The position numbers and the translations under genes are program-made. Shown here one piece after another: positions 1-64,000 of a DNA stretch of 64,000 bases. Origin of the DNA: an uncultured Fidelibacterota bacterium (GTDB taxonomy: Bacteria; Fidelibacterota; Marinisomatia; Marinisomatales; TCS55); NCBI GenBank assembly GCA_902615915.1, contig CACMQQ010000006.1:23624-87623 (forward strand), written 5' to 3'. The stretch's first letter is position 1. Every line of letters starts with the position of its first letter. A model generated the notes under the pieces. It worked only from the letters and a program-made list of their open reading frames with translations, was not told the origin of the DNA and ran no database searches.

Positions 1-1724
1 ATGTTGATAATGATGTTCAAAATGGAAGAACCTATTATTATGCATTAGTTGCCTACGATCACGGGGATGAGGAAAAGGATATTTTCCCGTCAGAGAATTC
101 AAAGTTCATTTCAGTTTTACCAACTGGTGAAATTATCACAGATCAAAATACCGCATATATCACTCCTACATCATCTGCAGCAGGTTATTCGCTCAATGAT
201 ACAATCAAAACAAAACATCAAGGACCTGGCACGGGTTCTCTAAAAATAAATATAGTCGACGAACAAGCACTAACTGGACATCAATATCAAATAGAATTTT
301 ATGATACTTCCAATGATGGCATAGACAATGATAAAGATTGGGATGTGGCCACAGACGACATTGGAAGTGATGGTTTGTCAAATACCAACGATATGGATGG
401 ATCGGAAGGAAACGGATTGCCAGATATTGGCGAGCCTAACTTTGATTGGACAGATAACGAAGAATACACTCCCATTACAACTCACTACAGCGTTAAAGAT
501 CTTGAAACCAATTTTGACTCATTCACACCAAATGATACTTTTTTTGTAGCGCTAAACAAAAAAAATCTTATATCCAGCAGCATTGAACTTAAAAATAGCA
601 CAGGTTTTGTGATCCCTAGCTCTGATTACGAAATTGATACTAAGCTTGGTAGAATAAGAGCAAGCAAAAGCGGTTCATTGGGCTCTGATGAACACACCCT
701 TTCATTTCAATACTACCCAATATTTTTTAATCCATACATACAACAATCTATTTGGAATGACCCTTTAAAACTTCCTTATGTGACAGAGAGGAGTGACACA
801 GATATTTTTGATGGGCTATCAATTGAATTTAACAACGATTGGTTTATCACCTCTGATGATGAAAATACCTATTGGTGGACAACTGAAGATAATGTTGAAT
901 GGAAAAGAAATGATGGTGAAAATACCTACTTCTTTATTGTAAGCGCTACTGACCTTGACACAAATTTTGACGGAAAGGTTGATTTAAGAGCAATTAGAGT
1001 ACCAAATAAATATGCAGTGGTTTTTTCAGACAGGGACGATTTTGGAAGATCTTATATTTCACTTAACAACTTATTACCTGGCAATAAGACCAATTTTAAG
1101 GTTATGAATTTGACAGATAACATTGAAGTACCTTTCTTTCTTTTTGATTATCCTTTAGGAGAGACAGGAAAGATTAATTCAGGCGACTACATATATTTTT
1201 ATGATAAAGATTCACTTGGAATTGATAGATATACCTGGAACATAACTTTTACAAAAAGACAATCCCAAGAAGCAAATACTGAGTTTACTTTTGGTAATGG
1301 CGACACGTTATTTATTGATTTTTCTAAACCTTTTCGAAATAGCGATACATACTCCTTCAATGGACCAAAACCTGATGTCAATATACCGTTAGTTTCAAAA
1401 GAAATGGATCAAATCAAAGTTGTTCCGAACCCTTACATTGTAGGGCACCGGTTTGAGTCCCCTCTCCCACCAGGCATTACTAGTGGCAGAGGGTCGAGAA
1501 AAGTAGAATTTCAGAATCTACCCTCAAATGCAAAGGTCCATATATACACCTCTAGAGGCCAGCATATTCGCTCTCTTCAGCATGATGGTGGACTCTTTAG
1601 TGGAACAATTATCTGGGACCTAAAAACAAAAGAAAATTTGGATGTTGCTTTTGGTGTTTATTACTATATAGTCGAATCTGAATTAGGTGGAAAGACCTCG
1701 GGCAAATTAGCGGTGATTAAATGA
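1..1724 (+). CDS. Giant T9SS-type surface protein, 3' part (5' end outside window)
   Basis: The reading frame is open from base 3, well upstream of the ATG at 345 given in the ORF track, so this is the C-terminal ~574 residues of a larger gene. The new part begins with VDNDVQNGRTYYYALVAYD, an FnIII-like segment that closely matches VDNSVMNGRTYYYGLVAYD in the 1150-residue protein at 12971-16423, so the two are paralogues. It contains Asp-rich loops (NDGIDNDKDWD) and ends in a Por/T9SS-type C-terminal domain (IKVVPNPYIV ... FGVYYYIVESE ... GKLAVIK). The stop overlaps the next gene by 4 bp (ATGA). It is likely exported and surface-anchored; its exact function is unknown. The missing 5' half and perhaps a TonB receptor should lie just left of the window. 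Confidence 0.8.
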   Translation, partial: VDNDVQNGRTYYYALVAYDHGDEEKDIFPSENSKFISVLPTGEIITDQNTAYITPTSSAAGYSLNDTIKTKHQGPGTGSLKINIVDEQALTGHQYQIEFYDTSNDGIDNDKDWDVATDDIGSDGLSNTNDMDGSEGNGLPDIGEPNFDWTDNEEYTPITTHYSVKDLETNFDSFTPNDTFFVALNKKNLISSSIELKNSTGFVIPSSDYEIDTKLGRIRASKSGSLGSDEHTLSFQYYPIFFNPYIQQSIWNDPLKLPYVTERSDTDIFDGLSIEFNNDWFITSDDENTYWWTTEDNVEWKRNDGENTYFFIVSATDLDTNFDGKVDLRAIRVPNKYAVVFSDRDDFGRSYISLNNLLPGNKTNFKVMNLTDNIEVPFFLFDYPLGETGKINSGDYIYFYDKDSLGIDRYTWNITFTKRQSQEANTEFTFGNGDTLFIDFSKPFRNSDTYSFNGPKPDVNIPLVSKEMDQIKVVPNPYIVGHRFESPLPPGITSGRGSRKVEFQNLPSNAKVHIYTSRGQHIRSLQHDGGLFSGTIIWDLKTKENLDVAFGVYYYIVESELGGKTSGKLAVIK

Positions 1725-2719
1725 ACAAAATTGCTTGTCTAATTCTAATGCTAACAACGTCCCTTTACGCTCAATCGAAAGTTGGAAGTTCTGCTGCGGC
1801 TTTTCTTGGATCAGGGGTCGGTTCTAGGGCCATTGGAATGGGAGGTGCTTTTTCAGCTGTAGGTGGAGATGCGTCAATACTCTACTGGAATCCTGGTGCG
1901 ATGGCTAATATAAAAAAATCTGAGGTCCTATTATCCAAAGCAAACTGGTTGGTTGAAAGCGATCTCAACTACATTGCTTCTATAATTAAGCTTGAGAAAG
2001 GTAGAAGTTTTGGTGGATATTTAATGCAATTGGATTATGGCAGAGAAGAAATAACAGATTTAAATAATCAAAATGGCACTGGGCAATATTGGACCGCAAT
2101 GGATTACGTTCTAGGTTTGGGTTTAGGGTCTAAGCTTTCAGATAGATTCTCTGTTGGCGCTGTAGGAAAATTTATTTCGCAACGTATCCATTATACATCT
2201 GCTTCAACCTTCGCTTTGGATCTCGGACTTCACTATAAAACCAAAAATGATAAGGTTCGCATAGGTATGTCAATCGCTAACTTTGGACCCGACATGGCTA
2301 TGGATGGCAAAGATTTATTCAAGAAAATAGATATCGATCCTGAAAACTCAGGCCACAATGAATCTTTGGTGGCAAAATTAAAAACCGATCCTTGGCCATT
2401 GCCTTTATTTTTTAGAGTTGGCACAGCGATAAAAATAATTAATACTGATTTACTTTCAGGTACGCTTGCAGTTGATACTTTTGTCCCTAGCGATGATGTT
2501 GAAATTATCAATATTGGATTTGAATTCACTATTCTTGAGCGTTCTAATGTTCAACTTGGGTATAAAGGGCTTGGAAACCCGTCGAGTGAGGAGGGGTTCA
2601 CATTTGGCGCTGGCACCATGTTCTATGCAGGTGGCTTTGATGTTAGACTAGACTATTCTTTGCGGACCTTTGGACTTTTTGGAAACATATCGAATTTGTC
2701 GTTGTCGTTTGTTTTTTGA
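1721..2719 (+). CDS. PorV/UPF0164-like outer-membrane beta-barrel protein (copy 1)
   Basis: 332 residues with a signal peptide (MNKIACLILMLTTSLYAQ). The early motif GSGVGSRAIGMGGAFSAVGGDASILYWNPGAMA is typical of the PorV/UPF0164 family of FadL-like barrels, and the chain ends on aromatic Phe as barrels do. In Bacteroidota PorV carries T9SS cargo from the translocon to the attachment machinery. The ATGA overlap with the preceding surface-protein gene implies translational coupling. The same order and overlap recur at 11925-16423, so each giant surface protein has its own PorV-like partner. Family assignment is good; a cargo-specific role is inference. Confidence 0.8.
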   Translation: MNKIACLILMLTTSLYAQSKVGSSAAAFLGSGVGSRAIGMGGAFSAVGGDASILYWNPGAMANIKKSEVLLSKANWLVESDLNYIASIIKLEKGRSFGGYLMQLDYGREEITDLNNQNGTGQYWTAMDYVLGLGLGSKLSDRFSVGAVGKFISQRIHYTSASTFALDLGLHYKTKNDKVRIGMSIANFGPDMAMDGKDLFKKIDIDPENSGHNESLVAKLKTDPWPLPLFFRVGTAIKIINTDLLSGTLAVDTFVPSDDVEIINIGFEFTILERSNVQLGYKGLGNPSSEEGFTFGAGTMFYAGGFDVRLDYSLRTFGLFGNISNLSLSFVF

Positions 2720-2831
2720 AGCTTAAATGCCATTTTTTCCTTTTATTTAGATGCATTTTGGTATAGGTTCTTAACTAAATTTCTCACCATTACACGTATG
2801 AATTTGGGGGAAATCATTTTTTTAAATAACT

Positions 2832-2841
2832 AAGGAGAGAG
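2832..2841 (+). promoter_or_regulatory. Strong ribosome binding site of the 870-residue T9SS cargo gene
   Basis: AAGGAGAGAG lies 4 bases before the ATG at 2846 and fixes the start. The - strand gene starting at 22424 has a nearly identical AGGAGAGAGG. Most genes here have weak or no Shine-Dalgarno sequence, so these two cargo genes are probably highly translated. Confidence 0.7.
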
Positions 2842-2845
2842 TTAA

Positions 2846-5458
2846 ATGAAAAAATTGTTATCAGTTTTTTTTCTATTTACCGTATCCCTATCTGCTCAAA
2901 AATATGTTGGCAACATACTAAAGAATTCCAACTTTGACTGTGTTACCGATTCATGCCAAAATGTTTGGGAGCGATACAGGAGTACAGGTGGAGATGCTAA
3001 TAGAGCTTTTGAAAAAAAAGGCGATATCATGTACGCTTCCCAAAGGAAGTATCCATCCTATTGGGGAAGTCATGGATTAAAAATATGGGGTCATTTCAAT
3101 GGATCAAATAATGAAAGTAGTCATTTTCAAACCTTTCAAGATGTTCCAGTTGGAAAGCAGGTTACTGTCTCAGGCGTAACCATGACCTATAACGAAGATA
3201 GGATTACCGGGGGTAACCAGGCATTCTTATTTATTAAATTTTTCGGAGATGGATATTCATTCATTTCTGGAGCTTTCTCTGATTCACTTGATAAAGACTC
3301 TCCAGCAGATAAATGGATACCACTGCATGCAAACGCCACTGTTCCCTCAGGTACTAAATACACGCAAGTTGGGATAGGGTATTACCAAAATGCTAACGAC
3401 GGTGCGGGTGTTTATTTTGATGACATGGTATCATACATCGGAGACACCAGAGTTCGTATTGAAGTTAATACTTCGCACATTCAAGGGATCTCACCAAGAA
3501 AACTTGGGTCCATGGTTGATTTACGCGGAGGTTCAGTTGGAACAGGTACTGGTGTTATCGCAAATCCAGCATGGGGACCTGGAACAAATTTGAAAAGTGC
3601 TGGTGGTGATAATTGGAAAATGGATATTGCATTAGATAATAACCTTGTATATGATTTTAAATTTGGTGGTCATATTCCTAATCTAGACGGCACCATTTCA
3701 GGCTATTGGGAAAATGACTTGCCTGGTGCTAACTATTCTGGTGATAACTTCAAAATGGATCTATCTTCAAACACAGAAACTTCAAAGACAGTTACGCACT
3801 ATTTAGGTAGAGGACCAAGCAATGACACTCCACCTTACACTGCAAACGCTGATTCTATTGATGTATTCTTTAGAGTAAATATGTCCAATAATCTTGATTT
3901 TAATCCAGCTACTCAAAAAGTTCACATGGCTGGTGACCTAGAATCCGAAATGACAGGTGGTGGAGACTGGTCACATGGAATTGTCATGACAGATCTTGGT
4001 GGCGGTTTTTATGGTTACCATTGGAAAGGTGCAAAAAATGCAGACGCACCTGTTACATTGAATTATAAATTTACATTAGGCGATTGGAGTGGAACACATG
4101 AAGACGGGCTAACAGGGCCTGGTATAGTTGGTGGCAATAGGCAAGTAATTGTTAATAGCGATACAACCATTCACTGGGTATGGTACAATAATAATCCTCC
4201 ATCTCCTTTCACAGCCTCATCTAAGGTTCCATCTTTAACATTTAGAACCAATATCGGTCAAGCAATTGCCAATAATGGCTGGAAAGATGGTGATTTATTG
4301 CTTGTTAAGTGGGGATACGGCAGAACAGCAGATAAAGTTTACGTTGATACACTAACCGCAGGTGTAGGTGGTGACTACCAAGCAACTATTGCCCCAACAG
4401 ACAGTCTTCCAGTAGATTCAAAAATTGGTATGTATTATCAATATTATCGAAGCTCAGGTGGCAGCGATTCTAGAGAAATCTTCTTTAATTTTGATACAAC
4501 ATGGAAAGATGTTTCCCTACAAGAAAGAAGATGGACTACTGTGACTGGAGGAGCCCCAGCAACAATTGTGGATTATGTTCCTTCAAAAATACATGGCAGA
4601 AGATTGCCTGTCTTCCAAAACTCAACTAAACTAGATGCAAATGCTGCTGATACCGATAGTTTGCTCGTTACATGGACTGTCGATCTTAGACCTGCCTACT
4701 ATCAGCTACTATCTTATGGAAGCGATACTGCAGATTCATTGAAAGGAATCCAAGGAGCAAAAACACTGTACTATAGTGATAGAGATAGCCTATTCAAGTG
4801 GGGTGTATGGATGAATGGTCCAGCGATCGGCGGATGGAATATTAGAGGTGCTTGGGGATCAGGTTTGCGCACAGATAGTTTAGCTATGATGCATGATGAC
4901 GGAACCCATGGAGATGCTACTGCAGGTGATTCAATTTATACGGTACAGTTCAAATACCAGAAAAATTCTACCAATGTTGGAATGGAATTCAAGTTTGGTA
5001 TTAATGGAGAAGACAATGAATCCGGTTTTGGATTAAATCATATTGAAAATATTGATTCAAACAATCCAACCGTTGCATCACAATTTGGTTCAATCAATCC
5101 AAATCGATACAATGCTTGGAACTTTGACAAAGGTGCACCAGGAACGCTAAGCGTTGAAGAGTTGGTAGGCGTACCAGATCAGTTTGAACTATCAAACAAT
5201 TACCCCAATCCATTCAACCCAACTACCAGTATTAACTTCAATATTCCTATTGCCTCGGAAGTTGTATTAACAATATACAATATTACTGGTCAAGAGGTTG
5301 CTAAGATACATAACGGGTATGCACAAGCTGGTTCATACAAAGCGGTATGGAATGGAATGGACAACCTTGGTAACAAAGCACCGAGTGGAGTTTATTTCTA
5401 TGAATTAAAAGCAGAAAATCACTTTCACAAAGTGAAAAAGATGACTTTATTGAAATAG
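2846..5458 (+). CDS. Secreted multidomain carbohydrate-binding-like protein with T9SS sorting domain
   Basis: 870 residues. The signal peptide is MKKLLSVFFLFTVSLSAQ. An N-terminal region of roughly residues 20-200 (NILKNSNFDC ... SHGLKIWGHF ... GAGVYFDDM) resembles CBM4/9-type jelly rolls. The middle holds several beta-rich segments (DSIDVFFRVNMSNN, LTFRTNIGQAIANNGWKDGD) like SusE/F or starch-binding modules. The last ~85 residues are a classic T9SS type A domain (NNYPNPFNPTTSINFNI ... SGVYFYELKAE ... KKMTLLK). No catalytic signature is evident. Its own strong RBS and a terminator suggest a separate, well-expressed transcript. A surface glycan-binding role is inferred from context. Confidence 0.7.
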   Translation: MKKLLSVFFLFTVSLSAQKYVGNILKNSNFDCVTDSCQNVWERYRSTGGDANRAFEKKGDIMYASQRKYPSYWGSHGLKIWGHFNGSNNESSHFQTFQDVPVGKQVTVSGVTMTYNEDRITGGNQAFLFIKFFGDGYSFISGAFSDSLDKDSPADKWIPLHANATVPSGTKYTQVGIGYYQNANDGAGVYFDDMVSYIGDTRVRIEVNTSHIQGISPRKLGSMVDLRGGSVGTGTGVIANPAWGPGTNLKSAGGDNWKMDIALDNNLVYDFKFGGHIPNLDGTISGYWENDLPGANYSGDNFKMDLSSNTETSKTVTHYLGRGPSNDTPPYTANADSIDVFFRVNMSNNLDFNPATQKVHMAGDLESEMTGGGDWSHGIVMTDLGGGFYGYHWKGAKNADAPVTLNYKFTLGDWSGTHEDGLTGPGIVGGNRQVIVNSDTTIHWVWYNNNPPSPFTASSKVPSLTFRTNIGQAIANNGWKDGDLLLVKWGYGRTADKVYVDTLTAGVGGDYQATIAPTDSLPVDSKIGMYYQYYRSSGGSDSREIFFNFDTTWKDVSLQERRWTTVTGGAPATIVDYVPSKIHGRRLPVFQNSTKLDANAADTDSLLVTWTVDLRPAYYQLLSYGSDTADSLKGIQGAKTLYYSDRDSLFKWGVWMNGPAIGGWNIRGAWGSGLRTDSLAMMHDDGTHGDATAGDSIYTVQFKYQKNSTNVGMEFKFGINGEDNESGFGLNHIENIDSNNPTVASQFGSINPNRYNAWNFDKGAPGTLSVEELVGVPDQFELSNNYPNPFNPTTSINFNIPIASEVVLTIYNITGQEVAKIHNGYAQAGSYKAVWNGMDNLGNKAPSGVYFYELKAENHFHKVKKMTLLK

Positions 5459-5478
5459 AAATATCTTTTACTTTTTTT

Positions 5479-5513
5479 AAAAAAAGGTCTGGCATTGTCA
5501 GGCCTTTTTTTTT
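5479..5513 (+). terminator. Rho-independent terminator after the 870-residue gene
   Basis: The stem AAAAAAAGGTCTG pairs with CAGGCCTTTTTTT (one G-U pair) around a 7-base loop and runs into a T tract. It starts 21 bases after the stop at 5458. Confidence 0.85.
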
Positions 5514-5552
5514 GTATTTTATTGCTCATACAAGGGGATATATTTTAGTAAA

Positions 5553-6596
5553 ATGAAAAATTTTAAATTTATTACGTTTTATATAATATTTTTAATAGTA
5601 AGCTGCGAAGACACCGATCAAAATGATGAAAATAAAAATGAGATTATTGATGAGCAGCCCACCATACCCTGCCTGAAAGCTAATCTAGACTGCCAGCGCA
5701 CTATCGAGCTCATTGATGAACAGAGCTTCACTTTTGACCTTTTTTCTACACATCCTCTTGACAGCGTAATGCAAGTTAAAAATGCTATTATTTTTGTTCA
5801 TGGCAGAGAAAGAAATTCTAACGAATATTTTAAGACTATGGTTTCTGCCATTGAGTCTTTGGAGCAAACAGAAAATGTTGCAGTTATTGCTCCAAAATTT
5901 AAAAACGAGGAAGATGTATATAAAGATACTGATATTTATTGGTCCTATCTTGGATGGAGGTATGGGAATAATTCCCAGCCAAGCTCTAACACAACAAGAC
6001 ACAGTTCGTTTGCTGTTATTGACACGCTAGTCACTAAGCTTACAAATAGAACTCACTTTCCAAAAATGGAAAAAATAATTATTGCTGGTCACTCAGCAGG
6101 GGCACAATTTTCACAATTGTATTCTGCTGGAAATGATTTGGACGGCAAGTTAAATAATATATCCATGAGCTATTGGATTGCTAATAGTCAATTTTTTCTT
6201 TATACAAATGAAAACAGATGGTCAAAATCAATTTCAGATTTTTCAGTTCCAACTTCATGCTCAAATTATGATGAATATCCTAGAGGGCTCATTGATAAAA
6301 ATACCTATATGAATTCAAACTCAAATGTTCAGATTATTAATAACTTATCAAGAAATGTTACGCTTCTACTTGGAGAGGAAGATATAACGAGCTCACTACT
6401 GACAACTACCTGCTATGCTACTCTACTTGGTGATAACCGATTTGACAGAGGTTCAAAATATTTTCAATTTCTCAATAAATATTATCCTGAGCACAATTAT
6501 AAGAAAGTTACAATTCCTACCGCTGGTCACGATAGAAATGAAATATACTTATCGACTGCAGGTTTAAACTTTATAAATAATGAAATCATTAAATGA
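5553..6596 (+). CDS. Lipoprotein alpha/beta hydrolase (possible esterase)
   Basis: 347 residues. The lipobox IVSC puts the lipid-modified Cys at 18. An alpha/beta-hydrolase core is visible: oxyanion strand AIIFVHGRERNS (~79-90), nucleophile elbow GHSAG (Ser181), a possible acid in LLGEEDI, and a C-terminal His in AGHDRNE. Substrate cannot be read from the sequence. It overlaps the GH5 gene by 4 bp (ATGA), so it is coupled to glucan degradation and may remove ester groups from the glycan. That role is inference; a general lipase or peptidase is also possible. Confidence 0.65.
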   Translation: MKNFKFITFYIIFLIVSCEDTDQNDENKNEIIDEQPTIPCLKANLDCQRTIELIDEQSFTFDLFSTHPLDSVMQVKNAIIFVHGRERNSNEYFKTMVSAIESLEQTENVAVIAPKFKNEEDVYKDTDIYWSYLGWRYGNNSQPSSNTTRHSSFAVIDTLVTKLTNRTHFPKMEKIIIAGHSAGAQFSQLYSAGNDLDGKLNNISMSYWIANSQFFLYTNENRWSKSISDFSVPTSCSNYDEYPRGLIDKNTYMNSNSNVQIINNLSRNVTLLLGEEDITSSLLTTTCYATLLGDNRFDRGSKYFQFLNKYYPEHNYKKVTIPTAGHDRNEIYLSTAGLNFINNEIIK

Positions 6597-7648
6597 ATTT
6601 TAGGTTAATATCAAAAAAAAACCCTGACGTTATTAATATATTATCATTCGTCATTTTTTTCATTCTTTCATGTGATTCTACTGAATCAATACAACCATTG
6701 GAACAGAATAAAGTTGATCCTTTCATTCAAAACAAAAAGATTGCCAAAACAATCAATTTAGGAAATGCACTCGACGCTCCTAATGAAGGTGAATGGGGCG
6801 TAACATTGGAAGCTGAGTATTTTCAAATAATAAAATCAGCGGGTTTTTCAGGTATAAGATTGCCTATCAGATGGTCTAATCATACCCAAGCTAATGCACC
6901 ATTCACTATTGATGAAAATTTTTTTAAACGAGTTGATTGGGCTGTTCAAAATGCATTAGATAATAATCTTGCCATAGTTATAAACATACATCACTTTGAA
7001 GAGATTTTCTCCGATCCATTAGCATTTAAACAGAAACTATTAAGCCTCTGGGAACAAATAGCTCGACACTTCAAAGATTATCCAGATGATATTATTTTTG
7101 AAATGCTCAATGAACCGCACCAAAAACTAACATCTGAGATTTGGAATGAATTTATAGCAGAAGGGATATCTTTAATACGAAAGATAGATGATAAACGAAC
7201 TCTGATGATTGGGCCTGCTAATTGGAATAGCATTAATAGTTTAAGTACCTTAGAGATCCCCAATGTTGAGAATCTAATAATAACCGTTCACTATTACAGT
7301 CCTTTTGAATTTACACATCAAGGTGCAAGCTGGGTCGAAAATTCTGATCGCTGGATGGGTACTACATGGGATGCTACAAATACGCAAAAAGAATTGATAG
7401 ATAAAGATATTGCCATGGTAAAAGAATGGGGTATTAGAAATAATAGACCGATATTTATTGGAGAATTTGGAGCCTACAGTAAAGCGGATTTTAACTCTAG
7501 ATTTCGATGGACGGAGTATATGGTACAAGTCATGCAAAAAAATGAAATATCTTGGTCATATTGGGAGTTTTGTTCTGGTTTTGGAGCATGGGATCAACAA
7601 ACAAAAAAATGGAATGAACTACTTTACGCGCTAATTCAACCTAACTAA
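6593..7648 (+). CDS. GH5 endoglucanase-like lipoprotein
   Basis: 351 residues. Lipobox FILSC gives Cys27. GH5 hallmarks are present: NLGNALDAPNEGEWG near the start, GIRLPIRW, NIHHFEE, the acid/base Glu174 in FEMLNEP, VHYYSPFEFTHQGASW, and the nucleophile Glu291 in IFIGEFG. GH5 enzymes cut beta-glucans with retention of configuration. The lipobox suggests attachment to the outer membrane, and coupling to the upstream hydrolase gives a two-gene unit. It meets the - strand GH5 gene stop to stop with no intervening bases. Specificity (beta-1,4 or mixed-linkage) is not determined. Confidence 0.88.
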   Translation: MNFRLISKKNPDVINILSFVIFFILSCDSTESIQPLEQNKVDPFIQNKKIAKTINLGNALDAPNEGEWGVTLEAEYFQIIKSAGFSGIRLPIRWSNHTQANAPFTIDENFFKRVDWAVQNALDNNLAIVINIHHFEEIFSDPLAFKQKLLSLWEQIARHFKDYPDDIIFEMLNEPHQKLTSEIWNEFIAEGISLIRKIDDKRTLMIGPANWNSINSLSTLEIPNVENLIITVHYYSPFEFTHQGASWVENSDRWMGTTWDATNTQKELIDKDIAMVKEWGIRNNRPIFIGEFGAYSKADFNSRFRWTEYMVQVMQKNEISWSYWEFCSGFGAWDQQTKKWNELLYALIQPN

Positions 7649-9622
7649 CTATCTAACGATAGTAAATTTTTCTTTAATTAATCTTCTGCCGTCTCCAATG
7701 CTCATTAGATAAATTCCACTCGATATAAATTCACCATTTAGAGATCGGCCATCCCAAACAAATTGATTTTCACCTACTTTACCATCAAATGAAGTTTTAA
7801 AGATTTCTTGCCCTTTTAAATTGTAAATAATCAAAGAAATATTCTTAGGATTAAGACTTTCAAATTTTATATAAAGTGATCCAAATGTAGGGTTTGGAGA
7901 TATAGAGTGGGAGTATATCCCTTCTCCTTTTAATGAAGCTTCAGACTCAATTTTTAACATTTTAAGGTTAGACCCTCCTCTTGCTATTAAAAGGGTAATT
8001 GAATTTTGACCTTTAGATAAATTTACGGTTCCAAGATCGGTTTCTGTCCAAACATTATAATCTCCAGTAATAGGCAATTCAGTATTCTCAATTAGTATTT
8101 CATTGTTCATCCTAATGGATACTACCCCTGAAGTATTTTCTGATGAAGATAGCAATTTAAAGGTGTAATCATCATTTTTTAAAACATTGAAAGTATATTT
8201 TAAAAATTCTCCATCCTTGGTATGACTGATGTGATAATCAGATATGGATTGATCAGTCGATGTCTCAATATCTACTCCATCGTTTCGATAGCTCCATCCC
8301 AAATTCCAAGGTTTAAAATCAGGTCCAGTATTTCTGTAATCTGCTATATCATAATCAAAGTATGCAATTCCTTGCGCGCCAATATCATAGTTTACCAAGG
8401 AAAGTTCACCAGGTATATTGTAAATGTCGTAAGGGATATTCTTTATCTTGTAATTATCGTCAAGCAAGGAAGCAACAACGCCTTTTTCAACTTGACAATT
8501 TTCAATCTTTAAATTTTCAAGCATATTATTTAACCCTAGCATAGACTTTTCTAGAGACGGCTTAGGGGCTGTTCCACTCCAATAGTCCAATATTTCTCTA
8601 TAAACAGGATCCATCATCGATATCAAAGGTCCTTTAATACTGCCAATTTTCTTGTGGTTCCACCAAGCCCAACCAATATCAAATGTCTCCATCAGCGAAC
8701 GAACTTCCATAAACCATTCATTGGAGTTTTCACCAACCTCACCGAGCCAAAGAGGCCTATTGGATCTATTGCGTAATTCTAAAAGATAATTGATTGTTTG
8801 TATAGTAGGCTTGGAGAAAACCATCCATGAATAATAGTGAAAGGCCCATGCCATATTATCATCGAAAGCAGGTTCAGAATCTTCAAATGCCCTTGACCAC
8901 CAATTGCCATTGACGAACAGTATTCTTTTGTTATCGTGCAATCTGATCTTATCTCTCATTCTCCTCTGAATTTCTCTGACTGCTTTTCCGTCACCATGAA
9001 CAGGTTCATTTAAAAGGTCGTACCCACCTACCCATGGTGTATCTTTGTATCTTTTTGCGATTTCACCCCAAATTTCTACAGCCCAATCTTGATTTTTTTT
9101 ACTGATCCATAGCCTTGCAACACCATCCGAGTCAGCATTATGATCTTGGCTTTGCGATCCTGGTGCAACATGCATATCCAGGATAACATAGATTTGGTTG
9201 TTTGCACACCAACTGATCAAGCTATCCATTATAGCAAAACCTTCTTCATTGTAGGAACCAAGATCTGAACTTAATGCCTTATAATGAAATGGAAGTCTTA
9301 CAGAATTAAACCCCCATTCTGCCAACTGATCAATATCTTTTCTATTTAAAAAGTGTTGCTCATATCTTTGAAAGAAAACTTTTGCTGAATCAGGACCAAT
9401 CAGATTTGTAATTTTGTTTTCTATATCTGTAGGAGATCCAGCACCTGGGGTTTGAAGCATGTACCCTTCTCTAACTAACCAACCACCTAAACCCATCCCT
9501 TTGAGGATAATTTTCTCACCCTCGCTCGTAAAAATGTATTTTCCCGCCGAACGCAAATAGGATGCATGTGCTGAATTAGTAATAGCTAAAAATAAAAATA
9601 TCTTAATTAATACTTTTTTCAT
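7649..9622 (-). CDS. GH5 glucanase with CBM6-like module and T9SS sorting domain
   Basis: 657 residues with signal peptide MKKVLIKIFLFLAITNSAHA. The GH5 domain spans ~25-350: KGMGLGGWLVREGYM, acid/base Glu206 in LLNEP, nucleophile Glu295 in LWLGEVGEN. This pattern resembles the exo-beta-1,3-glucanase-like branch. Residues ~405-560 look like a CBM6 (NYDIGAQGIAYFDYD ... RNDGVDIETS). Residues ~568-657 are a T9SS-type domain (ISPNPTFGSLYI ... SSGIYLMSI). Its start overlaps the GH16 gene by 20 bp, and it is the last gene of the six-gene operon. It probably acts on laminarin at the cell surface. Confidence 0.87.
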   Translation of the reverse strand: MKKVLIKIFLFLAITNSAHASYLRSAGKYIFTSEGEKIILKGMGLGGWLVREGYMLQTPGAGSPTDIENKITNLIGPDSAKVFFQRYEQHFLNRKDIDQLAEWGFNSVRLPFHYKALSSDLGSYNEEGFAIMDSLISWCANNQIYVILDMHVAPGSQSQDHNADSDGVARLWISKKNQDWAVEIWGEIAKRYKDTPWVGGYDLLNEPVHGDGKAVREIQRRMRDKIRLHDNKRILFVNGNWWSRAFEDSEPAFDDNMAWAFHYYSWMVFSKPTIQTINYLLELRNRSNRPLWLGEVGENSNEWFMEVRSLMETFDIGWAWWNHKKIGSIKGPLISMMDPVYREILDYWSGTAPKPSLEKSMLGLNNMLENLKIENCQVEKGVVASLLDDNYKIKNIPYDIYNIPGELSLVNYDIGAQGIAYFDYDIADYRNTGPDFKPWNLGWSYRNDGVDIETSTDQSISDYHISHTKDGEFLKYTFNVLKNDDYTFKLLSSSENTSGVVSIRMNNEILIENTELPITGDYNVWTETDLGTVNLSKGQNSITLLIARGGSNLKMLKIESEASLKGEGIYSHSISPNPTFGSLYIKFESLNPKNISLIIYNLKGQEIFKTSFDGKVGENQFVWDGRSLNGEFISSGIYLMSIGDGRRLIKEKFTIVR

Positions 9623-10451
9623 AAACCCTTACATAATCTACCAGCATTTTTCTTGGAAAGTTTGTACTATTATCTGGATTTCCAGGCCAATCACCCCCTA
9701 CTGCAATATTAATTAATAAGTGAAATCTTTGATCAAAAGGCCATGTCTTGTAGTTCCCTTGTTGATCGTTTTCAAATAAAAAATATTGCACATCATCAAT
9801 AAAAAAAGAGATCTTATCCTTATCCCAAATTATAGAATAAACATGAAACTCAGTGTCGACATTTGCAATTTTTCTAGCTGATGATCTTTGCGTATTTATC
9901 TTATGATTATACGCTTCTGTATGCACACTTCCATGCACAACTCCAAGATCATAACCAACATGCTCCATAATATCAATCTCACCACTAGATGGCCACCCAC
10001 CAAAAAGCCAATCTGTAGGTAGCATCCAAATTGCGGGCCAAATTCCCTGCCCGCTTGCCACTTTTGCTTTTACTTCAATTCTTCCATATTTCCAATCACC
10101 TTTACCATAGGTTCTGAGTCTTGCAGAACTGTAATATCGCAATCCTTTGGATGATCCAATGCCTTGAGGAACTACCTGGGCTTTTAGAATGAGATTCCCA
10201 TTTTCAACATATGAGTTGGAGTCTGAATCGGTATAAAATTGTAATTCATTATTGCCCCATCCGTGCCCCCCTATCTCACGAGACCATTTTGTTAAATCTA
10301 AAGAATCTTTATCAAACTCATCTTGCCATACTATATTCCAACCCTCAATTTCCCAATCATTTGTTTCCTTATTTTGGCTAACCATCTCTTCTTCAGAGCA
10401 AGCAAAAAAGAAAAAACATACTGTAATTATAGAGTTTAATTTGTTAATCAT
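9603..10451 (-). CDS. GH16 laminarinase-like lipoprotein (endo-beta-1,3-glucanase)
   Basis: 282 residues. Lipobox FFFAC gives Cys18, then the GH16 fold from about residue 37 (NIVWQDEFDKDSLDLTKW). The catalytic motif EIDIME has Glu158 as nucleophile, Asp160, and Glu163 as acid/base. WGNNELQFYT and the bulge-containing E-[IL]-D-[IV]-M-E form are typical of bacterial laminarinases (GH16_3 type). Its start touches the upstream foldase gene (TAATG) and its end overlaps the GH5 gene. It is the best single clue that the substrate is a beta-1,3-glucan such as algal laminarin. Confidence 0.93.
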   Translation of the reverse strand: MINKLNSIITVCFFFFACSEEEMVSQNKETNDWEIEGWNIVWQDEFDKDSLDLTKWSREIGGHGWGNNELQFYTDSDSNSYVENGNLILKAQVVPQGIGSSKGLRYYSSARLRTYGKGDWKYGRIEVKAKVASGQGIWPAIWMLPTDWLFGGWPSSGEIDIMEHVGYDLGVVHGSVHTEAYNHKINTQRSSARKIANVDTEFHVYSIIWDKDKISFFIDDVQYFLFENDQQGNYKTWPFDQRFHLLINIAVGGDWPGNPDNSTNFPRKMLVDYVRVYEKSIN

Positions 10452-11911
10452 TAGCGAGAAATTTTTGAACCATAATCAATATAACTGTCATCTGTGAAAG
10501 CTGGAAAACTTGGAACGATGACCGGATAAGGTACGTTACTTTGAGTTGCAAACATATCAACATTTGAAATTGAAATTTCCTCAAACATATCCATATCTAT
10601 CTTAATCAAAGAGCTGTGTTTTATTTGTAATTCATCGATGAGTGGTTTGAGCTTTTCATGGACATTATCCGAAGATTCAAATTCGCTTATTTTTAATGCG
10701 GCATATTGAAATGCATAAAAACTATCAGACCACAATTGTTCATTTAAAATAACGGAGTCATCCTCATCAAGTTTCATTTCATAAGCTTTTTGGGTTAAAT
10801 AGTAATCTTGAACAAAATCGATGATAGCTAATTTTAATTGACTTGGAAATTCCTGAGTAGACATCTTTCTTTTTCTGAATACTAATGGATGGGAAAGGAT
10901 AGACTCCTCAAACTCTTTTATTGTCCAGTTTTCTTGATTAATACTAAATAGTGGCAATTTTTTAAAGTCTTCACCTAGAGGTTCTAGTTTATCAATTTGT
11001 AATATTTCTGAATCCTCAAAAAGTGCCTTTGAAACAGCTGACTCCCTTTCCTTTTCGGAAGTGAAATACCTTTTGGCCAAAGACTCTGCATATTTAGGGA
11101 AAACCTTATCATCCAATAACAAAGACTTACCCTTCATAACATCACCTACAAGTTCGGAATACAAACGTAATGCTTTTCTTTCTTTCAATGTTCTAGACAC
11201 TGATTCAATTCGATCTTCAATGGATTTTTTAGTAATATCAACATTATCCTTCCATCCTTTTATTTTCATAACAAATGATGATCCATCATTCAGTTTGATT
11301 GGTCCAAAGACTTGGTTAACAGAAACATCATCACCAGAGAATAATAAATTATCTATCGTTTCATCATTTGAATCAATCCAATTAACTTCTCTTTCAGGAA
11401 TACTGCCCTTAAATGCGTATTTATATATTTGATCGATCTCTAATCCTCTATCAATTGCGCTTGCTACAGAATCACTAAATTCACCACCAGGAAAAGAAAA
11501 ATAGTTTACTTCGTAGGTTCTACCAGCCATTTTATAATAATGCTGAATTTCATCGTCAGTTAATTCTACTTTTGAAAAAGCATGTTTAAAATAAAGCAAT
11601 TGTCTCATCGCTTGTTCTTTTCTTCCTTTTAAATAACTATCTAAAGATGCAATATTCTTTGATGCCCTGATGTTTTCAGATTCAAGTGCTAATAGTTTTT
11701 CAGCGATAAGATTGTTTAAAATAATTTTTTTGTGATAGTATAAATTTCCCTTACAAAAGATGGGGCGAATTGTATATTCTGCTCTATTTAAAAAGTCTCT
11801 TTTAGTTATAATTCTATTTCCAACTTTTGCAAGAATTGAAAAGTCTTCTGATACATTACTGCGGTTTTCACAACTAACAAATAAATAAAAAAGGATTAAA
11901 AACCGGATCAT
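10451..11911 (-). CDS. SurA/PpiD-like periplasmic foldase lipoprotein
   Basis: 486 residues. A short lipobox signal (FLFVSC, Cys14) is followed by VGNRIITKRDFLNRAEY and a helical region, the usual start of SurA/PrsA-type chaperones. The segment around VFGPIKLNDGSSFVMKIKGW looks like a degenerate parvulin rotamase end. The rest is helical and charged. It sits between the PorV-like and GH16 genes of the operon. I infer that it helps fold or deliver the barrels and lipoproteins of this locus. Peptidyl-prolyl isomerase activity is uncertain because the parvulin core is weak. Confidence 0.65.
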   Translation of the reverse strand: MIRFLILFYLFVSCENRSNVSEDFSILAKVGNRIITKRDFLNRAEYTIRPIFCKGNLYYHKKIILNNLIAEKLLALESENIRASKNIASLDSYLKGRKEQAMRQLLYFKHAFSKVELTDDEIQHYYKMAGRTYEVNYFSFPGGEFSDSVASAIDRGLEIDQIYKYAFKGSIPEREVNWIDSNDETIDNLLFSGDDVSVNQVFGPIKLNDGSSFVMKIKGWKDNVDITKKSIEDRIESVSRTLKERKALRLYSELVGDVMKGKSLLLDDKVFPKYAESLAKRYFTSEKERESAVSKALFEDSEILQIDKLEPLGEDFKKLPLFSINQENWTIKEFEESILSHPLVFRKRKMSTQEFPSQLKLAIIDFVQDYYLTQKAYEMKLDEDDSVILNEQLWSDSFYAFQYAALKISEFESSDNVHEKLKPLIDELQIKHSSLIKIDMDMFEEISISNVDMFATQSNVPYPVIVPSFPAFTDDSYIDYGSKISR

Positions 11912-11924
11912 CGGTTAAGAAAGT

Positions 11925-12974
11925 CTAAAAACTAAAACTGACCGTATAAGAACTTAAGTCGCCAAAAACTCCCATAGTGCGATGCGAATAATCGAGTTGG
12001 ATAGATTGATTGTTCATCAAGTTTATTTTTAATCCTCCACCTAAAGTCATTCCAAATTGAGAATCAACCATAAAAAGCGACTTATAACCCCCTCGAACGT
12101 AAAAACTACCTTGGCCTGCAAGTTTCAACTCATATTGAGCACCAATGTTCACATATTCAGAGTTGTTATTAGGATGAACTGCATCAATGGCTAAAATTAA
12201 CCTGTGCATATCTGTTAACAATGGCTTAAGACCAACACCTATTCTAAAGAACAATGGAAGTTCCCATTGACCAGGCCTGAACTGACCAGGTACATCAGCA
12301 AAATTACCATCCTCAAAAGGTGCAACGTCAATTGGATTTAAAAGATCAATACCATCATACTGCAATCTGGTTCCATAATTAGAAATACTCATTCCAATCC
12401 TCAAACCGTCTTCTGCTTCACCAGTAGGGGATAGAAAACTAGTGTTGACAATTGAACCTAAATCCAATGCAAACGCAGTTGCGGAAGAGTGCCAAATTTT
12501 TGATGATACCAATTTAGCGGTCGCACCAAATGAAAATGATTCTACTATTTTCCTAGAAAAGGTAACGCCTGCACTAAATTCATTTGCGGTAAATTTTTCT
12601 CCCGTACCATCTTGTTGCGCCATAGTGGTCACATCCATATCTCCATATCCCATTTGAGTAATACTAAGCGCGAAAGTGCCAATCCTGTTTAGATATATGG
12701 ATGCACCAAAATACATCATATTAATATCTAAAATCCACGGTTGAAGCATAAATGAGGTCTCATTTTTGTTGACAAATGCTAATGCGGCAGGGTTCCAATA
12801 AACCGATGAAGGTCCTTGGGCAAAAGTTACCCCAGCATCTCCCATTGCAGTATTGGCGCTTCCCACTCCAATTTCTAAAAAGTTTGCTGACGTTGAGCCA
12901 TAACGATTAATAGTCTGGGAAGATGCTGTAGACATACAGATTAAAAGACTAATTATTAAGAATAATCGTTTCAT
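11925..12974 (-). CDS. PorV/UPF0164-like outer-membrane beta-barrel protein (copy 2)
   Basis: 349 residues with a signal peptide ending SSQ. EIGVGSANTAMGDAGVTFAQGPSSVYWNPAALA is the family signature seen also in the 1721-2719 protein. The C-terminus GDLSSYTVSFSF matches the GNISNLSLSFVF end of copy 1, as expected for a barrel closing strand. It overlaps the giant surface-protein gene by 4 bp, exactly as copy 1 does. Probably an outer-membrane partner for type IX export or attachment of that protein. Strict PorV orthology is not established. Confidence 0.8.
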   Translation of the reverse strand: MKRLFLIISLLICMSTASSQTINRYGSTSANFLEIGVGSANTAMGDAGVTFAQGPSSVYWNPAALAFVNKNETSFMLQPWILDINMMYFGASIYLNRIGTFALSITQMGYGDMDVTTMAQQDGTGEKFTANEFSAGVTFSRKIVESFSFGATAKLVSSKIWHSSATAFALDLGSIVNTSFLSPTGEAEDGLRIGMSISNYGTRLQYDGIDLLNPIDVAPFEDGNFADVPGQFRPGQWELPLFFRIGVGLKPLLTDMHRLILAIDAVHPNNNSEYVNIGAQYELKLAGQGSFYVRGGYKSLFMVDSQFGMTLGGGLKINLMNNQSIQLDYSHRTMGVFGDLSSYTVSFSF

Positions 12975-15900
12975 TTTATTACTGCAAATTTTCCTAGTTT
13001 TTCATCACCCGTGACAGATGACTTAACATGGTAAATATACATGCCTGCTGCAATTTCTAAACCTTCTCGAGTTAACATATCCCAATGAATTGATCCTCGT
13101 TCTGGTGAATTATTCACATTAATCTCATCAACAAAGACTCCGCTTACAGTATAAATTGATATAACTGATTGAGCTGGAATATTTGTAAAAAGCAATCGCC
13201 TTCTTTGATTAAGAAACTGATTTGAAACAGCAGGCTCCATAACATTTGATGCAACATAAGGATTTGGCACCACCTTTATATCTTTCATCTTGAGCTTAAG
13301 TGAATCAGCATTCAACTCATCAAATGTTTTTACTGTAAATTTAAAGTTATCATTTGTGAAAAATGGCCGTTTGAATTTGACTCTAAATACATCATCAGCT
13401 TTAGGGTATGTGGCGCTTGAAGCAAGAGTAAGATCAATGACAAAAACAGTGCCAGCCCATTTTTTATCAGAGGTTAAACCCCCAACTAAGATACGATCCA
13501 CTGAAGAATCAAAGTCGCCGCTTTCATCCACATCATGGACCACCAAGTCCATCATTTCATAAGATCCATCATTTTTTAAAATTATGTTGTTTTTAACTAC
13601 AAAATTAAATGACTGAGCTAATAGTAATTGATTGAATGGTATCTGTTGGTCTAGTTCGTCTCTAATACCCGATTTATTAATCGTTTGGGTCGTGTAAGCA
13701 GTTTGATCAAAAGTAAACATAACATCATAATCCCATGGCATATAAGCTGATTCACGAAGCGATGGTAAAACTCGCATAATTCCAGATCCTTGTACCCAGC
13801 CAGAATTAACATAATCATAAGCAGGGGATATAAAGGGCTGGTTAATAATCAGCTGTAATCCATCAAAAATATCTGTCTCAATTGCAACTTCATCATTTAA
13901 ATACCAAAAACCCAATGAATCATTTTCAACCAAGTTACTGCCAGTAAATTTCTGAGGGGTTTCACTATAAATCAAACTACCTGAAGATGTGTTATAGACA
14001 TTTATTTCGCTTGTTGAGTAACGAATTCCATATTCATAATTTGGAATCGTATCAATTGTATCAACACCAAAAACAACACTGTACTGATTGTTGGATGTTA
14101 GGCTTGATTGAGCCAAAATCACAGGTTCGATAGTGCCACCGCCAGTTAGATTATTTTCGTCAACTGTAAGCTCAGGGGAGCGATAACCAGCAGCTGGTTT
14201 TGTAGGAGTTACGATTGCCACATTTTTGCCTATCGACCTAACATCTTCTGCTTCATCTAGTTCTATTACCACATTATTCTCAGATGGAGCTATACCAGGA
14301 CCAATATTAGGAGCACCATAATCATAGGCTACTAGACCATAATAGTAAGTTCGCCCATTCATGACAGAATTATCTACAAAAACATGGGTTAAGCCGTTGT
14401 CGGTCCCAAGGTTATATGCGACTCCATTAATTAGGCCAAAATCTGTAAAACCATATCTACCATCCTTAATATCGCATTGAAAGATTGGCTTCATAAATGT
14501 TGGAGTACCATAACCATCGGTTATCACCTCAGCATCAGAAAAATATTTATCTGTTGCTCTGAAGAGCTTATAACCTTCAAAATCATTCACATTTCCCAAA
14601 AAAGGATCTCTGGTTTTGGTATCAGAAATATTATCCCAAGAGAGTACTACTTTGCCGTCACCTGGTGTTGCAGTCAACGTAGGCATTTTTGGCGGCTGGG
14701 CAAATCTGTAGTCCTTCTCGTAAATAACTTGAACAATAGACTTCAATTGGTACAAAGATGGAGCAGTATGCTCGCTAGAATTCAGACCTTCTAATGGATC
14801 AAAGGAATGTAATTCGGCCATCGAAATTCTTTCGGTTTGGCCTTGATAAAGGGGAAATGGACCCGATGCAAAAACTTCAATAAGGTTAGATATATTATCG
14901 ATATATACCTCTAAAACTTTCTCACCAATAAGCTGCCACATGGCTTCATCATTTTTAAACCACCACGTATCGCTTGAGGAGGCATGACTTGGAACTGGAA
15001 ACAAACGAAAAGCGGTCAATCCAATCATATCAGATTCTGATACATCCGTTTCTGCAAAATTAGGCTCAGAGCCAACACCTTCCTTGTAATCGGGTCTATG
15101 ATTACCCTCACCCTCATCAGGGCCAGTATAATTTAATTCTCCTGGTCCAACTCCATCCAGGCCAATATCATCACCAAAATACTCTGAGGCTTGGTAAATA
15201 CCGTCACCATTCAAGTCTTCTCCATCTTCCCAGTCCTGATCTTCATCAGCATCCCAGTGCTCTTTCAAATCACTTTCTTCAAGTTTATAAAATGAAAGGA
15301 AGTCTTGCAAATTGCTTATTCCTTCCGTTGGTCCAATTTTATTAACCGCAATATTATCACGCTTCTCATCAACGAGACCGTCTTGATCATTGTCTATTCC
15401 ATCGTAGGGCACCCCAGGGCTCTCTAAGTAAGCAAAACCCATCGTACCTGTTGGCAAACCACCAGCGCCAATGCCATTGATATCCCAAGAATAGGACATG
15501 TCTAATTTTGTATCAAAAAAAGCAAGTTCATCACTGCCATCATTACCAATCGCATTATCCGCCCAATAACCAAAAGCCACTTCTGTAAGATCATAATCTG
15601 AAATATTTGCAATGTTATACTCCCAAAAGATAGCGTCACGAGCCTGAGGGTTGTTCCATTGGAATCCGCGAGCCTCTACTCTAATTCCTAATCCACCCCA
15701 AGGTTTGCCTTTACCAATGGTTACATCATCTTTTAAATCGCCGATATTTTTACCCTTTCTTGGGTAATATCTCACTCGATCTCCCAATTCAAGATATTCT
15801 TGATCTTGGGCATCATTTGCTACAAAATATGTCTCCATATCAGCATAAATCACACCTCTTCCAAATCTACCATCCCACTCACCTTGCCATTTTGTTTGAT

Positions 15901-16423
15901 TTCCAACAGAGGGCCATCCGTTCAATGGCCATGAATTGGGACGATTACTCATAGCAGGATACTCGCCCGTTTCGTTAAAATAACCAAACACAGGATAGAG
16001 TCCGTACTCAACTGTTCCTGTAGGGTCTACATCCATTTCTTCTCTGTAGCTCGTTTGAAGATAATATAGTTCATGTAGATCTTTTCCAGCTGCTATAATA
16101 GTTGTATCAGTTATCACTTCACTATCAATTAAGTTATTGGGGTCATCCTTGATGTAAACTTTTGCACCTATTAATAAACCTATACCATCAACCATTTTTA
16201 AACCATTTAAATTGTTGGGCCATCTAGATACATTGGACTTAGGCCAATCTGAAAGCTCGGTGGTATTTCTAAAATAAAGAAACACTCTGTTGCCTGTCAT
16301 ATAGCCTTCTCTTTCAGCAGCAATATCACCAGCAGGATCTTCAGGGCCTTCATATACTCTTCCTTGGCCAAACAAAAAGGTTAGGCTGAAAAAGAAAAAT
16401 AAAATTTTAATAATTTTTATCAA
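12971..16423 (-). CDS. Giant T9SS-type surface protein of the glucan operon
   Basis: 1150 residues with signal peptide MIKIIKILFFFFSLTFLFGQ. The middle has Asp-rich dockerin or thrombospondin-like calcium loops (DGIDNDQDGLVDE, DEDQDWEDGEDLNGDG), then an FnIII-like stretch (~600-740, MPTLTATPGDGKVVLSWDN ... GRTYYYGLVAYDYG) and a C-terminal Por-type domain (IKVVPNPYVASN ... AAGMYIYHVKSS ... GKFAVIK). No catalytic motif was recognised. It overlaps the TonB receptor and PorV-like genes by 4 bp each. It occupies the place of SusD next to a TonB receptor, so it may be the surface glycan-capture partner. This is inference. Confidence 0.75.
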   Translation of the reverse strand: MIKIIKILFFFFSLTFLFGQGRVYEGPEDPAGDIAAEREGYMTGNRVFLYFRNTTELSDWPKSNVSRWPNNLNGLKMVDGIGLLIGAKVYIKDDPNNLIDSEVITDTTIIAAGKDLHELYYLQTSYREEMDVDPTGTVEYGLYPVFGYFNETGEYPAMSNRPNSWPLNGWPSVGNQTKWQGEWDGRFGRGVIYADMETYFVANDAQDQEYLELGDRVRYYPRKGKNIGDLKDDVTIGKGKPWGGLGIRVEARGFQWNNPQARDAIFWEYNIANISDYDLTEVAFGYWADNAIGNDGSDELAFFDTKLDMSYSWDINGIGAGGLPTGTMGFAYLESPGVPYDGIDNDQDGLVDEKRDNIAVNKIGPTEGISNLQDFLSFYKLEESDLKEHWDADEDQDWEDGEDLNGDGIYQASEYFGDDIGLDGVGPGELNYTGPDEGEGNHRPDYKEGVGSEPNFAETDVSESDMIGLTAFRLFPVPSHASSSDTWWFKNDEAMWQLIGEKVLEVYIDNISNLIEVFASGPFPLYQGQTERISMAELHSFDPLEGLNSSEHTAPSLYQLKSIVQVIYEKDYRFAQPPKMPTLTATPGDGKVVLSWDNISDTKTRDPFLGNVNDFEGYKLFRATDKYFSDAEVITDGYGTPTFMKPIFQCDIKDGRYGFTDFGLINGVAYNLGTDNGLTHVFVDNSVMNGRTYYYGLVAYDYGAPNIGPGIAPSENNVVIELDEAEDVRSIGKNVAIVTPTKPAAGYRSPELTVDENNLTGGGTIEPVILAQSSLTSNNQYSVVFGVDTIDTIPNYEYGIRYSTSEINVYNTSSGSLIYSETPQKFTGSNLVENDSLGFWYLNDEVAIETDIFDGLQLIINQPFISPAYDYVNSGWVQGSGIMRVLPSLRESAYMPWDYDVMFTFDQTAYTTQTINKSGIRDELDQQIPFNQLLLAQSFNFVVKNNIILKNDGSYEMMDLVVHDVDESGDFDSSVDRILVGGLTSDKKWAGTVFVIDLTLASSATYPKADDVFRVKFKRPFFTNDNFKFTVKTFDELNADSLKLKMKDIKVVPNPYVASNVMEPAVSNQFLNQRRRLLFTNIPAQSVISIYTVSGVFVDEINVNNSPERGSIHWDMLTREGLEIAAGMYIYHVKSSVTGDEKLGKFAVIK

Positions 16424-19089
16424 AAATTCATTCCCAGTGAAAATTTAACGAGGCGAGGTGTCGAGTACATTGAAGGATTTTGTACTCTATCTAAATAGTC
16501 ATTGAAATCGCTTCTATGTCCGGCAAGGTCAGTATCTTTGATAACTGCAGTATAAGCTCGTCCAGTTTGAGAATTCACAAATTCTTCGTTGAGCCTGTCG
16601 AAGAGATTGTAGACAGCTAAGCGCATGTTCAAAACATAATCTTTAAATATAGGCAAATTGTAATATGTCATTAAATCAGCAGAAAACTTTGCAGGCCTAT
16701 AATCATTATTAGGATAAAGATTGATTCTAGATAGCCTGCTTTCTTCGATAGGTGAAAAACTATAAGGAGACCCTGAATTATAATAACCAGTTATAGATCC
16801 TCCAAATGCACCCATGTTATACGCTAAAGTTGCATTAAGGGTGTGTCTTTGATCCCAGCTCATCGGTATAAACCTATTTACCGGGTCCATGCTGGCACCC
16901 GATCTTGAAAAGGTCTGTTGCGGATTATCAGCATTGCCTTTTGTATATTGTAAGGTATAATTAACCCAAGCTGATATTGGTCCAGAATGTGCATCAAGCT
17001 TAACTTCTAACCCTCTTGCATTGCCATAATCCTTATTGCTATACAAACCATATTCTATTTGATTATAAGTACTTATAACTTTGGTGCTTAACAAATTATA
17101 TATATCTCGATAAAATAATGAAACTTCTAAGCCGGTCCCCGGTGTCAGCTCTTGCCATAATCCAAGCTCATATGTAACAGTTTTTTCAGCCTTTAATTCT
17201 GCGTTACCCATTGTTGTTGAGTAATCATTTGGAGCTATTAAAAAAGAATTGTTTTGATATAGAGAATACATGGAGGGCATTTGAAAAAAATGTCCATAGC
17301 TAAAATGTAAAACAGCTGCATTTCCAAGTTGATAAGCTAAACCAAATCTCGGACTAATTTGCACTTGGGGTTCAGCATTAGGGTAATTAGACATCATTGA
17401 GTCTGGTAAACTTAGCTGATTTGCAGGATTCCTTCGGTCCGATGGCATCTTAGTGTTTGGATCAAAGCGATCGTAACGTAATCCAAAATTTATTACCATT
17501 GCATCAAATTCCATCTTGTCTTGCATGTAAAAGGCTATTTCTTTAGGGGCGACTTTATAAACATCTCCATACAGGGTGGAATCACCAAAGATCTTGGGTG
17601 CATAGAGAGTTGCCTCATCAGCAGTTCCAAAGTATTCATTTCTTATTTGATGCCAGGCATTATCAATTTGATAATTTGTCATATTAAAGCCAGTTTTAAT
17701 GCTGTGGTTTTTGTTAACCTGCCAATTGAAATCAAACTTTAGATTTACATTATCAATAGTTCTTTCTTCATGGTTTTTTTCCTGACCACCTGTAAAAAAA
17801 CCAGGACCAAAACTTTCAAGATATTTATCATGAACATAATTGCTATCCAATGGATTTTCATAAAGATAGCCCCCTGAATAATTTTTGGTACTTGATATCT
17901 TCAAATCATAAAACATAGTGTTAGTTAGTAAATGGTTCCATTGAAAAGTAAAAAAATTGGTTTTACCATAACCAGCACCCATTCCATCCGGATTGTATTT
18001 AAATGCATGATTATAGCCATGGCCCTCATCCTGATCAATGGACATCATTGTTGCAAAACGGATTTTATCAAATAAGTGAAAAGAAAGTTTTCCCAATATG
18101 GTAGTTCCATAATAACGATTCATGCTCACATAAGAAGAATCACCTGTATTTTGAGTTACCCAAGACAATGGATCATCACTGTAGTAATTGCTTTGATCCG
18201 TAACGTTAAATCTTCTTATTCCATTTAAATGATTCCTATTAACTTGGTCTCTAACATTAAAGAAGAAGTGAATTTTATCTTTTAGAAGAGGACCGCTTAA
18301 TTGAAATTTGTAGTCTTGATTTCTATTAAATACTAAATTATCTAAACCGACGAAAATATCAGAATTACCTGTAACATATTCAGAAAACCCGGATGAAAAC
18401 GAGCCTTCGAATTTATTCGAACCATCTTTGGTTATTGCATTTACTACACCACTCATTGCTCTTCCATATTCAGCATTAAATGTACCTGTTATAACTTCTA
18501 AATCTTCTACGGCTTCAGGTTCAAGCTGTATAGTGGATGAAGAACCACCGAATACTTCATCAACCTGAACTCCATCAATTAGATACGTTACTTCAGTATT
18601 TCTACCGCCTCTAAAATTGCCATTAACGACTCCCGCCTGCATTCCAACAACTGCTCCAATGTCTTCAATGGGCAGTTTTTGCATTTGATCAGAAGAAATA
18701 TTTTTAATGGTTGAGGTTTGGTCCTTCTTTGTTGTGATTGCATCAACTTCTACAATGACAGTTTCACCTTGTATCACAGTCGATTCTAAGTTTGCATCAA
18801 TAGTAGTAGTTCTGTTGACTGACACTCTTACATTCTCAAGCCTTAGTTGTTTATAGCCAATCATATCCACAACAAGAGTGTAAGTGCCTGGTTTTATATT
18901 GATTATGTAGTAAGAACCATCCAAGTCTGTTGCAGCACCAAAAGCTGTGTTTTGGACTATAACATTAGCTGCAATTAAAGGCTCATTTGTATCTGCATCT
19001 TTTACTACGCCTGATATTTTACCAGTTGTCTGAGCAAGAGACAAAGAAGCGAAAATAATGAATGATAATATTTGTTTTATTTTTTTCAT
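16420..19089 (-). CDS. TonB-dependent outer-membrane receptor with carboxypeptidase-like N-terminal domain
   Basis: 889 residues with signal peptide ending LSLAQ. Residues ~20-105 are a CarboxypepD_reg-like domain (GKISGVVKDADTNEPLIAANV ... DGSYYIINIKPGTYTL). The plug follows (~125-230: LPIEDIGAVVGMQAGVV ... TEVTYLIDGVQVDE ... AEYGRAMSGVVNAITKDG), then a beta barrel ending in aromatic SLGMNF. It heads the operon and probably imports laminarin oligosaccharides using TonB energy. It is shorter than typical Bacteroidota SusC (~1000 residues) and no SusD follows. Substrate is inferred from neighbours. Confidence 0.9.
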   Translation of the reverse strand: MKKIKQILSFIIFASLSLAQTTGKISGVVKDADTNEPLIAANVIVQNTAFGAATDLDGSYYIINIKPGTYTLVVDMIGYKQLRLENVRVSVNRTTTIDANLESTVIQGETVIVEVDAITTKKDQTSTIKNISSDQMQKLPIEDIGAVVGMQAGVVNGNFRGGRNTEVTYLIDGVQVDEVFGGSSSTIQLEPEAVEDLEVITGTFNAEYGRAMSGVVNAITKDGSNKFEGSFSSGFSEYVTGNSDIFVGLDNLVFNRNQDYKFQLSGPLLKDKIHFFFNVRDQVNRNHLNGIRRFNVTDQSNYYSDDPLSWVTQNTGDSSYVSMNRYYGTTILGKLSFHLFDKIRFATMMSIDQDEGHGYNHAFKYNPDGMGAGYGKTNFFTFQWNHLLTNTMFYDLKISSTKNYSGGYLYENPLDSNYVHDKYLESFGPGFFTGGQEKNHEERTIDNVNLKFDFNWQVNKNHSIKTGFNMTNYQIDNAWHQIRNEYFGTADEATLYAPKIFGDSTLYGDVYKVAPKEIAFYMQDKMEFDAMVINFGLRYDRFDPNTKMPSDRRNPANQLSLPDSMMSNYPNAEPQVQISPRFGLAYQLGNAAVLHFSYGHFFQMPSMYSLYQNNSFLIAPNDYSTTMGNAELKAEKTVTYELGLWQELTPGTGLEVSLFYRDIYNLLSTKVISTYNQIEYGLYSNKDYGNARGLEVKLDAHSGPISAWVNYTLQYTKGNADNPQQTFSRSGASMDPVNRFIPMSWDQRHTLNATLAYNMGAFGGSITGYYNSGSPYSFSPIEESRLSRINLYPNNDYRPAKFSADLMTYYNLPIFKDYVLNMRLAVYNLFDRLNEEFVNSQTGRAYTAVIKDTDLAGHRSDFNDYLDRVQNPSMYSTPRLVKFSLGMNF

Positions 19090-19110
19090 TTATGGAAGAA
19101 TAAAGTTTAC

Positions 19111-19142
19111 AAAAAATGGGGCGACAAAGTCGCCCCATTTTT
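19111..19142 (-). terminator. Hairpin terminator between the LTD protein and the TonB-receptor operon
   Basis: AAAAATGGGGCGAC pairs perfectly with GTCGCCCCATTTTT around a 3-base loop, with a T run on the - strand. It lies 30 bases after the stop of the 1083-residue gene and 22 bases before the receptor start. It probably lets the first gene be expressed at a higher level than the operon that follows. Confidence 0.85.
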
Positions 19143-19172
19143 ATTAATTCCCCCGAAAATTTTAATGAAGAT

Positions 19173-22100
19173 TTATTTCATTAAAATCATTTTTTGAGTT
19201 TTGGTAAAAGTTGGTGTTTCAAGTCTATAGAAGTAAACACCTGAAGACATTGTTGATGCATTCCACATCACTTTATGTCTACCAACTTGCTTATACTCAT
19301 TTACCAAACTTACCACTTCTCTACCTAAGATATCGTAAATCATTAGTTTCGCTGGGCCAGCAATTCCAATAGAATATTCTATGGTAGTAGTTGGGTTGAA
19401 TGGGTTTGGATAGTTCTTTTCTAATGAAAAGACATTAGCAACAATATCTTGCTCGGTTGAAAGCTTATTGCCATCTTTATTGCCGAGGAAGGTATAAGTC
19501 CAAACCTCAGTTGTTTGATGGGCACGATCATTATCGAGCTTAGATAGTGTTGTAATTGCATCCAATCCTGAACCTGAATCATTATCATGGATCAAAAGCT
19601 CAACCGGTAGCCTGTCGCCAACTTTAGGTACATATAATGAGTCAGGTGTTGAGTTGGTTCCAGCACTAGCATCCCATCCAGATACTTTCATTCTTAGACT
19701 ATCTAGGCTAATTCTAAACTCCACTGTGTAGTTAGCTGTTTGTGTGGTTCCATTATTTGAATGGAAGTAGTGACCATCGCCATTTTTAGCAAGCTCGCCA
19801 CCACCATTATCTGAATTGGCGGCACTTTGTGTAAAGTATAGCTTGTAGTCTGGCTTAGCGCCTCTTTTTAAGCTATTATGCTTTGGCCCTCTAGCATCAT
19901 ATAAGCCTAAACACATTTGCAATGCATCGCCTGTCCACCAACCGCCACCTGTGTTAGCTGTATCGCTAATTACAACATTATCAATAATGTCTGCAGCCAT
20001 ATAGAGCATGCTGTCATCCATTGCAATATAAAATTTTCCACCAGTATCATTTGCATCATCGAATGTACCAGCACCACCGCCGGCAGTTGTAACATTTGGA
20101 GTACCATAGGAGTTCTCAGTAGTTCCTACAATGAATGGTACTACATTTGACCATTCAGATAGATCACCATCAGCCTTAAAATCAGTAGGCGCAGTAGGTG
20201 AAACTACAGGGACACCTCTACCAAAATTAGATACAGGTGATGTGCTTGCTGAAACTGTGCTCTTATTACCGTTCTCATCTGTAGCTACCACAGCATAGTA
20301 ATAACTTCTGTTATAGATATTGGATAGCGGTACTAGAATGTCATGATTTGCAGTCTTCTTACCTTCTTGAACACCAAGCTCTACTAGATCAACTTTATTA
20401 TTTGAAGCCAAAGAATCGGCAACAGTATCTGTAAAAGCAACCTCGCTTGCATAAACATCATAAGTCTCACCGGCTTCTCCAGGCACATCATCCCAAACTA
20501 CTGCATTCAAATATTGACCAGGAATGGCTGTAACGCTTTGTGGTTTTGCTGGTGGAACAAAATCAAATACTGGAGAACCAGTCCATACATCAGTCAAGTG
20601 TATAACTTCTCCGTTAAAACCTGTACCTTGTGCAATAAACTGAGCAACCTTAACCTTTGATGTATCAAAACCTGATGAGGTACCATCTCCATAAACAAAG
20701 TCTTTAAGAGGCAGCTTAACTGTTTGCCATGCACCATCAGCTGTTATGCTGAATTCATGGACTAATTTTCCAGAACCAGCTTCAAACTGAAAGCGTGCAT
20801 TTGTTCCAGAATATTTAGCTGTTTTGTATTTGAATTGTAATGTATCAGTGGGCCATTCAAAAGTCATGTTAGCATTGGGACTTAAATTATAGCCATACCC
20901 TGTTACACCCCAATTATAATCACCAAGAGTCCATTTTAGAGCATTAGTAGCTGAAGTTACGCCTGCTCCAGTAACTAGTTCAGCCGCTGAGCCTCCCCAT
21001 GTGAAAGAACCAGCAGAATTTTTAGGTCCTAATGCTTTGCCATTGAATAAGACCAATGGAATTTTTTTCTGACCTTTGAGCATAATATTATCAAATAAAA
21101 TTGTACCACGGGTTCTGTCGCCATCACCGCCACCACCCATGGAAAATTCTATAGACCAACCTTTTATCTTATCGGTATCAAGTCTTTCATTGCCTGCAAT
21201 TCCTGCCCAGCCAGTTCTATTAAAAGCTGTTGGTGCACCAAATTCACCAGGGTTATTTATAAAAGGAATAGTAATAGTTTTCCAACCACCTGTTGCTGAA
21301 TCAGTAATGCCAGGGGCAAATGAATAATAATACTCACCTAATGCTTGACTACCAGTATAATCATGAGCTCCATCAATAGTACTGTATTCAATTAAGTTAA
21401 ATCTTACAGTAATGCTGCTGGATTGAGTAGCAACGCCAGCGGAATCGACATAATATTGATAAGATAAAGAATCGTATTGAGACCAATCATATATACCGTT
21501 CAAAGTGTCGGGATGCATGTGTTGTAACTTAACATAGCCGCCCCAACCTTCTGTATCATGGGTAGAATAATCTACTCTCATGTAACCATTTGAATAAGAA
21601 ACGTTCGCGTAGGAAGAGTCTTTGCCAGAGCTTCCTTGGTGCTCAAAATGTCCACCCTCAGTTTCATTTGTCGCTTCATCGCCACCAGTGTTGGCCCAAT
21701 ATTGCCAATATGTGGTGTCTTTTGGAAAATCAGCTAAAGAATTGATGACAGGCTTAGCATCCTGGGTCCATGTCCCTGCAGGAATAGTCCTGATGGGCTT
21801 ATCATCAGTAGCTAGGGTACTTTTCCAAACAGTACCATTGAAATTTGTATTGATTGCATTGGGACTACCTTTTCCAGAGCTGATACCCCAAAAACCATCA
21901 CTGTTGTCACCGCCAACATTGTTTTTTGAAAAATCTTTTAATTCCAATGAAGGACCGGTGCCATCATGACCAGAACTAGAAGTGCCCCAACCATTGCCAG
22001 AACCAGATCCATCATCATAATCAACACTGTCAACAGTGACTGAAGAAGAATTAACCAAAGTGATATCTTCACCAGAATTACTTAATGCACCGTTATCGGA

Positions 22101-22424
22101 TCCTCCCCAATCAAAATGAGGGTCAAACCCATTATCAGCTTTAAAACGCACACTATCTCTTGCGAGTATAACGTATGCTCCAGGAGCTATAGTAGCACCA
22201 CTAGGAAAGGTAAAAGTTATACCTTCAACAATTTTCCAGCCACTCATATCTACTGATTCTTGCCCTGCATTAAAAAATTCTATCCATTCACCGCTATCAT
22301 CTGTGTCTGATGCGCCATTGACCTCATAATACGGATTGTACATGATTTCATTAATAACGACCTGTGAATAGGATAACGATACTGTAAATATGGTTAAAAA
22401 TAAAAATCTTAACGTTTTTTTCAT
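19173..22424 (-). CDS. Secreted LTD/CBM multidomain protein with T9SS sorting domain
   Basis: 1083 residues with signal peptide ending VSLSYSQ. Residues ~20-130 match a lamin-tail domain (VVINEIMYNPYYEVNGASDTDDSGEWIEFFN ... GWKIVEG). Beta-rich CBM-like segments follow. An FnIII-like module at ~640-745 (AKPQSVTAIPGQYLNAVVWDD) precedes a CBM9-like module at ~790-975 (FKADGDLSEWSNVVPFIVG). The end is a canonical T9SS type A domain (EKNYPNPFNPTTTIEYSI ... SSGVYFYRLETP ... QKMILMK). No catalytic site was found. It is probably a glycan-binding surface protein for the same beta-glucan as its neighbours. Confidence 0.75.
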   Translation of the reverse strand: MKKTLRFLFLTIFTVSLSYSQVVINEIMYNPYYEVNGASDTDDSGEWIEFFNAGQESVDMSGWKIVEGITFTFPSGATIAPGAYVILARDSVRFKADNGFDPHFDWGGSDNGALSNSGEDITLVNSSSVTVDSVDYDDGSGSGNGWGTSSSGHDGTGPSLELKDFSKNNVGGDNSDGFWGISSGKGSPNAINTNFNGTVWKSTLATDDKPIRTIPAGTWTQDAKPVINSLADFPKDTTYWQYWANTGGDEATNETEGGHFEHQGSSGKDSSYANVSYSNGYMRVDYSTHDTEGWGGYVKLQHMHPDTLNGIYDWSQYDSLSYQYYVDSAGVATQSSSITVRFNLIEYSTIDGAHDYTGSQALGEYYYSFAPGITDSATGGWKTITIPFINNPGEFGAPTAFNRTGWAGIAGNERLDTDKIKGWSIEFSMGGGGDGDRTRGTILFDNIMLKGQKKIPLVLFNGKALGPKNSAGSFTWGGSAAELVTGAGVTSATNALKWTLGDYNWGVTGYGYNLSPNANMTFEWPTDTLQFKYKTAKYSGTNARFQFEAGSGKLVHEFSITADGAWQTVKLPLKDFVYGDGTSSGFDTSKVKVAQFIAQGTGFNGEVIHLTDVWTGSPVFDFVPPAKPQSVTAIPGQYLNAVVWDDVPGEAGETYDVYASEVAFTDTVADSLASNNKVDLVELGVQEGKKTANHDILVPLSNIYNRSYYYAVVATDENGNKSTVSASTSPVSNFGRGVPVVSPTAPTDFKADGDLSEWSNVVPFIVGTTENSYGTPNVTTAGGGAGTFDDANDTGGKFYIAMDDSMLYMAADIIDNVVISDTANTGGGWWTGDALQMCLGLYDARGPKHNSLKRGAKPDYKLYFTQSAANSDNGGGELAKNGDGHYFHSNNGTTQTANYTVEFRISLDSLRMKVSGWDASAGTNSTPDSLYVPKVGDRLPVELLIHDNDSGSGLDAITTLSKLDNDRAHQTTEVWTYTFLGNKDGNKLSTEQDIVANVFSLEKNYPNPFNPTTTIEYSIGIAGPAKLMIYDILGREVVSLVNEYKQVGRHKVMWNASTMSSGVYFYRLETPTFTKTQKMILMK

Positions 22425-22624
22425 TTTTCCCCTCTCTCCTAAAAATTAAAATTTTTGAAAAAAATTTAGAATTAGATTTAATAAAAATTAGAATAATTAA
22501 TATTTATCTTATGACAATGTATTATTAAATAATTATAATTTCAACAAATTAGAGACTAATAAATTTAGTTTTTATTAATTAATCTTAAGGTTATCATATA
22601 AACAAAGGGGTTTAAACAAATTTT
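22425..22624. promoter_or_regulatory. Divergent intergenic region driving both arms of the glucan locus
   Basis: 200 very AT-rich bases separate the - strand LTD/T9SS gene from the + strand GH3 gene. The RBS AGGAGAGAGG (22431-22440) precedes the - gene by 6 bases. A CATATAAAC -10-like element lies ~30 bases before the GH3 ATG, which lacks a clear Shine-Dalgarno. Short inverted repeats (ACTAA-TAAAT-TTAGT) are present but not distinctive. It is the natural place for a shared glucan-responsive control; no regulator gene is visible in the window. Confidence 0.5.
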
Positions 22625-24445
22625 ATGAAAATATTTACAAATATATTTGCTTCATTAAGCATTGTACTTTTGTTAGGCGCTTGCTCTAATAGCACTGAAG
22701 CCACAAAGGCAAAGAACATTGCTTTCGTTGATTCTCTAATTTCAAAAATGACACTTGAAGAAAAGCTTGGACAAATGACACAAGTTGATCGTCAATTTTT
22801 AAATGATATTTCTGACATTTCAAAATACGGATTTGGATCTCTTTTAAGCGGCGGAGGGAGCACTCCGGAAGTCAATGAGCCAAAAGCTTGGGCTGAAATG
22901 TATGACAGCTATCAAAAAGAGGCTCTAAAGTCAAGACTTCAAATACCTTTGTTGTATGGAATTGATGCTGTGCATGGACATAACAATGTTGTAGGAGCAA
23001 CTATTTTCCCACATAACATTGGACTTGGCGCTACTAGAGATCCTAAGATTGTAGAAGCCGTTGCTAGAGCAACAGCTCTTGAGGTAGCAGCGACAGGCAT
23101 AGATTGGGACTTTGCTCCATGTCTTGCTGTACCAGACGATTATCGCTGGGGAAGAACATACGAAGGTTTTTCAGAAGATACGGAATTAGTTACTGAACTT
23201 GGCGGAGCCGCTGTAAGAGGTTATCAATCTGCAAATATAAATAATCCTAACAGCGTACTTGCGTGTGCCAAGCATTTTATTGGCGATGGAGGTACATCTT
23301 TTGGAACAGGATTAAACAAATTAATCGATAGAGGAAATTTAGCAGTATCAGAAGATGAGCTTAGAAAAAGACATTTACCACCATTTCAAAAGGCTATCGA
23401 TGAGGGAGTTGCAACATTTATGGCAGCTTACAACACCTGGAACGATCTTAAGTGCCACGCTAATAAGTTTTTGCTCACCGATCTCCTAAAAGAAGAGCTT
23501 GGTTTTAAAGGCTTCGTGGTTTCCGATTGGGCAGCTATTGAAGAAATTCCAGGGGATTATAAATCAGATATCATTACATCAATTAACGCAGGTATAGATA
23601 TGGTGATGGTGCCAGGAGCAGTAAAATTTGGAAACGAATCCTACGAGAACTTTTTAAAGCTATTTAAAGAGTCTGTAGATGAAGGATTGATACCCATGAA
23701 TCGCATTGACGATGCAGTTAGAAGAATACTAATGATTAAAAAACAATCTGGTTTGTTTGAAAGACCGTTTAGCGATCAGAGTCTTTTGACCTACATTGGT
23801 TCACAAAATCATAGACAAATTGCTCGCGAGGCTGTACAAAAAAGCATGGTACTTTTGAAAAATAAAAATGACATGCTTCCGCTTCCAAAGTCAGGAAAAA
23901 AGATTATAGTTGCTGGAAGAGGCGCTGACAACATTGGCATGCAGTCTGGTGGCTGGACGATCAGTTGGCAAGGTGAGATGGGCAATACTACAGACGGTAC
24001 AACCATTTTAGAAGCTATTAGGTCCGCAGTTAATGATGAAACATCCGTGGAATACAGTGTGGACGGCAAAGGAGTAACTGGAGATGTAGCAGTTGTAGTA
24101 ATTGGTGAAAAACCATATGCTGAAATGGAAGGTGATAGGAAAGATCTTAAGATCGCAAAAGAAGATCTTGCTGTTATATCCCGTTTTTCAGATAAAAATA
24201 TTCCAGTTGTGGTGGTCTTACTGTCAGGAAGGCCAATGATAGTTACAGAGGAATTAGACGAATGGGATGGTTTTATAGCTGCATGGCTTCCAGGGACGGA
24301 AGGCGCTGGAGTGGCAGATGTGCTTTTTGGAGATTACAATCCAACTGGCAAATTATCTTTCAGCTGGCCAAAGAATATGGATCAATTCCCTATAAATCCC
24401 GAGGACGATCATTTGTACAAGTTCGGCTTTGGTCTTTCTTATTAA
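22625..24445 (+). CDS. GH3 beta-glucan exohydrolase (ExoI-type) lipoprotein
   Basis: 606 residues. Lipobox LLLGAC gives Cys20. GH3 begins at [22 protein letters not shown]. Catalytic nucleophile Asp301 is in [10 protein letters not shown]. The second domain carries [11 protein letters not shown] with candidate acid/base Glu500. This motif, and the end at FGFGLSY without an FnIII domain, match the barley ExoI type of ~605 residues. Such enzymes release glucose from beta-1,3/1,4-glucan ends. It leads an operon with the ROK kinase 11 bases downstream. The signal suggests periplasmic or outer-membrane placement. Confidence 0.93.
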
Positions 24446-24456
24446 AATAATATAAA

Positions 24457-25344
24457 ATGACCCTCAGGCTAGGCATAGATCTCGGTGGAACAAAAATAGA
24501 AGGGATTTTAATCGATGAGCAATTCCAAGTCATTAAAAGAGAGCGTGTCCCCACTCTTAGAGAAGAAGGTTATCAGGCAATACTTTCTAGAATTGTTAAG
24601 CTGGCAAAATCCATTATTAAAGATGTGCCAGATCTTGAAAGCCCTGTAGGTATATGTACTCCTGGAACAATTGAAAGCGAAACTGGACTACTTAAAAATA
24701 GCAATACTGTCTGTCTCATCGGAAAGCCCATTCAAAATGATATGGAGAGGGAGCTTGGAATCCCTGTTGTGATGGAGAATGATGCTAACTGCTTTGCTTT
24801 AGCTGAAGCAACCATAGGTGCAGCAAAAAAATATAATGTAGTTTTTGGAGTAATTCTAGGTACCGGTTGTGGTGGAGGGATCACAATGCTCAGAAATATC
24901 CACCGCGGCGCAAATAGAATTGCAGGCGAATGGGGACATCATTGTTTAGTGCCTGGAGGAAGAGAATGCTATTGTGGAAACAGAGGCTGCACGGAAGCAT
25001 ATATTTCGGGAACCGCTTTGGAAAAAGAATGGTTCGAACTTTCAGGTGAAAAATCCAGAGTGACCGACATTATTGATAGCGGTAACTACAAGAATCATCC
25101 TGAATGGAAAGAAAATTTCTTAAAGAATTTTGGCAGAGGTCTAGCAAATGTAATTGACATCTTAGATCCGCATGCAATTGTTATTGGTGGGGGCTTATCT
25201 AAAATAGACTTTTTATATACTGAAGGAAAAGAATCTGTCTATAAGGAGACATTTAGTAAGATAGTTAGAACGCCAATTCTTAAAAATAAACTTGGGGATT
25301 CAGCGGGTGTTTTTGGCGCGGCTATGCTTGCTGATATATATTGA
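24457..25344 (+). CDS. ROK-family sugar kinase (glucokinase-like)
   Basis: 295 residues. The ATP-binding loop is LRLGIDLGGTKIEG and the catalytic Asp109 sits in MENDANCFALAEA. GTGCGGGI binds phosphate, and the zinc-type signature GEWGHHCLVPGGRECYCGNRGCTEAY is complete (Cys171, Cys173, Cys178). ROK kinases with this motif phosphorylate glucose, fructose or N-acetyl sugars. Its place directly after the GH3 exo-glucanase suggests it phosphorylates the released glucose. Precise specificity cannot be read from the sequence. Confidence 0.9.
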   Translation: MTLRLGIDLGGTKIEGILIDEQFQVIKRERVPTLREEGYQAILSRIVKLAKSIIKDVPDLESPVGICTPGTIESETGLLKNSNTVCLIGKPIQNDMERELGIPVVMENDANCFALAEATIGAAKKYNVVFGVILGTGCGGGITMLRNIHRGANRIAGEWGHHCLVPGGRECYCGNRGCTEAYISGTALEKEWFELSGEKSRVTDIIDSGNYKNHPEWKENFLKNFGRGLANVIDILDPHAIVIGGGLSKIDFLYTEGKESVYKETFSKIVRTPILKNKLGDSAGVFGAAMLADIY

Positions 25345-25607
25345 AGTTTTCAAAATGGATATATAATCTTGGTTTTGAGGAATATATAGTAATTTTTTTT
25401 CTATTTATTCTAAGTATAGCCATATCTTTTCAATCTATTAAACTAGTAAATCTCTGGAACAAAAAAATCAATAACGATAATAAATTTTCTAAAGAATTTA
25501 GAGCAAGCCCAATTCCCTTATTTGGGCTAAGTATCATTGTTTGTACTATTTTATTTTTTGTATTTGGAGATTTCTTAGTGAATCTTTTAAAAGAAAAAAT
25601 GAATTAA
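25341..25607 (+). CDS. Small two-helix membrane protein
   Basis: 88 residues starting from TTG, which overlaps the ROK stop by 4 bases (TTGA). Two hydrophobic segments (~13-32, IVIFFLFILSIAISFQS, and ~60-82, LFGLSIIVCTILFFVFGDF) flank a basic loop. I do not recognise a family. The coupling to the kinase gene suggests co-translation, but nothing indicates a function. It ends right at the - strand SDR gene's stop. Confidence 0.5.
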   Translation: MKFSKWIYNLGFEEYIVIFFLFILSIAISFQSIKLVNLWNKKINNDNKFSKEFRASPIPLFGLSIIVCTILFFVFGDFLVNLLKEKMN

Positions 25608-26456
25608 CTATTTTTTCTTCTTTCTTCTCATGTTTAATAATTTCCAAGCAGTTTGAGGCACTTTTTCAAGCTCATTAAATTGTCCAGCTCCTTTAAGCCA
25701 TTCACCCCCATCAATCGTAACTACTTCTCCGTTTATGTAACTTGCCTGATCACTAATTAAAAAAGTTGCAAGATCGGCCAATTCAATATGCTCTCCCATT
25801 CTTTTCAATGGAATTCGGTTTTTCATTTTCTTTTCAATACCTAATCCAGGAGGTGCCAATCTTGACCAGGCGCCCTTTGTGGGAAAAGGGCCAGGTGCAA
25901 TAGCGTTTGATCTAATGCCGTACTTTGCCCATTCCACTGCTAGAGATCTAGTCATAGCAAGGACTCCAGCTTTAGCACAAGCAGATGGGACTACATACCC
26001 AGATCCAGTCCATGCATAAGTTGTGACAATATTTAAAATGACTCCATTTTTCATTTTCCTCATGTGTTTTCCAAAAGACTGCGTACAATGAAAAGTGCCG
26101 TTTAAGACAATTTCAACAACGGTTTTAAAGGCATTTGAACTAAGATTTTCAGTTGGGCTTATGAAGTTTCCAGCAGCATTATTAATTAAGATATCAATTT
26201 TTTTAAAAAGGCCAATTGCTCTTTTTGCCATATTTTCAACTTGTTCTGGGTCTCTTACGTCACATGGTATAGGTAATACATCTACTCCATGCGATTTTAA
26301 CTCTTCAGATGTTTCTTGAATGACCTCTTTTCTCCTGCTTGTAATGACCAGATTGGCTCCTAATTCAGCAAACCGGTTTGCCATGGACTTACCTAGGCCA
26401 GTACCCCCACCCGTTATAACAATTGTTTTTCCTTTAAATAGATCACTTTTAAACAT
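25608..26456 (-). CDS. 2,4-dienoyl-CoA reductase-like short-chain dehydrogenase
   Basis: 282 residues. The Rossmann motif GGGTGLGKSMA is near the N-terminus, with SRR for NADP(H) preference and NNAAGNF. The segment GSGYVVPSACAKAGVLAMTRSLAVEWAKYG closely follows the mammalian DECR1 pattern GSGFVVPSASAKAGV. The usual YxxxK is SxxxK here, as in the DECR branch, and PGPFPTKGAWSRL also matches. It would reduce 2,4-dienoyl-CoA in the breakdown of unsaturated fatty acids. It stands apart from the glucan genes and has no partner beta-oxidation genes nearby. Confidence 0.85.
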   Translation of the reverse strand: MFKSDLFKGKTIVITGGGTGLGKSMANRFAELGANLVITSRRKEVIQETSEELKSHGVDVLPIPCDVRDPEQVENMAKRAIGLFKKIDILINNAAGNFISPTENLSSNAFKTVVEIVLNGTFHCTQSFGKHMRKMKNGVILNIVTTYAWTGSGYVVPSACAKAGVLAMTRSLAVEWAKYGIRSNAIAPGPFPTKGAWSRLAPPGLGIEKKMKNRIPLKRMGEHIELADLATFLISDQASYINGEVVTIDGGEWLKGAGQFNELEKVPQTAWKLLNMRRKKKK

Positions 26457-26481
26457 GTTTAATATTAATTCTTATTCAAAC

Positions 26482-26510
26482 AAAAAACCCCTCAAAATGA
26501 GGGGTTTTTT
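26482..26510 (-). terminator. Terminator of the His-rich protein gene
   Basis: AAAAAACCCCTCA pairs perfectly with TGAGGGGTTTTTT around a 3-base loop, 19 bases past the stop on the - strand. Its T runs on both sides could also let it work in the + direction. Confidence 0.85.
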
Positions 26511-26528
26511 GAATATTAATTGATACTA

Positions 26529-27977
26529 TTAATAATTGGTTCCATTGCCATCATCACATGGTGGAGGAGTTACTATAGCTCCTGTGTCTGGCTCACCCTC
26601 TCTTAATATGGTAACGCTTCCATCTTCATTCATAGCAAAATCATCAGGCATTAACCAGCGTTCCTGTCCATCTGGTGTTGATACCATTATGGATCCATCC
26701 ATGTCATTTGTCATAAAGACACCACAATCCCCTTGCTGGCCTCGTCCACATTCATCAACCGCCATAGCAATAGCACCAAAAACTTTTCCGGGATCCTGCT
26801 CGCCAGATTCAACTGCAGCCATCATAGCATCTTTTCCAACTTGTACGCACTCATTCCAACTCTCTTCATCATATTCACCGCTTTGTTGAGCTTCTTCTTT
26901 AGATACAGACTCTCCAGCATCAAATGCTGCTTCAAAACTCCCAGTTTGGTCGTATGTTGTGAAGAAAGCTTCTTGCACTGCTGGACTTGGGCCACTAGGT
27001 CCTGTCATACCATCATGATCGCCACCTTCATGGTGCTGACCACCTTCATGATCGCCACCTTCATGGTGCTGACCACCTTCATGATCGCCACCTTCGTGGT
27101 GCTGACCGCCTTCATGATCGCCACCTTCATGATCGCTTTTTTGGTAGCCATCGCAATCACAATTGACATCATTTCCATCAGCATCTTGTGTCCATACTCC
27201 AAATTCATCATCGCTACCTTCGACCATATATCTATCATGACCGCCACATAGAGCTAAACAATTACCATCAAAATGGTTCTTACCGACTGGGGGACCACCT
27301 TGATGATGCTGACCATCTTCATGATATTCTCCTTCGTCTCCTTCTTCTGCCTCATCACCGTACATAGCTCGCATTACTTCGCCAAAAGCTTGACCCGGGT
27401 CCATACCGTTTTGCATAGACTCATTGAAAACCTGCTGAGCTTGGGCTTTTTGCTGTTCAAATTCTTGCTGAGCATATTCATCCCATTGACCACCATCTTC
27501 TTCAATATCTTGCTTAGCAACTTCCATTGCGGCTTCTGCAGCAGCATCAAAAGCTGACTGTGGATCTTCATTAGATTTTATTGCAGTGAAAAAAGCTTGT
27601 TCTTCCGGTGGAAGATCACCAGAACATAGTTGTGCTGCGAACATGGTTGCACCAAAGACATCTCTTGCTTTGTCTTCCATGTTATCAGCTTGTGAATATT
27701 GTATCGCTTCTTGCATCGCCTGAAAAGCTTCGTTCTTGCACTTTTCCCATTCTTCAGCATCATAATCTGGATCATTAGCTTCGGCATCTGCTTTAGCAAC
27801 TGCTTCAGCTGCATTGAATGCGGCATCAAAATTGCCCTGAGTCTGCTGAAGAGTTTGAAAAAACTCTTGAGCGCCTGGTGGCATATCTTGCTCATCATGA
27901 TCATCTGCAAAGACACTATTAAATAATACTAACGATAGGGTTAACGCCCCAGTTAGCATTTTTTTTGTTAACTTCAT
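26529..27977 (-). CDS. Secreted three-repeat protein with histidine-rich and Cys segments (novel)
   Basis: 482 residues, very acidic, with signal peptide MKLTKKMLTGALTLSLVLFNSVFA. I recognise no family. Three ~80-residue helical repeats share FF..(Q/N)...FDAAF(D/N)A..........W/E......A.........VFG..M: residues ~36-118, ~126-207 and ~334-410. The first and third hold a Cys pair (Cys80/118, Cys377/410); the second has lost both. Between repeats 2 and 3 lie CLALCGG and CDCDGYQ and a His tract built of GGDHEGGQHHE units (~282-322). The C-tail has a small beta-like end with CGVF and PPPCDDG. Metal binding in the periplasm or outside is a reasonable inference; the role is unknown. Strong RBS and own terminator. 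Confidence 0.7.
   Translation of the reverse strand: MKLTKKMLTGALTLSLVLFNSVFADDHDEQDMPPGAQEFFQTLQQTQGNFDAAFNAAEAVAKADAEANDPDYDAEEWEKCKNEAFQAMQEAIQYSQADNMEDKARDVFGATMFAAQLCSGDLPPEEQAFFTAIKSNEDPQSAFDAAAEAAMEVAKQDIEEDGGQWDEYAQQEFEQQKAQAQQVFNESMQNGMDPGQAFGEVMRAMYGDEAEEGDEGEYHEDGQHHQGGPPVGKNHFDGNCLALCGGHDRYMVEGSDDEFGVWTQDADGNDVNCDCDGYQKSDHEGGDHEGGQHHEGGDHEGGQHHEGGDHEGGQHHEGGDHDGMTGPSGPSPAVQEAFFTTYDQTGSFEAAFDAGESVSKEEAQQSGEYDEESWNECVQVGKDAMMAAVESGEQDPGKVFGAIAMAVDECGRGQQGDCGVFMTNDMDGSIMVSTPDGQERWLMPDDFAMNEDGSVTILREGEPDTGAIVTPPPCDDGNGTNY
27014..27142 (-). repeat. 33-bp tandem repeat encoding GGDHEGGQHHE
   Basis: CATGATCGCC recurs at 27014, 27047, 27080 and 27113, exactly 33 bases apart, then once more after 15 bases at 27128 as a partial unit. 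There are about three full copies with few substitutions (a GTGGT for ATGGT change in one). In frame on the - strand, each unit adds eleven residues with four His. Near identity points to recent expansion by slippage. Confidence 0.92.
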
Positions 27978-27982
27978 TTCAT

Positions 27983-27989
27983 CCTCCTC
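27983..27989 (-). promoter_or_regulatory. Strong Shine-Dalgarno of the His-rich protein gene
   Basis: GAGGAGG lies 5 bases before the ATG at 27977 on the - strand. It is the closest match to the anti-Shine-Dalgarno consensus seen in the window and supports this start. Confidence 0.75.
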
Positions 27990-28034
27990 GATGATTATCG
28001 CAATCCAGCAATGTATCTGGACTTATAAATTTTT

Positions 28035-28051
28035 TTACAATTAAATTGTAA
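28035..28051. promoter_or_regulatory. 17-bp palindrome upstream of the His-rich gene (possible operator)
   Basis: TTACAATT-A-AATTGTAA is a perfect inverted repeat centred ~66 bases before the start codon. The odd-length, AT-rich geometry loosely recalls Fur-family (Fur/PerR/Zur) boxes, but the half-site does not match their AATnATT core. In such AT-rich DNA an 8-bp palindrome can occur by chance. Confidence 0.3.
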
Positions 28052-28101
28052 AGAATCAATATAATATAAAAGTACAATATAACGTGTGATTAAACTCACA
28101 G

Positions 28102-30225
28102 TTATTTTTTATTTTTTAACAATCTACCAATTTCGGCGGTTTGGCGGTTAAATTCCTTATCAAAAGCAGAATAATAACTATTTATCTCATAAAAATATCT
28201 TGCGGCTTGACGGTCCACAACAAAAGGGCCTTGCCTCAATACTCCTGGAGAAGGAAATAAGATTTCTACGCCAGGTCTAAAATATTGAAGAGACAGTTCT
28301 AAATCTGGATTTAAATCTAGTAATTTTTTTAGAATCAATACCTCGTAAAGTCTTCTTTCGTATTTATCTAATTCATCTTTTGTAATTAAGATAGTAAATA
28401 CATCTTCAGCAGGACTACTGCCCAATTTATTTAGTCGAGCTAATTCATTTTTAAAAGATTCGTTCATTTGTATGTAATTAACTTTAGCAGAAGGTCTCAC
28501 AAATGGCTTTTCTAAAGTAGCTTTGCCTCTAACTGAATATGTAAGCTTTAAGGCTTTTCCATCAGGTATATTTTCAATATCTGGGGCAAGTGGCTCAACC
28601 TCAAATCCCGCTGGGTCATCCGATGATTCTTTAAAATAGATGACTTTTTTAGGATCAATATATTCGAAATAATTAGTTCTATTAATAATATCTAAAAGCA
28701 TTTTCTTAACTAAAACGGCTTCTCCCGGTATTTTCCCTTCAAGTAAGCTTTTATAGGGCTCTTTCACCAATAAAGTTTTATCAGTCAATACCCTATTATC
28801 GACCTCAGCTATGATATTTTGAAAAACTGGGCTTTCATTTATAAATGAAAGATCAAATACATCTTCTCTTTTGACTCTGTAAGAATTGGGAAACGAAAGA
28901 TTATCAACCTGATCAAACCGTTTATCATCTTGAGGAATGACTCTACTGAAATTATCTTCCTCTTCAGTGATAACGTGAGGCGTTATTACTACAATTACCT
29001 CTTTCTTTGCATCTTCGGTTCCACGAACTGAAAAGAAAAGTTTTAAAAACGGAATTTGAGAAAGCAAAGGAACCCCGCCGGTATTCTTGCTATCTTTCTC
29101 ACTTATAAGTCCACCTATTATAAATGGGGTATTATTAGCAACGCGAACAAACGATTGAACTTTTCTATTATTGATTATCGGTGCAGATTCAACATCTCCT
29201 CCCGTTGCACCAATTCTTTCTTCTGTATCGCTGATAATTGTCTCAACTTGAATGGTAACGCGCGCACCGTTCTCACTAATCCTAGGTCTTAAATTCAAAA
29301 CAATACCAACTGGCACGTAATCCACTCCACGACTAGTAGAAATTTGAGTGTCCGTAACCTTTACAATGGGGATTTGCTGGCCGATTTGAATTCTTGCTTG
29401 TCTGCCATCCAAAACAAGGACTGATGGCTTAGATAAAATATTTGCAGCTTTATTACTAACTAAGGCCTCGATATTTGCTCTAAAATTAGCGCCACTGCCT
29501 AAAAGAGTTCTGTCTAGGACCATCGTAAATGGAGATATTGATCCTCCCTCTGGAGGAGGAAAGTCTGCTGTAAAACCTGGTGCAGCGCTAGAAAAATCAA
29601 CTCCTAATTCATCCAGTTTATCCGAATTTATTTCTAATACTAAAGCTTCAATAGCGATTTGACTAGCAGGAACATCAATCTTATTTTGAATAAGATCAAG
29701 TAATTCTGCGTATGAACCTGTATCCCCTGGTTTATGACCAACCATTAATCTTTGTAGTGGTTCACCGCTTGTGGTATTATTTAAAACAACCCCGCCCAGA
29801 TCTACACCCAAAGGAGTGCTCTTAGAAGACTTTTTGCTTGTGCTTTTTTCAACCAAAGATATTGTTTCCGTATCTGGTAATTTTATTATAACAGGTAGTG
29901 CTCCTGGGGCATCCAAACTTGCAGGTTTATTAGAAAAGACAGGGGTAAAATTATTTTCACCAGCAATTTCACCTTTAGTGGATCTGTATTCAACTACATA
30001 ATAACCCATTGTTTTTAGTGTTGCTAAGGCACGGTCAGTTTGAATATAGCTTAACTTTATCACTTTGTATTCAAGGCTGCGTAACGATCCTGCAGGACCT
30101 GTAGGTAGATTTGATGGTCTAATAACAGGGGTCGGGGGTCTTCTTAATGCAGATGATGGAGGTCTTTGTTGGCCTGAAACAAAATCAAATATGAAGATAG
30201 TAATAAGTAAATATGGATATCGCAT
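28102..30225 (-). CDS. Secretin-family outer-membrane pore protein (GspD/PilQ-like)
   Basis: 707 residues with signal peptide ending FDFVSGQ. An N-domain-like segment (EYKVIKLSYIQTDRALATLKTMGY) is followed by VPASQIAIEALVLEINSDKLDELGVDF and the secretin core: NILSKPSVLVLDGRQARIQIGQQIPI, VGIVLNLRPRIS, FIIGGLISEKDSKNTGGVPLLSQIPFLKLFF and EVIVVITPHVI. About 220 extra residues follow the pore domain, ending in a helical tail of unknown role. Secretins form the outer-membrane gate of type II/III secretion or type IV pili; no other component of these is in the window. The gene start overlaps the upstream lipoprotein stop (TAATG). Confidence 0.9.
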   Translation of the reverse strand: MRYPYLLITIFIFDFVSGQQRPPSSALRRPPTPVIRPSNLPTGPAGSLRSLEYKVIKLSYIQTDRALATLKTMGYYVVEYRSTKGEIAGENNFTPVFSNKPASLDAPGALPVIIKLPDTETISLVEKSTSKKSSKSTPLGVDLGGVVLNNTTSGEPLQRLMVGHKPGDTGSYAELLDLIQNKIDVPASQIAIEALVLEINSDKLDELGVDFSSAAPGFTADFPPPEGGSISPFTMVLDRTLLGSGANFRANIEALVSNKAANILSKPSVLVLDGRQARIQIGQQIPIVKVTDTQISTSRGVDYVPVGIVLNLRPRISENGARVTIQVETIISDTEERIGATGGDVESAPIINNRKVQSFVRVANNTPFIIGGLISEKDSKNTGGVPLLSQIPFLKLFFSVRGTEDAKKEVIVVITPHVITEEEDNFSRVIPQDDKRFDQVDNLSFPNSYRVKREDVFDLSFINESPVFQNIIAEVDNRVLTDKTLLVKEPYKSLLEGKIPGEAVLVKKMLLDIINRTNYFEYIDPKKVIYFKESSDDPAGFEVEPLAPDIENIPDGKALKLTYSVRGKATLEKPFVRPSAKVNYIQMNESFKNELARLNKLGSSPAEDVFTILITKDELDKYERRLYEVLILKKLLDLNPDLELSLQYFRPGVEILFPSPGVLRQGPFVVDRQAARYFYEINSYYSAFDKEFNRQTAEIGRLLKNKK

Positions 30226-30722
30226 TATCTTGGAACCACTAGCTTTATGGGCAATGATACATTAAGCCCATCAAATGAAGCAGTAATCAAGCCATTTTCC
30301 TTATAATTATAATAATAACCACCTGAGCTAGTACTGTAAGTTGATGTAGGCACAAAGGAAGCTAAAACCTCAAGTCTAGATTTTGGTTCATCGCTTATAG
30401 ATGAAACACTAAAACTGGATGATGAAACTACACCGTAAGAATGCATATCAAGCGTCCCGCCAACTGCATCCATCTTCATCAACATTGTCACTGCAGATGA
30501 TAATGAGTCCTTATGGACCCTTCGATCTAAATATACTGTAACCTTTGAAACGCTATTTAAATAGACTATATCGGGATTGATCTTTAAGGTTAATTCAAAG
30601 TTATCATTTTTAGCAGTATCTTTCTTTTCTGGTTCTAAAATATCGTTACTGCAAGAAATTGAAAAAAGACCAATTAAAAAATAAAGAATATTTTTTCTAA
30701 GAATATTGTTTATGGCTAACAT
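30225..30722 (-). CDS. Lipoprotein coupled to the secretin (possible pilotin or accessory)
   Basis: The ORF track starts at 30791. I prefer the ATG at 30722, which gives MLAINNILRKNILYFLIGLFSISC, a proper signal with lipobox FSISC, ~165 residues. The remainder is beta-rich (FELTLKINPDIVYLNSVSKVTVYLD ... SLPIKLVVPR) with a Ser/Tyr-rich middle (SSGGYYYNY). I recognise no family. One-base overlap with the secretin gene suggests a joint function, such as a pilotin that guides secretin to the outer membrane; this is inference only. Confidence 0.55.
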   Translation of the reverse strand: MLAINNILRKNILYFLIGLFSISCSNDILEPEKKDTAKNDNFELTLKINPDIVYLNSVSKVTVYLDRRVHKDSLSSAVTMLMKMDAVGGTLDMHSYGVVSSSSFSVSSISDEPKSRLEVLASFVPTSTYSTSSGGYYYNYKENGLITASFDGLNVSLPIKLVVPR

Positions 30723-30917
30723 GTAAAATTTGAATATTATATAATATAGCATTATATGAACAATATACTTTACATGGAATAGATATATCATCTTAAATAA
30801 TTTTACAAAAAATAATAAATACTATATAAAAGACGTTCTGTGTTAAAATCTAACGATGATATTTAACAAAGTATTTACTAATTATCATTAATGCAAAATT
30901 ATTGAAATAACAAATAG

Positions 30918-31340
30918 ATGCCAGAAGATAAAAATAAAGAGGAAAACTTTAACCTAAGCGCGCAAGATAAGCTTTCAGTAAATAGCTTATACAAGTGGTC
31001 AAAGTTTGTATCAATATGCACTATTGTGCTAGGCTCTATCACTTCTGTATCGATTTTTTTCTTAGCTATTCCAACCGCAATAATAGGCATAATTACTATT
31101 GTTATGGGTGTAAAACTTAATATAGCATCTAATCATTTACGTTACGCTATACAAGTTAACAGTAAAGAAAGTATTTTCATTGCCGCTGATCATTTGAGAC
31201 AATACTTTACTTTCAATGGAATTATAATCATAATTAGTATGATTTTTTTTATCATAATTGCTGTAATTATTTCTCTGTTTGCAGGAGCAATAATTGAGAT
31301 ATTTAATCAAAGTGGATTTGACTACACCATTAGCATTTAA
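30918..31340 (+). CDS. Two-helix membrane protein, DUF5362-like
   Basis: 140 residues. A soluble start (SAQDKLSVNSLYKWSKFVSIC) leads into a long hydrophobic region (~32-64) with a helix-breaking Pro. A cytoplasmic stretch follows (ASNHLRYAIQVNSKESIFIAADHLRQYFTFNGI), then a final membrane segment (~96-125). The layout resembles DUF5362-type proteins of Bacteroidota. Function unknown. Divergent from the secretin lipoprotein across ~195 AT-rich bases without distinctive sites. Confidence 0.5.
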   Translation: MPEDKNKEENFNLSAQDKLSVNSLYKWSKFVSICTIVLGSITSVSIFFLAIPTAIIGIITIVMGVKLNIASNHLRYAIQVNSKESIFIAADHLRQYFTFNGIIIIISMIFFIIIAVIISLFAGAIIEIFNQSGFDYTISI

Positions 31341-31364
31341 GACCAAATTAGAAAATAGATAAAA

Positions 31365-34300
31365 TTGAAAACTCTAAAAAAAATTGTCAATATTAAACCT
31401 GGTGAAGGAAAAATGGTTCTTCTATTTTTCCTATTTTCCTTCTTTGTGGTTGCAATGGGTCTTGTTGCCAAAACTGCAAGAGATGCATATTTTTTAACCG
31501 ATTACGACAAAAGCTTGCTTCCGCTGATGTTTGTTGTTATAGCAGTAATCATTGCACCTTTTTTGGTAGTTTATACTAAAATATCAAAAAAAATCCCTCA
31601 GAAAACTTTATTTGTATTGACTTGCATAATTTTCGCTTCGACCTTTATAATGCTTCAGCCTGTAATGACTGGGTTTATCATTCCTTTGACCTATGTTTGG
31701 GTTGAAATAGTTGTAGCTGTCATGCTAATTCAATTTTGGACCATTGCTGGAGAATCATTCCAACCTCAACAAGCAAAGCGATTATTTGGCATTGTCGCTG
31801 GTGGGGGGTCGCTCGCCGTAATGCTCATTGGCATTAACTTAAAACCATTTGTTGCCTATTTTGGATCGGGCATGCTTCTTTTTCTAGCAGCTTTCTTTCT
31901 TGCTGTAGCTACCATATTAGGGATTAATTGTCTTAATTACATTCAAAACGAATCAACATCAAAGCCGCTAAAGAACAAAGCAAAAACAATAAAAAAGAAA
32001 AAACAAGCTGATCCTTTCATTGTGGGAATCGGTAGCATCGTTGCTTTTTCAGCAGTAGTAACTGTTCTTGTCGACTACCAGTTCAAGATTATGGCGAGTA
32101 GTGCATACCCAGATTCAAGTGACCTTGTTTCTTTTTTTGGAACATTCTATGGCATATCAGGCGCAATGTCCATCATTATGCAGTTTTTCATCACCGGTCC
32201 AATTCTATCACGATTCGGTATCTTGATAGGTTTATTAATTCTACCATTTTTTCTCATTGCAGGTTCAGCATCATTTTTTCTTGCCCCCATGGTCTTAAGC
32301 GCAAGTTTTGCTAAATTTTCTGATCAAACTTTTAAATTCACAATCAATAGTTCTTCATTAGAGCTTTTGTGGCTACCTGTTCCAGCTAATATTCGCAAAA
32401 CTATAAAACCTCAAATTAGTGGAACTGTAAAATCAGTTGCTGAGGGTGTAGCAGGACTTGGGACTTTCTTTCTTGTAAAATTCATTGAACTGCAATTTTT
32501 GAGCTTGATATCTATTGGAGCTATAGCAATATGGATTCTTACTGCATTCAAAGTAAAAACGAATTATGTCAAACAACTTCAAACAGCGATAGCTAAAAGA
32601 GAGATTAATTTTGAAGAGCTAAATATTGATGTTCAGGACGCTGCAATGGTTAAAACCATTGAAGATACGTTAAGCTCAAATGATGAAATAAAACAATTAT
32701 TCGCATTAGAGATAATTGATGGCCTTTCACTTTCTCCCTGGAAGAAAACAATAAAAAAACTTTTTAATAATGGATCAGTGGAATTAAGAAAACGAATTTT
32801 AGAGTTATCATGGGATGAAATTGATATTATAGCTGACGAGGACATCATTCAAGCTATCCACAGAAACGATAATGTTTCCCCGGACGCCATTATTGCTGCT
32901 GGAAAAAGAAGAATTGAAAAAACATATCCAGATATTGAAAAATACTTAACTAATAAAAATGAAGAAATCGTTGCCGCATCAGCAGCCTCAATTTTATTCA
33001 TTAATACAGGTCCAATTGTCGAAGCAGAAAAAATACTCAATGATTTAATCTCTTCCTCTGATGAAAAAACTGCTGGAATAGCACTTAGAAGGCTCACTGA
33101 TAACAAGACAATCTTAACAAACAAAAAATTGATAAAATTTCTCAAATCTAATAGTGATTACATAAGCAATGTAGCCTTATCCATTGCTGAAAAAAGACAA
33201 GATGAAGAATTAATTCCATCTATCATGTCAAATCTCAATCTTCCTAAAACGGCACTTCAGGCACGACAAACTCTAAAAAAGTATCAAGATACAATGATTA
33301 TTGATCATTTTGAAAAGTCACTATCAACTGAGGAAACAAAGCGAAAGCTATATCTTGGTATTTTGTACGCTATCAGGGAATATCCATGTGATAGATCTAA
33401 AGAGATACTACTTAGTAAAATGGATGATGATGATCAAGAAGCATACAATGAAATTGTTAATTCTTTAATTGCTATTGCTCGATTGCATCCCATTCATGAG
33501 AAAAAACTTGAGGATATTTCAAACAAAATACAAACTACTGCAAACAAACTTTATTACAATTACGAACTGATCAAGCTGCTTCCAGGTAATGAGCAAAGTT
33601 TTTTGATGAAAGATTACTTAACCAATGAAATTCAAAATACGCTTCCTACTTTACTAAAACTTGGTGTTATGGATAAACCTCAGACCCCTATAGAATCATA
33701 TATCAATACAATCAGAACTGGTGATAATGCCAAGCTGCCATTTCTTCTAGAGTTCTTTGAAAATATTTTCTCCAAAAGAGAGCGCGCTGTGATTAATCCC
33801 CTAATTGAAAAAATAAGCATTGAGGAAAGAAGTGATATTGGCCATGAATATTTTGACAATTTACCTAAAGATCTGGACAAGGAAATCTCAAACCTTATCT
33901 TTTCAAAAAACAAATGGGAATCTGCAATATCATTAGATTATTGTATTCAATCAAACAAGGAAGAGATTTTGAAAAATTTAAAATGGGAACAATTGCCAAG
34001 ATCAAGAGCAAATAAAGAAATTATTATGAGAATAGCCAAAGACAAAGACTCCCTAAAAAAGCTTGTTCCATCAAAGCTATTTGAAACAAATTCAAAGGAA
34101 TTAACCATGTATTCAACATTAGAAAAAACGATTATCCTTAAATCTGTTGAGCTCTTTAAATCTATACCTGCTGAAAACCTATCAAAGGTTGCCCAAATAA
34201 CTGAAGAGGTTAAATACAGCAAAGATGAGCCCATCTTCTCAGAAGGTGATTATGGTGACTCTCTCTTCATTGTTGTAGATGGTGAGGTTAAGATACATAA

Positions 34301-34535
34301 AGGTAAACAGGAGCTGGCTTTACTTAAAAAAGGAGCATGTTTAGGTGAGATGGCTCTTTTGGACGATGAACCAAGATCGGCAGATGCAACAATAACAGAA
34401 GAGTCAACCTTGTTTAAAATTGAAAGAGAGGGTTTCTATGAAGTAATGGCAGGACAATCCGTTATTATGCAAGGCATCATAAAACTTCTAACCGGCAGAC
34501 TTCGCGTGGCAAATGAAAAATTAATGTCAAAATAA
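31365..34535 (+). CDS. NTT/MFS nucleotide-transporter-like membrane protein fused to HEAT-like repeats and a cNMP-binding domain
   Basis: 1056 residues from a TTG start. Residues ~15-400 hold about 11-12 membrane helices like ATP/ADP antiporters (MVLLFFLFSFFVVAMGLVAKTARDAYFL ... QFWTIAGESFQPQQAKRLFGIVAGGGSLAVMLIG). Residues ~420-910 are soluble helical repeats, probably HEAT-like. Residues ~920-1050 are a Crp-type cyclic-nucleotide-binding fold (FKSIPAENLSKVAQI ... GDYGDSLFIVVDGEVKIHKG ... LGEMALLDDEPRSADATI). The PRSADA cassette resembles the cAMP-binding PRAA motif. It may be a ligand-gated transporter or a membrane sensor. Transport activity is not shown by the sequence. Confidence 0.75.
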   Translation: MKTLKKIVNIKPGEGKMVLLFFLFSFFVVAMGLVAKTARDAYFLTDYDKSLLPLMFVVIAVIIAPFLVVYTKISKKIPQKTLFVLTCIIFASTFIMLQPVMTGFIIPLTYVWVEIVVAVMLIQFWTIAGESFQPQQAKRLFGIVAGGGSLAVMLIGINLKPFVAYFGSGMLLFLAAFFLAVATILGINCLNYIQNESTSKPLKNKAKTIKKKKQADPFIVGIGSIVAFSAVVTVLVDYQFKIMASSAYPDSSDLVSFFGTFYGISGAMSIIMQFFITGPILSRFGILIGLLILPFFLIAGSASFFLAPMVLSASFAKFSDQTFKFTINSSSLELLWLPVPANIRKTIKPQISGTVKSVAEGVAGLGTFFLVKFIELQFLSLISIGAIAIWILTAFKVKTNYVKQLQTAIAKREINFEELNIDVQDAAMVKTIEDTLSSNDEIKQLFALEIIDGLSLSPWKKTIKKLFNNGSVELRKRILELSWDEIDIIADEDIIQAIHRNDNVSPDAIIAAGKRRIEKTYPDIEKYLTNKNEEIVAASAASILFINTGPIVEAEKILNDLISSSDEKTAGIALRRLTDNKTILTNKKLIKFLKSNSDYISNVALSIAEKRQDEELIPSIMSNLNLPKTALQARQTLKKYQDTMIIDHFEKSLSTEETKRKLYLGILYAIREYPCDRSKEILLSKMDDDDQEAYNEIVNSLIAIARLHPIHEKKLEDISNKIQTTANKLYYNYELIKLLPGNEQSFLMKDYLTNEIQNTLPTLLKLGVMDKPQTPIESYINTIRTGDNAKLPFLLEFFENIFSKRERAVINPLIEKISIEERSDIGHEYFDNLPKDLDKEISNLIFSKNKWESAISLDYCIQSNKEEILKNLKWEQLPRSRANKEIIMRIAKDKDSLKKLVPSKLFETNSKELTMYSTLEKTIILKSVELFKSIPAENLSKVAQITEEVKYSKDEPIFSEGDYGDSLFIVVDGEVKIHKGKQELALLKKGACLGEMALLDDEPRSADATITEESTLFKIEREGFYEVMAGQSVIMQGIIKLLTGRLRVANEKLMSK

Positions 34536-34539
34536 TATC

Positions 34540-34848
34540 TTAATCTTTTTTCGGCAGTATCTTTTCTTCAATATTCTTTATTGTGTTTTCTTTCATCTTT
34601 TCCGTTGCCTCACTCGTAGATTTTTTCACGTTCTCAACACCACTTTGTAAATTTTCTTTTATATCATCTAAAGAAACCTCTTTACCGCTCCATATAGAAT
34701 AAGCTATCCACAAAATAAATAATGCACTAAATACCAATACTATTTTCAGGAGTTTTTTTAAAACGCCAAGGAGGATGATAATTGAAAAAACAACTGCTAT
34801 GGCCAGATAAATTGGTTCATTTGAAAGGGTTTCAATTAAGTTTTCCAT
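34540..34848 (-). CDS. Small membrane protein with coiled-coil tail
   Basis: 102 residues. Two hydrophobic segments (~12-30 and ~33-52, ending LFILWIAYSIWSG) precede a charged helical tail (DIKENLQSGVENVKKSTSEATEKMKEN). No family recognised. It ends 4 bases from the transporter stop on the other strand and lies 3 bases after the phosphoesterase gene, so the two - strand genes are probably one transcript. Confidence 0.5.
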   Translation of the reverse strand: MENLIETLSNEPIYLAIAVVFSIIILLGVLKKLLKIVLVFSALFILWIAYSIWSGKEVSLDDIKENLQSGVENVKKSTSEATEKMKENTIKNIEEKILPKKD

Positions 34849-34851
34849 TGA

Positions 34852-35781
34852 CTACTTCTTGTTCATCCTCTTTAATTTATTGCGATTTATTCTACCTGTT
34901 CTATTTTCGTACTCATTGATCAAGCTCATAATACGGGGATCATCCGGTAAAGAAAGTTTCATAGTGTCGACTCTTCCTTCCTTTTTAGAAACATTTCCAT
35001 TGCTAAAAGAAATTTTTACTATTCCAATTTGATAGCCAGATTTTCCTGCTTGAACGACTAAAGTATTATTGAACTCTTCAGGTGACTCAAATAGAGATTG
35101 GCTATGGGACCCAACAATAAGGTCAACATCTTTTAATTTTTTTGCCATCTCAACATCTTTATCAGCGCCTTGGTGAGTTAACAAGACAACTATGTCAGTT
35201 TTGTTTTTTAATTTATTCAGTTCGCTATTTATTTCTTGGTAAGGGTCCATTAGATCGATCTTTTCCTTTATTTCTTGAGGATAATATTTAATTGCATATT
35301 CATCCAAGATTCCAATAATTCCCACTTTCAAGCCATTGCGATTGACAATAATGGATTTAACACTTCGCTCTGTTTTTAGATTAGTGCTAACAATCGATTT
35401 ATCCATAATATCAACAAACTGTTTAAGTTGTTTTTGATCCATCGTTATCTCTTGATCCCCTAATAAAATAGCATCATAAGGAAGTAAATTGTATGCTTCA
35501 GCCATTAAACTATCTTTCAAAAACTGCTTGCTCATTGTAAAGATATCACCCGAATCAACTAATATCGAATTAGGGTTTTTTTGCATGAATTCTTTAACAA
35601 AAACAGAACGTTTTTCAACTGCACCATAGGGCTTATCAGGGCAATAACAATTCTCAAGTGCTCCATTGGTGTTGTTGGTGTGAAGGATATAAATAACTTT
35701 TTCTTGGGCATGCAAACCCATAGAAAGGATCACTAAAAGACTTTTGAAATGAATTTTAATTAGTTTTATCAATTCCAACAT
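34852..35781 (-). CDS. UshA/5'-nucleotidase-like metallophosphoesterase, altered metal site
   Basis: 309 residues with N-terminal signal LIKLIKIHFKSLLVILSMGLHAQ. It covers only the N-terminal calcineurin-like half of UshA-type enzymes. The normal first motif DxH is LHTNNTNG here, DSGDIF is kept, the GNHE motif reads LGDQEI, and LLTHQGADKDVEMAKKL and IVGSHSQSL are retained. NCYC adds two Cys after the first motif. Loss of Asp and His ligands suggests changed metal use or a binding role. The start could be ATG 35781 (AAGG directly adjacent) or TTG 35772 with better spacing. Divergent from the YidD-like gene by 17 bases. Confidence 0.7.
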   Translation of the reverse strand: MLELIKLIKIHFKSLLVILSMGLHAQEKVIYILHTNNTNGALENCYCPDKPYGAVEKRSVFVKEFMQKNPNSILVDSGDIFTMSKQFLKDSLMAEAYNLLPYDAILLGDQEITMDQKQLKQFVDIMDKSIVSTNLKTERSVKSIIVNRNGLKVGIIGILDEYAIKYYPQEIKEKIDLMDPYQEINSELNKLKNKTDIVVLLTHQGADKDVEMAKKLKDVDLIVGSHSQSLFESPEEFNNTLVVQAGKSGYQIGIVKISFSNGNVSKKEGRVDTMKLSLPDDPRIMSLINEYENRTGRINRNKLKRMNKK

Positions 35782-35798
35782 CCTTAAAATTCAACGTA

Positions 35799-36407
35799 AT
35801 GAAGTATTTAATCAAAACATTTTTATTCATTTCTATAATTTTTGCTCAATACCCAGCTGACACACTATTAATATTGCCTTCGACAAGTAAAATTGAGAGA
35901 ATGTTGATCAGTCCAATCTCAAAATGGCAGAGGATTTCTTATGGTTCGCCTGAAATGAATTGTCAATTTTTTCCTAGCTGCTCACAATACGGAGCAATAG
36001 CTATCAATGAAAAAGGCCCTATTCTAGGATTGCTTGCTACATCTGATAGAATAATTAGGTGCAATCCTTCAGCAATGAAAACCCACTCAATGATTGTTGG
36101 TGGTTTTTATCAAGATGGAAGAATAATTGACATGTTAAAACCTGAGTATATAAATGATGAAAAATCACCTGTCGTTGCTGGTATATTATCAATAGTGCCA
36201 GGCTTAGGAAGAATATATTCCAAAAAATATACTGATGGGCTTTTTGGCTTTTTATTAACCTCAGTAGCTTATCAAACTGCTATAAGGAGTAATAAGAAAA
36301 ATTCTATTTTAGCTCCCTTTTTTATCTCTGCTGCTGTAGTACTTCATGGAGGTGAAATATATGGCTCTTATAGATCAGCAAAATATTATACTTCAAAAAA
36401 AAATTAA
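35799..36407 (+). CDS. YidD-like domain fused to a C-terminal membrane domain
   Basis: 202 residues with a signal-like start (FLFISIIFAQYPA). The centre (~50-95) has the YidD pattern: ISPISKWQRISYG, CQFFPSCSQYGAIAINEKGPILGLLATSDRIIRCNPSA, with the three conserved Cys. YidD assists YidC-mediated membrane insertion. The C-terminus (~120-195, SPVVAGILSIVPGLGRIYSKKYTDGLFGFLLTS) resembles the DUF5683-type helical segment found in Bacteroidota envelope proteins. It is an unusual, exported or membrane-anchored YidD relative, not next to rnpA or yidC. Function is uncertain. Confidence 0.65.
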   Translation: MKYLIKTFLFISIIFAQYPADTLLILPSTSKIERMLISPISKWQRISYGSPEMNCQFFPSCSQYGAIAINEKGPILGLLATSDRIIRCNPSAMKTHSMIVGGFYQDGRIIDMLKPEYINDEKSPVVAGILSIVPGLGRIYSKKYTDGLFGFLLTSVAYQTAIRSNKKNSILAPFFISAAVVLHGGEIYGSYRSAKYYTSKKN

Positions 36408-36417
36408 CTATTAGGCC

Positions 36418-36786
36418 TTGATTAAAAAAATATATTATTTATCCATCATAACTACACTATCATTTACTGCTATCCTTTTTTATTTAAAAAAAGAAATATA
36501 CATGATCATTTTTATGGGCGCTTTTATTCCTATTTTAACAAGTTATCTCAATATTAAAATAATTGATTTTATATCCTCAAAGTATGATCATCAAATCACT
36601 GTTAAATTCAATGCAGCGCAATTTTTTATTAAATCTATATTTGTAATTTCACTTATGTTTATTGGCATTAAGGAATTAGAATTAAATATTCCTATTTTTA
36701 TCAGTTGCCTGTGTTCGATATGGTTCATCTTTCATATAATGGAAGGTTTTTATACAAATTCGTTAATAAAAAAAAATAATAGCTGA
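36418..36786 (+). CDS. Four-helix membrane protein of unknown function
   Basis: 122 residues from a TTG start 10 bases after the YidD-like gene. Four hydrophobic helices (~5-22, ~27-45, ~68-86, ~90-112) have short loops and basic ends. The arrangement resembles ATP-synthase AtpI-like subunits, but no ATP synthase gene follows and no signature confirms this. Probably cotranscribed with the YidD-like gene. Confidence 0.45.
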   Translation: MIKKIYYLSIITTLSFTAILFYLKKEIYMIIFMGAFIPILTSYLNIKIIDFISSKYDHQITVKFNAAQFFIKSIFVISLMFIGIKELELNIPIFISCLCSIWFIFHIMEGFYTNSLIKKNNS

Positions 36787-36834
36787 TAATGCATTTTATT
36801 ATAAAAATTTTATAATGTTAAATTAATAGCATTG

Positions 36835-36906
36835 GGTGGATTAGTTTAACAGGCAAAACAGGGAACTCGTAATTCTCAAAAACCAGTTCAAGTCTGGTAT
36901 CCACCT
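36835..36906 (+). tRNA. tRNA-Thr (anticodon CGT)
   Basis: A full cloverleaf can be folded by hand. The acceptor is GGTGGAT/ATCCACC (7 pairs). T8 A9 lead to D-stem GTTT/AAAC with loop AACAGGCA (A14, G18G19, A21). The anticodon stem is GGGAA/TTCTC with loop C-T-CGT-A-A. The variable loop is AAAA, and the T-stem ACCAG/CTGGT closes loop TTCAAGT. The discriminator is T and CCA is not encoded. Anticodon CGU reads ACG, threonine. The four-base variable loop and U73 are slightly unusual. Confidence 0.9.
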
Positions 36907-36965
36907 CATTAAGATTGTAGACAGTTAAAATTTACATGAATTACAAATTGATTAGGAGATAAATA

Positions 36966-37334
36966 ATGGATACTAATTTAGCATTAACAATTATTGGTTC
37001 AGTTTTGACCGTTATTGGTGTTGTCTTTATTGCTATACCAAAAGTTGTAAATGAGAAAACTATAGATGGCCTTCCTACCGAAGCGGTTAATATTGCAGCT
37101 GTATTTCGTTCAGCCAATGGTGGTCTAGGTTTAGCTTTGGGAATGGTAGCGATTTACTCCAGAAATCTACCATCTGAGTATGCTGAAACAGTCCTCCTTT
37201 CTTTAGGCACAGGTTTTATTTTAGTAAATTTAGCATTATTGTCTGGAAAAAGATTTGAAGATGAACTACCTGTTCCACCTATGATCATTTTTCTTATTCT
37301 TACATTTATAGCTTATTACTCAGCGTTAGGTTAA
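36966..37334 (+). CDS. Four-helix membrane protein, DUF4345-like size
   Basis: 122 residues with a good RBS (AGGAGAT) 6-7 bases before ATG. Hydrophobic helices at ~7-25, ~45-63, ~75-92 and ~103-120. A polar loop (VNEKTIDGLPTEAVNIAAVFRSANGGLGLALG) carries the motif FRSANGG, as in small DUF4345-type membrane proteins. Function unknown. It follows the tRNA by 59 bases. Confidence 0.5.
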   Translation: MDTNLALTIIGSVLTVIGVVFIAIPKVVNEKTIDGLPTEAVNIAAVFRSANGGLGLALGMVAIYSRNLPSEYAETVLLSLGTGFILVNLALLSGKRFEDELPVPPMIIFLILTFIAYYSALG

Positions 37335-37345
37335 ACAGAATTAAG

Positions 37346-37386
37346 AAAATCCAACGTCAATAGTTATTAATTCAAAGTTGGTTTTT
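37346..37386. terminator. Possible weak bidirectional terminator
   Basis: AAAATCCAAC and GTTGGTTTTT can pair with one mismatch around a ~21-base loop between two converging genes. T and A runs flank it on both strands. The large loop makes it weak. Confidence 0.3.
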
Positions 37387-37419
37387 CCCTAGTATTCACT
37401 TAAAATAAATCACCCTGAA

Positions 37420-38412
37420 CTACAGACAAGGGGGTGAACCACCGCCACGTAGTTCGTCACAACGCACACCGCTCTTATGTGATATGAGGTACCAGCCTCC
37501 ACCATAATTCCGATCTACTTTTGAATTATTAAAAAGTCTTAACTGATGGTATTCATGTGAGCAACTATCATCCAAACATGTTGAGTGGATTTCTACTTCG
37601 ATAAATACTATATCTCCAGAAAATGAGGTGTTTTGGTAGAAGTTTAATGTTTTGCATTTACCCTCGTAGTCTTCTTCCGGATCATAATCATCTCCACATG
37701 TTTTGTAGGTATAGCCTTTGAAGTTTGGATCGACTATATAGCTGCCATCTTTGTAAATATTTTTTTCATACTTTTCCAATGTTGAGGTTGAAAGAGAAAA
37801 AAATCCATTTTCGCTAAACAGAAAAGTGGCTACTAAAACTGGATCACTATCAAAATTCTTAATTGCTTTAGGGCTTAGTTTTTTTGTCAAAATAAGATTA
37901 TTAAGTGAAGCAAGACTTTCACCAAAACCTGATTTTTCATATTTAGATAGTTCTAATTGTCTCCCTTGATATTCCTCAAAGTATGATTCATCGACAATAA
38001 TATCTTCTATCTTTAGAGGTTCGCCTAAAATTCTTCGACTGTCCTTATCATTTTTAAGCAAAACAAGAGGGTTAGCTAGCCTGTTTCCATTAATCAAAAT
38101 CCTATTTCTATCATCGAGAAATTCCAAAATATAAACGCCTCCATCCCAATAACTCCCCTCTGAAGCAATTAAGCTTCGCAATTGGAGAGATTTGTCATTC
38201 TTATCGCCTCTTCCGAAAAGATAAAAAGATGTATTATCATACCTATTATCGTAATAATGCATGTAAGCCCTAACCCCTTTGTTATCGTAATAGATTATAA
38301 TGTCTGCGCCATTCTCACTTATTTTGCCAATGTTTTTCATTGCGCCATAATAGTCTTGAGAAATAAGCAGACTAAAAAAAATTTGACATAAAATAAATGT
38401 TATTTTAATCAC
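37420..38412 (-). CDS. Secreted protein of unknown function
   Basis: 330 residues with signal peptide MIKITFILCQIFFSLLISQ. The N-terminal half is beta-rich (ADIIIYYDNKGVRAYMHYYDNRYDNTSFYLFGRGDKND). The C-terminal part has five Cys in CGDDYDPEEDYEGKCKTL and STCLDDSCSHEYHQ, suggesting two disulfides, and the end GVRCDELRGGGSPPCL adds another pair. I recognise no family. Divergent from the CsgG/LpoB-like gene by 56 bases. Confidence 0.55.
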   Translation of the reverse strand: MIKITFILCQIFFSLLISQDYYGAMKNIGKISENGADIIIYYDNKGVRAYMHYYDNRYDNTSFYLFGRGDKNDKSLQLRSLIASEGSYWDGGVYILEFLDDRNRILINGNRLANPLVLLKNDKDSRRILGEPLKIEDIIVDESYFEEYQGRQLELSKYEKSGFGESLASLNNLILTKKLSPKAIKNFDSDPVLVATFLFSENGFFSLSTSTLEKYEKNIYKDGSYIVDPNFKGYTYKTCGDDYDPEEDYEGKCKTLNFYQNTSFSGDIVFIEVEIHSTCLDDSCSHEYHQLRLFNNSKVDRNYGGGWYLISHKSGVRCDELRGGGSPPCL

Positions 38413-38468
38413 ATCTAATTCCTTTATTTTTCAGTATTTTAAAATAAATTTTAGAAAAAATTATAAAT

Positions 38469-39092
38469 ATGCTCAGAAAAATAATAGCAATAACCCTAGC
38501 GAATATTTTACTTTTTAGTAATTTAACAGCTTTTACTATTAAAAATGAGACCATAGCGGTCTTTGATTTCATTGGAAATGATATTAATAGCAACACTGCT
38601 CGCACGCTATCTGACCGTTTGAGAATTGAGCTTGTAAAATATAATTTTATTAATGTTTTAGAAAGAAACAGGATTGATGCAATATTAGAAGAGCAAGCTA
38701 TACAGATGAGTGGATGCGTCGATGAGTGTTTGGTTGAGGTCGGAAGATTGCTAGGAGCTACCTCTATAATAACTGGTTCTATCGGCAAAGTCGGAGATTA
38801 TTATACGATTAATGCAAGGAAGATAAACGCTACCACAGGAAAGCTTGAAAACGCCTTTGGGTATGATAGTAAATTAGGTATCGAAAGTTTATTGGTTAAT
38901 GGTATGAATGAAGTAGCCTATCAAATAGTATATGGAGAAAAATTATCTAATACTTTACAAGTCATACCTAAGGAACCAATTGATCCTGTAGAGTTAATGA
39001 TGGGGGGAATATTTTGTATCACAGGGGGGATTATAATCTGGATAATGGTTCTTGTAGTTCAGATAGCTGTGGATGTTTCTGGAGATTTATGA
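38469..39092 (+). CDS. CsgG/LpoB-like secreted protein with C-terminal membrane helix
   Basis: 207 residues with signal peptide ending LTAF. The core (IAVFDFIGNDINSNTARTLSDRLRIELVKYNFINVLERNRIDAILEEQ ... CVDECLVEVGRLLGATSIITGSIGKVGDYYTINARKINATTG) follows the CsgG/LpoB alpha-beta fold often annotated as penicillin-binding-protein activator. It has Cys pair CVDEC and ends in one hydrophobic helix (GGIFCITGGIIIWIMVLVVQIAV). Role in envelope biogenesis is possible but unproven. A weak hairpin GATGAAA/TTTCATC follows the stop. Confidence 0.6.
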   Translation: MLRKIIAITLANILLFSNLTAFTIKNETIAVFDFIGNDINSNTARTLSDRLRIELVKYNFINVLERNRIDAILEEQAIQMSGCVDECLVEVGRLLGATSIITGSIGKVGDYYTINARKINATTGKLENAFGYDSKLGIESLLVNGMNEVAYQIVYGEKLSNTLQVIPKEPIDPVELMMGGIFCITGGIIIWIMVLVVQIAVDVSGDL

Positions 39093-39188
39093 AATTTAGA
39101 TGAAATAGGTTTTTCATCTTGCTAAGCTCAGGCTTTTACCTGCTCAGAGTGATTAGTTCTAAACGATGAGTGAGGAGTTAATTATAAT

Positions 39189-39593
39189 CTAATTATGGGA
39201 AAAAAATTCTACCTTCTTTTTTATTTTTTCATTTAAACTAGCTTCAACAGGGCAGGCCTTAGCAGCTCTTTCTAATTTCTTTTTTTCTTTATCAGATAAT
39301 TTTGATTTAAAGAACAATTTTATTGTGATGCTTTCAATCATCCTTGGACTGCTACTCATAGTTTTCTCAACTTCAGCAGTAGTTCCATCGATATTTATAT
39401 TATCTCTTTTTGCCACTATGCCCATTATTGTTAACATGCATGAGGCTACTGATGTAGCTACTAGATCACTTGGAGCAAATGCCTCCCCCTTACCATTGTT
39501 GTCAATAGGAGCATCGGTAACTATAACATCACCAGATTGAATATGAACCGCTTCTGTTCTTAAGTCACCTTGGTAGGTTACTCTTGAGATCAT
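39189..39593 (-). CDS. OsmC-family thiol peroxidase-like protein
   Basis: 134 residues. FAPSDLVATSVASCMLTIMGIVAKRDNI contains the first redox Cys (Cys53) and AAKACPVEASL the second (Cys113), the conserved pair of OsmC/Ohr proteins that reduce organic hydroperoxides. Length is as expected for the family, closest to the YhfA/OsmC-like branch. It follows the FKBP gene by 8 bases on the same strand. No OhrR-type regulator is nearby. Confidence 0.85.
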   Translation of the reverse strand: MISRVTYQGDLRTEAVHIQSGDVIVTDAPIDNNGKGEAFAPSDLVATSVASCMLTIMGIVAKRDNINIDGTTAEVEKTMSSSPRMIESITIKLFFKSKLSDKEKKKLERAAKACPVEASLNEKIKKKVEFFSHN

Positions 39594-39601
39594 TTATTTG
39601 A

Positions 39602-40006
39602 CTATTCTATGCTTAGGAGATCTATCTCAAAAATTAGAGTGGAGTTTGCTGGTATAGCTCCCATATTTCTATTTCCATATCCCATGCTAGGAGGAATAGT
39701 TAATTTTCGTTTTCCACCAATTTTCATCCCAATAAGTCCATCATCCCATCCCTTGATCACTTGACCAGCTCCAACGGTAAACCTAAATGGAGACCTTCCC
39801 GGATTCAATGACGAATCAAAAACATTGCCATTGGTTAGTTTTCCCGTATAGTTGACATTTACAATATCATATTGTTTTACCTCAGCTCCTTCGCCAACAA
39901 CAAGATCTTCTATAACTAATTCTCCTGACATATTATTATTTTCCTTACTACATCCTACAAATAAAACCATTAAAGCTATTGCAGGTATTTTCCAGTTTAG
40001 TTGCAC
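39602..40006 (-). CDS. FKBP-type peptidyl-prolyl isomerase lipoprotein
   Basis: Start chosen at GTG 40006, six bases after GGAG, instead of the TTG at 40018 used in the track. The product then begins VQLNWKIPAIALMVLFVGC with lipobox Cys. The FKBP domain spans the rest: VNVNYTGKLTNGNVFDSS, FTVGAGQVIKGWDDGLIGMKIGGKRKLTIPPSMGYG and PANSTLIFEIDLL, with active-site residues well conserved. It probably helps fold exported proteins in the periplasm. It is cotranscribed with OsmC. Confidence 0.92.
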   Translation of the reverse strand: MQLNWKIPAIALMVLFVGCSKENNNMSGELVIEDLVVGEGAEVKQYDIVNVNYTGKLTNGNVFDSSLNPGRSPFRFTVGAGQVIKGWDDGLIGMKIGGKRKLTIPPSMGYGNRNMGAIPANSTLIFEIDLLSIE

Positions 40007-40184
40007 GATTAACTCCAAAATTTGTGTGTAAAGTTTACATCAAAAGATGTTTTGAATTAGCATTAATTTACAGCAATAATTCATGGAAACAATTTTCATC
40101 AGCCTCGCGTTACATATTTACATCGCTTAATTCGAGGTTGAGCACTAATTTTTTAATAAAAAGAGATTATACTAGTAACGCGAA

Positions 40185-43100
40185 ATGAAAACCAAAGTAA
40201 TATTTTCAATTTTTTTCATTATGACAGCTCATTTTGCGTTTGCTGAGGAGAGACTACGACTTGAAAAAGCCGATCTTCTTGAGAATGTTACTGTCAATGG
40301 GGTTTCCATGCAATACCTTAAAGGAAACGTTATTTTTCGAAAAGGAGAAATGGTATTAAAATGCGATTGGGCTCGTTTTAATAGAAAAACTGAACAAAGC
40401 TTTTTATATGGAAATGTTTCCACTCAAAAAGATGTTCAAAGAATGACCTGTGATTCGCTTTTTGTCGACTCTCCAAAAGACCTTATGATTGCTTACAGCA
40501 ATGTTGATTTTGTTGATACGACTTACAGCTTAAATTCAGATATGCTTCACTATTTTTCAGAATTGGATAGTGGTTCAGCAACTGGAAATGCAATACTTAT
40601 CCAAGACAAACAAACCATAAAAGGAGATGCAATAGAATACAAGGAGAATGAGCTAAATGGTGGTGTGTCATATATTTCTAGAGGCAATGTAGAGATCATT
40701 GAAGATGAAAGATTGGCGATTTGCGGTGAAGCTATATATAATAGAGAAGGCGGAAAGACTGTTTTGCGTATAAATCCTTTAATAAACGACGGTGATCAAA
40801 AAATCTCTGGAAGTGAAATCTTTCTCCAATATGAAGAGGAAGAATTAAAGGAAATTTACATTCCTGAAAAGGCGCAAGCACAAACTATTTCTAGCGGCAT
40901 AAGAGAAACAATCAATGTAATAGATGGTGACTCTACAACGAGCCAAGAACCGTTGAGTTTTTCAGATGATATGACAGGATCTATATTGAGGGGATTTTTT
41001 AAAGATGGCGAACTAGATTCCGTTAGGCTTGAAGGAATGGCAACTACGCTGTATCACATTTTTGAAGACTCTATCTATCAAGGTAACAACAGAGCATCAG
41101 GTGATACCATTGTCCTCAAGTTTGGAGAAGATGATTTAGAATCGATATTTATTAGTGGTGGTTCTGAAGGAACCTACACGCCCGATAGTTTAGGCTCTGA
41201 CATTGATGGAAAAGTAGTTTATCAATCCGATAAAATTAAATACAATATGCAAAATGAATCAACAGACCTTCTCGGTGAAGCAAATATCGATTATACAGAT
41301 ATGAATCTTAAAGCTGGTTTTATTAATGTAGCGTGGAGAAGCAATATATTAAAAGCATTACCTTCATCAGATAAAGATTCAACTATAACACCATTCAGAC
41401 CTACCATGATAGAAGAAGGAAATGAGCCGATGGTTGGAGATACAATGATTTATAATCTCGACTCGCAAAATGGTAAAGTTATAAGAGGCAAAACTAAAGC
41501 CGATGATGGATACTATCACGGTAAAGAAATCCGAAATCAAAATATGGATATTTTCTATATTGATGATGCCATATATACAACCTGCGAATTAGAAGAGCCT
41601 CATTTTCATTTTGATATGAATAGGATGAAGATGATCAACAACGACAAAGTTGTCGCACGACCTATCGTTCTTTACATTGCTGACATTCCTATTTTTGGTC
41701 TACCCTTTGGCGTCTTCCCTCATCAAAAAGGACGAAGACATTCAGGTTGGATCATGCCTTCCTATGGAACTGACAATCGATGGGGTGGGTATATCAATGG
41801 TTTAGGTTATTATTGGGCCATTAATGATTATTTCGATACGAAACTAACCGCAAGTTTTTATGATAGAGATGGAATCACACTCAGATCGCAGAACAACTAC
41901 TCTAAAAGATATGCTTACAATGGTAGTTTTGATCTCGAAACTAAACAAAGGTTCTCAAGCTCAACTCCAGCAGCTGACAGAGATATTTTTAATCTAGGCA
42001 GCAACAAACAAAGTGATTATGTATTAAGATGGAATCACAGGCAAAAGCTTAGAAACAACCAGAGCGCATCAGTTAATGCAAGTTATTATTCTAGTGGAGA
42101 CTACAATAGACGAACTGGCCTTGAACAACAAAAACGATTAAATCAACAGGCAGTCTCAAATGCAACCTATTCAAAAAGGTGGCCTAAATCTCGAAATAGC
42201 CTAAGTGTAAATTTATCATCGAGAAGAGATTTAATGGCTAAAGAAAAAGTCGATCCCAATTCTGTATTCTACATCAACCCTTCACGATCAGATCAACAAA
42301 TAAATATTGCAAACAATACATTTCCACAGCTAGCATTTTCTCATTCTCAAAGGGCATTATTTCCAACCAAATCCAAAAATAAAAAATGGTACAATAATAT
42401 AAACTATAATTACTCGTCTAGATTTACCAATAACATGAAACAATATTATGAATCTGAAACCTATGCAATAGATGATTCTACAAACAGTTACAGATGGAAA
42501 AATAATTCCGATGGAACTTTACTGACTGAAACATTCTCTGATTATATTTTTAGTCATAGTTCTGGCATGAATATGTCAGCAAAGGTATTTAAATATTTCA
42601 ATATATCCCCCAGCCTTTCCCTTAAATCAGATTGGTTGAATCGTTCATTTGAAGGTCAAGCAGATTCATCTGGAACTATACTAAAGAACGAGGTCAAGGG
42701 ATTTGCCACCAGAACTACAGGATCATTCAACATCAGTATGAATACACAAATATATGGTTTGCTTCCAACTAAAATTGGCAAAACTGAAGCAATTCGTCAT
42801 GTCATATCACCCAGCATAGGATACTCATATCGCCCTGATTTCTCAAAAGATGTTTTTGGCTTCGATCCTGGGTATTATCAAACAATACAACAAGACAATG
42901 GCGAAATAGCATATTTTGATAGATTCTCCGGCACACTTGCTGGTGGGACTCCTAGAGGAGAAAGCCAAACCCTCAACCTTTCTGTAAATAATATTTTTCA
43001 AGCAAAAGTAGTTGATGATGATATTGAAAAAAAGATTGACCTATTCTCATGGAGGTTTAATACTGGAAAAAACTTTGTATTGGAACAATTTCAATGGAGC

Positions 43101-43769
43101 AACATCAATTCCTCAGTCAGAGCAAATGTTAGTAAAAAATTAAATTTAGATTTTTCTATGACACATGATTGGTATGATTTTGATAAAGATAAAAATATCC
43201 GAATTAACAAATTTAAATCGGTCAACGGATTGCCAGCTCCAAGATTAATTAATGCTCGATTTTCAACAGGATTTAGATTTTCCGGCAAAAGGAATAACCC
43301 TATCCTAAACCAAGAAGAGACTTTAATTACAGAAGATACAACCGCTTACGAAGAAAGGGTCGATGGTGCAAACTTGGCAAGATCATTGAATGAAAAAGAC
43401 CAAAAAGGAAATATTAATGCAGGCAACCTATGGACTAGCTCTGCAAGTTTTAGTTTTTCCTATAATAATGCGAACCCTAACAATCCTCAAAAGACTTTTT
43501 GGATGTCAACCAATTCGACAATTCAAGCAACTAAATTTTGGCGCATCCAATACAATGCTAGATTTGATTTAATAAACCAAAACTTGGTAAGCCATACTTT
43601 TTCTATTTACAGAGATCTGCATTGCTGGGAAATGAGTATTAATTGGACACCAAATGGGTATGCATCAGGTTTGTATTTAAGAATAAATGTCAAATCACCA
43701 AGCCTCAAGGACCTTAAGTTTGAACAAAGGGGCGGTACATTTAGCAGACCATCACTATTTGACCGTTAA
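40185..43769 (+). CDS. lptD: LptD-like LPS-assembly outer-membrane protein
   Basis: 1194 residues with signal ending HFAFA. The N-terminal ~420 residues have repeated OstA/LptA-type beta-jellyroll units (LENVTVNGVSMQYLKGNVIFRKGEMVLKCDWARFN; SNVDFVDTTYSLNSDMLHYF; LIQDKQTIKGDAIEYKE). At ~500 comes the LptD barrel entry (FGLPFGVFPHQKGRRHSGWIMPSYGTDNRWGGYINGLGYYWAIND), then a long barrel. It inserts LPS in the outer leaflet. It is longer than usual, mostly from extra N-terminal repeats. TATACT at 40168 with ATG at 40185 and no Shine-Dalgarno suggests a very short leader. Confidence 0.88.
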   Translation: MKTKVIFSIFFIMTAHFAFAEERLRLEKADLLENVTVNGVSMQYLKGNVIFRKGEMVLKCDWARFNRKTEQSFLYGNVSTQKDVQRMTCDSLFVDSPKDLMIAYSNVDFVDTTYSLNSDMLHYFSELDSGSATGNAILIQDKQTIKGDAIEYKENELNGGVSYISRGNVEIIEDERLAICGEAIYNREGGKTVLRINPLINDGDQKISGSEIFLQYEEEELKEIYIPEKAQAQTISSGIRETINVIDGDSTTSQEPLSFSDDMTGSILRGFFKDGELDSVRLEGMATTLYHIFEDSIYQGNNRASGDTIVLKFGEDDLESIFISGGSEGTYTPDSLGSDIDGKVVYQSDKIKYNMQNESTDLLGEANIDYTDMNLKAGFINVAWRSNILKALPSSDKDSTITPFRPTMIEEGNEPMVGDTMIYNLDSQNGKVIRGKTKADDGYYHGKEIRNQNMDIFYIDDAIYTTCELEEPHFHFDMNRMKMINNDKVVARPIVLYIADIPIFGLPFGVFPHQKGRRHSGWIMPSYGTDNRWGGYINGLGYYWAINDYFDTKLTASFYDRDGITLRSQNNYSKRYAYNGSFDLETKQRFSSSTPAADRDIFNLGSNKQSDYVLRWNHRQKLRNNQSASVNASYYSSGDYNRRTGLEQQKRLNQQAVSNATYSKRWPKSRNSLSVNLSSRRDLMAKEKVDPNSVFYINPSRSDQQINIANNTFPQLAFSHSQRALFPTKSKNKKWYNNINYNYSSRFTNNMKQYYESETYAIDDSTNSYRWKNNSDGTLLTETFSDYIFSHSSGMNMSAKVFKYFNISPSLSLKSDWLNRSFEGQADSSGTILKNEVKGFATRTTGSFNISMNTQIYGLLPTKIGKTEAIRHVISPSIGYSYRPDFSKDVFGFDPGYYQTIQQDNGEIAYFDRFSGTLAGGTPRGESQTLNLSVNNIFQAKVVDDDIEKKIDLFSWRFNTGKNFVLEQFQWSNINSSVRANVSKKLNLDFSMTHDWYDFDKDKNIRINKFKSVNGLPAPRLINARFSTGFRFSGKRNNPILNQEETLITEDTTAYEERVDGANLARSLNEKDQKGNINAGNLWTSSASFSFSYNNANPNNPQKTFWMSTNSTIQATKFWRIQYNARFDLINQNLVSHTFSIYRDLHCWEMSINWTPNGYASGLYLRINVKSPSLKDLKFEQRGGTFSRPSLFDR

Positions 43770-43798
43770 TTAAAATTGTATAAAATCAAGTACTTACA

Positions 43799-45052
43799 AT
43801 GAAGACCAAATCAATACAATCAATCAAAGGAACACAGGATATCCTTCCAAGTGAAGTCCATTTTTGGCAAGAAATGGAACGTAAGATATTTGAAGAAATG
43901 GCGCTTTTTGGGTTTAGTGAAATCCGCACCCCCGCTTTTGAAAATACTGACCTTTTTTCAAGAAGCGTTGGAGAACAAACAGATATTGTATCTAAAGAAA
44001 TGTATACCTTCGAAGATCGCAGTGGAGGCAGTCTAACATTAAAACCTGAAGCAACCGCATCAGTTGTTCGCGCTTTTATCCAGCATAATCTTGATAAAAT
44101 CAATACTCTCACTAGGCTTTTTTATATTGATGCATTATTTAGAAGAGAAAGACCGCAAAAAGGGCGCTATAGACAATTTCACCAATTTGGTGCAGAGCTA
44201 TTTGGCTCAGAACATCCAGAGGCTGATGTAGAGATTGTCTCGCTTGCATCATCAATCTTCAAATCAATTGGAATAAATGAAATTACTTTAAAGATAAACA
44301 CCATTGGTTCAAAGAGCGCAAGAGACAATTACAAAATTGAATTGAAAAGATTTCTTAAACCCCATTTTAATAAACTTAGTGAAGCAAGCAGAGAAAGATT
44401 TGAAAAGAATCCTTTAAGAATACTTGACACCAAGAACTCGCAAGAGCAAGAAATCCTATCAAATGCACCTCAAATATTTGAATATTTATCAGAATATGAT
44501 AAAGCTCATTTTTCTGATGTTGAAATGCATCTTAAAGATTTAAATATCAACTTTGAATTTGATCCTTACCTTGTAAGAGGTCTTGATTATTATAATAGAA
44601 CTATATTTGAATTCATCTCAAACGATATTGGTTCTCAAAATGCAATTTGCGGGGGAGGAAGATATGACTCTTTGGTAAGTCAATTAGGAGGTAACGATAC
44701 GCCTAGTATTGGTTTTGCAGCAGGGATGGAAAGGATTTTACTGGCTATTTCAAAGAAGGAAAGGGCAAAAAGTATAGATTGCTATATAGTTTGCATGGGG
44801 AACAAAGCACAAGATTGGGTATTAAAATGTGCAAATAAATTACGCTCTACGAGATTCTCAGTGTGTTTTGACTTGCTTAAACGTTCACTTAAATCTCAAA
44901 TGAAAGAAGCGAATAGATTGAATGCAAAGCACGCTATCATAATTGGAGATAGTGAAATAAAAGATAATAAATTTCAAGTAAAAAATTTAGACACTGGTAA
45001 ACAGCAAGAAGTTGCATTCGAACATTTAACTAAGTATTTTAAAAATTTATGA
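43799..45052 (+). CDS. hisS: Histidyl-tRNA synthetase
   Basis: 417 residues, class II. Motif 1 region begins SIKGTQDILPSEVHFWQ. Motif 2 is TRLFYIDALFRRERPQKGRYRQFHQFGAELFG. The HisRS-specific LVRGLDYYNRTIFEF and motif 3 GGGRYDSLVSQLGG...PSIGFAAGMERIL are all present. The C-terminal ~90 residues form the anticodon-binding domain (IDCYIVCMGNKAQDWVLKCANKLR). Full length; it charges tRNA-His. It sits 29 bases after lptD. Confidence 0.97.
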   Translation: MKTKSIQSIKGTQDILPSEVHFWQEMERKIFEEMALFGFSEIRTPAFENTDLFSRSVGEQTDIVSKEMYTFEDRSGGSLTLKPEATASVVRAFIQHNLDKINTLTRLFYIDALFRRERPQKGRYRQFHQFGAELFGSEHPEADVEIVSLASSIFKSIGINEITLKINTIGSKSARDNYKIELKRFLKPHFNKLSEASRERFEKNPLRILDTKNSQEQEILSNAPQIFEYLSEYDKAHFSDVEMHLKDLNINFEFDPYLVRGLDYYNRTIFEFISNDIGSQNAICGGGRYDSLVSQLGGNDTPSIGFAAGMERILLAISKKERAKSIDCYIVCMGNKAQDWVLKCANKLRSTRFSVCFDLLKRSLKSQMKEANRLNAKHAIIIGDSEIKDNKFQVKNLDTGKQQEVAFEHLTKYFKNL

Positions 45053-45097
45053 TTAATAAGCACTTAACTTTATAAAAAAACACAATAATTTTTAATC

Positions 45098-47620
45098 ATG
45101 GTAAACATTAATTCAAAACCTCTTTTAATTGTAGAATCTCCATCAAAGGCAAAAACGATATCAAAATACCTTGGTGGAGAATATAATGTGATAGCTAGTG
45201 TTGGTCATATCAAGGATTTACCTAGAAAAGAGATCGGAATCGATATTGAAAATGATTTTTCTATGGTTGAAGATGTTTTAGAGGACAAAAAAGAGTTTGT
45301 CAAAGAATTGAGATCTATGGCCAAAGGCACAAACAAGGTTGTTATCGCCACTGACCCTGATAGAGAAGGAGAAGCTATCGCCGCTCATATTGCAAGCGAA
45401 GTAGATAATGAAAAAATAAGTAGAGTACAATTTACAGAGATTACAAAAGAAGGAGTTGATGAGGGCATGAACAATCCCCGTCAAATTGATAAGGATCTTG
45501 TTGAAGCTCAAACTGCCAGAAGAATCATAGACAGACTAATAGGCTATAAAATATCCCCAGTTCTTTGGAGTACTTTAAAAAAGAATATGAAATTTGTGAG
45601 TGTGAACTTGTCAGCTGGAAGAGTGCAATCAGCAGCACTTAAAATAATGATAGAAAGAGAAAGATTGCGCCAAGCATTCAATTCCGCAACATATTATGAC
45701 ATAATTGCTTCATTTAAAAGCGGTAACACCGAATTTAATGCTTTATTGAGTAAAATTGATAATAAACGAATAGCAGTTGGAAAAGATTTTGATCCAAATA
45801 CTGGTAAATTGAATAACAAAGATGTAATCCTCTTGACAGAGTCGCAAGCTAGTACGCTAATTAAAGAACTTGATAATGGCAATTGGACTGTAACAAATGT
45901 TGAAGAAAAGATTGTTAACTCCAACCCAAAACCTCCATTCACTACTTCTACCTTACAGCAGGAGGCAGCAAGAAAATTAAGATCATCAGCTAAAAAGACA
46001 ATGCGCGATGCACAACAATTATATGAAAAGGGTTTTATTACTTATATGAGGACTGATTCTACATCCCTTTCTGAAGAAGGGATAAATGGTGCAAGAAATT
46101 TAATTTTAAAAAAATATGGGGATGAGTATCTACCTTCAACTTCAAAAAGATACAGCACCAAAGTAAAGAATGCACAAGAAGCGCACGAAGCGATCAGACC
46201 TGCTGGAATTAACTTCGCTACTAGAGAAAAAGTTCAACAATCTCTTGATAATGATACTGCCAGGCTTTACGATCTGATTTTAAAGAGAACACTCGCTTCC
46301 CAGATGAAATCTGCAAAAATCAAACGCGTTTCAGTATCGATTGAAAATGGCAAAACACTTTTCAAAGCGAATGGAAAAGTCATTTTATTCCCTGGATATA
46401 TGGCAGCTTACGTAGAAAGCTCTGATAAAAGAAATCCATCCCATGATGACCAAGAAACTATTTTGCCACCGCTTAAGCAGGGCGAACTATTGAATTGTAA
46501 GAGACTCTTGCCCAATGAACACCAAACTAAGCCACCCGCACGATTTACCGAAGCATCTTTGGTTAAGGAGTTAGAATCTAAAGGAATTGGAAGGCCGTCT
46601 ACTTGGGCTAATACGATCGATACAATTGTTCGAAGAACCTATGTTTTGCGAAATCAAGGCAAACTTACCCCCACTTTTCTTGGAATGGCTGTAACTCAAT
46701 TACTGGAAAACCATTTCAATAGCTTAGTTGATAGCAAATTTACAGCTGAAATGGAAAATAGGCTCGACGCTATTTCTCGCGGAGAGCTCGATTCCATACC
46801 TTTCATGAAAGATTTCTACTTTGGCAATAAAGACAATATTGGTTTAGAAAAAATGCTAGATGAGCAAATTGATATTGGAAAAGCTTGTTCGGTCCAACTG
46901 ACCATCGATGAAGAGCCTATCGAAATTCGAGTGGGTATGTATGGTCCTTTTGTCAGAAAAGGTGAAGTCCGAAAATCAGTACCAGAGAATGTATTTCTTG
47001 GAGATCTGAACGTTGACAAAGCATTAGATATATTGAACCAAGAAATAAATGAAGAAAAAGAACTAGGCACTGATAAGGAAACTGGAGAAGTTGTTTTTTT
47101 GAAAAATGGACCTTATGGACCCTACGTTCAATTAGGTGAATCAACAAAAAGAAAGGCTATCCCTAAAGGAACTAATTCTGAAGAGATAAATTTAGATTTT
47201 GGACTTAGATTGTTAGCACTTCCTCGAATATTAGGAAAACACCCAGAAACTGGGCAAGATGTAAAAGCTGACTATGGAAGATTTGGTCCTTATGTTTCAG
47301 CAGGTAAAGGAAAAAATGGTAGAATTCCGCACAATATGAGCCCTCTCACCATTGAGCTTGACCAGGCATTAGAACTCATAGGTAAAAAAACTTCTGGCCC
47401 TCAAGATATTCGAATAGTTGGTGATCATCCGAAAACTGGCGAGTCTCTTGTTTTAAAAGAAGGTAGATATGGTCCCTATATATCTGATGGTAAAGTAAAC
47501 GCTTCCCTTCCAAAGGACAGTAGCGTTGAATCTTTATCTTTAAAAGAAGCTGTGCAGATCATTGATAAGAAAAGAGCTGCTCCAAAGAAAAAGAAAAAAA
47601 GAAAAGCTAAAAAGAAATGA
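45098..47620 (+). CDS. topA: DNA topoisomerase I
   Basis: 840 residues. Toprim domain: LLIVESPSKAKTISKYLGGEYNVIASVGHIKDLP and VVIATDPDREGEAIAAHI. The catalytic Tyr is in GFITYMRTDSTSLS. Instead of the E. coli zinc fingers, the C-terminus has Topo_C repeats (TGEVVFLKNGPYGPYVQLGE, TGQDVKADYGRFGPYVSAGK, TGESLVLKEGRYGPYISDG) and a Lys/Arg tail AAPKKKKKRKAKKK for DNA contact. It relaxes negative supercoils. It overlaps the CcmH-like gene by 4 bp and leads a long run of coupled genes. Confidence 0.97.
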   Translation: MVNINSKPLLIVESPSKAKTISKYLGGEYNVIASVGHIKDLPRKEIGIDIENDFSMVEDVLEDKKEFVKELRSMAKGTNKVVIATDPDREGEAIAAHIASEVDNEKISRVQFTEITKEGVDEGMNNPRQIDKDLVEAQTARRIIDRLIGYKISPVLWSTLKKNMKFVSVNLSAGRVQSAALKIMIERERLRQAFNSATYYDIIASFKSGNTEFNALLSKIDNKRIAVGKDFDPNTGKLNNKDVILLTESQASTLIKELDNGNWTVTNVEEKIVNSNPKPPFTTSTLQQEAARKLRSSAKKTMRDAQQLYEKGFITYMRTDSTSLSEEGINGARNLILKKYGDEYLPSTSKRYSTKVKNAQEAHEAIRPAGINFATREKVQQSLDNDTARLYDLILKRTLASQMKSAKIKRVSVSIENGKTLFKANGKVILFPGYMAAYVESSDKRNPSHDDQETILPPLKQGELLNCKRLLPNEHQTKPPARFTEASLVKELESKGIGRPSTWANTIDTIVRRTYVLRNQGKLTPTFLGMAVTQLLENHFNSLVDSKFTAEMENRLDAISRGELDSIPFMKDFYFGNKDNIGLEKMLDEQIDIGKACSVQLTIDEEPIEIRVGMYGPFVRKGEVRKSVPENVFLGDLNVDKALDILNQEINEEKELGTDKETGEVVFLKNGPYGPYVQLGESTKRKAIPKGTNSEEINLDFGLRLLALPRILGKHPETGQDVKADYGRFGPYVSAGKGKNGRIPHNMSPLTIELDQALELIGKKTSGPQDIRIVGDHPKTGESLVLKEGRYGPYISDGKVNASLPKDSSVESLSLKEAVQIIDKKRAAPKKKKKRKAKKK

Positions 47621-48048
47621 AATTGCTACTTACACTTTTTTTAACATTTGCGATCGATATTTTTGGCGAGAGCGACAATAATGAACTCATAATTGACGTA
47701 GAAAAAAGTCTCATGGCGGTATGCTGTTACAGCGGAACAGTGTATGATCATGGAAATAAAGAAATGGAAGAGCAGATAGTCCGTTTCGTGAATCAGGGAA
47801 AATCGAAAGAAGAGATTTTGAACTTCTACACAGACAGATATGGAGAAAAGGTTCTCGCCCTACCAAAAACTGAAGGTTTTAATTTATTTGCATGGATTGC
47901 GCCAATGATGATAGCTGTTTTAGGATTCACTATAATAACCGTATATATAAACTCTAAAAATGATGTTGAAGAAAATTTAGAATTTTCAAAAGACAATTCT
48001 ATCGATTACAGCGATCAAATAGAATCTGATCTGAAAAATCTAGATTGA
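47617..48048 (+). CDS. CcmH/CycL-like cytochrome c maturation protein
   Basis: 143 residues with a signal peptide. The pattern EMEEQIVRFVNQGKSKEEILNFYTDRYGEKVLALPKTEGFNLFAWIAPMMIAVLGFTIITVYI is that of CcmH: a helical domain, then a membrane anchor. The usual CxxC haem-apocytochrome thiol motif is replaced by VCCYSG, with adjacent Cys. It would keep apocytochrome thiols reduced for haem ligation, if active. No other ccm gene is nearby. It overlaps topA and the glycyl-tRNA synthetase gene by 4 bp each. Confidence 0.75.
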   Translation: MKLLLTLFLTFAIDIFGESDNNELIIDVEKSLMAVCCYSGTVYDHGNKEMEEQIVRFVNQGKSKEEILNFYTDRYGEKVLALPKTEGFNLFAWIAPMMIAVLGFTIITVYINSKNDVEENLEFSKDNSIDYSDQIESDLKNLD

Positions 48049-49382
48049 CTAATATGAGTATTGAAAAAATAGTTTCACTCTGCAAAAGGAGAGGGTTTGT
48101 TTTTCAAAGCTCTGAAATTTATGGAGGATACGGCGCTGTCTATGATTATGGTCCACTTGGGATTGAGTTAAAGAATAAGATATCCCAACTATGGTGGAAA
48201 TCGATGACCCAACTTCATGATAACATCGTAGGTCTAGACAGCGGAATATTGATGCATCCAAAGATTTGGAAAGCATCTGGTCATGTTGATGCATTTAATG
48301 ATCCTTTAGTCGATTGCAAGCAATGTAAAGCTCGTTTTAGGTCGGATGAATTAGTTAGCGAAGAAACTTCCGCAACAGACTGGTCATCTCTTCAGTGCCC
48401 AAAATGTGGAACAAAAGGAAGCTTAACAGAGCCCAGGCAATTCAATCTAATGTTCAAGACTCATATTGGACCCATTGAAAATGAATCAAATACCGCATAC
48501 TTAAGACCAGAGACCGCTCAAGGTATCTACGTTAATTATCTATTAACACAAAATGCTATGCGACTTAAAATTCCATTTGGCATTGCACAAATAGGCAAAG
48601 CATTTCGAAATGAGATCGTAGCGAGAAATTTCATTTTCAGAACACGCGAGTTTGAGCAAATGGAAATGCAATATTTCATTAAACCTGAGAATGATGATAA
48701 ATCAATGGAATATTGGAAAAATGAAAGATATAATTTCTATTCGCTGATCGGAATTGATTCTAATAAAATTCGACTAACCGAACATGGGCCTAATGAATTA
48801 GCGCATTATGCGAAGGAAGCTTGGGACATTGAATATAAATTTCCCTTTGGATGGTCAGAAGTTGAGGGTATACACAATAGAACGGACTTTGACCTTCGGA
48901 TGCATCAAGAGCATTCAGGGAAGAAAATGGAGATCTTTGATCAAGAGAGCAATCATAGATATTTGCCTTATATTATTGAAACTTCTGCTGGTTTGAATCG
49001 AATGATGCTATCGGTATTATCAAATGCATTTTGGGAGGATACAGATAACAACAGAATCGTAATGAAATTGCATCCAAAAATCGCTCCTGTGACCGCAGTC
49101 GTGTGCCCTCTCACTAAAAAAGACGGGTTACCTGAAATAGGTAAAGCAATTATTGATATTCTAAAGCCTAATTTTAAGATTATTTATGACCAACAAGGAT
49201 CGATTGGAAAACGTTATTATCGTCAAGATGAAGCAGGAACACCATTTGGAATTACAGTAGACCATCAATCAAAGGAAGATGATACCGTAACCATAAGAGA
49301 CAGGGATACTCAAACTCAAGAGCGAATAGAAATAAGCAATCTTTTAAAAGTCATGAAAAGAAAAATAGAGGATTATACATGA
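48045..49382 (+). CDS. glyS: Glycyl-tRNA synthetase, alpha2 (eukaryote-like) type
   Basis: 445 residues. Motif 1 region is CKRRGFVFQSSEIYGGYGAVYDYGPLGIELKNKI. A zinc-binding insert is present (CKQCKARFRSDE ... CPKCGTKGSL). Motif 2 segments are TAYLRPETAQGIYVNY and GKAFRNEIVARNFIFRTREFEQMEMQYF, and the C-terminal anticodon domain starts APVTAVVCPL. This is the single-chain dimeric GlyRS, not the alpha2beta2 glyQ/glyS form. The start is TTG 48045 (overlapping the preceding stop) or ATG 48054. It charges tRNA-Gly. Confidence 0.96.
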   Translation: MTNMSIEKIVSLCKRRGFVFQSSEIYGGYGAVYDYGPLGIELKNKISQLWWKSMTQLHDNIVGLDSGILMHPKIWKASGHVDAFNDPLVDCKQCKARFRSDELVSEETSATDWSSLQCPKCGTKGSLTEPRQFNLMFKTHIGPIENESNTAYLRPETAQGIYVNYLLTQNAMRLKIPFGIAQIGKAFRNEIVARNFIFRTREFEQMEMQYFIKPENDDKSMEYWKNERYNFYSLIGIDSNKIRLTEHGPNELAHYAKEAWDIEYKFPFGWSEVEGIHNRTDFDLRMHQEHSGKKMEIFDQESNHRYLPYIIETSAGLNRMMLSVLSNAFWEDTDNNRIVMKLHPKIAPVTAVVCPLTKKDGLPEIGKAIIDILKPNFKIIYDQQGSIGKRYYRQDEAGTPFGITVDHQSKEDDTVTIRDRDTQTQERIEISNLLKVMKRKIEDYT

Positions 49383-50134
49383 GAAACAAACATTTAAGTT
49401 TTCGTTCAGGCAACCCAGCGCTAAACGCAAATACTTTTGCAAGCTATGCTAGTAAAGGGTCACAGACAATGACCATTATGGGCACCGTTAACAAAACTGC
49501 CTTAGCTTTACTTCTTCTGATTACAACGGCGCTATTTACTTGGAACTTACCTGCAGGTGATCCTAGAGCCAGTGGCTTGATGGGCTTAGGTTTCATTGGC
49601 GGTTTCGTACTTGCAATTGTAACCGCATTTAAACACTCTTGGGCAAGATTTACTGTGCCCCTTTATGCATTATTACAGGGTCTAGCTCTTGGGGGCTTGT
49701 CAAAAATATTTGAATCAATGTATCCTGGAATCGTTAATCAGGCTGTAATGCTCACATTTGGCACACTTGGCTCTTTATTATTAGCATATAAATCGGGACT
49801 AATTAAAGCAACTGAAAATTTTAAACTTGGAGTTGTTGCTGCTACTGGGGGGCTCTTCTTTGTTTATCTGCTCAGCTGGATCCTTGGTTTTTTTAATATT
49901 GCAGTACCAATTATCAGCTCTAATTCAAACATGGGGATTCTCTTTAGTGTTGGAGTTGTTGTTATTGCTGCTTTAAACCTTGTTCTAGATTTTGATTTCA
50001 TTGAAGAAGCATCTGAAAAAGGAGCACCAAGCTATATGGAATGGTATGGGGCTTTTGGTCTATTGGTAACATTAATATGGCTTTATCTAGAGATTTTGCG
50101 TCTTCTTGCTAAATTATATTCAAGAAGAGATTAA
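49379..50134 (+). CDS. Bax inhibitor-1/YccA family membrane protein
   Basis: 251 residues. Soluble start (SFRSGNPALNANTFASYASKGSQTMTIMGTVNKT) like the YccA-type family with an N-terminal SxNPxL motif. About seven membrane helices follow, ending in the family's Asp-containing last helices (ALNLVLDFDFIEEASEKGAPSYMEWYGAFGLLVTLIWLYLEILRLLAKL). The family may conduct Ca2+ or modulate membrane proteases; role here unknown. It overlaps the GlyRS gene by 4 bp. Confidence 0.88.
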   Translation: MRNKHLSFRSGNPALNANTFASYASKGSQTMTIMGTVNKTALALLLLITTALFTWNLPAGDPRASGLMGLGFIGGFVLAIVTAFKHSWARFTVPLYALLQGLALGGLSKIFESMYPGIVNQAVMLTFGTLGSLLLAYKSGLIKATENFKLGVVAATGGLFFVYLLSWILGFFNIAVPIISSNSNMGILFSVGVVVIAALNLVLDFDFIEEASEKGAPSYMEWYGAFGLLVTLIWLYLEILRLLAKLYSRRD

Positions 50135-50159
50135 TTTTTAATAAAATAGGACTTTAGCT

Positions 50160-50684
50160 CTGAAGAAAAAATTAAATTGGAACAGACTTACCCGCAAAAC
50201 ACATTACTGGGGATCTTTTATAATTTTTCTTCCCATCTCAATTGTGCTTATAACGGGAATTCTTTTACAATTAAAAAAGGATGTAGATTGGATTCAACCA
50301 CCGACAATGATCGGAGAGAATATTCAAAATCTGTCTCTATCCTTTGATAAGATTTTAGATATATCTAGCTCTGTAGGTGAAGCTAATATTAGCTCATGGG
50401 AAGATGTCGATCGATTGGATGTTCGTCCTAATAAAGGAATTGTAAAGGTCAGAGCTAAAAACAACTGGGAAATACAGATCGACACCTTTACAGGCGAAGT
50501 CATCCAAACTGCTTACCGACGATCAGATATAATTGAAAAGCTACATGACGGTTCTTGGTTTAACGACAAAATAAAACTTTGGGTATTTTTTCCATCGGGA
50601 GTTATTTTATTGGGATTGTGGTTGACAGGCGTATACATGCTGATAAGGCCGTATTATGTAAAATTAAAGCGAAAGATGAATTAA
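50160..50684 (+). CDS. PepSY-domain membrane protein (start extended to CTG)
   Basis: The track begins at ATG 50244, inside the first membrane helix. The same frame stays open upstream, and a CTG at 50160, preceded by AGGA, gives LKKKLNWNRLTRKTHYWGSFIIFLPISIVLITGILLQLKKDVDWIQPP. This is the usual N-terminus of PepSY-TM proteins. A periplasmic PepSY-like domain follows (DRLDVRPNKGIVKVRAKNNWEIQIDTFTGEVIQTAYRRSD), then a second helix (WVFFPSGVILLGLWLTGVYMLI). Two-helix PepSY proteins accompany iron or copper reduction and protease control. The CTG start is inference from similarity. Confidence 0.75.
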   Translation: MKKKLNWNRLTRKTHYWGSFIIFLPISIVLITGILLQLKKDVDWIQPPTMIGENIQNLSLSFDKILDISSSVGEANISSWEDVDRLDVRPNKGIVKVRAKNNWEIQIDTFTGEVIQTAYRRSDIIEKLHDGSWFNDKIKLWVFFPSGVILLGLWLTGVYMLIRPYYVKLKRKMN

Positions 50685-52217
50685 ATGAAAAAAGTGTTTC
50701 TATTTCTTTTCATTTTCGCGCTTTCGTGCTCAGAAAATGAATATGATTTTATAATTGAAAATGGTTTAATAATAGATGGAAGTGGGCAATCTTCTTATAT
50801 TGGTACGATCTATGTAAAAAATGGCAGGATTGCACACCTTGAAAAAAGTCTTTCAAATGTAAAAGCAAAGAAAAAAATAGATGCTACAGGAAAAATTGTT
50901 AGTCCAGGTTTTATTGATATGCATACCCACTCTGAAAGAAATAGTTTAGATCATCCTTTGATTGAAAATTATTTACAACAAGGTGTTACAACTATGGTTG
51001 GTGGAAACTGTGGCAGCTCCCCGTTTCCTATTAATGATTTCATTGATAAAACCCAATCAAAAGGCATAGGGCCCAATTTGGCTCTCCTTATTGGTCATAA
51101 CACTATTCGCAAAGAAGTTATGGGAACAGAAAATCGACTTGCTAACGACGATGAACTTGAAGATATGAAAAAATTAGTTGAAAATTCTATGAAAGAAGGT
51201 GCCTTTGGCATGTCTCCAGGTTTAAAATATATACCTGGAGCATATTCTAACACTGATGAGGTTGTAGCTTTAGCTAAGGTGGTCTCTAAAAATAATGGGT
51301 TTTATGCAACACATATGCGCGAAGAGGGGGTTAGCGGTTTAATCGAGTCAGTTGAAGAAGCTATAAATATTGGAAGAAAGGCATCCATCCCGGTGCAAAT
51401 TTCCCATCACAAAGCCGTTGGCCAACCCATGTGGGGACAATCAACACGTACTCTCCAAATGGTTGATGACGCTATAAAGGAGGGGATTAACGTAACAGTT
51501 GATCAATATCCCTATACTGCTACGAGCACAAGCTTAACAATTATTTTCCCTGCATGGTCATTGTCTGGAGGTCATGCAGCGCTGAAAAAAAGACTTATCG
51601 ATAAGAAAGATAGAAAAAAAATAAAGGAAGGCATTATTTGGAATATTGTCAATGATAGGGGTGGTAGTGATCCAGCTAGTATTGTTATTTCAGACTACTC
51701 GCCAAACCCAACATTAAATGGAAAAAATTTAGCTGAGGTTACGATGATAAATGGTTTAAACCCTACTCCATCCAATGCAGCAGAGGTTTTGATGGATATG
51801 GTTTATGTAAGCAATGGTAGGGGGATATATCATTGTTTAAGTGAACAGGATGTAGAACAAATTATGAAACATCCGCTTGTAATGCATGCTTCCGATGGTG
51901 GTACAGTTCAATTTGGCAAAGCCAAACCCCACCCTAGAAACTATGGAACCTACCCAAAAATATTAGTTGAATATGTCAGAGACAGAAAAATTTTAAGTTC
52001 AGAAGAGGCGATCAGAAAAATGACCAACCTGCCCGCTTCAGTCTTAGGATTAAAGGACAGAGGTTTGATTAAAGAGGGCTATTGGGCAGACATTGTTATA
52101 TTTGATGCTAACAAAATCAAGGATAATTCTACTTGGGATGAGCCACATCAATATCCATGTGGCATTGATCTTGTGATGGTAAATGGTAATATTTCTCTAG
52201 AAAAAGGGGTAGCTTAA
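50685..52217 (+). CDS. N-acyl-D-amino-acid deacylase-like amidohydrolase, lipoprotein
   Basis: 510 residues. Lipobox FALSC is near the N-terminus. The amidohydrolase fold begins YDFIIENGLIIDGSGQSSYIGTIYVKNGRIA. Zinc ligands are in PGFIDMHTHSE, then GNCGSSP, FYATHMREEG, QISHHKAVG, and HASDGGTVQFGKAKPHPRNYG; TNLPASVLGLKDRG closes. This follows D-aminoacylases, which free D-amino acids from N-acyl forms. Immediately after the PepSY gene (no spacer). With the following GGT it suggests peptide scavenging. Exact substrate unknown. Confidence 0.88.
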   Translation: MKKVFLFLFIFALSCSENEYDFIIENGLIIDGSGQSSYIGTIYVKNGRIAHLEKSLSNVKAKKKIDATGKIVSPGFIDMHTHSERNSLDHPLIENYLQQGVTTMVGGNCGSSPFPINDFIDKTQSKGIGPNLALLIGHNTIRKEVMGTENRLANDDELEDMKKLVENSMKEGAFGMSPGLKYIPGAYSNTDEVVALAKVVSKNNGFYATHMREEGVSGLIESVEEAINIGRKASIPVQISHHKAVGQPMWGQSTRTLQMVDDAIKEGINVTVDQYPYTATSTSLTIIFPAWSLSGGHAALKKRLIDKKDRKKIKEGIIWNIVNDRGGSDPASIVISDYSPNPTLNGKNLAEVTMINGLNPTPSNAAEVLMDMVYVSNGRGIYHCLSEQDVEQIMKHPLVMHASDGGTVQFGKAKPHPRNYGTYPKILVEYVRDRKILSSEEAIRKMTNLPASVLGLKDRGLIKEGYWADIVIFDANKIKDNSTWDEPHQYPCGIDLVMVNGNISLEKGVA

Positions 52218-52245
52218 AAAAGATTATATGGAAAGGTCTTAACAC

Positions 52246-53952
52246 ATGCTAATTAAAAAATCACTAAAAAATCTCATGTTGGTTTTTTTGGTCATTATAT
52301 ATTCATGCGAACGTGACCAGCCCGTTTTTGGGGAGAATGGCATGGTTGTTTCGACTAGCAGTCAAGCATCACAAGTGGGGATTGATATTATGAAAGCTGG
52401 AGGAAATGCAATCGATGCGACTGCGGCAGTAGGGTTTGCATTAGCTGTAACATCATCATCAAATGGCAATATTGGTGGGGGTGGTTTTATGACTGTTAAA
52501 TTAGAAAACGGAAACTCATTTACTTTAGATTACAGAGAAATGGCTCCAAAAGCTGCAAGCAGAAATATGTATCTTGATCGCGATGGAAATGTTATCAAAG
52601 GTAAATCAAGATATACACACTTTGCTGCTGGTGTACCTGGGTCTGTAGACGGTTTGTTGAAAGCTTGGAGAGACTATGGATCTGGAAATATTTCAAGGGA
52701 ACAATTATTAGACCCCGCAATAAATTTAGCTGAGAATGGATTCAAGCTATCTAAATACGAAGCAGAGCGTTTTAATAAAAATAAAGATAGGCTCAGTAAA
52801 CACCCTGAAACCAAAAAAATCTTTACAAGAGATGACAGAAAATGGAAAGAAGGGGATTTGTTTGTACAAAAAGATTTAGCTAATACCCTTAAAAGAATTT
52901 CAAAAAATGGGAGAGATGGATTTTACAAAGGCGAAACAGCCGACTTAATTGTAAAAGAAATGGAGTCTGTTGGAGGCTGGATAAATTATAATGACCTAGA
53001 CAACTATGTTTCAAAATACAGAGATCCCGTAAAGGGCTCTTTTATGGGTTATGATATATTATCCATGGGGCCACCTAGCTCAGGGGGCTTGTTAGTAATT
53101 CATATGCTAAATATGCTTGAAAAAGTAGTTGAGCAAAAAGGTTCTGAATTTGATCTATCTTATAACTCTGTTGATTATATACATACTTTAACAGAGTTAG
53201 AACGAAGAGCATATGCTGACAGAACTGAGCATATGGGAGATTCAGATTTTTGGAATGTGCCACAAAGCATGTTCTTGTCAAGAGATTATGCAAAAAACAG
53301 ACTTCAAGATATTGATTTTAACAAAGCGACATCCTCTAAATCCGTTGATCACGGCAATCCTTACGCTAGCCAAAGTGAAGAGACGACTCATTATTCTATT
53401 GTAGATAAAAAAGGTAACGCAGTATCAGTAACTACCACCATAAATGCGGGTTATGGAAATGGAATAACTGTAACTGGTGCAGGCTTCATTTTAAATAATG
53501 AGATGGATGACTTCTCAAGCAAGCCCGGAGAACCAAATATGTTTGGCCTACTTGGCAATGAGGCAAATGCCATAGAACCTATGAAAAGACCTCTTAGTTC
53601 AATGACGCCAACTATAGTACTAAAAGATGATGCTCCTTTTTTAATTCTAGGTTCACCAGGCGGTTCAACGATCATAACAACTGTAATGCAAAATATTTTG
53701 AATGTTATTTTGCACGACATGAATATCAAGGATGCTGTTTCATCGCCAAGAGTTCACTCGCAGTGGCTACCTGATATGATTTTTCATGAAAAAAATGGAT
53801 TGAAAAATAGTACTGTATATAAACTGAAGAAGATGGGTCATGATATTAGAATGAGAAGTTCAATTGGTGAGGCAAATGGAATCATGATCAATGAAAAAGG
53901 GTTTTGGGGTGGAGCGGATAGTCGCGGTGAGAATACTGCTATAGGCTATTAG
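52246..53952 (+). CDS. ggt: Gamma-glutamyltranspeptidase, lipoprotein
   Basis: 568 residues. Lipobox region VIIYSCERD. The GGT fold begins GMVVSTSSQASQVGIDIMKAGGNAIDATAAVGFALAV and includes GNIGGGGFMTV and LDYREMAP. The autocleavage Thr lies in the stretch SEETTHYSIVDKKGNAVSVTTTINAGYGNGI, followed by GFILNNEMDDFSSKPGEPN and PLSSMTPTIV. The proenzyme should split into large and small subunits there. It hydrolyses or transfers gamma-glutamyl groups, for example from glutathione. It ends one base from the converging phosphorylase stop. Confidence 0.95.
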   Translation: MLIKKSLKNLMLVFLVIIYSCERDQPVFGENGMVVSTSSQASQVGIDIMKAGGNAIDATAAVGFALAVTSSSNGNIGGGGFMTVKLENGNSFTLDYREMAPKAASRNMYLDRDGNVIKGKSRYTHFAAGVPGSVDGLLKAWRDYGSGNISREQLLDPAINLAENGFKLSKYEAERFNKNKDRLSKHPETKKIFTRDDRKWKEGDLFVQKDLANTLKRISKNGRDGFYKGETADLIVKEMESVGGWINYNDLDNYVSKYRDPVKGSFMGYDILSMGPPSSGGLLVIHMLNMLEKVVEQKGSEFDLSYNSVDYIHTLTELERRAYADRTEHMGDSDFWNVPQSMFLSRDYAKNRLQDIDFNKATSSKSVDHGNPYASQSEETTHYSIVDKKGNAVSVTTTINAGYGNGITVTGAGFILNNEMDDFSSKPGEPNMFGLLGNEANAIEPMKRPLSSMTPTIVLKDDAPFLILGSPGGSTIITTVMQNILNVILHDMNIKDAVSSPRVHSQWLPDMIFHEKNGLKNSTVYKLKKMGHDIRMRSSIGEANGIMINEKGFWGGADSRGENTAIGY

Positions 53953-53953
53953 T

Positions 53954-54739
53954 CTAAATTCTTTTAATTAATTTGTAAATCAACTTTGTCATATCTTTGG
54001 ATGATTTGTTTGCAACACTAACTACTTCATTGTGATCTAAAGATTTATCAATAATTCCTGCAGCCATGTTTGTCATGCATGAAAGGACCAATGCATCCAT
54101 CTTTAATCTACCTAACTCAATTACTTCAGGAACAGTGCTCATTCCAACGGCATCGCCGCCTAGCCTGATTAGCTCCTGAACCTCAGCTGGAGTTTCATAG
54201 GATGGTCCTTGAGTCCAGCAATATACCCCCTCATTTAATTTAATTGAACATTCTTTAGCGCTTTCTTTGGCTTTTTTTATTAAGTCACTATTATAAAACG
54301 GCAAACCTTTCCAAATCGTTGGGTCTTTATAACCGTTTCTATATGTGCAATCCATATGGCCATTTATAACTATTAATTCTCCAGGTTTAAATGAACTATT
54401 AAGAGCTCCAGAAGAATTTGTTATAATTATTTTTTGTATGCCCAATTCGTAAAAAACCTTTACTAAAGAAACCACTTCATGAAACGAATAACCTTCATAA
54501 TAATGAAATCTACCTGATGCAATTATAACTTGAATGTCTTCCAAGTATCCAACCACTATTTTCCCATCGTGACCCAAAACGGTTGAAATAGGAAATCCAT
54601 TTAAATCTTGATATGGAATTTCTATCGTATTCGTTAATTCATTTGATATAGAGCTTAATCCAGATCCTAATATCATACCTAAATTTCCAGAAAAACCGGA
54701 TTTTTCAACAATTAACTCAGCTAATGAAGGAAAATGCAT
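53954..54739 (-). CDS. punA: Purine nucleoside phosphorylase (PunA type)
   Basis: 261 residues. Signature segments: GMILGSGLSSISNEL (phosphate site), ASGRFHYYEGYSFHEVV, IITNSSGALNSSFKPGELIVINGHMD, WTQGPSYETPAEVQELIRLGGDAVGMSTVPEVIEL. The trimeric type I PNP cleaves inosine and guanosine to base plus ribose-1-phosphate. The stretch TNSSGALN carries a Ser in place of the more common A in TNAAGG. It follows rlmN by 5 bases on the same strand. Confidence 0.93.
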   Translation of the reverse strand: MHFPSLAELIVEKSGFSGNLGMILGSGLSSISNELTNTIEIPYQDLNGFPISTVLGHDGKIVVGYLEDIQVIIASGRFHYYEGYSFHEVVSLVKVFYELGIQKIIITNSSGALNSSFKPGELIVINGHMDCTYRNGYKDPTIWKGLPFYNSDLIKKAKESAKECSIKLNEGVYCWTQGPSYETPAEVQELIRLGGDAVGMSTVPEVIELGRLKMDALVLSCMTNMAAGIIDKSLDHNEVVSVANKSSKDMTKLIYKLIKRI

Positions 54740-54744
54740 TTAAC

Positions 54745-55779
54745 CTACGTTTTTAAAGCCAATTGACCGCATCCTGCTTCAATACTAGTTCCTTTGCTCC
54801 ATCTAACAGTCACAATAAAAGGATAGTCACTTAATTCGTTGACAAAAGCGTTAATAACTTGATTGCTGGGCCTTTTGTAAGCTCCATCTATTTCATTGTA
54901 TGGAATGATATTTAACTTGCATGGCAAAAACTTTAAATGATTTGCCAGTCTTTTTGCATCATCTACTGTATCATTAATGTCTTTCAATAGTACATATTCA
55001 AAGGTGATAAATCTTCTTATTTTTTTATAATAATAATGAGCTGAGGAAATTAGATCCTGAATAGGATATTTTTTAGTAATTGGCATAATCTTTTTTCGAA
55101 TTTCGTTTGTTGATGCATTCATGCTGATAGCCAACTTAAACTTATAATTATCGTCAGCTATTTGTTTTATTTTGCTTGAAATCCCAGCAGTTGAGATAGT
55201 TATTTTTCTAGAACCTATATTGAATATATCTTTAATTCTACAAGCAGCTTTAATAACATTTTTGTAATTCAAAAAGGGCTCACCCATCCCCATAAAAACA
55301 ACATTGGAAATTCTTTTATTTGATATTTTTTGCAAATAAATGATTTGACTAATGATCTCAACTTCGTTAAGATTTTGTAAGAATCCCAAAGAAGCAGTCG
55401 CGCAAAATTTACAATCTAGTGCGCACCCAGATTGGCTAGATATGCATACAGTATTTCTTTTTTTAGTAGGCATTAAAACCGATTCAATTTTATTTCCTTT
55501 CATAGTTTGCATAATGAACTTTTGAGTCATACTATCATCTGCTTTGGAACTCGCAATAATTTTTAGAGGGTATAATGAGTTAGTCTTTTCAAGTTTTTCA
55601 ATCAAGCTTAAAGGGAAATTTTTCATCTCTCTCCAGTTAGAAACATGATTTTTAAAGACCCAATTATTGATTTGACTCAACCTGTATTTTTTTTCATTTA
55701 AATTTGATAAAATATCTATTTGATCCTTTTCGTTAAGCTCGATAAAGGATTTTTTATTTACTAAGGAAGAGACTTTCAT
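54745..55779 (-). CDS. rlmN: 23S rRNA/tRNA adenine-C2 methyltransferase RlmN
   Basis: 344 residues. Radical SAM motif CALDCKFC in SSQSGCALDCKFCATASLGF. VVFMGMGEPFLNYKNVIKA, STAGISSKIKQIAD and LAISMNAS are family segments, and the catalytic C-terminal Cys lies in GTSIEAGCGQL. The N-terminal domain (KKSFIELNEKDQIDILSNLNEKKYRLSQINNWVFK) matches. It methylates A2503 of 23S rRNA and A37 of some tRNAs. The start is divergent from the MoxR gene across 98 bases. Confidence 0.96.
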   Translation of the reverse strand: MKVSSLVNKKSFIELNEKDQIDILSNLNEKKYRLSQINNWVFKNHVSNWREMKNFPLSLIEKLEKTNSLYPLKIIASSKADDSMTQKFIMQTMKGNKIESVLMPTKKRNTVCISSQSGCALDCKFCATASLGFLQNLNEVEIISQIIYLQKISNKRISNVVFMGMGEPFLNYKNVIKAACRIKDIFNIGSRKITISTAGISSKIKQIADDNYKFKLAISMNASTNEIRKKIMPITKKYPIQDLISSAHYYYKKIRRFITFEYVLLKDINDTVDDAKRLANHLKFLPCKLNIIPYNEIDGAYKRPSNQVINAFVNELSDYPFIVTVRWSKGTSIEAGCGQLALKT

Positions 55780-55877
55780 TTATTTTTGATTTATTATCAT
55801 ATGAATTACATTACCATTGTTTAGACATTTTTAGACACGTAATTTTAACTGTTTTTAAAAATAAAAAAGGCTTTTAA

Positions 55878-56858
55878 ATGAATAAAGGTAATGATAATGA
55901 AACCATCAAGAAACTAGCAAAAGTTAAGGAGCTATTTTTTCTTGAGGTTGAGAAAACGATAATAGGACAAAAAGATGTACTAAATCACATCCTAATTTCA
56001 TTATTATGTAATGGCCACATTCTCCTAGTAGGAGTTCCAGGTCTAGCGAAAACACTAATGATTAAAACTCTTGCTAAAATGTTAGATTTAAATTTTAATC
56101 GTATACAATTTACGCCTGATTTAATGCCCAGCGATATAACTGGAACTGAGGTGATTGAACAAAATCGATCTACAGGAAAACGTTCTTTTAAGTTTTTTAA
56201 GGGACCAATTTTTACTAATATTTTACTAGCGGACGAAATTAATCGTACACCCCCTAAGACTCAATCAGCTTTGCTAGAGTCAATGCAAGAAAAAAGGATA
56301 ACCTATGGTGGAAAAAATTATGAATTAGATTTACCATTTTTTGTTCTTGCAACGCAAAACCCAATCGAACAAGAGGGTACGTACCCTCTTCCTGAGGCTC
56401 AACTTGATAGATTCATGTTTAATATCATGGTTAACTATCCTACTAGAAATGAAGAAGTTTCAATTGTAAACAGCACAACATCAAATATTGATATCAAACA
56501 TAAACCAATAATGACAAAAAAAGACATTATTGAGTTTCAATCCTTTATTCCAAAAGTGCCAATCGCAGAAAGTGTAGTTGAGTTTGCAGTTGACCTTGTT
56601 AATTCTACGCGACCTAGCAATAAATCTTCATCATTTGCTAAAAAATGGATTGAATGGGGGGCTGGGCCTAGAGCATCCCAGTATCTTGTCTTGGGAGCAA
56701 AAGCCAAAGCACTGCTTGATGGAAAATCATCTCCAAGCATCAAAGACATAAAATCTCTTGCTCTGCCAATACTAAGGCACAGGATTATACCAAATTTTAA
56801 TGCTGATGCTGAGGGCATGAAAGTAGAAGATATTATAAATGAGCTTTTAAAATCATAA
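55878..56858 (+). CDS. MoxR-type AAA+ ATPase
   Basis: 326 residues. Walker A is LLVGVPGLAKTLMIKTL and Walker B ILLADEINRTPPKTQSALLESMQEKRIT. Sensor-1 is LATQNPIEQEGTYPLPEAQLDRFMF, with a C-terminal lid (WIEWGAGPRASQYLVLGAKA). MoxR ATPases act as chaperones for DUF58/VWA partners. The DUF58 gene starts one base after the stop, the standard pair. Length normal. Confidence 0.95.
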   Translation: MNKGNDNETIKKLAKVKELFFLEVEKTIIGQKDVLNHILISLLCNGHILLVGVPGLAKTLMIKTLAKMLDLNFNRIQFTPDLMPSDITGTEVIEQNRSTGKRSFKFFKGPIFTNILLADEINRTPPKTQSALLESMQEKRITYGGKNYELDLPFFVLATQNPIEQEGTYPLPEAQLDRFMFNIMVNYPTRNEEVSIVNSTTSNIDIKHKPIMTKKDIIEFQSFIPKVPIAESVVEFAVDLVNSTRPSNKSSSFAKKWIEWGAGPRASQYLVLGAKAKALLDGKSSPSIKDIKSLALPILRHRIIPNFNADAEGMKVEDIINELLKS

Positions 56859-56859
56859 A

Positions 56860-57753
56860 TTGAACAAAGCAAAAAAATATTTTGACCCTAAAACAGCTGC
56901 AAAACTAAGCAATGTACCACTTAGAGCTAGGTTGGCTGTTGAAGGATATTTAATTGGTCAACATAAGAGTCCATACCATGGTTTCAGTGTAGAATTTTCT
57001 GAACATAAAGCCTACGGAATTGGTGACGAGATTAAACATATTGATTGGAAAATATTTGGTAAAACTGACCGTTATTATGTTAAAAGATTTGAAGAAGAAA
57101 CTAATCTTCGATCATACATTTTATTAGACACCAGTAGATCTATGGGATTTGGAAATGGCTCAATTGATAAAATTACGTATGGAGCTTTTCTAAGCACAGC
57201 ATTATCCTATTTAATGCTAAAACAAAGAGATTCTGTCGGGTTGGTACTTTTTAATGATAAAATAACAAAATTTTTACCTGGCAAAGCATCGAAATCTCAC
57301 CTTAACATAATCATGAACACCCTTGATAAAATTGAGCTTGGCAATAATACGAAGATAAAACCTATTTTAAATCAAATGGCAGAACGAATAAAAAAAAGGG
57401 GATTAGTAATACTTATATCAGATTTATTAGATGATCCTGATGAAATAATGAAAGGGCTCAGCCATTTCAAGCATAATAAGCAAGAAGTAATAGTATTTCA
57501 CATTTTAGATAAAAAAGAGTTTGATTTCGACTTTAAAAAAAGAACAAAGTTTATAGATATGGAAACAGGTGAAACAATAACAACCGACCCTTGGCATATA
57601 CGTGAATCCTATAAAGAGCGGTTTGACTTATATCAGAAAAAATATAAACTAGGTTGCCGAAAACAAAAAATAGATTACGTTCCGCTTTTTACAGACCACC
57701 CCATAGATAATGCCTTAAGTGAATACCTAAAGAAAAGAAAAAAGACTTATTAA
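56860..57753 (+). CDS. DUF58 protein with VWA-like domain
   Basis: 297 residues from TTG. The N-terminal DUF58 part is FDPKTAAKLSNVPLRARLAVEGYLIGQHKSPYHGFSVEFSEHKAYGIGDEIKHIDWKIFGKTDRYYVKRFEEETNL. The MIDAS motif LLDTSRSMGFG (DxSxS) starts the VWA-like fold, ending ISDLLDDPDEIMKGL. It is the soluble type without membrane helices. Coupled to the MoxR gene; together they are probably an envelope or protein-assembly chaperone pair. The usual downstream BatA/BatB genes are absent. Confidence 0.92.
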   Translation: MNKAKKYFDPKTAAKLSNVPLRARLAVEGYLIGQHKSPYHGFSVEFSEHKAYGIGDEIKHIDWKIFGKTDRYYVKRFEEETNLRSYILLDTSRSMGFGNGSIDKITYGAFLSTALSYLMLKQRDSVGLVLFNDKITKFLPGKASKSHLNIIMNTLDKIELGNNTKIKPILNQMAERIKKRGLVILISDLLDDPDEIMKGLSHFKHNKQEVIVFHILDKKEFDFDFKKRTKFIDMETGETITTDPWHIRESYKERFDLYQKKYKLGCRKQKIDYVPLFTDHPIDNALSEYLKKRKKTY

Positions 57754-57756
57754 AGT

Positions 57757-58860
57757 TTATTTTTGATTTTCCGCTGAGATATTCATTTTATAATCTATAA
57801 GCTTAAGTGCTTTTGCGTACTGTTCTTGATTATCAGTATCAATTTCGTTCAAAGATCTTAATTTAGATCTTGCTTTTTTATACCACCTCTCAGCTTGAAA
57901 ATAGTCTTTTTTGAAATTTTCTTCAGTTCCGTTAAAATATTTATCACCTAGTTGCTCATATAAAGTCGCCATTCCTAAAAGCGCTTCAAAATCTTCTTCA
58001 TTTAAATAATAAGCTTCTTCAAAAGCAATGTCTGCATCGTTGTAATTATTCAACTGCATGTTTAAGACTCCAAGATTATAATAAAGGTCAGCTTTTCTGT
58101 TCTTATCTTGTTCACTTTCGATTGCAGATTTAAAAGTTTCAATAGACTTTTCTTTTTGATCATCCTCGTAGTAAAGCATTGCTAGTTGCCTAATTGCATC
58201 TGAATTGGCTGGATCAATGCTGATAGCTTTTTCAATATATTCTATGGCTGATTTCTTCTCACCAGTTAAGGCAAGGATTTGACCTAGACTATAATTAGGT
58301 TGAAAGTCGTTAGGCGATGCATCCAACGCTTTTTGTGCGCTTTCAATTGCCATCTGATTATTTCCTGCCTCATAATATGAATTTGCTAAAATAAGATATG
58401 TTTCGTTAGAAAGCGGGTCAATCTCAATAGACTCCTTAAATAAAGTTATTGCTTCATCCAAAAGTGATTTATCATTACTTGCTTTAAAGTCATTATATCT
58501 CCTAACAGCATTATTGTAACTTTCAGTCCAAAACATATTTCTATAGTTTTTGGTGACCTCAGAAATTGGTCTTCCATTTTGTACTCTAGCTGCAGGATTA
58601 ATGGCAAGTGCCTTGTCAAACATCTCATTCATTTTCTGCCACTCTCTTTTCTTAGAGTGGACATAATAACCAATATCTACCATTACAGCTGCATTTTCAG
58701 GTTCTACTTCAAGGGCTTTAAAAAGATACTCCTCAGCTTTAGCCCAATCTTTGTCTTGGATAGCAACTTTTGCAGTACTGTATTCAACAGATGATCCACA
58801 TCCAACTATAAGTATTAAAGATGAAAATAAAATAAAAAATAATTTGCTATTGAAGAACAT
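57757..58860 (-). CDS. TPR-repeat lipoprotein
   Basis: I place the start at ATG 58860, four bases after GAGGG, giving MFFNSKLFFILFSSLILIVGC with a lipobox. The track's TTG at 58923 would put 21 residues before the signal. About 367 residues result. Nine or so tetratricopeptide units follow (KDWAKAEEYLFKALEVEPENAAVMVDIGYY; NEAYLILANSYYEAGNNQMAIESAQKALDASP type; DPANSDAIRQLAMLYYEDD). Probably an outer-membrane scaffold protein; partner unknown. Follows the PfkB gene on the same strand. Confidence 0.85.
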   Translation of the reverse strand: MFFNSKLFFILFSSLILIVGCGSSVEYSTAKVAIQDKDWAKAEEYLFKALEVEPENAAVMVDIGYYVHSKKREWQKMNEMFDKALAINPAARVQNGRPISEVTKNYRNMFWTESYNNAVRRYNDFKASNDKSLLDEAITLFKESIEIDPLSNETYLILANSYYEAGNNQMAIESAQKALDASPNDFQPNYSLGQILALTGEKKSAIEYIEKAISIDPANSDAIRQLAMLYYEDDQKEKSIETFKSAIESEQDKNRKADLYYNLGVLNMQLNNYNDADIAFEEAYYLNEEDFEALLGMATLYEQLGDKYFNGTEENFKKDYFQAERWYKKARSKLRSLNEIDTDNQEQYAKALKLIDYKMNISAENQK

Positions 58861-58919
58861 TAATCCCTCGATTTTTATTAAAGTTATAGTGTTTAAATTA
58901 GACACCCAAATTGGCTCAA

Positions 58920-59813
58920 TCAAGAACTTAGAGTGGAATATAAGTTAGATTTTCTATCTTCTAATTCTTCCTCTGAAACATTTAATATGCAACTTGTACC
59001 AAACCCCTCTACGCAGAATGAAGCCATTGCAGAGCCGTTTACTAATGAATCAGACAAAGTGCCACCTTGCGCTAAAGTTGAAATAAATGCACCACCAAAG
59101 ACATCTCCTGCTCCAGTTGGATCAACAACATTAACTTTATATGCACCAATCTTTATATTTTCTTCGTTGCTAAATAGCTCTGCTCCCTGACCTCCTTTTT
59201 TAACCACTACTATCTTTAGACCAAGATCTAAAAATATTGATGCTGAATCATAAATAGTCTTTTTCCCGCTAAGTAAACTAGCCTCACTTTCATTAATGAA
59301 AAGTATATCGGACGAAGAAAGCACATTATGCAGACTATCTTTAGCGATATCAATCCAAAGATTCATTGTATCAATTGCAATTATTTTGTTCGAATTCAAG
59401 CTTTGATCAATAACGAGTTGCTGTAAGTCTGGGTGTATATTGGCTAAAAAAATATGAGAATGATTTTGATTGCTTTTTGATAAAACAGGCTTAAAATCTT
59501 CAAATGCGCCTAAATCTGTAAATAATGTTTCTCTGTCATCCCAATTTTTTAAATATTTACCACCCCAACTAAATGTTTTACCCTTTGAAATAATTAAATC
59601 GTCAAGATTATTTGAATATTTTTTAAAAATTTTCTTACCCTCTTTTGGAAAATCGTAACCTACTATTCCAACAATAGAAGTCGGTACATTTTCACCTGAA
59701 ACTACAAGCGAATACGTTGTTGAACCGCCCAAGATATTCTTGCGACTATCAAATGGCGTTTCTATTGAGTCAATAGCTATTGATCCAACAATTAATAATG
59801 TATTATTTTGCAT
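58920..59813 (-). CDS. PfkB-family carbohydrate/nucleoside kinase
   Basis: Start at ATG 59813 with GGAG six bases upstream, instead of TTG 59825. About 297 residues. The PfkB signature 2 is VNVVDPTGAGDVFGGAFISTLAQGG with catalytic Asp in GAGD. The N-terminus LLIVGSIAIDSIETPFDSRKNILGGSTTYS has the family's substrate Asp and Gly pair. NESEASLLSGKKTI and IVVVKKGGQGAELF are typical. Resembles the adenosine/sugar kinase branch with unassigned substrate. No sugar or nucleoside pathway genes adjoin. Confidence 0.85.
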   Translation of the reverse strand: MQNNTLLIVGSIAIDSIETPFDSRKNILGGSTTYSLVVSGENVPTSIVGIVGYDFPKEGKKIFKKYSNNLDDLIISKGKTFSWGGKYLKNWDDRETLFTDLGAFEDFKPVLSKSNQNHSHIFLANIHPDLQQLVIDQSLNSNKIIAIDTMNLWIDIAKDSLHNVLSSSDILFINESEASLLSGKKTIYDSASIFLDLGLKIVVVKKGGQGAELFSNEENIKIGAYKVNVVDPTGAGDVFGGAFISTLAQGGTLSDSLVNGSAMASFCVEGFGTSCILNVSEEELEDRKSNLYSTLSS

Positions 59814-59894
59814 TAAAATCTCCAATTATTAACATATATGCTGATTAAAGTTAAATACTTGCTGCAATAAAATTCGTCATGTAATTTCAAACCT

Positions 59895-60668
59895 ATGTCA
59901 CTGAAAACCTACGCCATAATTACAGATGTTCACGGAAATTCATCGTCTTTAAAAGAAGCAATAAAAATAATTAATAAAAGAAGTGATGTTGATCAAATCA
60001 TTTGCTTGGGAGATTATTTTGCTCTTGGGCCTGACCCAATGGGCTGCTATCAGTTACTTGAATCGCTTTCAAATTGTATTTTCCTTAGAGGAAATCACGA
60101 GCGATACCTTATCGAAAATCTTTGGACACATGAACGGCCAAACCTTGAAGGAATGTCTCCTGATGACCCAATATGCAAAGAAATAGTTCAAAATGAAAAA
60201 TGGACAGCAGAAATGATAGGAGAAAAAGGTAGAAATTTTTGTAACAAAACACGAATTGCAGAAAGACAAATTATTGAAGATACACTAGTTGAATTTACTC
60301 ATGCATGGTATCAGAGAGATGAGATACCTCCTACAATGGATGAAGCTATTGCATGGAAAAATCATATTTTAAAAGCTAACAATAAAATTAAGCACTTTAT
60401 TTTTGTACATGGACATACCCATTTACCAAGAAAAGAAGAAAAAGAAAATTTAAAAATTTTATGCCAGGGTGCAACTGGACTACCTTTTGATGAAGACCCC
60501 AGAGGGTCAATTGCTTTTTTAAAAATTGGCAGGAAATTTAATTGGGAAATCGTTCGATATGAATATGACAGAAAAAAATCTATTGATATGTTAGAAGATA
60601 TCAAGCCTCCATTTTATAAAAATCTTCAAAATACTATTCGATACGCCACTATCAGGAATGATATTTAA
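59895..60668 (+). CDS. Calcineurin-like metallophosphoesterase
   Basis: 257 residues. All metal-site motifs are present: DVHGN (DxH), CLGDYFALGPDP (GD), LRGNHERYL (GNHE), FTHAWY and HGHTHLPR. Extra aromatic and charged insert ~75-135 (HERPNLEGMSPDDP). The family cleaves phosphomonoesters or diesters such as Ap4A or 2',3'-cAMP; substrate not readable. It lies 26 bases before the cysteine desulfurase gene. Confidence 0.9.
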   Translation: MSLKTYAIITDVHGNSSSLKEAIKIINKRSDVDQIICLGDYFALGPDPMGCYQLLESLSNCIFLRGNHERYLIENLWTHERPNLEGMSPDDPICKEIVQNEKWTAEMIGEKGRNFCNKTRIAERQIIEDTLVEFTHAWYQRDEIPPTMDEAIAWKNHILKANNKIKHFIFVHGHTHLPRKEEKENLKILCQGATGLPFDEDPRGSIAFLKIGRKFNWEIVRYEYDRKKSIDMLEDIKPPFYKNLQNTIRYATIRNDI

Positions 60669-60694
60669 TTAAGTAAGAATTATTCATTATTAAT

Positions 60695-61810
60695 ATGGCT
60701 TATTTTGACAACAGCGCAACTACTCCGATTCATCCTGATGTTGTTAAAGCTATGAATGATTCGAACACTTTACATTTTGGTAATCCATCTAGTGTACATT
60801 CTAAAGGCAGAAAAAGCAAAGCACTGATCGAAAATTCACGTACTGAAATAGCAAAATGTATAGGGGCTCAATCAGAAGAAATTATTTTTACAGGCAGTGG
60901 TTCTGAGAGCAATAATATGATTCTTTGGTCAATGCTTTATAACAATAAAAAGCATGTTATAACATCATCTATCGAGCACCCTGCTATTACAAAAGTTTTA
61001 ATTAGTCTTGCTAAATTTGGAATAAGTTTTACGGAATTGCCTGTTGATAAATACGGTATGGTCGATCCAGACACGCTACTCAAAGCAATAAGAAAAGATA
61101 CTGGCTTAATAACGATCATGATGGTTAATAACGAGATAGGAACTGTTCAACCAATAAGTGAATTAGCGTCTATTGCAAGCGAACATAATATCCCATTCCA
61201 CTCAGACACAGTCCAAGCGCTAGGCAAAATTCCATTATTAGTTAATGAACTAAATTGTGATTTTTTAAGTTTCTCTGCTCACAAATTCTACGGACCTAAA
61301 GGGGTTGGCTTTTTATATAAAAAGAAATTAAAAGAAATTAAATCTTTAACTATTGGAGGTAGCCAGGAAAGTGGTTATCGCGCAGGAACGGAAAATATTT
61401 CCGGCATTGTAGGGTTGGCGGTTGCAACTAAATTAATTAGAGAAAATTTACCTAAACGTATAGAACACTTGAAACATCTTGAAAAAAGATTTAAAGAAAA
61501 TTTAAAAAATATAAATTCTAAGATTTTTTACAATGGTCATCCTAAGATACGCGTCCCTGGCCTAATTAGCATGACTATTCCTGGATATCGTAGCGATATT
61601 ATGATGGCAAAATTAGATAGGGAAAATTTAGAAGTTTCAAGCGGATCCGCGTGTGGCTCTGGCTCAATAAAACCATCAAAGGTCTTGCGAGAGATAGGCC
61701 ATAAGGATAATATTAATGTTTGTACACTCAGAATCAGCTTTGGTAGAGACAATTCTTCAGAAGATGTTGATCGACTTGCAAATGCAATGATTAGTATAAT
61801 TAATGAGTAA
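60695..61810 (+). CDS. Cysteine desulfurase (IscS/NifS class V aminotransferase)
   Basis: 371 residues. YFDNSATTPIHPDVVKAM opens the fold. PLP-related residues lie in SSIEHPAI, NNEIGTVQPI and HSDTVQALGKIPL, and the PLP Lys is in SFSAHKFYGPKGVGFLY. GYRAGTENI and the catalytic Cys in SSGSACGSGSIKPSKVL complete it. It supplies sulfur as a persulfide. It overlaps mnmA by 8 bp, so its main job here is likely tRNA thiolation rather than iron-sulfur assembly; no iscU or suf gene is next to it. Confidence 0.95.
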   Translation: MAYFDNSATTPIHPDVVKAMNDSNTLHFGNPSSVHSKGRKSKALIENSRTEIAKCIGAQSEEIIFTGSGSESNNMILWSMLYNNKKHVITSSIEHPAITKVLISLAKFGISFTELPVDKYGMVDPDTLLKAIRKDTGLITIMMVNNEIGTVQPISELASIASEHNIPFHSDTVQALGKIPLLVNELNCDFLSFSAHKFYGPKGVGFLYKKKLKEIKSLTIGGSQESGYRAGTENISGIVGLAVATKLIRENLPKRIEHLKHLEKRFKENLKNINSKIFYNGHPKIRVPGLISMTIPGYRSDIMMAKLDRENLEVSSGSACGSGSIKPSKVLREIGHKDNINVCTLRISFGRDNSSEDVDRLANAMISIINE

Positions 61811-62879
61811 GCCTATAATTGTCGGTATTAGCGGCGGCGTTGATAGTTCAGTTTCAGCTTTTACACTAAAAGAAAAAGGGTATGAAATAGAATGCATCTT
61901 TATGAAAAACTGGGATGGAAATGAAGAATCTTGCACATCAGAGGAGGATTATAAAGACGCCTTGTTGGTTTGCGATAAAATTGATGTACCATTAAGAACG
62001 GTAAGCTTTGCTAAAGAATATTGGGACAATGTTTTTCAATACTTTCTATCTGAACATTCAAAAAATCGAACACCTAATCCAGATGTAATCTGTAATAGGG
62101 AAATTAAATTCAACTCTTTTTTAAATTATTCTATTGATCTTGGAGCAAAAAAAATAGCAACTGGTCACTATGCACAAATTAATAAAAAAGATGGACTGTA
62201 CACTCTCCATAAAGGCAAAGATAATACAAAAGACCAAAGTTATTTTTTATGCTCTCTAAATCAGAAAGCTCTATCTAGAAGCATATTTCCTATAGGCGAT
62301 ATCTCTAAAGATAGAGTTAGGCAAATAGCCAGAGATAATAATCTTCTAAATCATTCAAAAAAAGATAGTACTGGAATATGTTTTATAGGAGAGCAGGCGC
62401 ACTTTAAAAAATTTTTGAAAAAATACATTCCTGAGAAACCAGGTTTAATAAAGACCTCAGATGGAATTGCTTGTGGTCAACATGATGGCTTGATGTATTA
62501 CACAATTGGACAGAGAAAAGGGCTGGGAATAGGTGGCGGGTATGGTTCTAGCGAGCTACCATGGTTTGTTGCTGATAAAAATATTGAAGAAAATGTTCTT
62601 GTGGTTGCTCAGGGTCATGATCATCCGGCTTTATATCATTCTACCTTAACAGTATCTAATTTTAATTGGATATCGGGCACGCCCTCAAAAAAAAACAGCT
62701 TGACAGCAAAGATCAGATATCGCCAAAATGATCAAAATTGCAATATCGATGTCTTAAGCAAGGATAAAATTTATATCAAATTTGATGAACCACAATTTGC
62801 AATAACGCCTGGTCAATTTGCTGTTTTGTATGATAATGATGAGTGTCTGGGGGGAGGAATTATTGATGACAGAAAATAA
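61803..62879 (+). CDS. mnmA: tRNA-specific 2-thiouridylase MnmA
   Basis: 358 residues. PP-loop: IVGISGGVDSSVSAFTLKEKGYEIECIFMKNWD. Family motifs NPDVICNREIKFNSFLNYSIDLGAKKIATGHYA and KDSTGICFIGEQ carry the two catalytic Cys. GQHDGLMYYTIGQRKGLGIGG follows, then the C-terminal beta-barrel with CLGGGII. It makes s2U34 in Lys, Glu and Gln tRNAs, using sulfur from the overlapping desulfurase. Confidence 0.97.
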   Translation: MSKPIIVGISGGVDSSVSAFTLKEKGYEIECIFMKNWDGNEESCTSEEDYKDALLVCDKIDVPLRTVSFAKEYWDNVFQYFLSEHSKNRTPNPDVICNREIKFNSFLNYSIDLGAKKIATGHYAQINKKDGLYTLHKGKDNTKDQSYFLCSLNQKALSRSIFPIGDISKDRVRQIARDNNLLNHSKKDSTGICFIGEQAHFKKFLKKYIPEKPGLIKTSDGIACGQHDGLMYYTIGQRKGLGIGGGYGSSELPWFVADKNIEENVLVVAQGHDHPALYHSTLTVSNFNWISGTPSKKNSLTAKIRYRQNDQNCNIDVLSKDKIYIKFDEPQFAITPGQFAVLYDNDECLGGGIIDDRK

Positions 62880-62892
62880 AAAAATGTTTGGA

Positions 62893-62920
62893 ACTAATAT
62901 AGGCATTTATTAGTATTTTT
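62893..62920 (+). terminator. Possible terminator after mnmA
   Basis: ACTAATA pairs perfectly with TATTAGT around an 8-base loop and is followed by ATTTTTT. It lies between mnmA and the next ATG at 62925. The stem has only one G-C pair and so is weak. Confidence 0.4.
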
Positions 62921-62924
62921 TACT

Positions 62925-63389
62925 ATGAGATTGCTAATTAAAACTACCTTGACCATATTGCTATTTTTTAATTTTTCTTATTCACAATTTAAAAATAGTA
63001 TAAAGTCCAACAAAATACCAGTTAACTCAAAAGGATTATCTCATGCTCAAGCAGCTTCTTTTCTTAATTCAAATAGATTTTCTTTGAATCAAAATTTTGG
63101 AATGAGCATGACAAGCTTCAATGGCCAATCTATTTCAATTGGAACATATTCAAATCAAGTAGAATATTTTATAAAGGACAATATGCGTTTAACAACAAAC
63201 ATTGGAATATCCTATCCAATGAGTGGCTCATCTCCATTGATGCAAAGTAATTTTATGAGCCCTAAGATATTTTATGGCGCAAATTTTGATTATAAAGTAA
63301 GCGAAAATATGTTATTTAATTTTTCGATAAATAACTACCAATTCAATACAAGTCGTTTTTCAAATAATATTTACAACTACAGTAGATAG
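62925..63389 (+). CDS. Secreted/outer-membrane-like protein of unknown function
   Basis: 154 residues with signal MRLLIKTTLTILLFFNFSYS. The remainder has alternating polar/hydrophobic strands (NMRLTTNIGISYPM, FYGANFDYKVSENMLFNFSINNYQFN), like a small outer-membrane beta structure. Low complexity in Ser/Asn. No family recognised. It lacks a Shine-Dalgarno and its start lies directly after the hairpin at 62893-62920. The LytR_C gene follows 5 bases later. Confidence 0.55.
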   Translation: MRLLIKTTLTILLFFNFSYSQFKNSIKSNKIPVNSKGLSHAQAASFLNSNRFSLNQNFGMSMTSFNGQSISIGTYSNQVEYFIKDNMRLTTNIGISYPMSGSSPLMQSNFMSPKIFYGANFDYKVSENMLFNFSINNYQFNTSRFSNNIYNYSR

Positions 63390-63394
63390 CTAAA

Positions 63395-63946
63395 GTGGCA
63401 AAGATCAAGCGGAATAAATCTCCAAAGTCCTTAATATCAAAAAATAAAACCCAATCTAGTAGTAAAATTTTAAATGGTGGAATTGCTTTAATGGCAATTT
63501 TCCTTGTAGGGTTTATTTTTTCTTTTTCAACCAAGATAATTCAAAATGGAGATATTGATAAAGTTCAATTTCCTGCTATGTCCATTTCTGAATCAGCTGA
63601 GGAAATATATGAATCTAACCCCCTACTTGACATTGATATCGAGATTCTAAATGGTTGTGGTGAGCCGGGCCTCGCTGCTAAATTTTCTGACCTGTTAAGA
63701 AAAGAACGCATTGACGTAGTTAGATCAGAAAACGCAAATCATTTTGATTACGAGAAGACAATTTTAATTCAACGTACTGAAAATGTAGAGGGAATGAAAA
63801 TTGTAGCCAAAGCATTAAATCTAGATATAAATGACAAAAATCAGGTAATCACGCTTGTTGATTCAGATCTTGATGTGGACCTTACTCTCATAGTTGGTAA
63901 GGATTATCGAAACATTCCAGCTATACGGCGCTACATAAGTAATTAA
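63395..63946 (+). CDS. Membrane-anchored LytR_C-domain protein
   Basis: 183 residues from GTG. A basic cytoplasmic tail (KIKRNKSPKSLISKNKTQ) precedes one membrane helix (~29-48, GGIALMAIFLVGFIFSFS). The C-terminal ~95 residues are a LytR_C domain (LLDIDIEILNGCGEPGLAAKFSDLLRKERIDVVRSENAN ... LTLIVGKDYRNI). It lacks the LytR-CpsA-Psr catalytic domain, so it is an accessory envelope protein, not a ligase. It is followed at once by another gene. Confidence 0.8.
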   Translation: MAKIKRNKSPKSLISKNKTQSSSKILNGGIALMAIFLVGFIFSFSTKIIQNGDIDKVQFPAMSISESAEEIYESNPLLDIDIEILNGCGEPGLAAKFSDLLRKERIDVVRSENANHFDYEKTILIQRTENVEGMKIVAKALNLDINDKNQVITLVDSDLDVDLTLIVGKDYRNIPAIRRYISN

Positions 63947-63947
63947 T

Positions 63948-64000
63948 TTGATAAAAAAGACTAAAGCCGCTGATGATCTAACAGCGCAGATAGTAGAGCT
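63948..64000 (+). CDS. Start of a further CDS, cut by the window edge
   Basis: From TTG 63948 the frame reads MIKKTKAADDLTAQIVEL and continues off the window. LytR_C genes are often followed by the ribosome silencing factor RsfS, and the helical start is compatible with it. Seventeen residues are too few to confirm. Confidence 0.35.
   Translation, partial: MIKKTKAADDLTAQIVE

What the first reader, a model, noticed from the sequence alone, without database searches (positions are those of the whole stretch)
26529..27977. Undescribed His-rich three-repeat secreted protein
Three ~80-residue helical repeats, Cys pairs in repeats 1 and 3 but lost in 2, CxxxC-like and CDC motifs, and an expandable 33-bp repeat coding GGDHEGGQHHE. 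Its strong RBS and own terminator suggest high expression. I recognise no family. A zinc, copper or nickel buffer or a metal-triggered adhesive are possibilities.
Basis: partly seen in the sequence, partly recalled or inferred. Interest (0 to 1): 0.7.

Follow-up and report, generated by a model that had tools for sequence, protein, structure and literature searches.

The report
Shuffled-module secreted protein beside motorless secretin
The histidine-rich protein is one version of a secreted, probably ion-binding protein that marine bacterial relatives rebuild from a shared kit of interchangeable pieces, always directly behind the gene for an outer-membrane pore (a secretin) that, in many of these genomes, has none of the motor parts such pores normally need; this suggests an undescribed way to export or display a variable surface protein.

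Summary
In detail: a 482-aa secreted, very acidic protein with three ~85-residue four-helix repeats, paired cysteines in repeats 1 and 3, a CxxxC...CDC module and a 33-bp His-coding repeat array. No Pfam or NCBIfam family, and no PDB relative or fold, was found. The gene is the last of a lipoprotein - secretin - mosaic cassette. In 29 of 29 testable loci with a secretin >=55% identical, a mosaic gene follows. These genes are built from at least nine interchangeable modules: two helical domains, EF-hand pairs, C2H2-like fingers, Cys/His ribbons and others. Twenty-three complete genes show 21 architectures. One 231-bp EF-hand module is ~95% identical between genera whose secretin genes are 63.5% identical, with flanks no more alike than unrelated segments. 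The helical module occurs nowhere else in 245 genomes of the phylum. Ten genomes, including this one, hold this single secretin and no T2SS/T4P/Tad ATPase, platform protein, prepilin peptidase or Zot. Best reading: the mosaic is the diversifying, ion- or disulfide-stabilised cargo or surface ligand of an orphan secretin. Linkage and mosaicism are shown; export through the secretin and metal binding are inferred. Sequences are MAGs; no function was tested.

The parts
26529..27977 (-). mosaic secreted protein gene (482 aa, pI ~4.05)
27906..27977 (-). signal peptide, residues 1-24, no lipobox
   Evidence: sequence; start MKLxKxxLxG...FA(Q/D) shared with most relatives of the same family
27982..27989 (-). 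Shine-Dalgarno GAGGAGGA, 4 nt before ATG
   Evidence: sequence; the same stretch reads 'KEDEM/KEDDM' in frame before the ATG of many relatives
27624..27884 (-). HEL module, repeat 1 (residues 32-118), Cys pair 80/118
27357..27614 (-). HEL module, repeat 2 (residues 122-207), no Cys
27150..27290 (-). MODE module (residues 230-276): NCxALC...Y...W...NCDC; identical to sister genome at protein level (dN 0)
27009..27131 (-). 33-bp tandem repeat coding GGDHEGGQHHE, 3.7 copies; inter-module linker; the sister genome has a whole extra module (HEL2) inserted here
26748..26987 (-). HEL module, repeat 3 (residues 331-410), Cys pair 377/410
26550..26732 (-). CTERM module (residues 416-476), predicted beta, C418/C474
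26481..26511 (.). terminator-like hairpin downstream of the mosaic gene
28102..30225 (-). orphan secretin (707 aa), constant partner; ~260-aa C-terminal extension at 28105-28893 (residues 445-707)
   Evidence: Secretin PF00263 E 4e-39; GspD/PilQ/InvG folds; >=55% identical orthologues in 29 of 29 testable loci precede a mosaic gene
30225..30791 (-). lipoprotein (lipobox ...FSIS|C), overlaps the secretin start; first gene of the cassette

Best explanation
The gene encodes the variable partner of an orphan outer-membrane secretin. SHOWN by sequence: (1) the order lipoprotein - secretin - mosaic protein is conserved across several genera in two families of one order; (2) the lipoprotein and secretin are kept, while the mosaic gene is assembled from a locus-specific pool of at least nine small modules that are gained, lost, duplicated and occasionally exchanged between genera at linker boundaries; (3) many of these genomes hold no other secretin and no T2SS/T4P/Tad motor, platform or prepilin peptidase. 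INFERRED: the mosaic protein enters the periplasm by Sec, folds into a chain of small disulfide- or ion-stabilised domains (EF-hands for Ca, C2H2 and Cys/His ribbons for Zn, the His array here for Zn/Ni/Cu), and is released or displayed through the dedicated secretin with the lipoprotein as assembly or anchoring partner. With no ATPase, its exit would have to be driven by folding or ion capture in Ca-rich seawater rather than by a piston. The MODE (or KYK) module would be the recognition part and the other modules the diversified outward face, for example for attachment or evasion of phages or grazers.
For: Linkage: 29/29 testable loci with secretin >=55% identical; more distant secretins (37-43% identical) lack the mosaic. 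Module architectures: 23 complete genes, 21 architectures. Module exchange: the 231-bp EF module of G018 (g5) and G034 (g6) is 95.2% identical in DNA while their secretins are 63.5%, and the flanks fall to the level of unrelated segments. Between the window genome and sister G001 the secretin is 94.6% identical and a whole HEL2 module is present or absent. HEL occurs only at this locus: 22 hits in 16 of 245 genomes (the G025 hit is a fused ORF beside the conserved SDR gene). Orphan status: G000, G001, G013, G015, G021, G024, G028, G029, G033 and G034 have exactly one secretin, no T2SSF, no T2SSE, no A24 peptidase and no Zot, while the T2SSE, T2SSF and A24 searches do find these parts in relatives and controls. 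Ion-binding and disulfide modules: EF-hands in 12 and C2H2-type fingers in up to 7 of 28 members; HEL cysteines always both (13) or neither (10), Fisher p 9e-7. MODE has dN 0 with high dS between the two sister genomes.
Against: No experiment. Passage through the secretin rests on gene linkage, signal peptides and the lack of other secretin clients. No energy source is known, whereas the described secretin systems are powered. The window's own protein carries no intact EF-hand or zinc finger, so its metal binding rests on the His array and MODE. MODE is absent in g7/g8, where KYK is usually found instead, and G015 has neither, so no single module is universal. Genomes are incomplete MAGs; absence is argued from ten of them together. 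The 13-versus-10 cysteine test ignores relatedness of the copies.
Confidence: 0.5

Rival explanations
1. The mosaic protein stays in the periplasm or inside the secretin channel as a plug, gate or assembly factor of the secretin, and the channel serves other cargo.
For: Invariant adjacency to the secretin; no anchor and no T9SS tail in the window protein; one highly constrained module, MODE.
Against: A gate or plug should fit a conserved pore, yet length (287-554 aa) and architecture vary freely while the secretin changes slowly. DxDxDG, C2H2 and His-rich modules look like outward ion-binding rather than a ring-fitting part.
Confidence: 0.2
2. A secreted or periplasmic Zn/Cu/Ni buffer; linkage to the secretin reflects only shared expression.
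For: His array GGDHEGGQHHE, acidic composition, EF-hands and zinc fingers in relatives.
Against: Several relatives have low His and few metal modules (G015: HEL2-HEL, 1% His); modules are shuffled instead of metal sites being conserved. Perfect adjacency to one secretin clade is unexplained.
Confidence: 0.13
3. A Ca-dependent adhesin, matrix or S-layer-like component whose export route is another system (for example T9SS) and whose neighbour secretin is incidental.
For: The window encodes proteins with T9SS-type C-terminal tails; acidic, EF-hand-rich composition suits seawater.
Against: No Por_Secre_tail or CHU_C hit in any of 28 members at E 0.01; adjacency to the secretin in 29/29 loci.
Confidence: 0.12
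4. Assembly artefact: module shuffling produced by mis-joined repeats in MAGs.
For: All genomes are MAGs, with N runs in some copies (G013, G088, G092); G025 shows a suspicious fusion at a GGPGGP linker.
Against: Open reading frames, module boundaries and conserved flanking genes recur independently in 29 loci; the exchanged EF module is flanked on both sides by genus-typical modules; HEL has no other source in the genomes.
Confidence: 0.03

Closest known systems
T2SS secretin GspD / T4P secretin PilQ (Pfam PF00263)
   Same: secretin domain and fold; upstream lipoprotein reminiscent of a pilotin
   Different: NCBIfam GspD 158 bits against cut-off 351 and PilQ 115 against 284; no ATPase, platform or prepilin peptidase in ten genomes; ~260-aa C-terminal extension; variable mosaic gene attached
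Filamentous-phage secretin pIV
   Same: secretin outside T2SS/T4P; matched by fold (7ofh)
   Different: no Zot/pI ATPase; chromosomal, with conserved flanking genes across genera
EF-hand (PF13499/PF13202) and C2H2 zinc-finger families
   Same: relatives of the window protein carry these domains
   Different: the window protein itself matches none of them
Repeat- or module-variable bacterial surface proteins (own knowledge, not tested)
   Same: conserved ends or partner with variable middle, tandem-repeat copy variation
   Different: here whole unrelated domain types are interchanged in a gene tied to an orphan secretin

Membership tests
Type II secretion system | secretin domain in outer-membrane channel | tested here: met
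Type II secretion system | GspE-type ATPase (PF00437) | tested here: not met
   absent in own genome and nine further cassette genomes with this single secretin; controls and relatives positive
Type II secretion system | GspF platform (PF00482) | tested here: not met
Type II secretion system | GspD score above curated cut-off | tested here: not met
   158 bits against 351
Type IV pilus / Tad | assembly ATPase, platform, prepilin peptidase | tested here: not met
Filamentous phage export (pI/pIV) | Zot-type ATPase (PF05707) | tested here: not met
   0 of 11 genomes
EF-hand / C2H2 proteins | Pfam match in the window protein | tested here: not met
   (met in relatives only)
Mosaic family described here | adjacent to this secretin; signal peptide; two or more modules of the pool | tested here: met
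Metal-binding protein | measured affinity for Ca, Zn, Ni or Cu | not testable with these tools
   needs purified protein
Secretin-exported cargo | secretin-dependent surface or extracellular localisation | not testable with these tools
   needs genetics

The most novel reading that the evidence does not exclude
A motor-less outer-membrane secretion or display system: a stand-alone secretin with a lipoprotein exports a dedicated protein that is continually rebuilt, by recombination within a locus-specific module pool shared across genera, from ion- and disulfide-folded domains; extracellular folding and ion capture pull the chain out.
Probability: 0.3. Interest if true: 0.88.

Novelty: new variant of a known kind. 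Interest (0 to 1): 0.72.

Why it matters
Secretins are described as parts of powered machines (T2SS, T3SS, T4P/Tad, filamentous phage; PMC7545093, PMC6668835). Uncultured marine genomes that keep a secretin under strong constraint with none of the T2SS/T4P/Tad motors, beside a gene that reshuffles EF-hands, C2H2 fingers and new helical domains, would raise two testable questions: how a secretin can work without an ATPase, and how bacteria diversify a surface protein by exchanging whole domains at a single locus. It would also give a mosaic reservoir of small ion-dependent domains.

Tried and rejected
(a) PDB sequence hits to designed Cake/Scone propellers on residues 416-448: short beta stretch, no stretch passing on its own, discounted. 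(b) Foldseek of the mosaic model: best E 0.29, designed helical proteins at the top, no homology. (c) NCBIfam 3-oxoacyl-ACP reductase and ComGE hits at E 0.08-0.1: chance. (d) Foreign origin of the gene: GC 44% against 35% for the window, but GC3 0.269 matches the neighbours (0.23-0.30), so GC follows amino-acid composition. (e) Phage origin: no phage record matches, no Zot, conserved flanks. (f) HEL fused to a FecR-like lipoprotein in G025 (L032): it lies next to the conserved SDR gene, with ambiguous bases at a GGPGGP linker, probably an assembly join; not used as evidence. (g) Positive selection on residues: none seen, dN/dS well below 1 in all modules; variation is at module level. (h) Literature searches for orphan secretins, Marinimicrobia/SAR406 secretins and secretins with EF-hands or domain shuffling gave nothing relevant in the open library.

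Full report
WHAT IS THERE. The ORF at 26529-27977 (-) encodes 482 residues with an N-terminal signal peptide, very acidic (22% D+E, 4% K+R, pI about 4.05). The three ~85-residue repeats are real: alignment scores stand 7.7-16.9 SD above shuffles. AlphaFold2 gives each as a four-helix domain (repeat 3 pLDDT 91-98; repeat 2 mostly 86-96). Cys pairs are present in repeats 1 and 3 and absent in 2, as stated. The 33-bp array (27009-27131) codes GGDHEGGQHHE and lies between two folded modules. Nothing in Pfam or NCBIfam, no relative in the PDB by sequence (spurious designed-protein hits only) and no PDB fold (best E 0.29).

RELATIVES. A search of 61 related genomes found homologues in 17, mostly partial matches. 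Reading those genes in full showed why: they are mosaics. Pfam agrees on the known ones: EF-hands in 12 and C2H2-type fingers in up to 7 of 28 members. Twenty-three complete genes show 21 architectures. MODE or KYK, never both, is present in nearly all, with one gene (G015) having neither. The HEL cysteines are both present (13 copies) or both absent (10), never one (Fisher p 9e-7, relatedness ignored), which points to a disulfide.

THE SECRETIN CASSETTE. All the homologous loci with a detected secretin lie directly downstream of it. In the window this is 28102-30225 (-), a Secretin-domain protein whose fold matches PulD, GspD, PilQ and InvG and which has a ~260-residue C-terminal extension. 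Starting instead from the secretin in 130 genomes of the order gave 31 loci at >=55% identity. Two end at a contig edge; in the other 29 the mosaic gene follows on the same strand (28, G092; in G085 one small gene lies between). Upstream, a lipoprotein overlaps or abuts the secretin start. More distant secretins have no mosaic gene behind them: 39-43% identical in g4 and in the second copy of G043, 37-43% in families f16 and f17. The cassette is chromosomal, with shared flanking genes (an SDR gene downstream; a transporter-like gene upstream in several genera).

ORPHAN SECRETIN. In ten genomes (G000, G001, G013, G015, G021, G024, G028, G029, G033, G034) this is the only secretin, and there is no T2SS/T4P/Tad ATPase, no T2SSF platform, no A24 prepilin peptidase and no Zot. 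Completeness runs from 76 to 95%, four of them at least 90%. G035 fits except for one A24 hit. Relatives such as G005, G010, G012 and G043 do carry such parts at other places, with separate secretins, so the searches work and the cassette is independent. ATPase, platform, pilin, secretin and prepilin peptidase are the core set of the type IV filament superfamily (PMC6668835); secretins are otherwise known from T2SS, T3SS, T4P and filamentous phage (PMC7545093). T3SS genes were not searched.

HOW THE VARIATION ARISES. (i) Between the window genome and its sister G001 (contig NHGT02000016.1, bacterium TMED144) the secretin is 94.6% and the SDR neighbour 94.3% identical, but G001 carries an extra HEL2 module exactly at the His-array linker, and the array differs in copy number. 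(ii) A 231-bp EF-hand module of G018 (genus g5) and G034 (genus g6) is 95.2% identical in DNA although their secretin genes are 63.5% identical; similarity on either side drops to that of unrelated stretches (0.44/0.43 against 0.42-0.51), and each copy is flanked by its own genus's modules. (iii) G012 has two near-identical EF pairs in tandem. (iv) HEL was found in 16 of 245 genomes of the phylum, 22 copies, all at this locus, so there is no dispersed donor in the genome; modules must come from duplication within the gene or from the same locus of other cells. Residue-level change is purifying in every module (MODE dN 0; repeat 3 among the fastest, dN/dS about 0.12). GC3 is native.

MECHANISM. 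Shown: linkage, mosaicism, module exchange, signal peptide, missing secretion motor. Inferred: Sec export, folding into beads on flexible Gly/His/Pro linkers, passage through or display at the secretin, ion- or disulfide-dependent folding as a common property of the pool, and an outward role (attachment, or evasion of phages or grazers) as the reason for diversification. I give this mechanism 0.5. The main rival is a periplasmic gate or plug (0.2); a plain metal buffer is less likely (0.13).

COMPARISON AND NOVELTY. It is not a T2SS, T4P/Tad or filamentous-phage secretin system by tested defining parts, though the secretin belongs to that fold family; hence 'new variant of a known kind', with the stronger reading as the novel case. 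Literature searches in the open library found nothing comparable, which is weak evidence of absence.

LIMITS. The genomes are draft assemblies, apparently MAGs; several genes contain runs of N or end at contig edges, module boundaries and names are mine, the phylum is not named by the tools (a marine lineage with T9SS-type tails; Marinimicrobia/SAR406 is my guess), and within-species variation could not be examined.

Noticed in passing
L032:11882-15181 (genome G025): A FecR-like lipoprotein reading frame runs into a HEL module at a GGPGGP linker, next to the SDR gene that normally follows the mosaic; ambiguous bases suggest an assembly join, but a real fusion is not excluded.
   Followed up: partly
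L088 (G089 contig C9), 3853-4946: Secreted bacterial mosaic with seven tandem C2H2-like zinc fingers followed by MODE; eukaryote-like finger arrays in an exported bacterial protein.
   Followed up: partly
L091, L093, L089 upstream of the secretin: The cassette lipoprotein grows from ~160-190 aa in most genera of the window's family to 340-460 aa in two genera and 650-790 aa in family f8; a copy in G088 carries 'DxDGDGDxDxFxG' (FG-GAP-like) repeats. Size change of the second partner is unexplained.
   Followed up: no
window 19173-22424 (-), 7649-9622 (-): Lamin-tail and GH5 cellulase proteins with Por_Secre_tail: T9SS-type secretion signals in the same genome.
   Followed up: no
window 12971-19089 (-): TonB-dependent receptor with carboxypeptidase-regulatory domain (16420-19089) beside an 1150-aa protein (12971-16423) with no Pfam match at E 1e-5, near carbohydrate-active genes (GH5 at 7649-9622).
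   Followed up: no
window 31365-34535 (+): 1056-aa MFS-like membrane protein with C-terminal cyclic-nucleotide-binding domain; a similar gene lies at the same place in several related genera.
   Followed up: no
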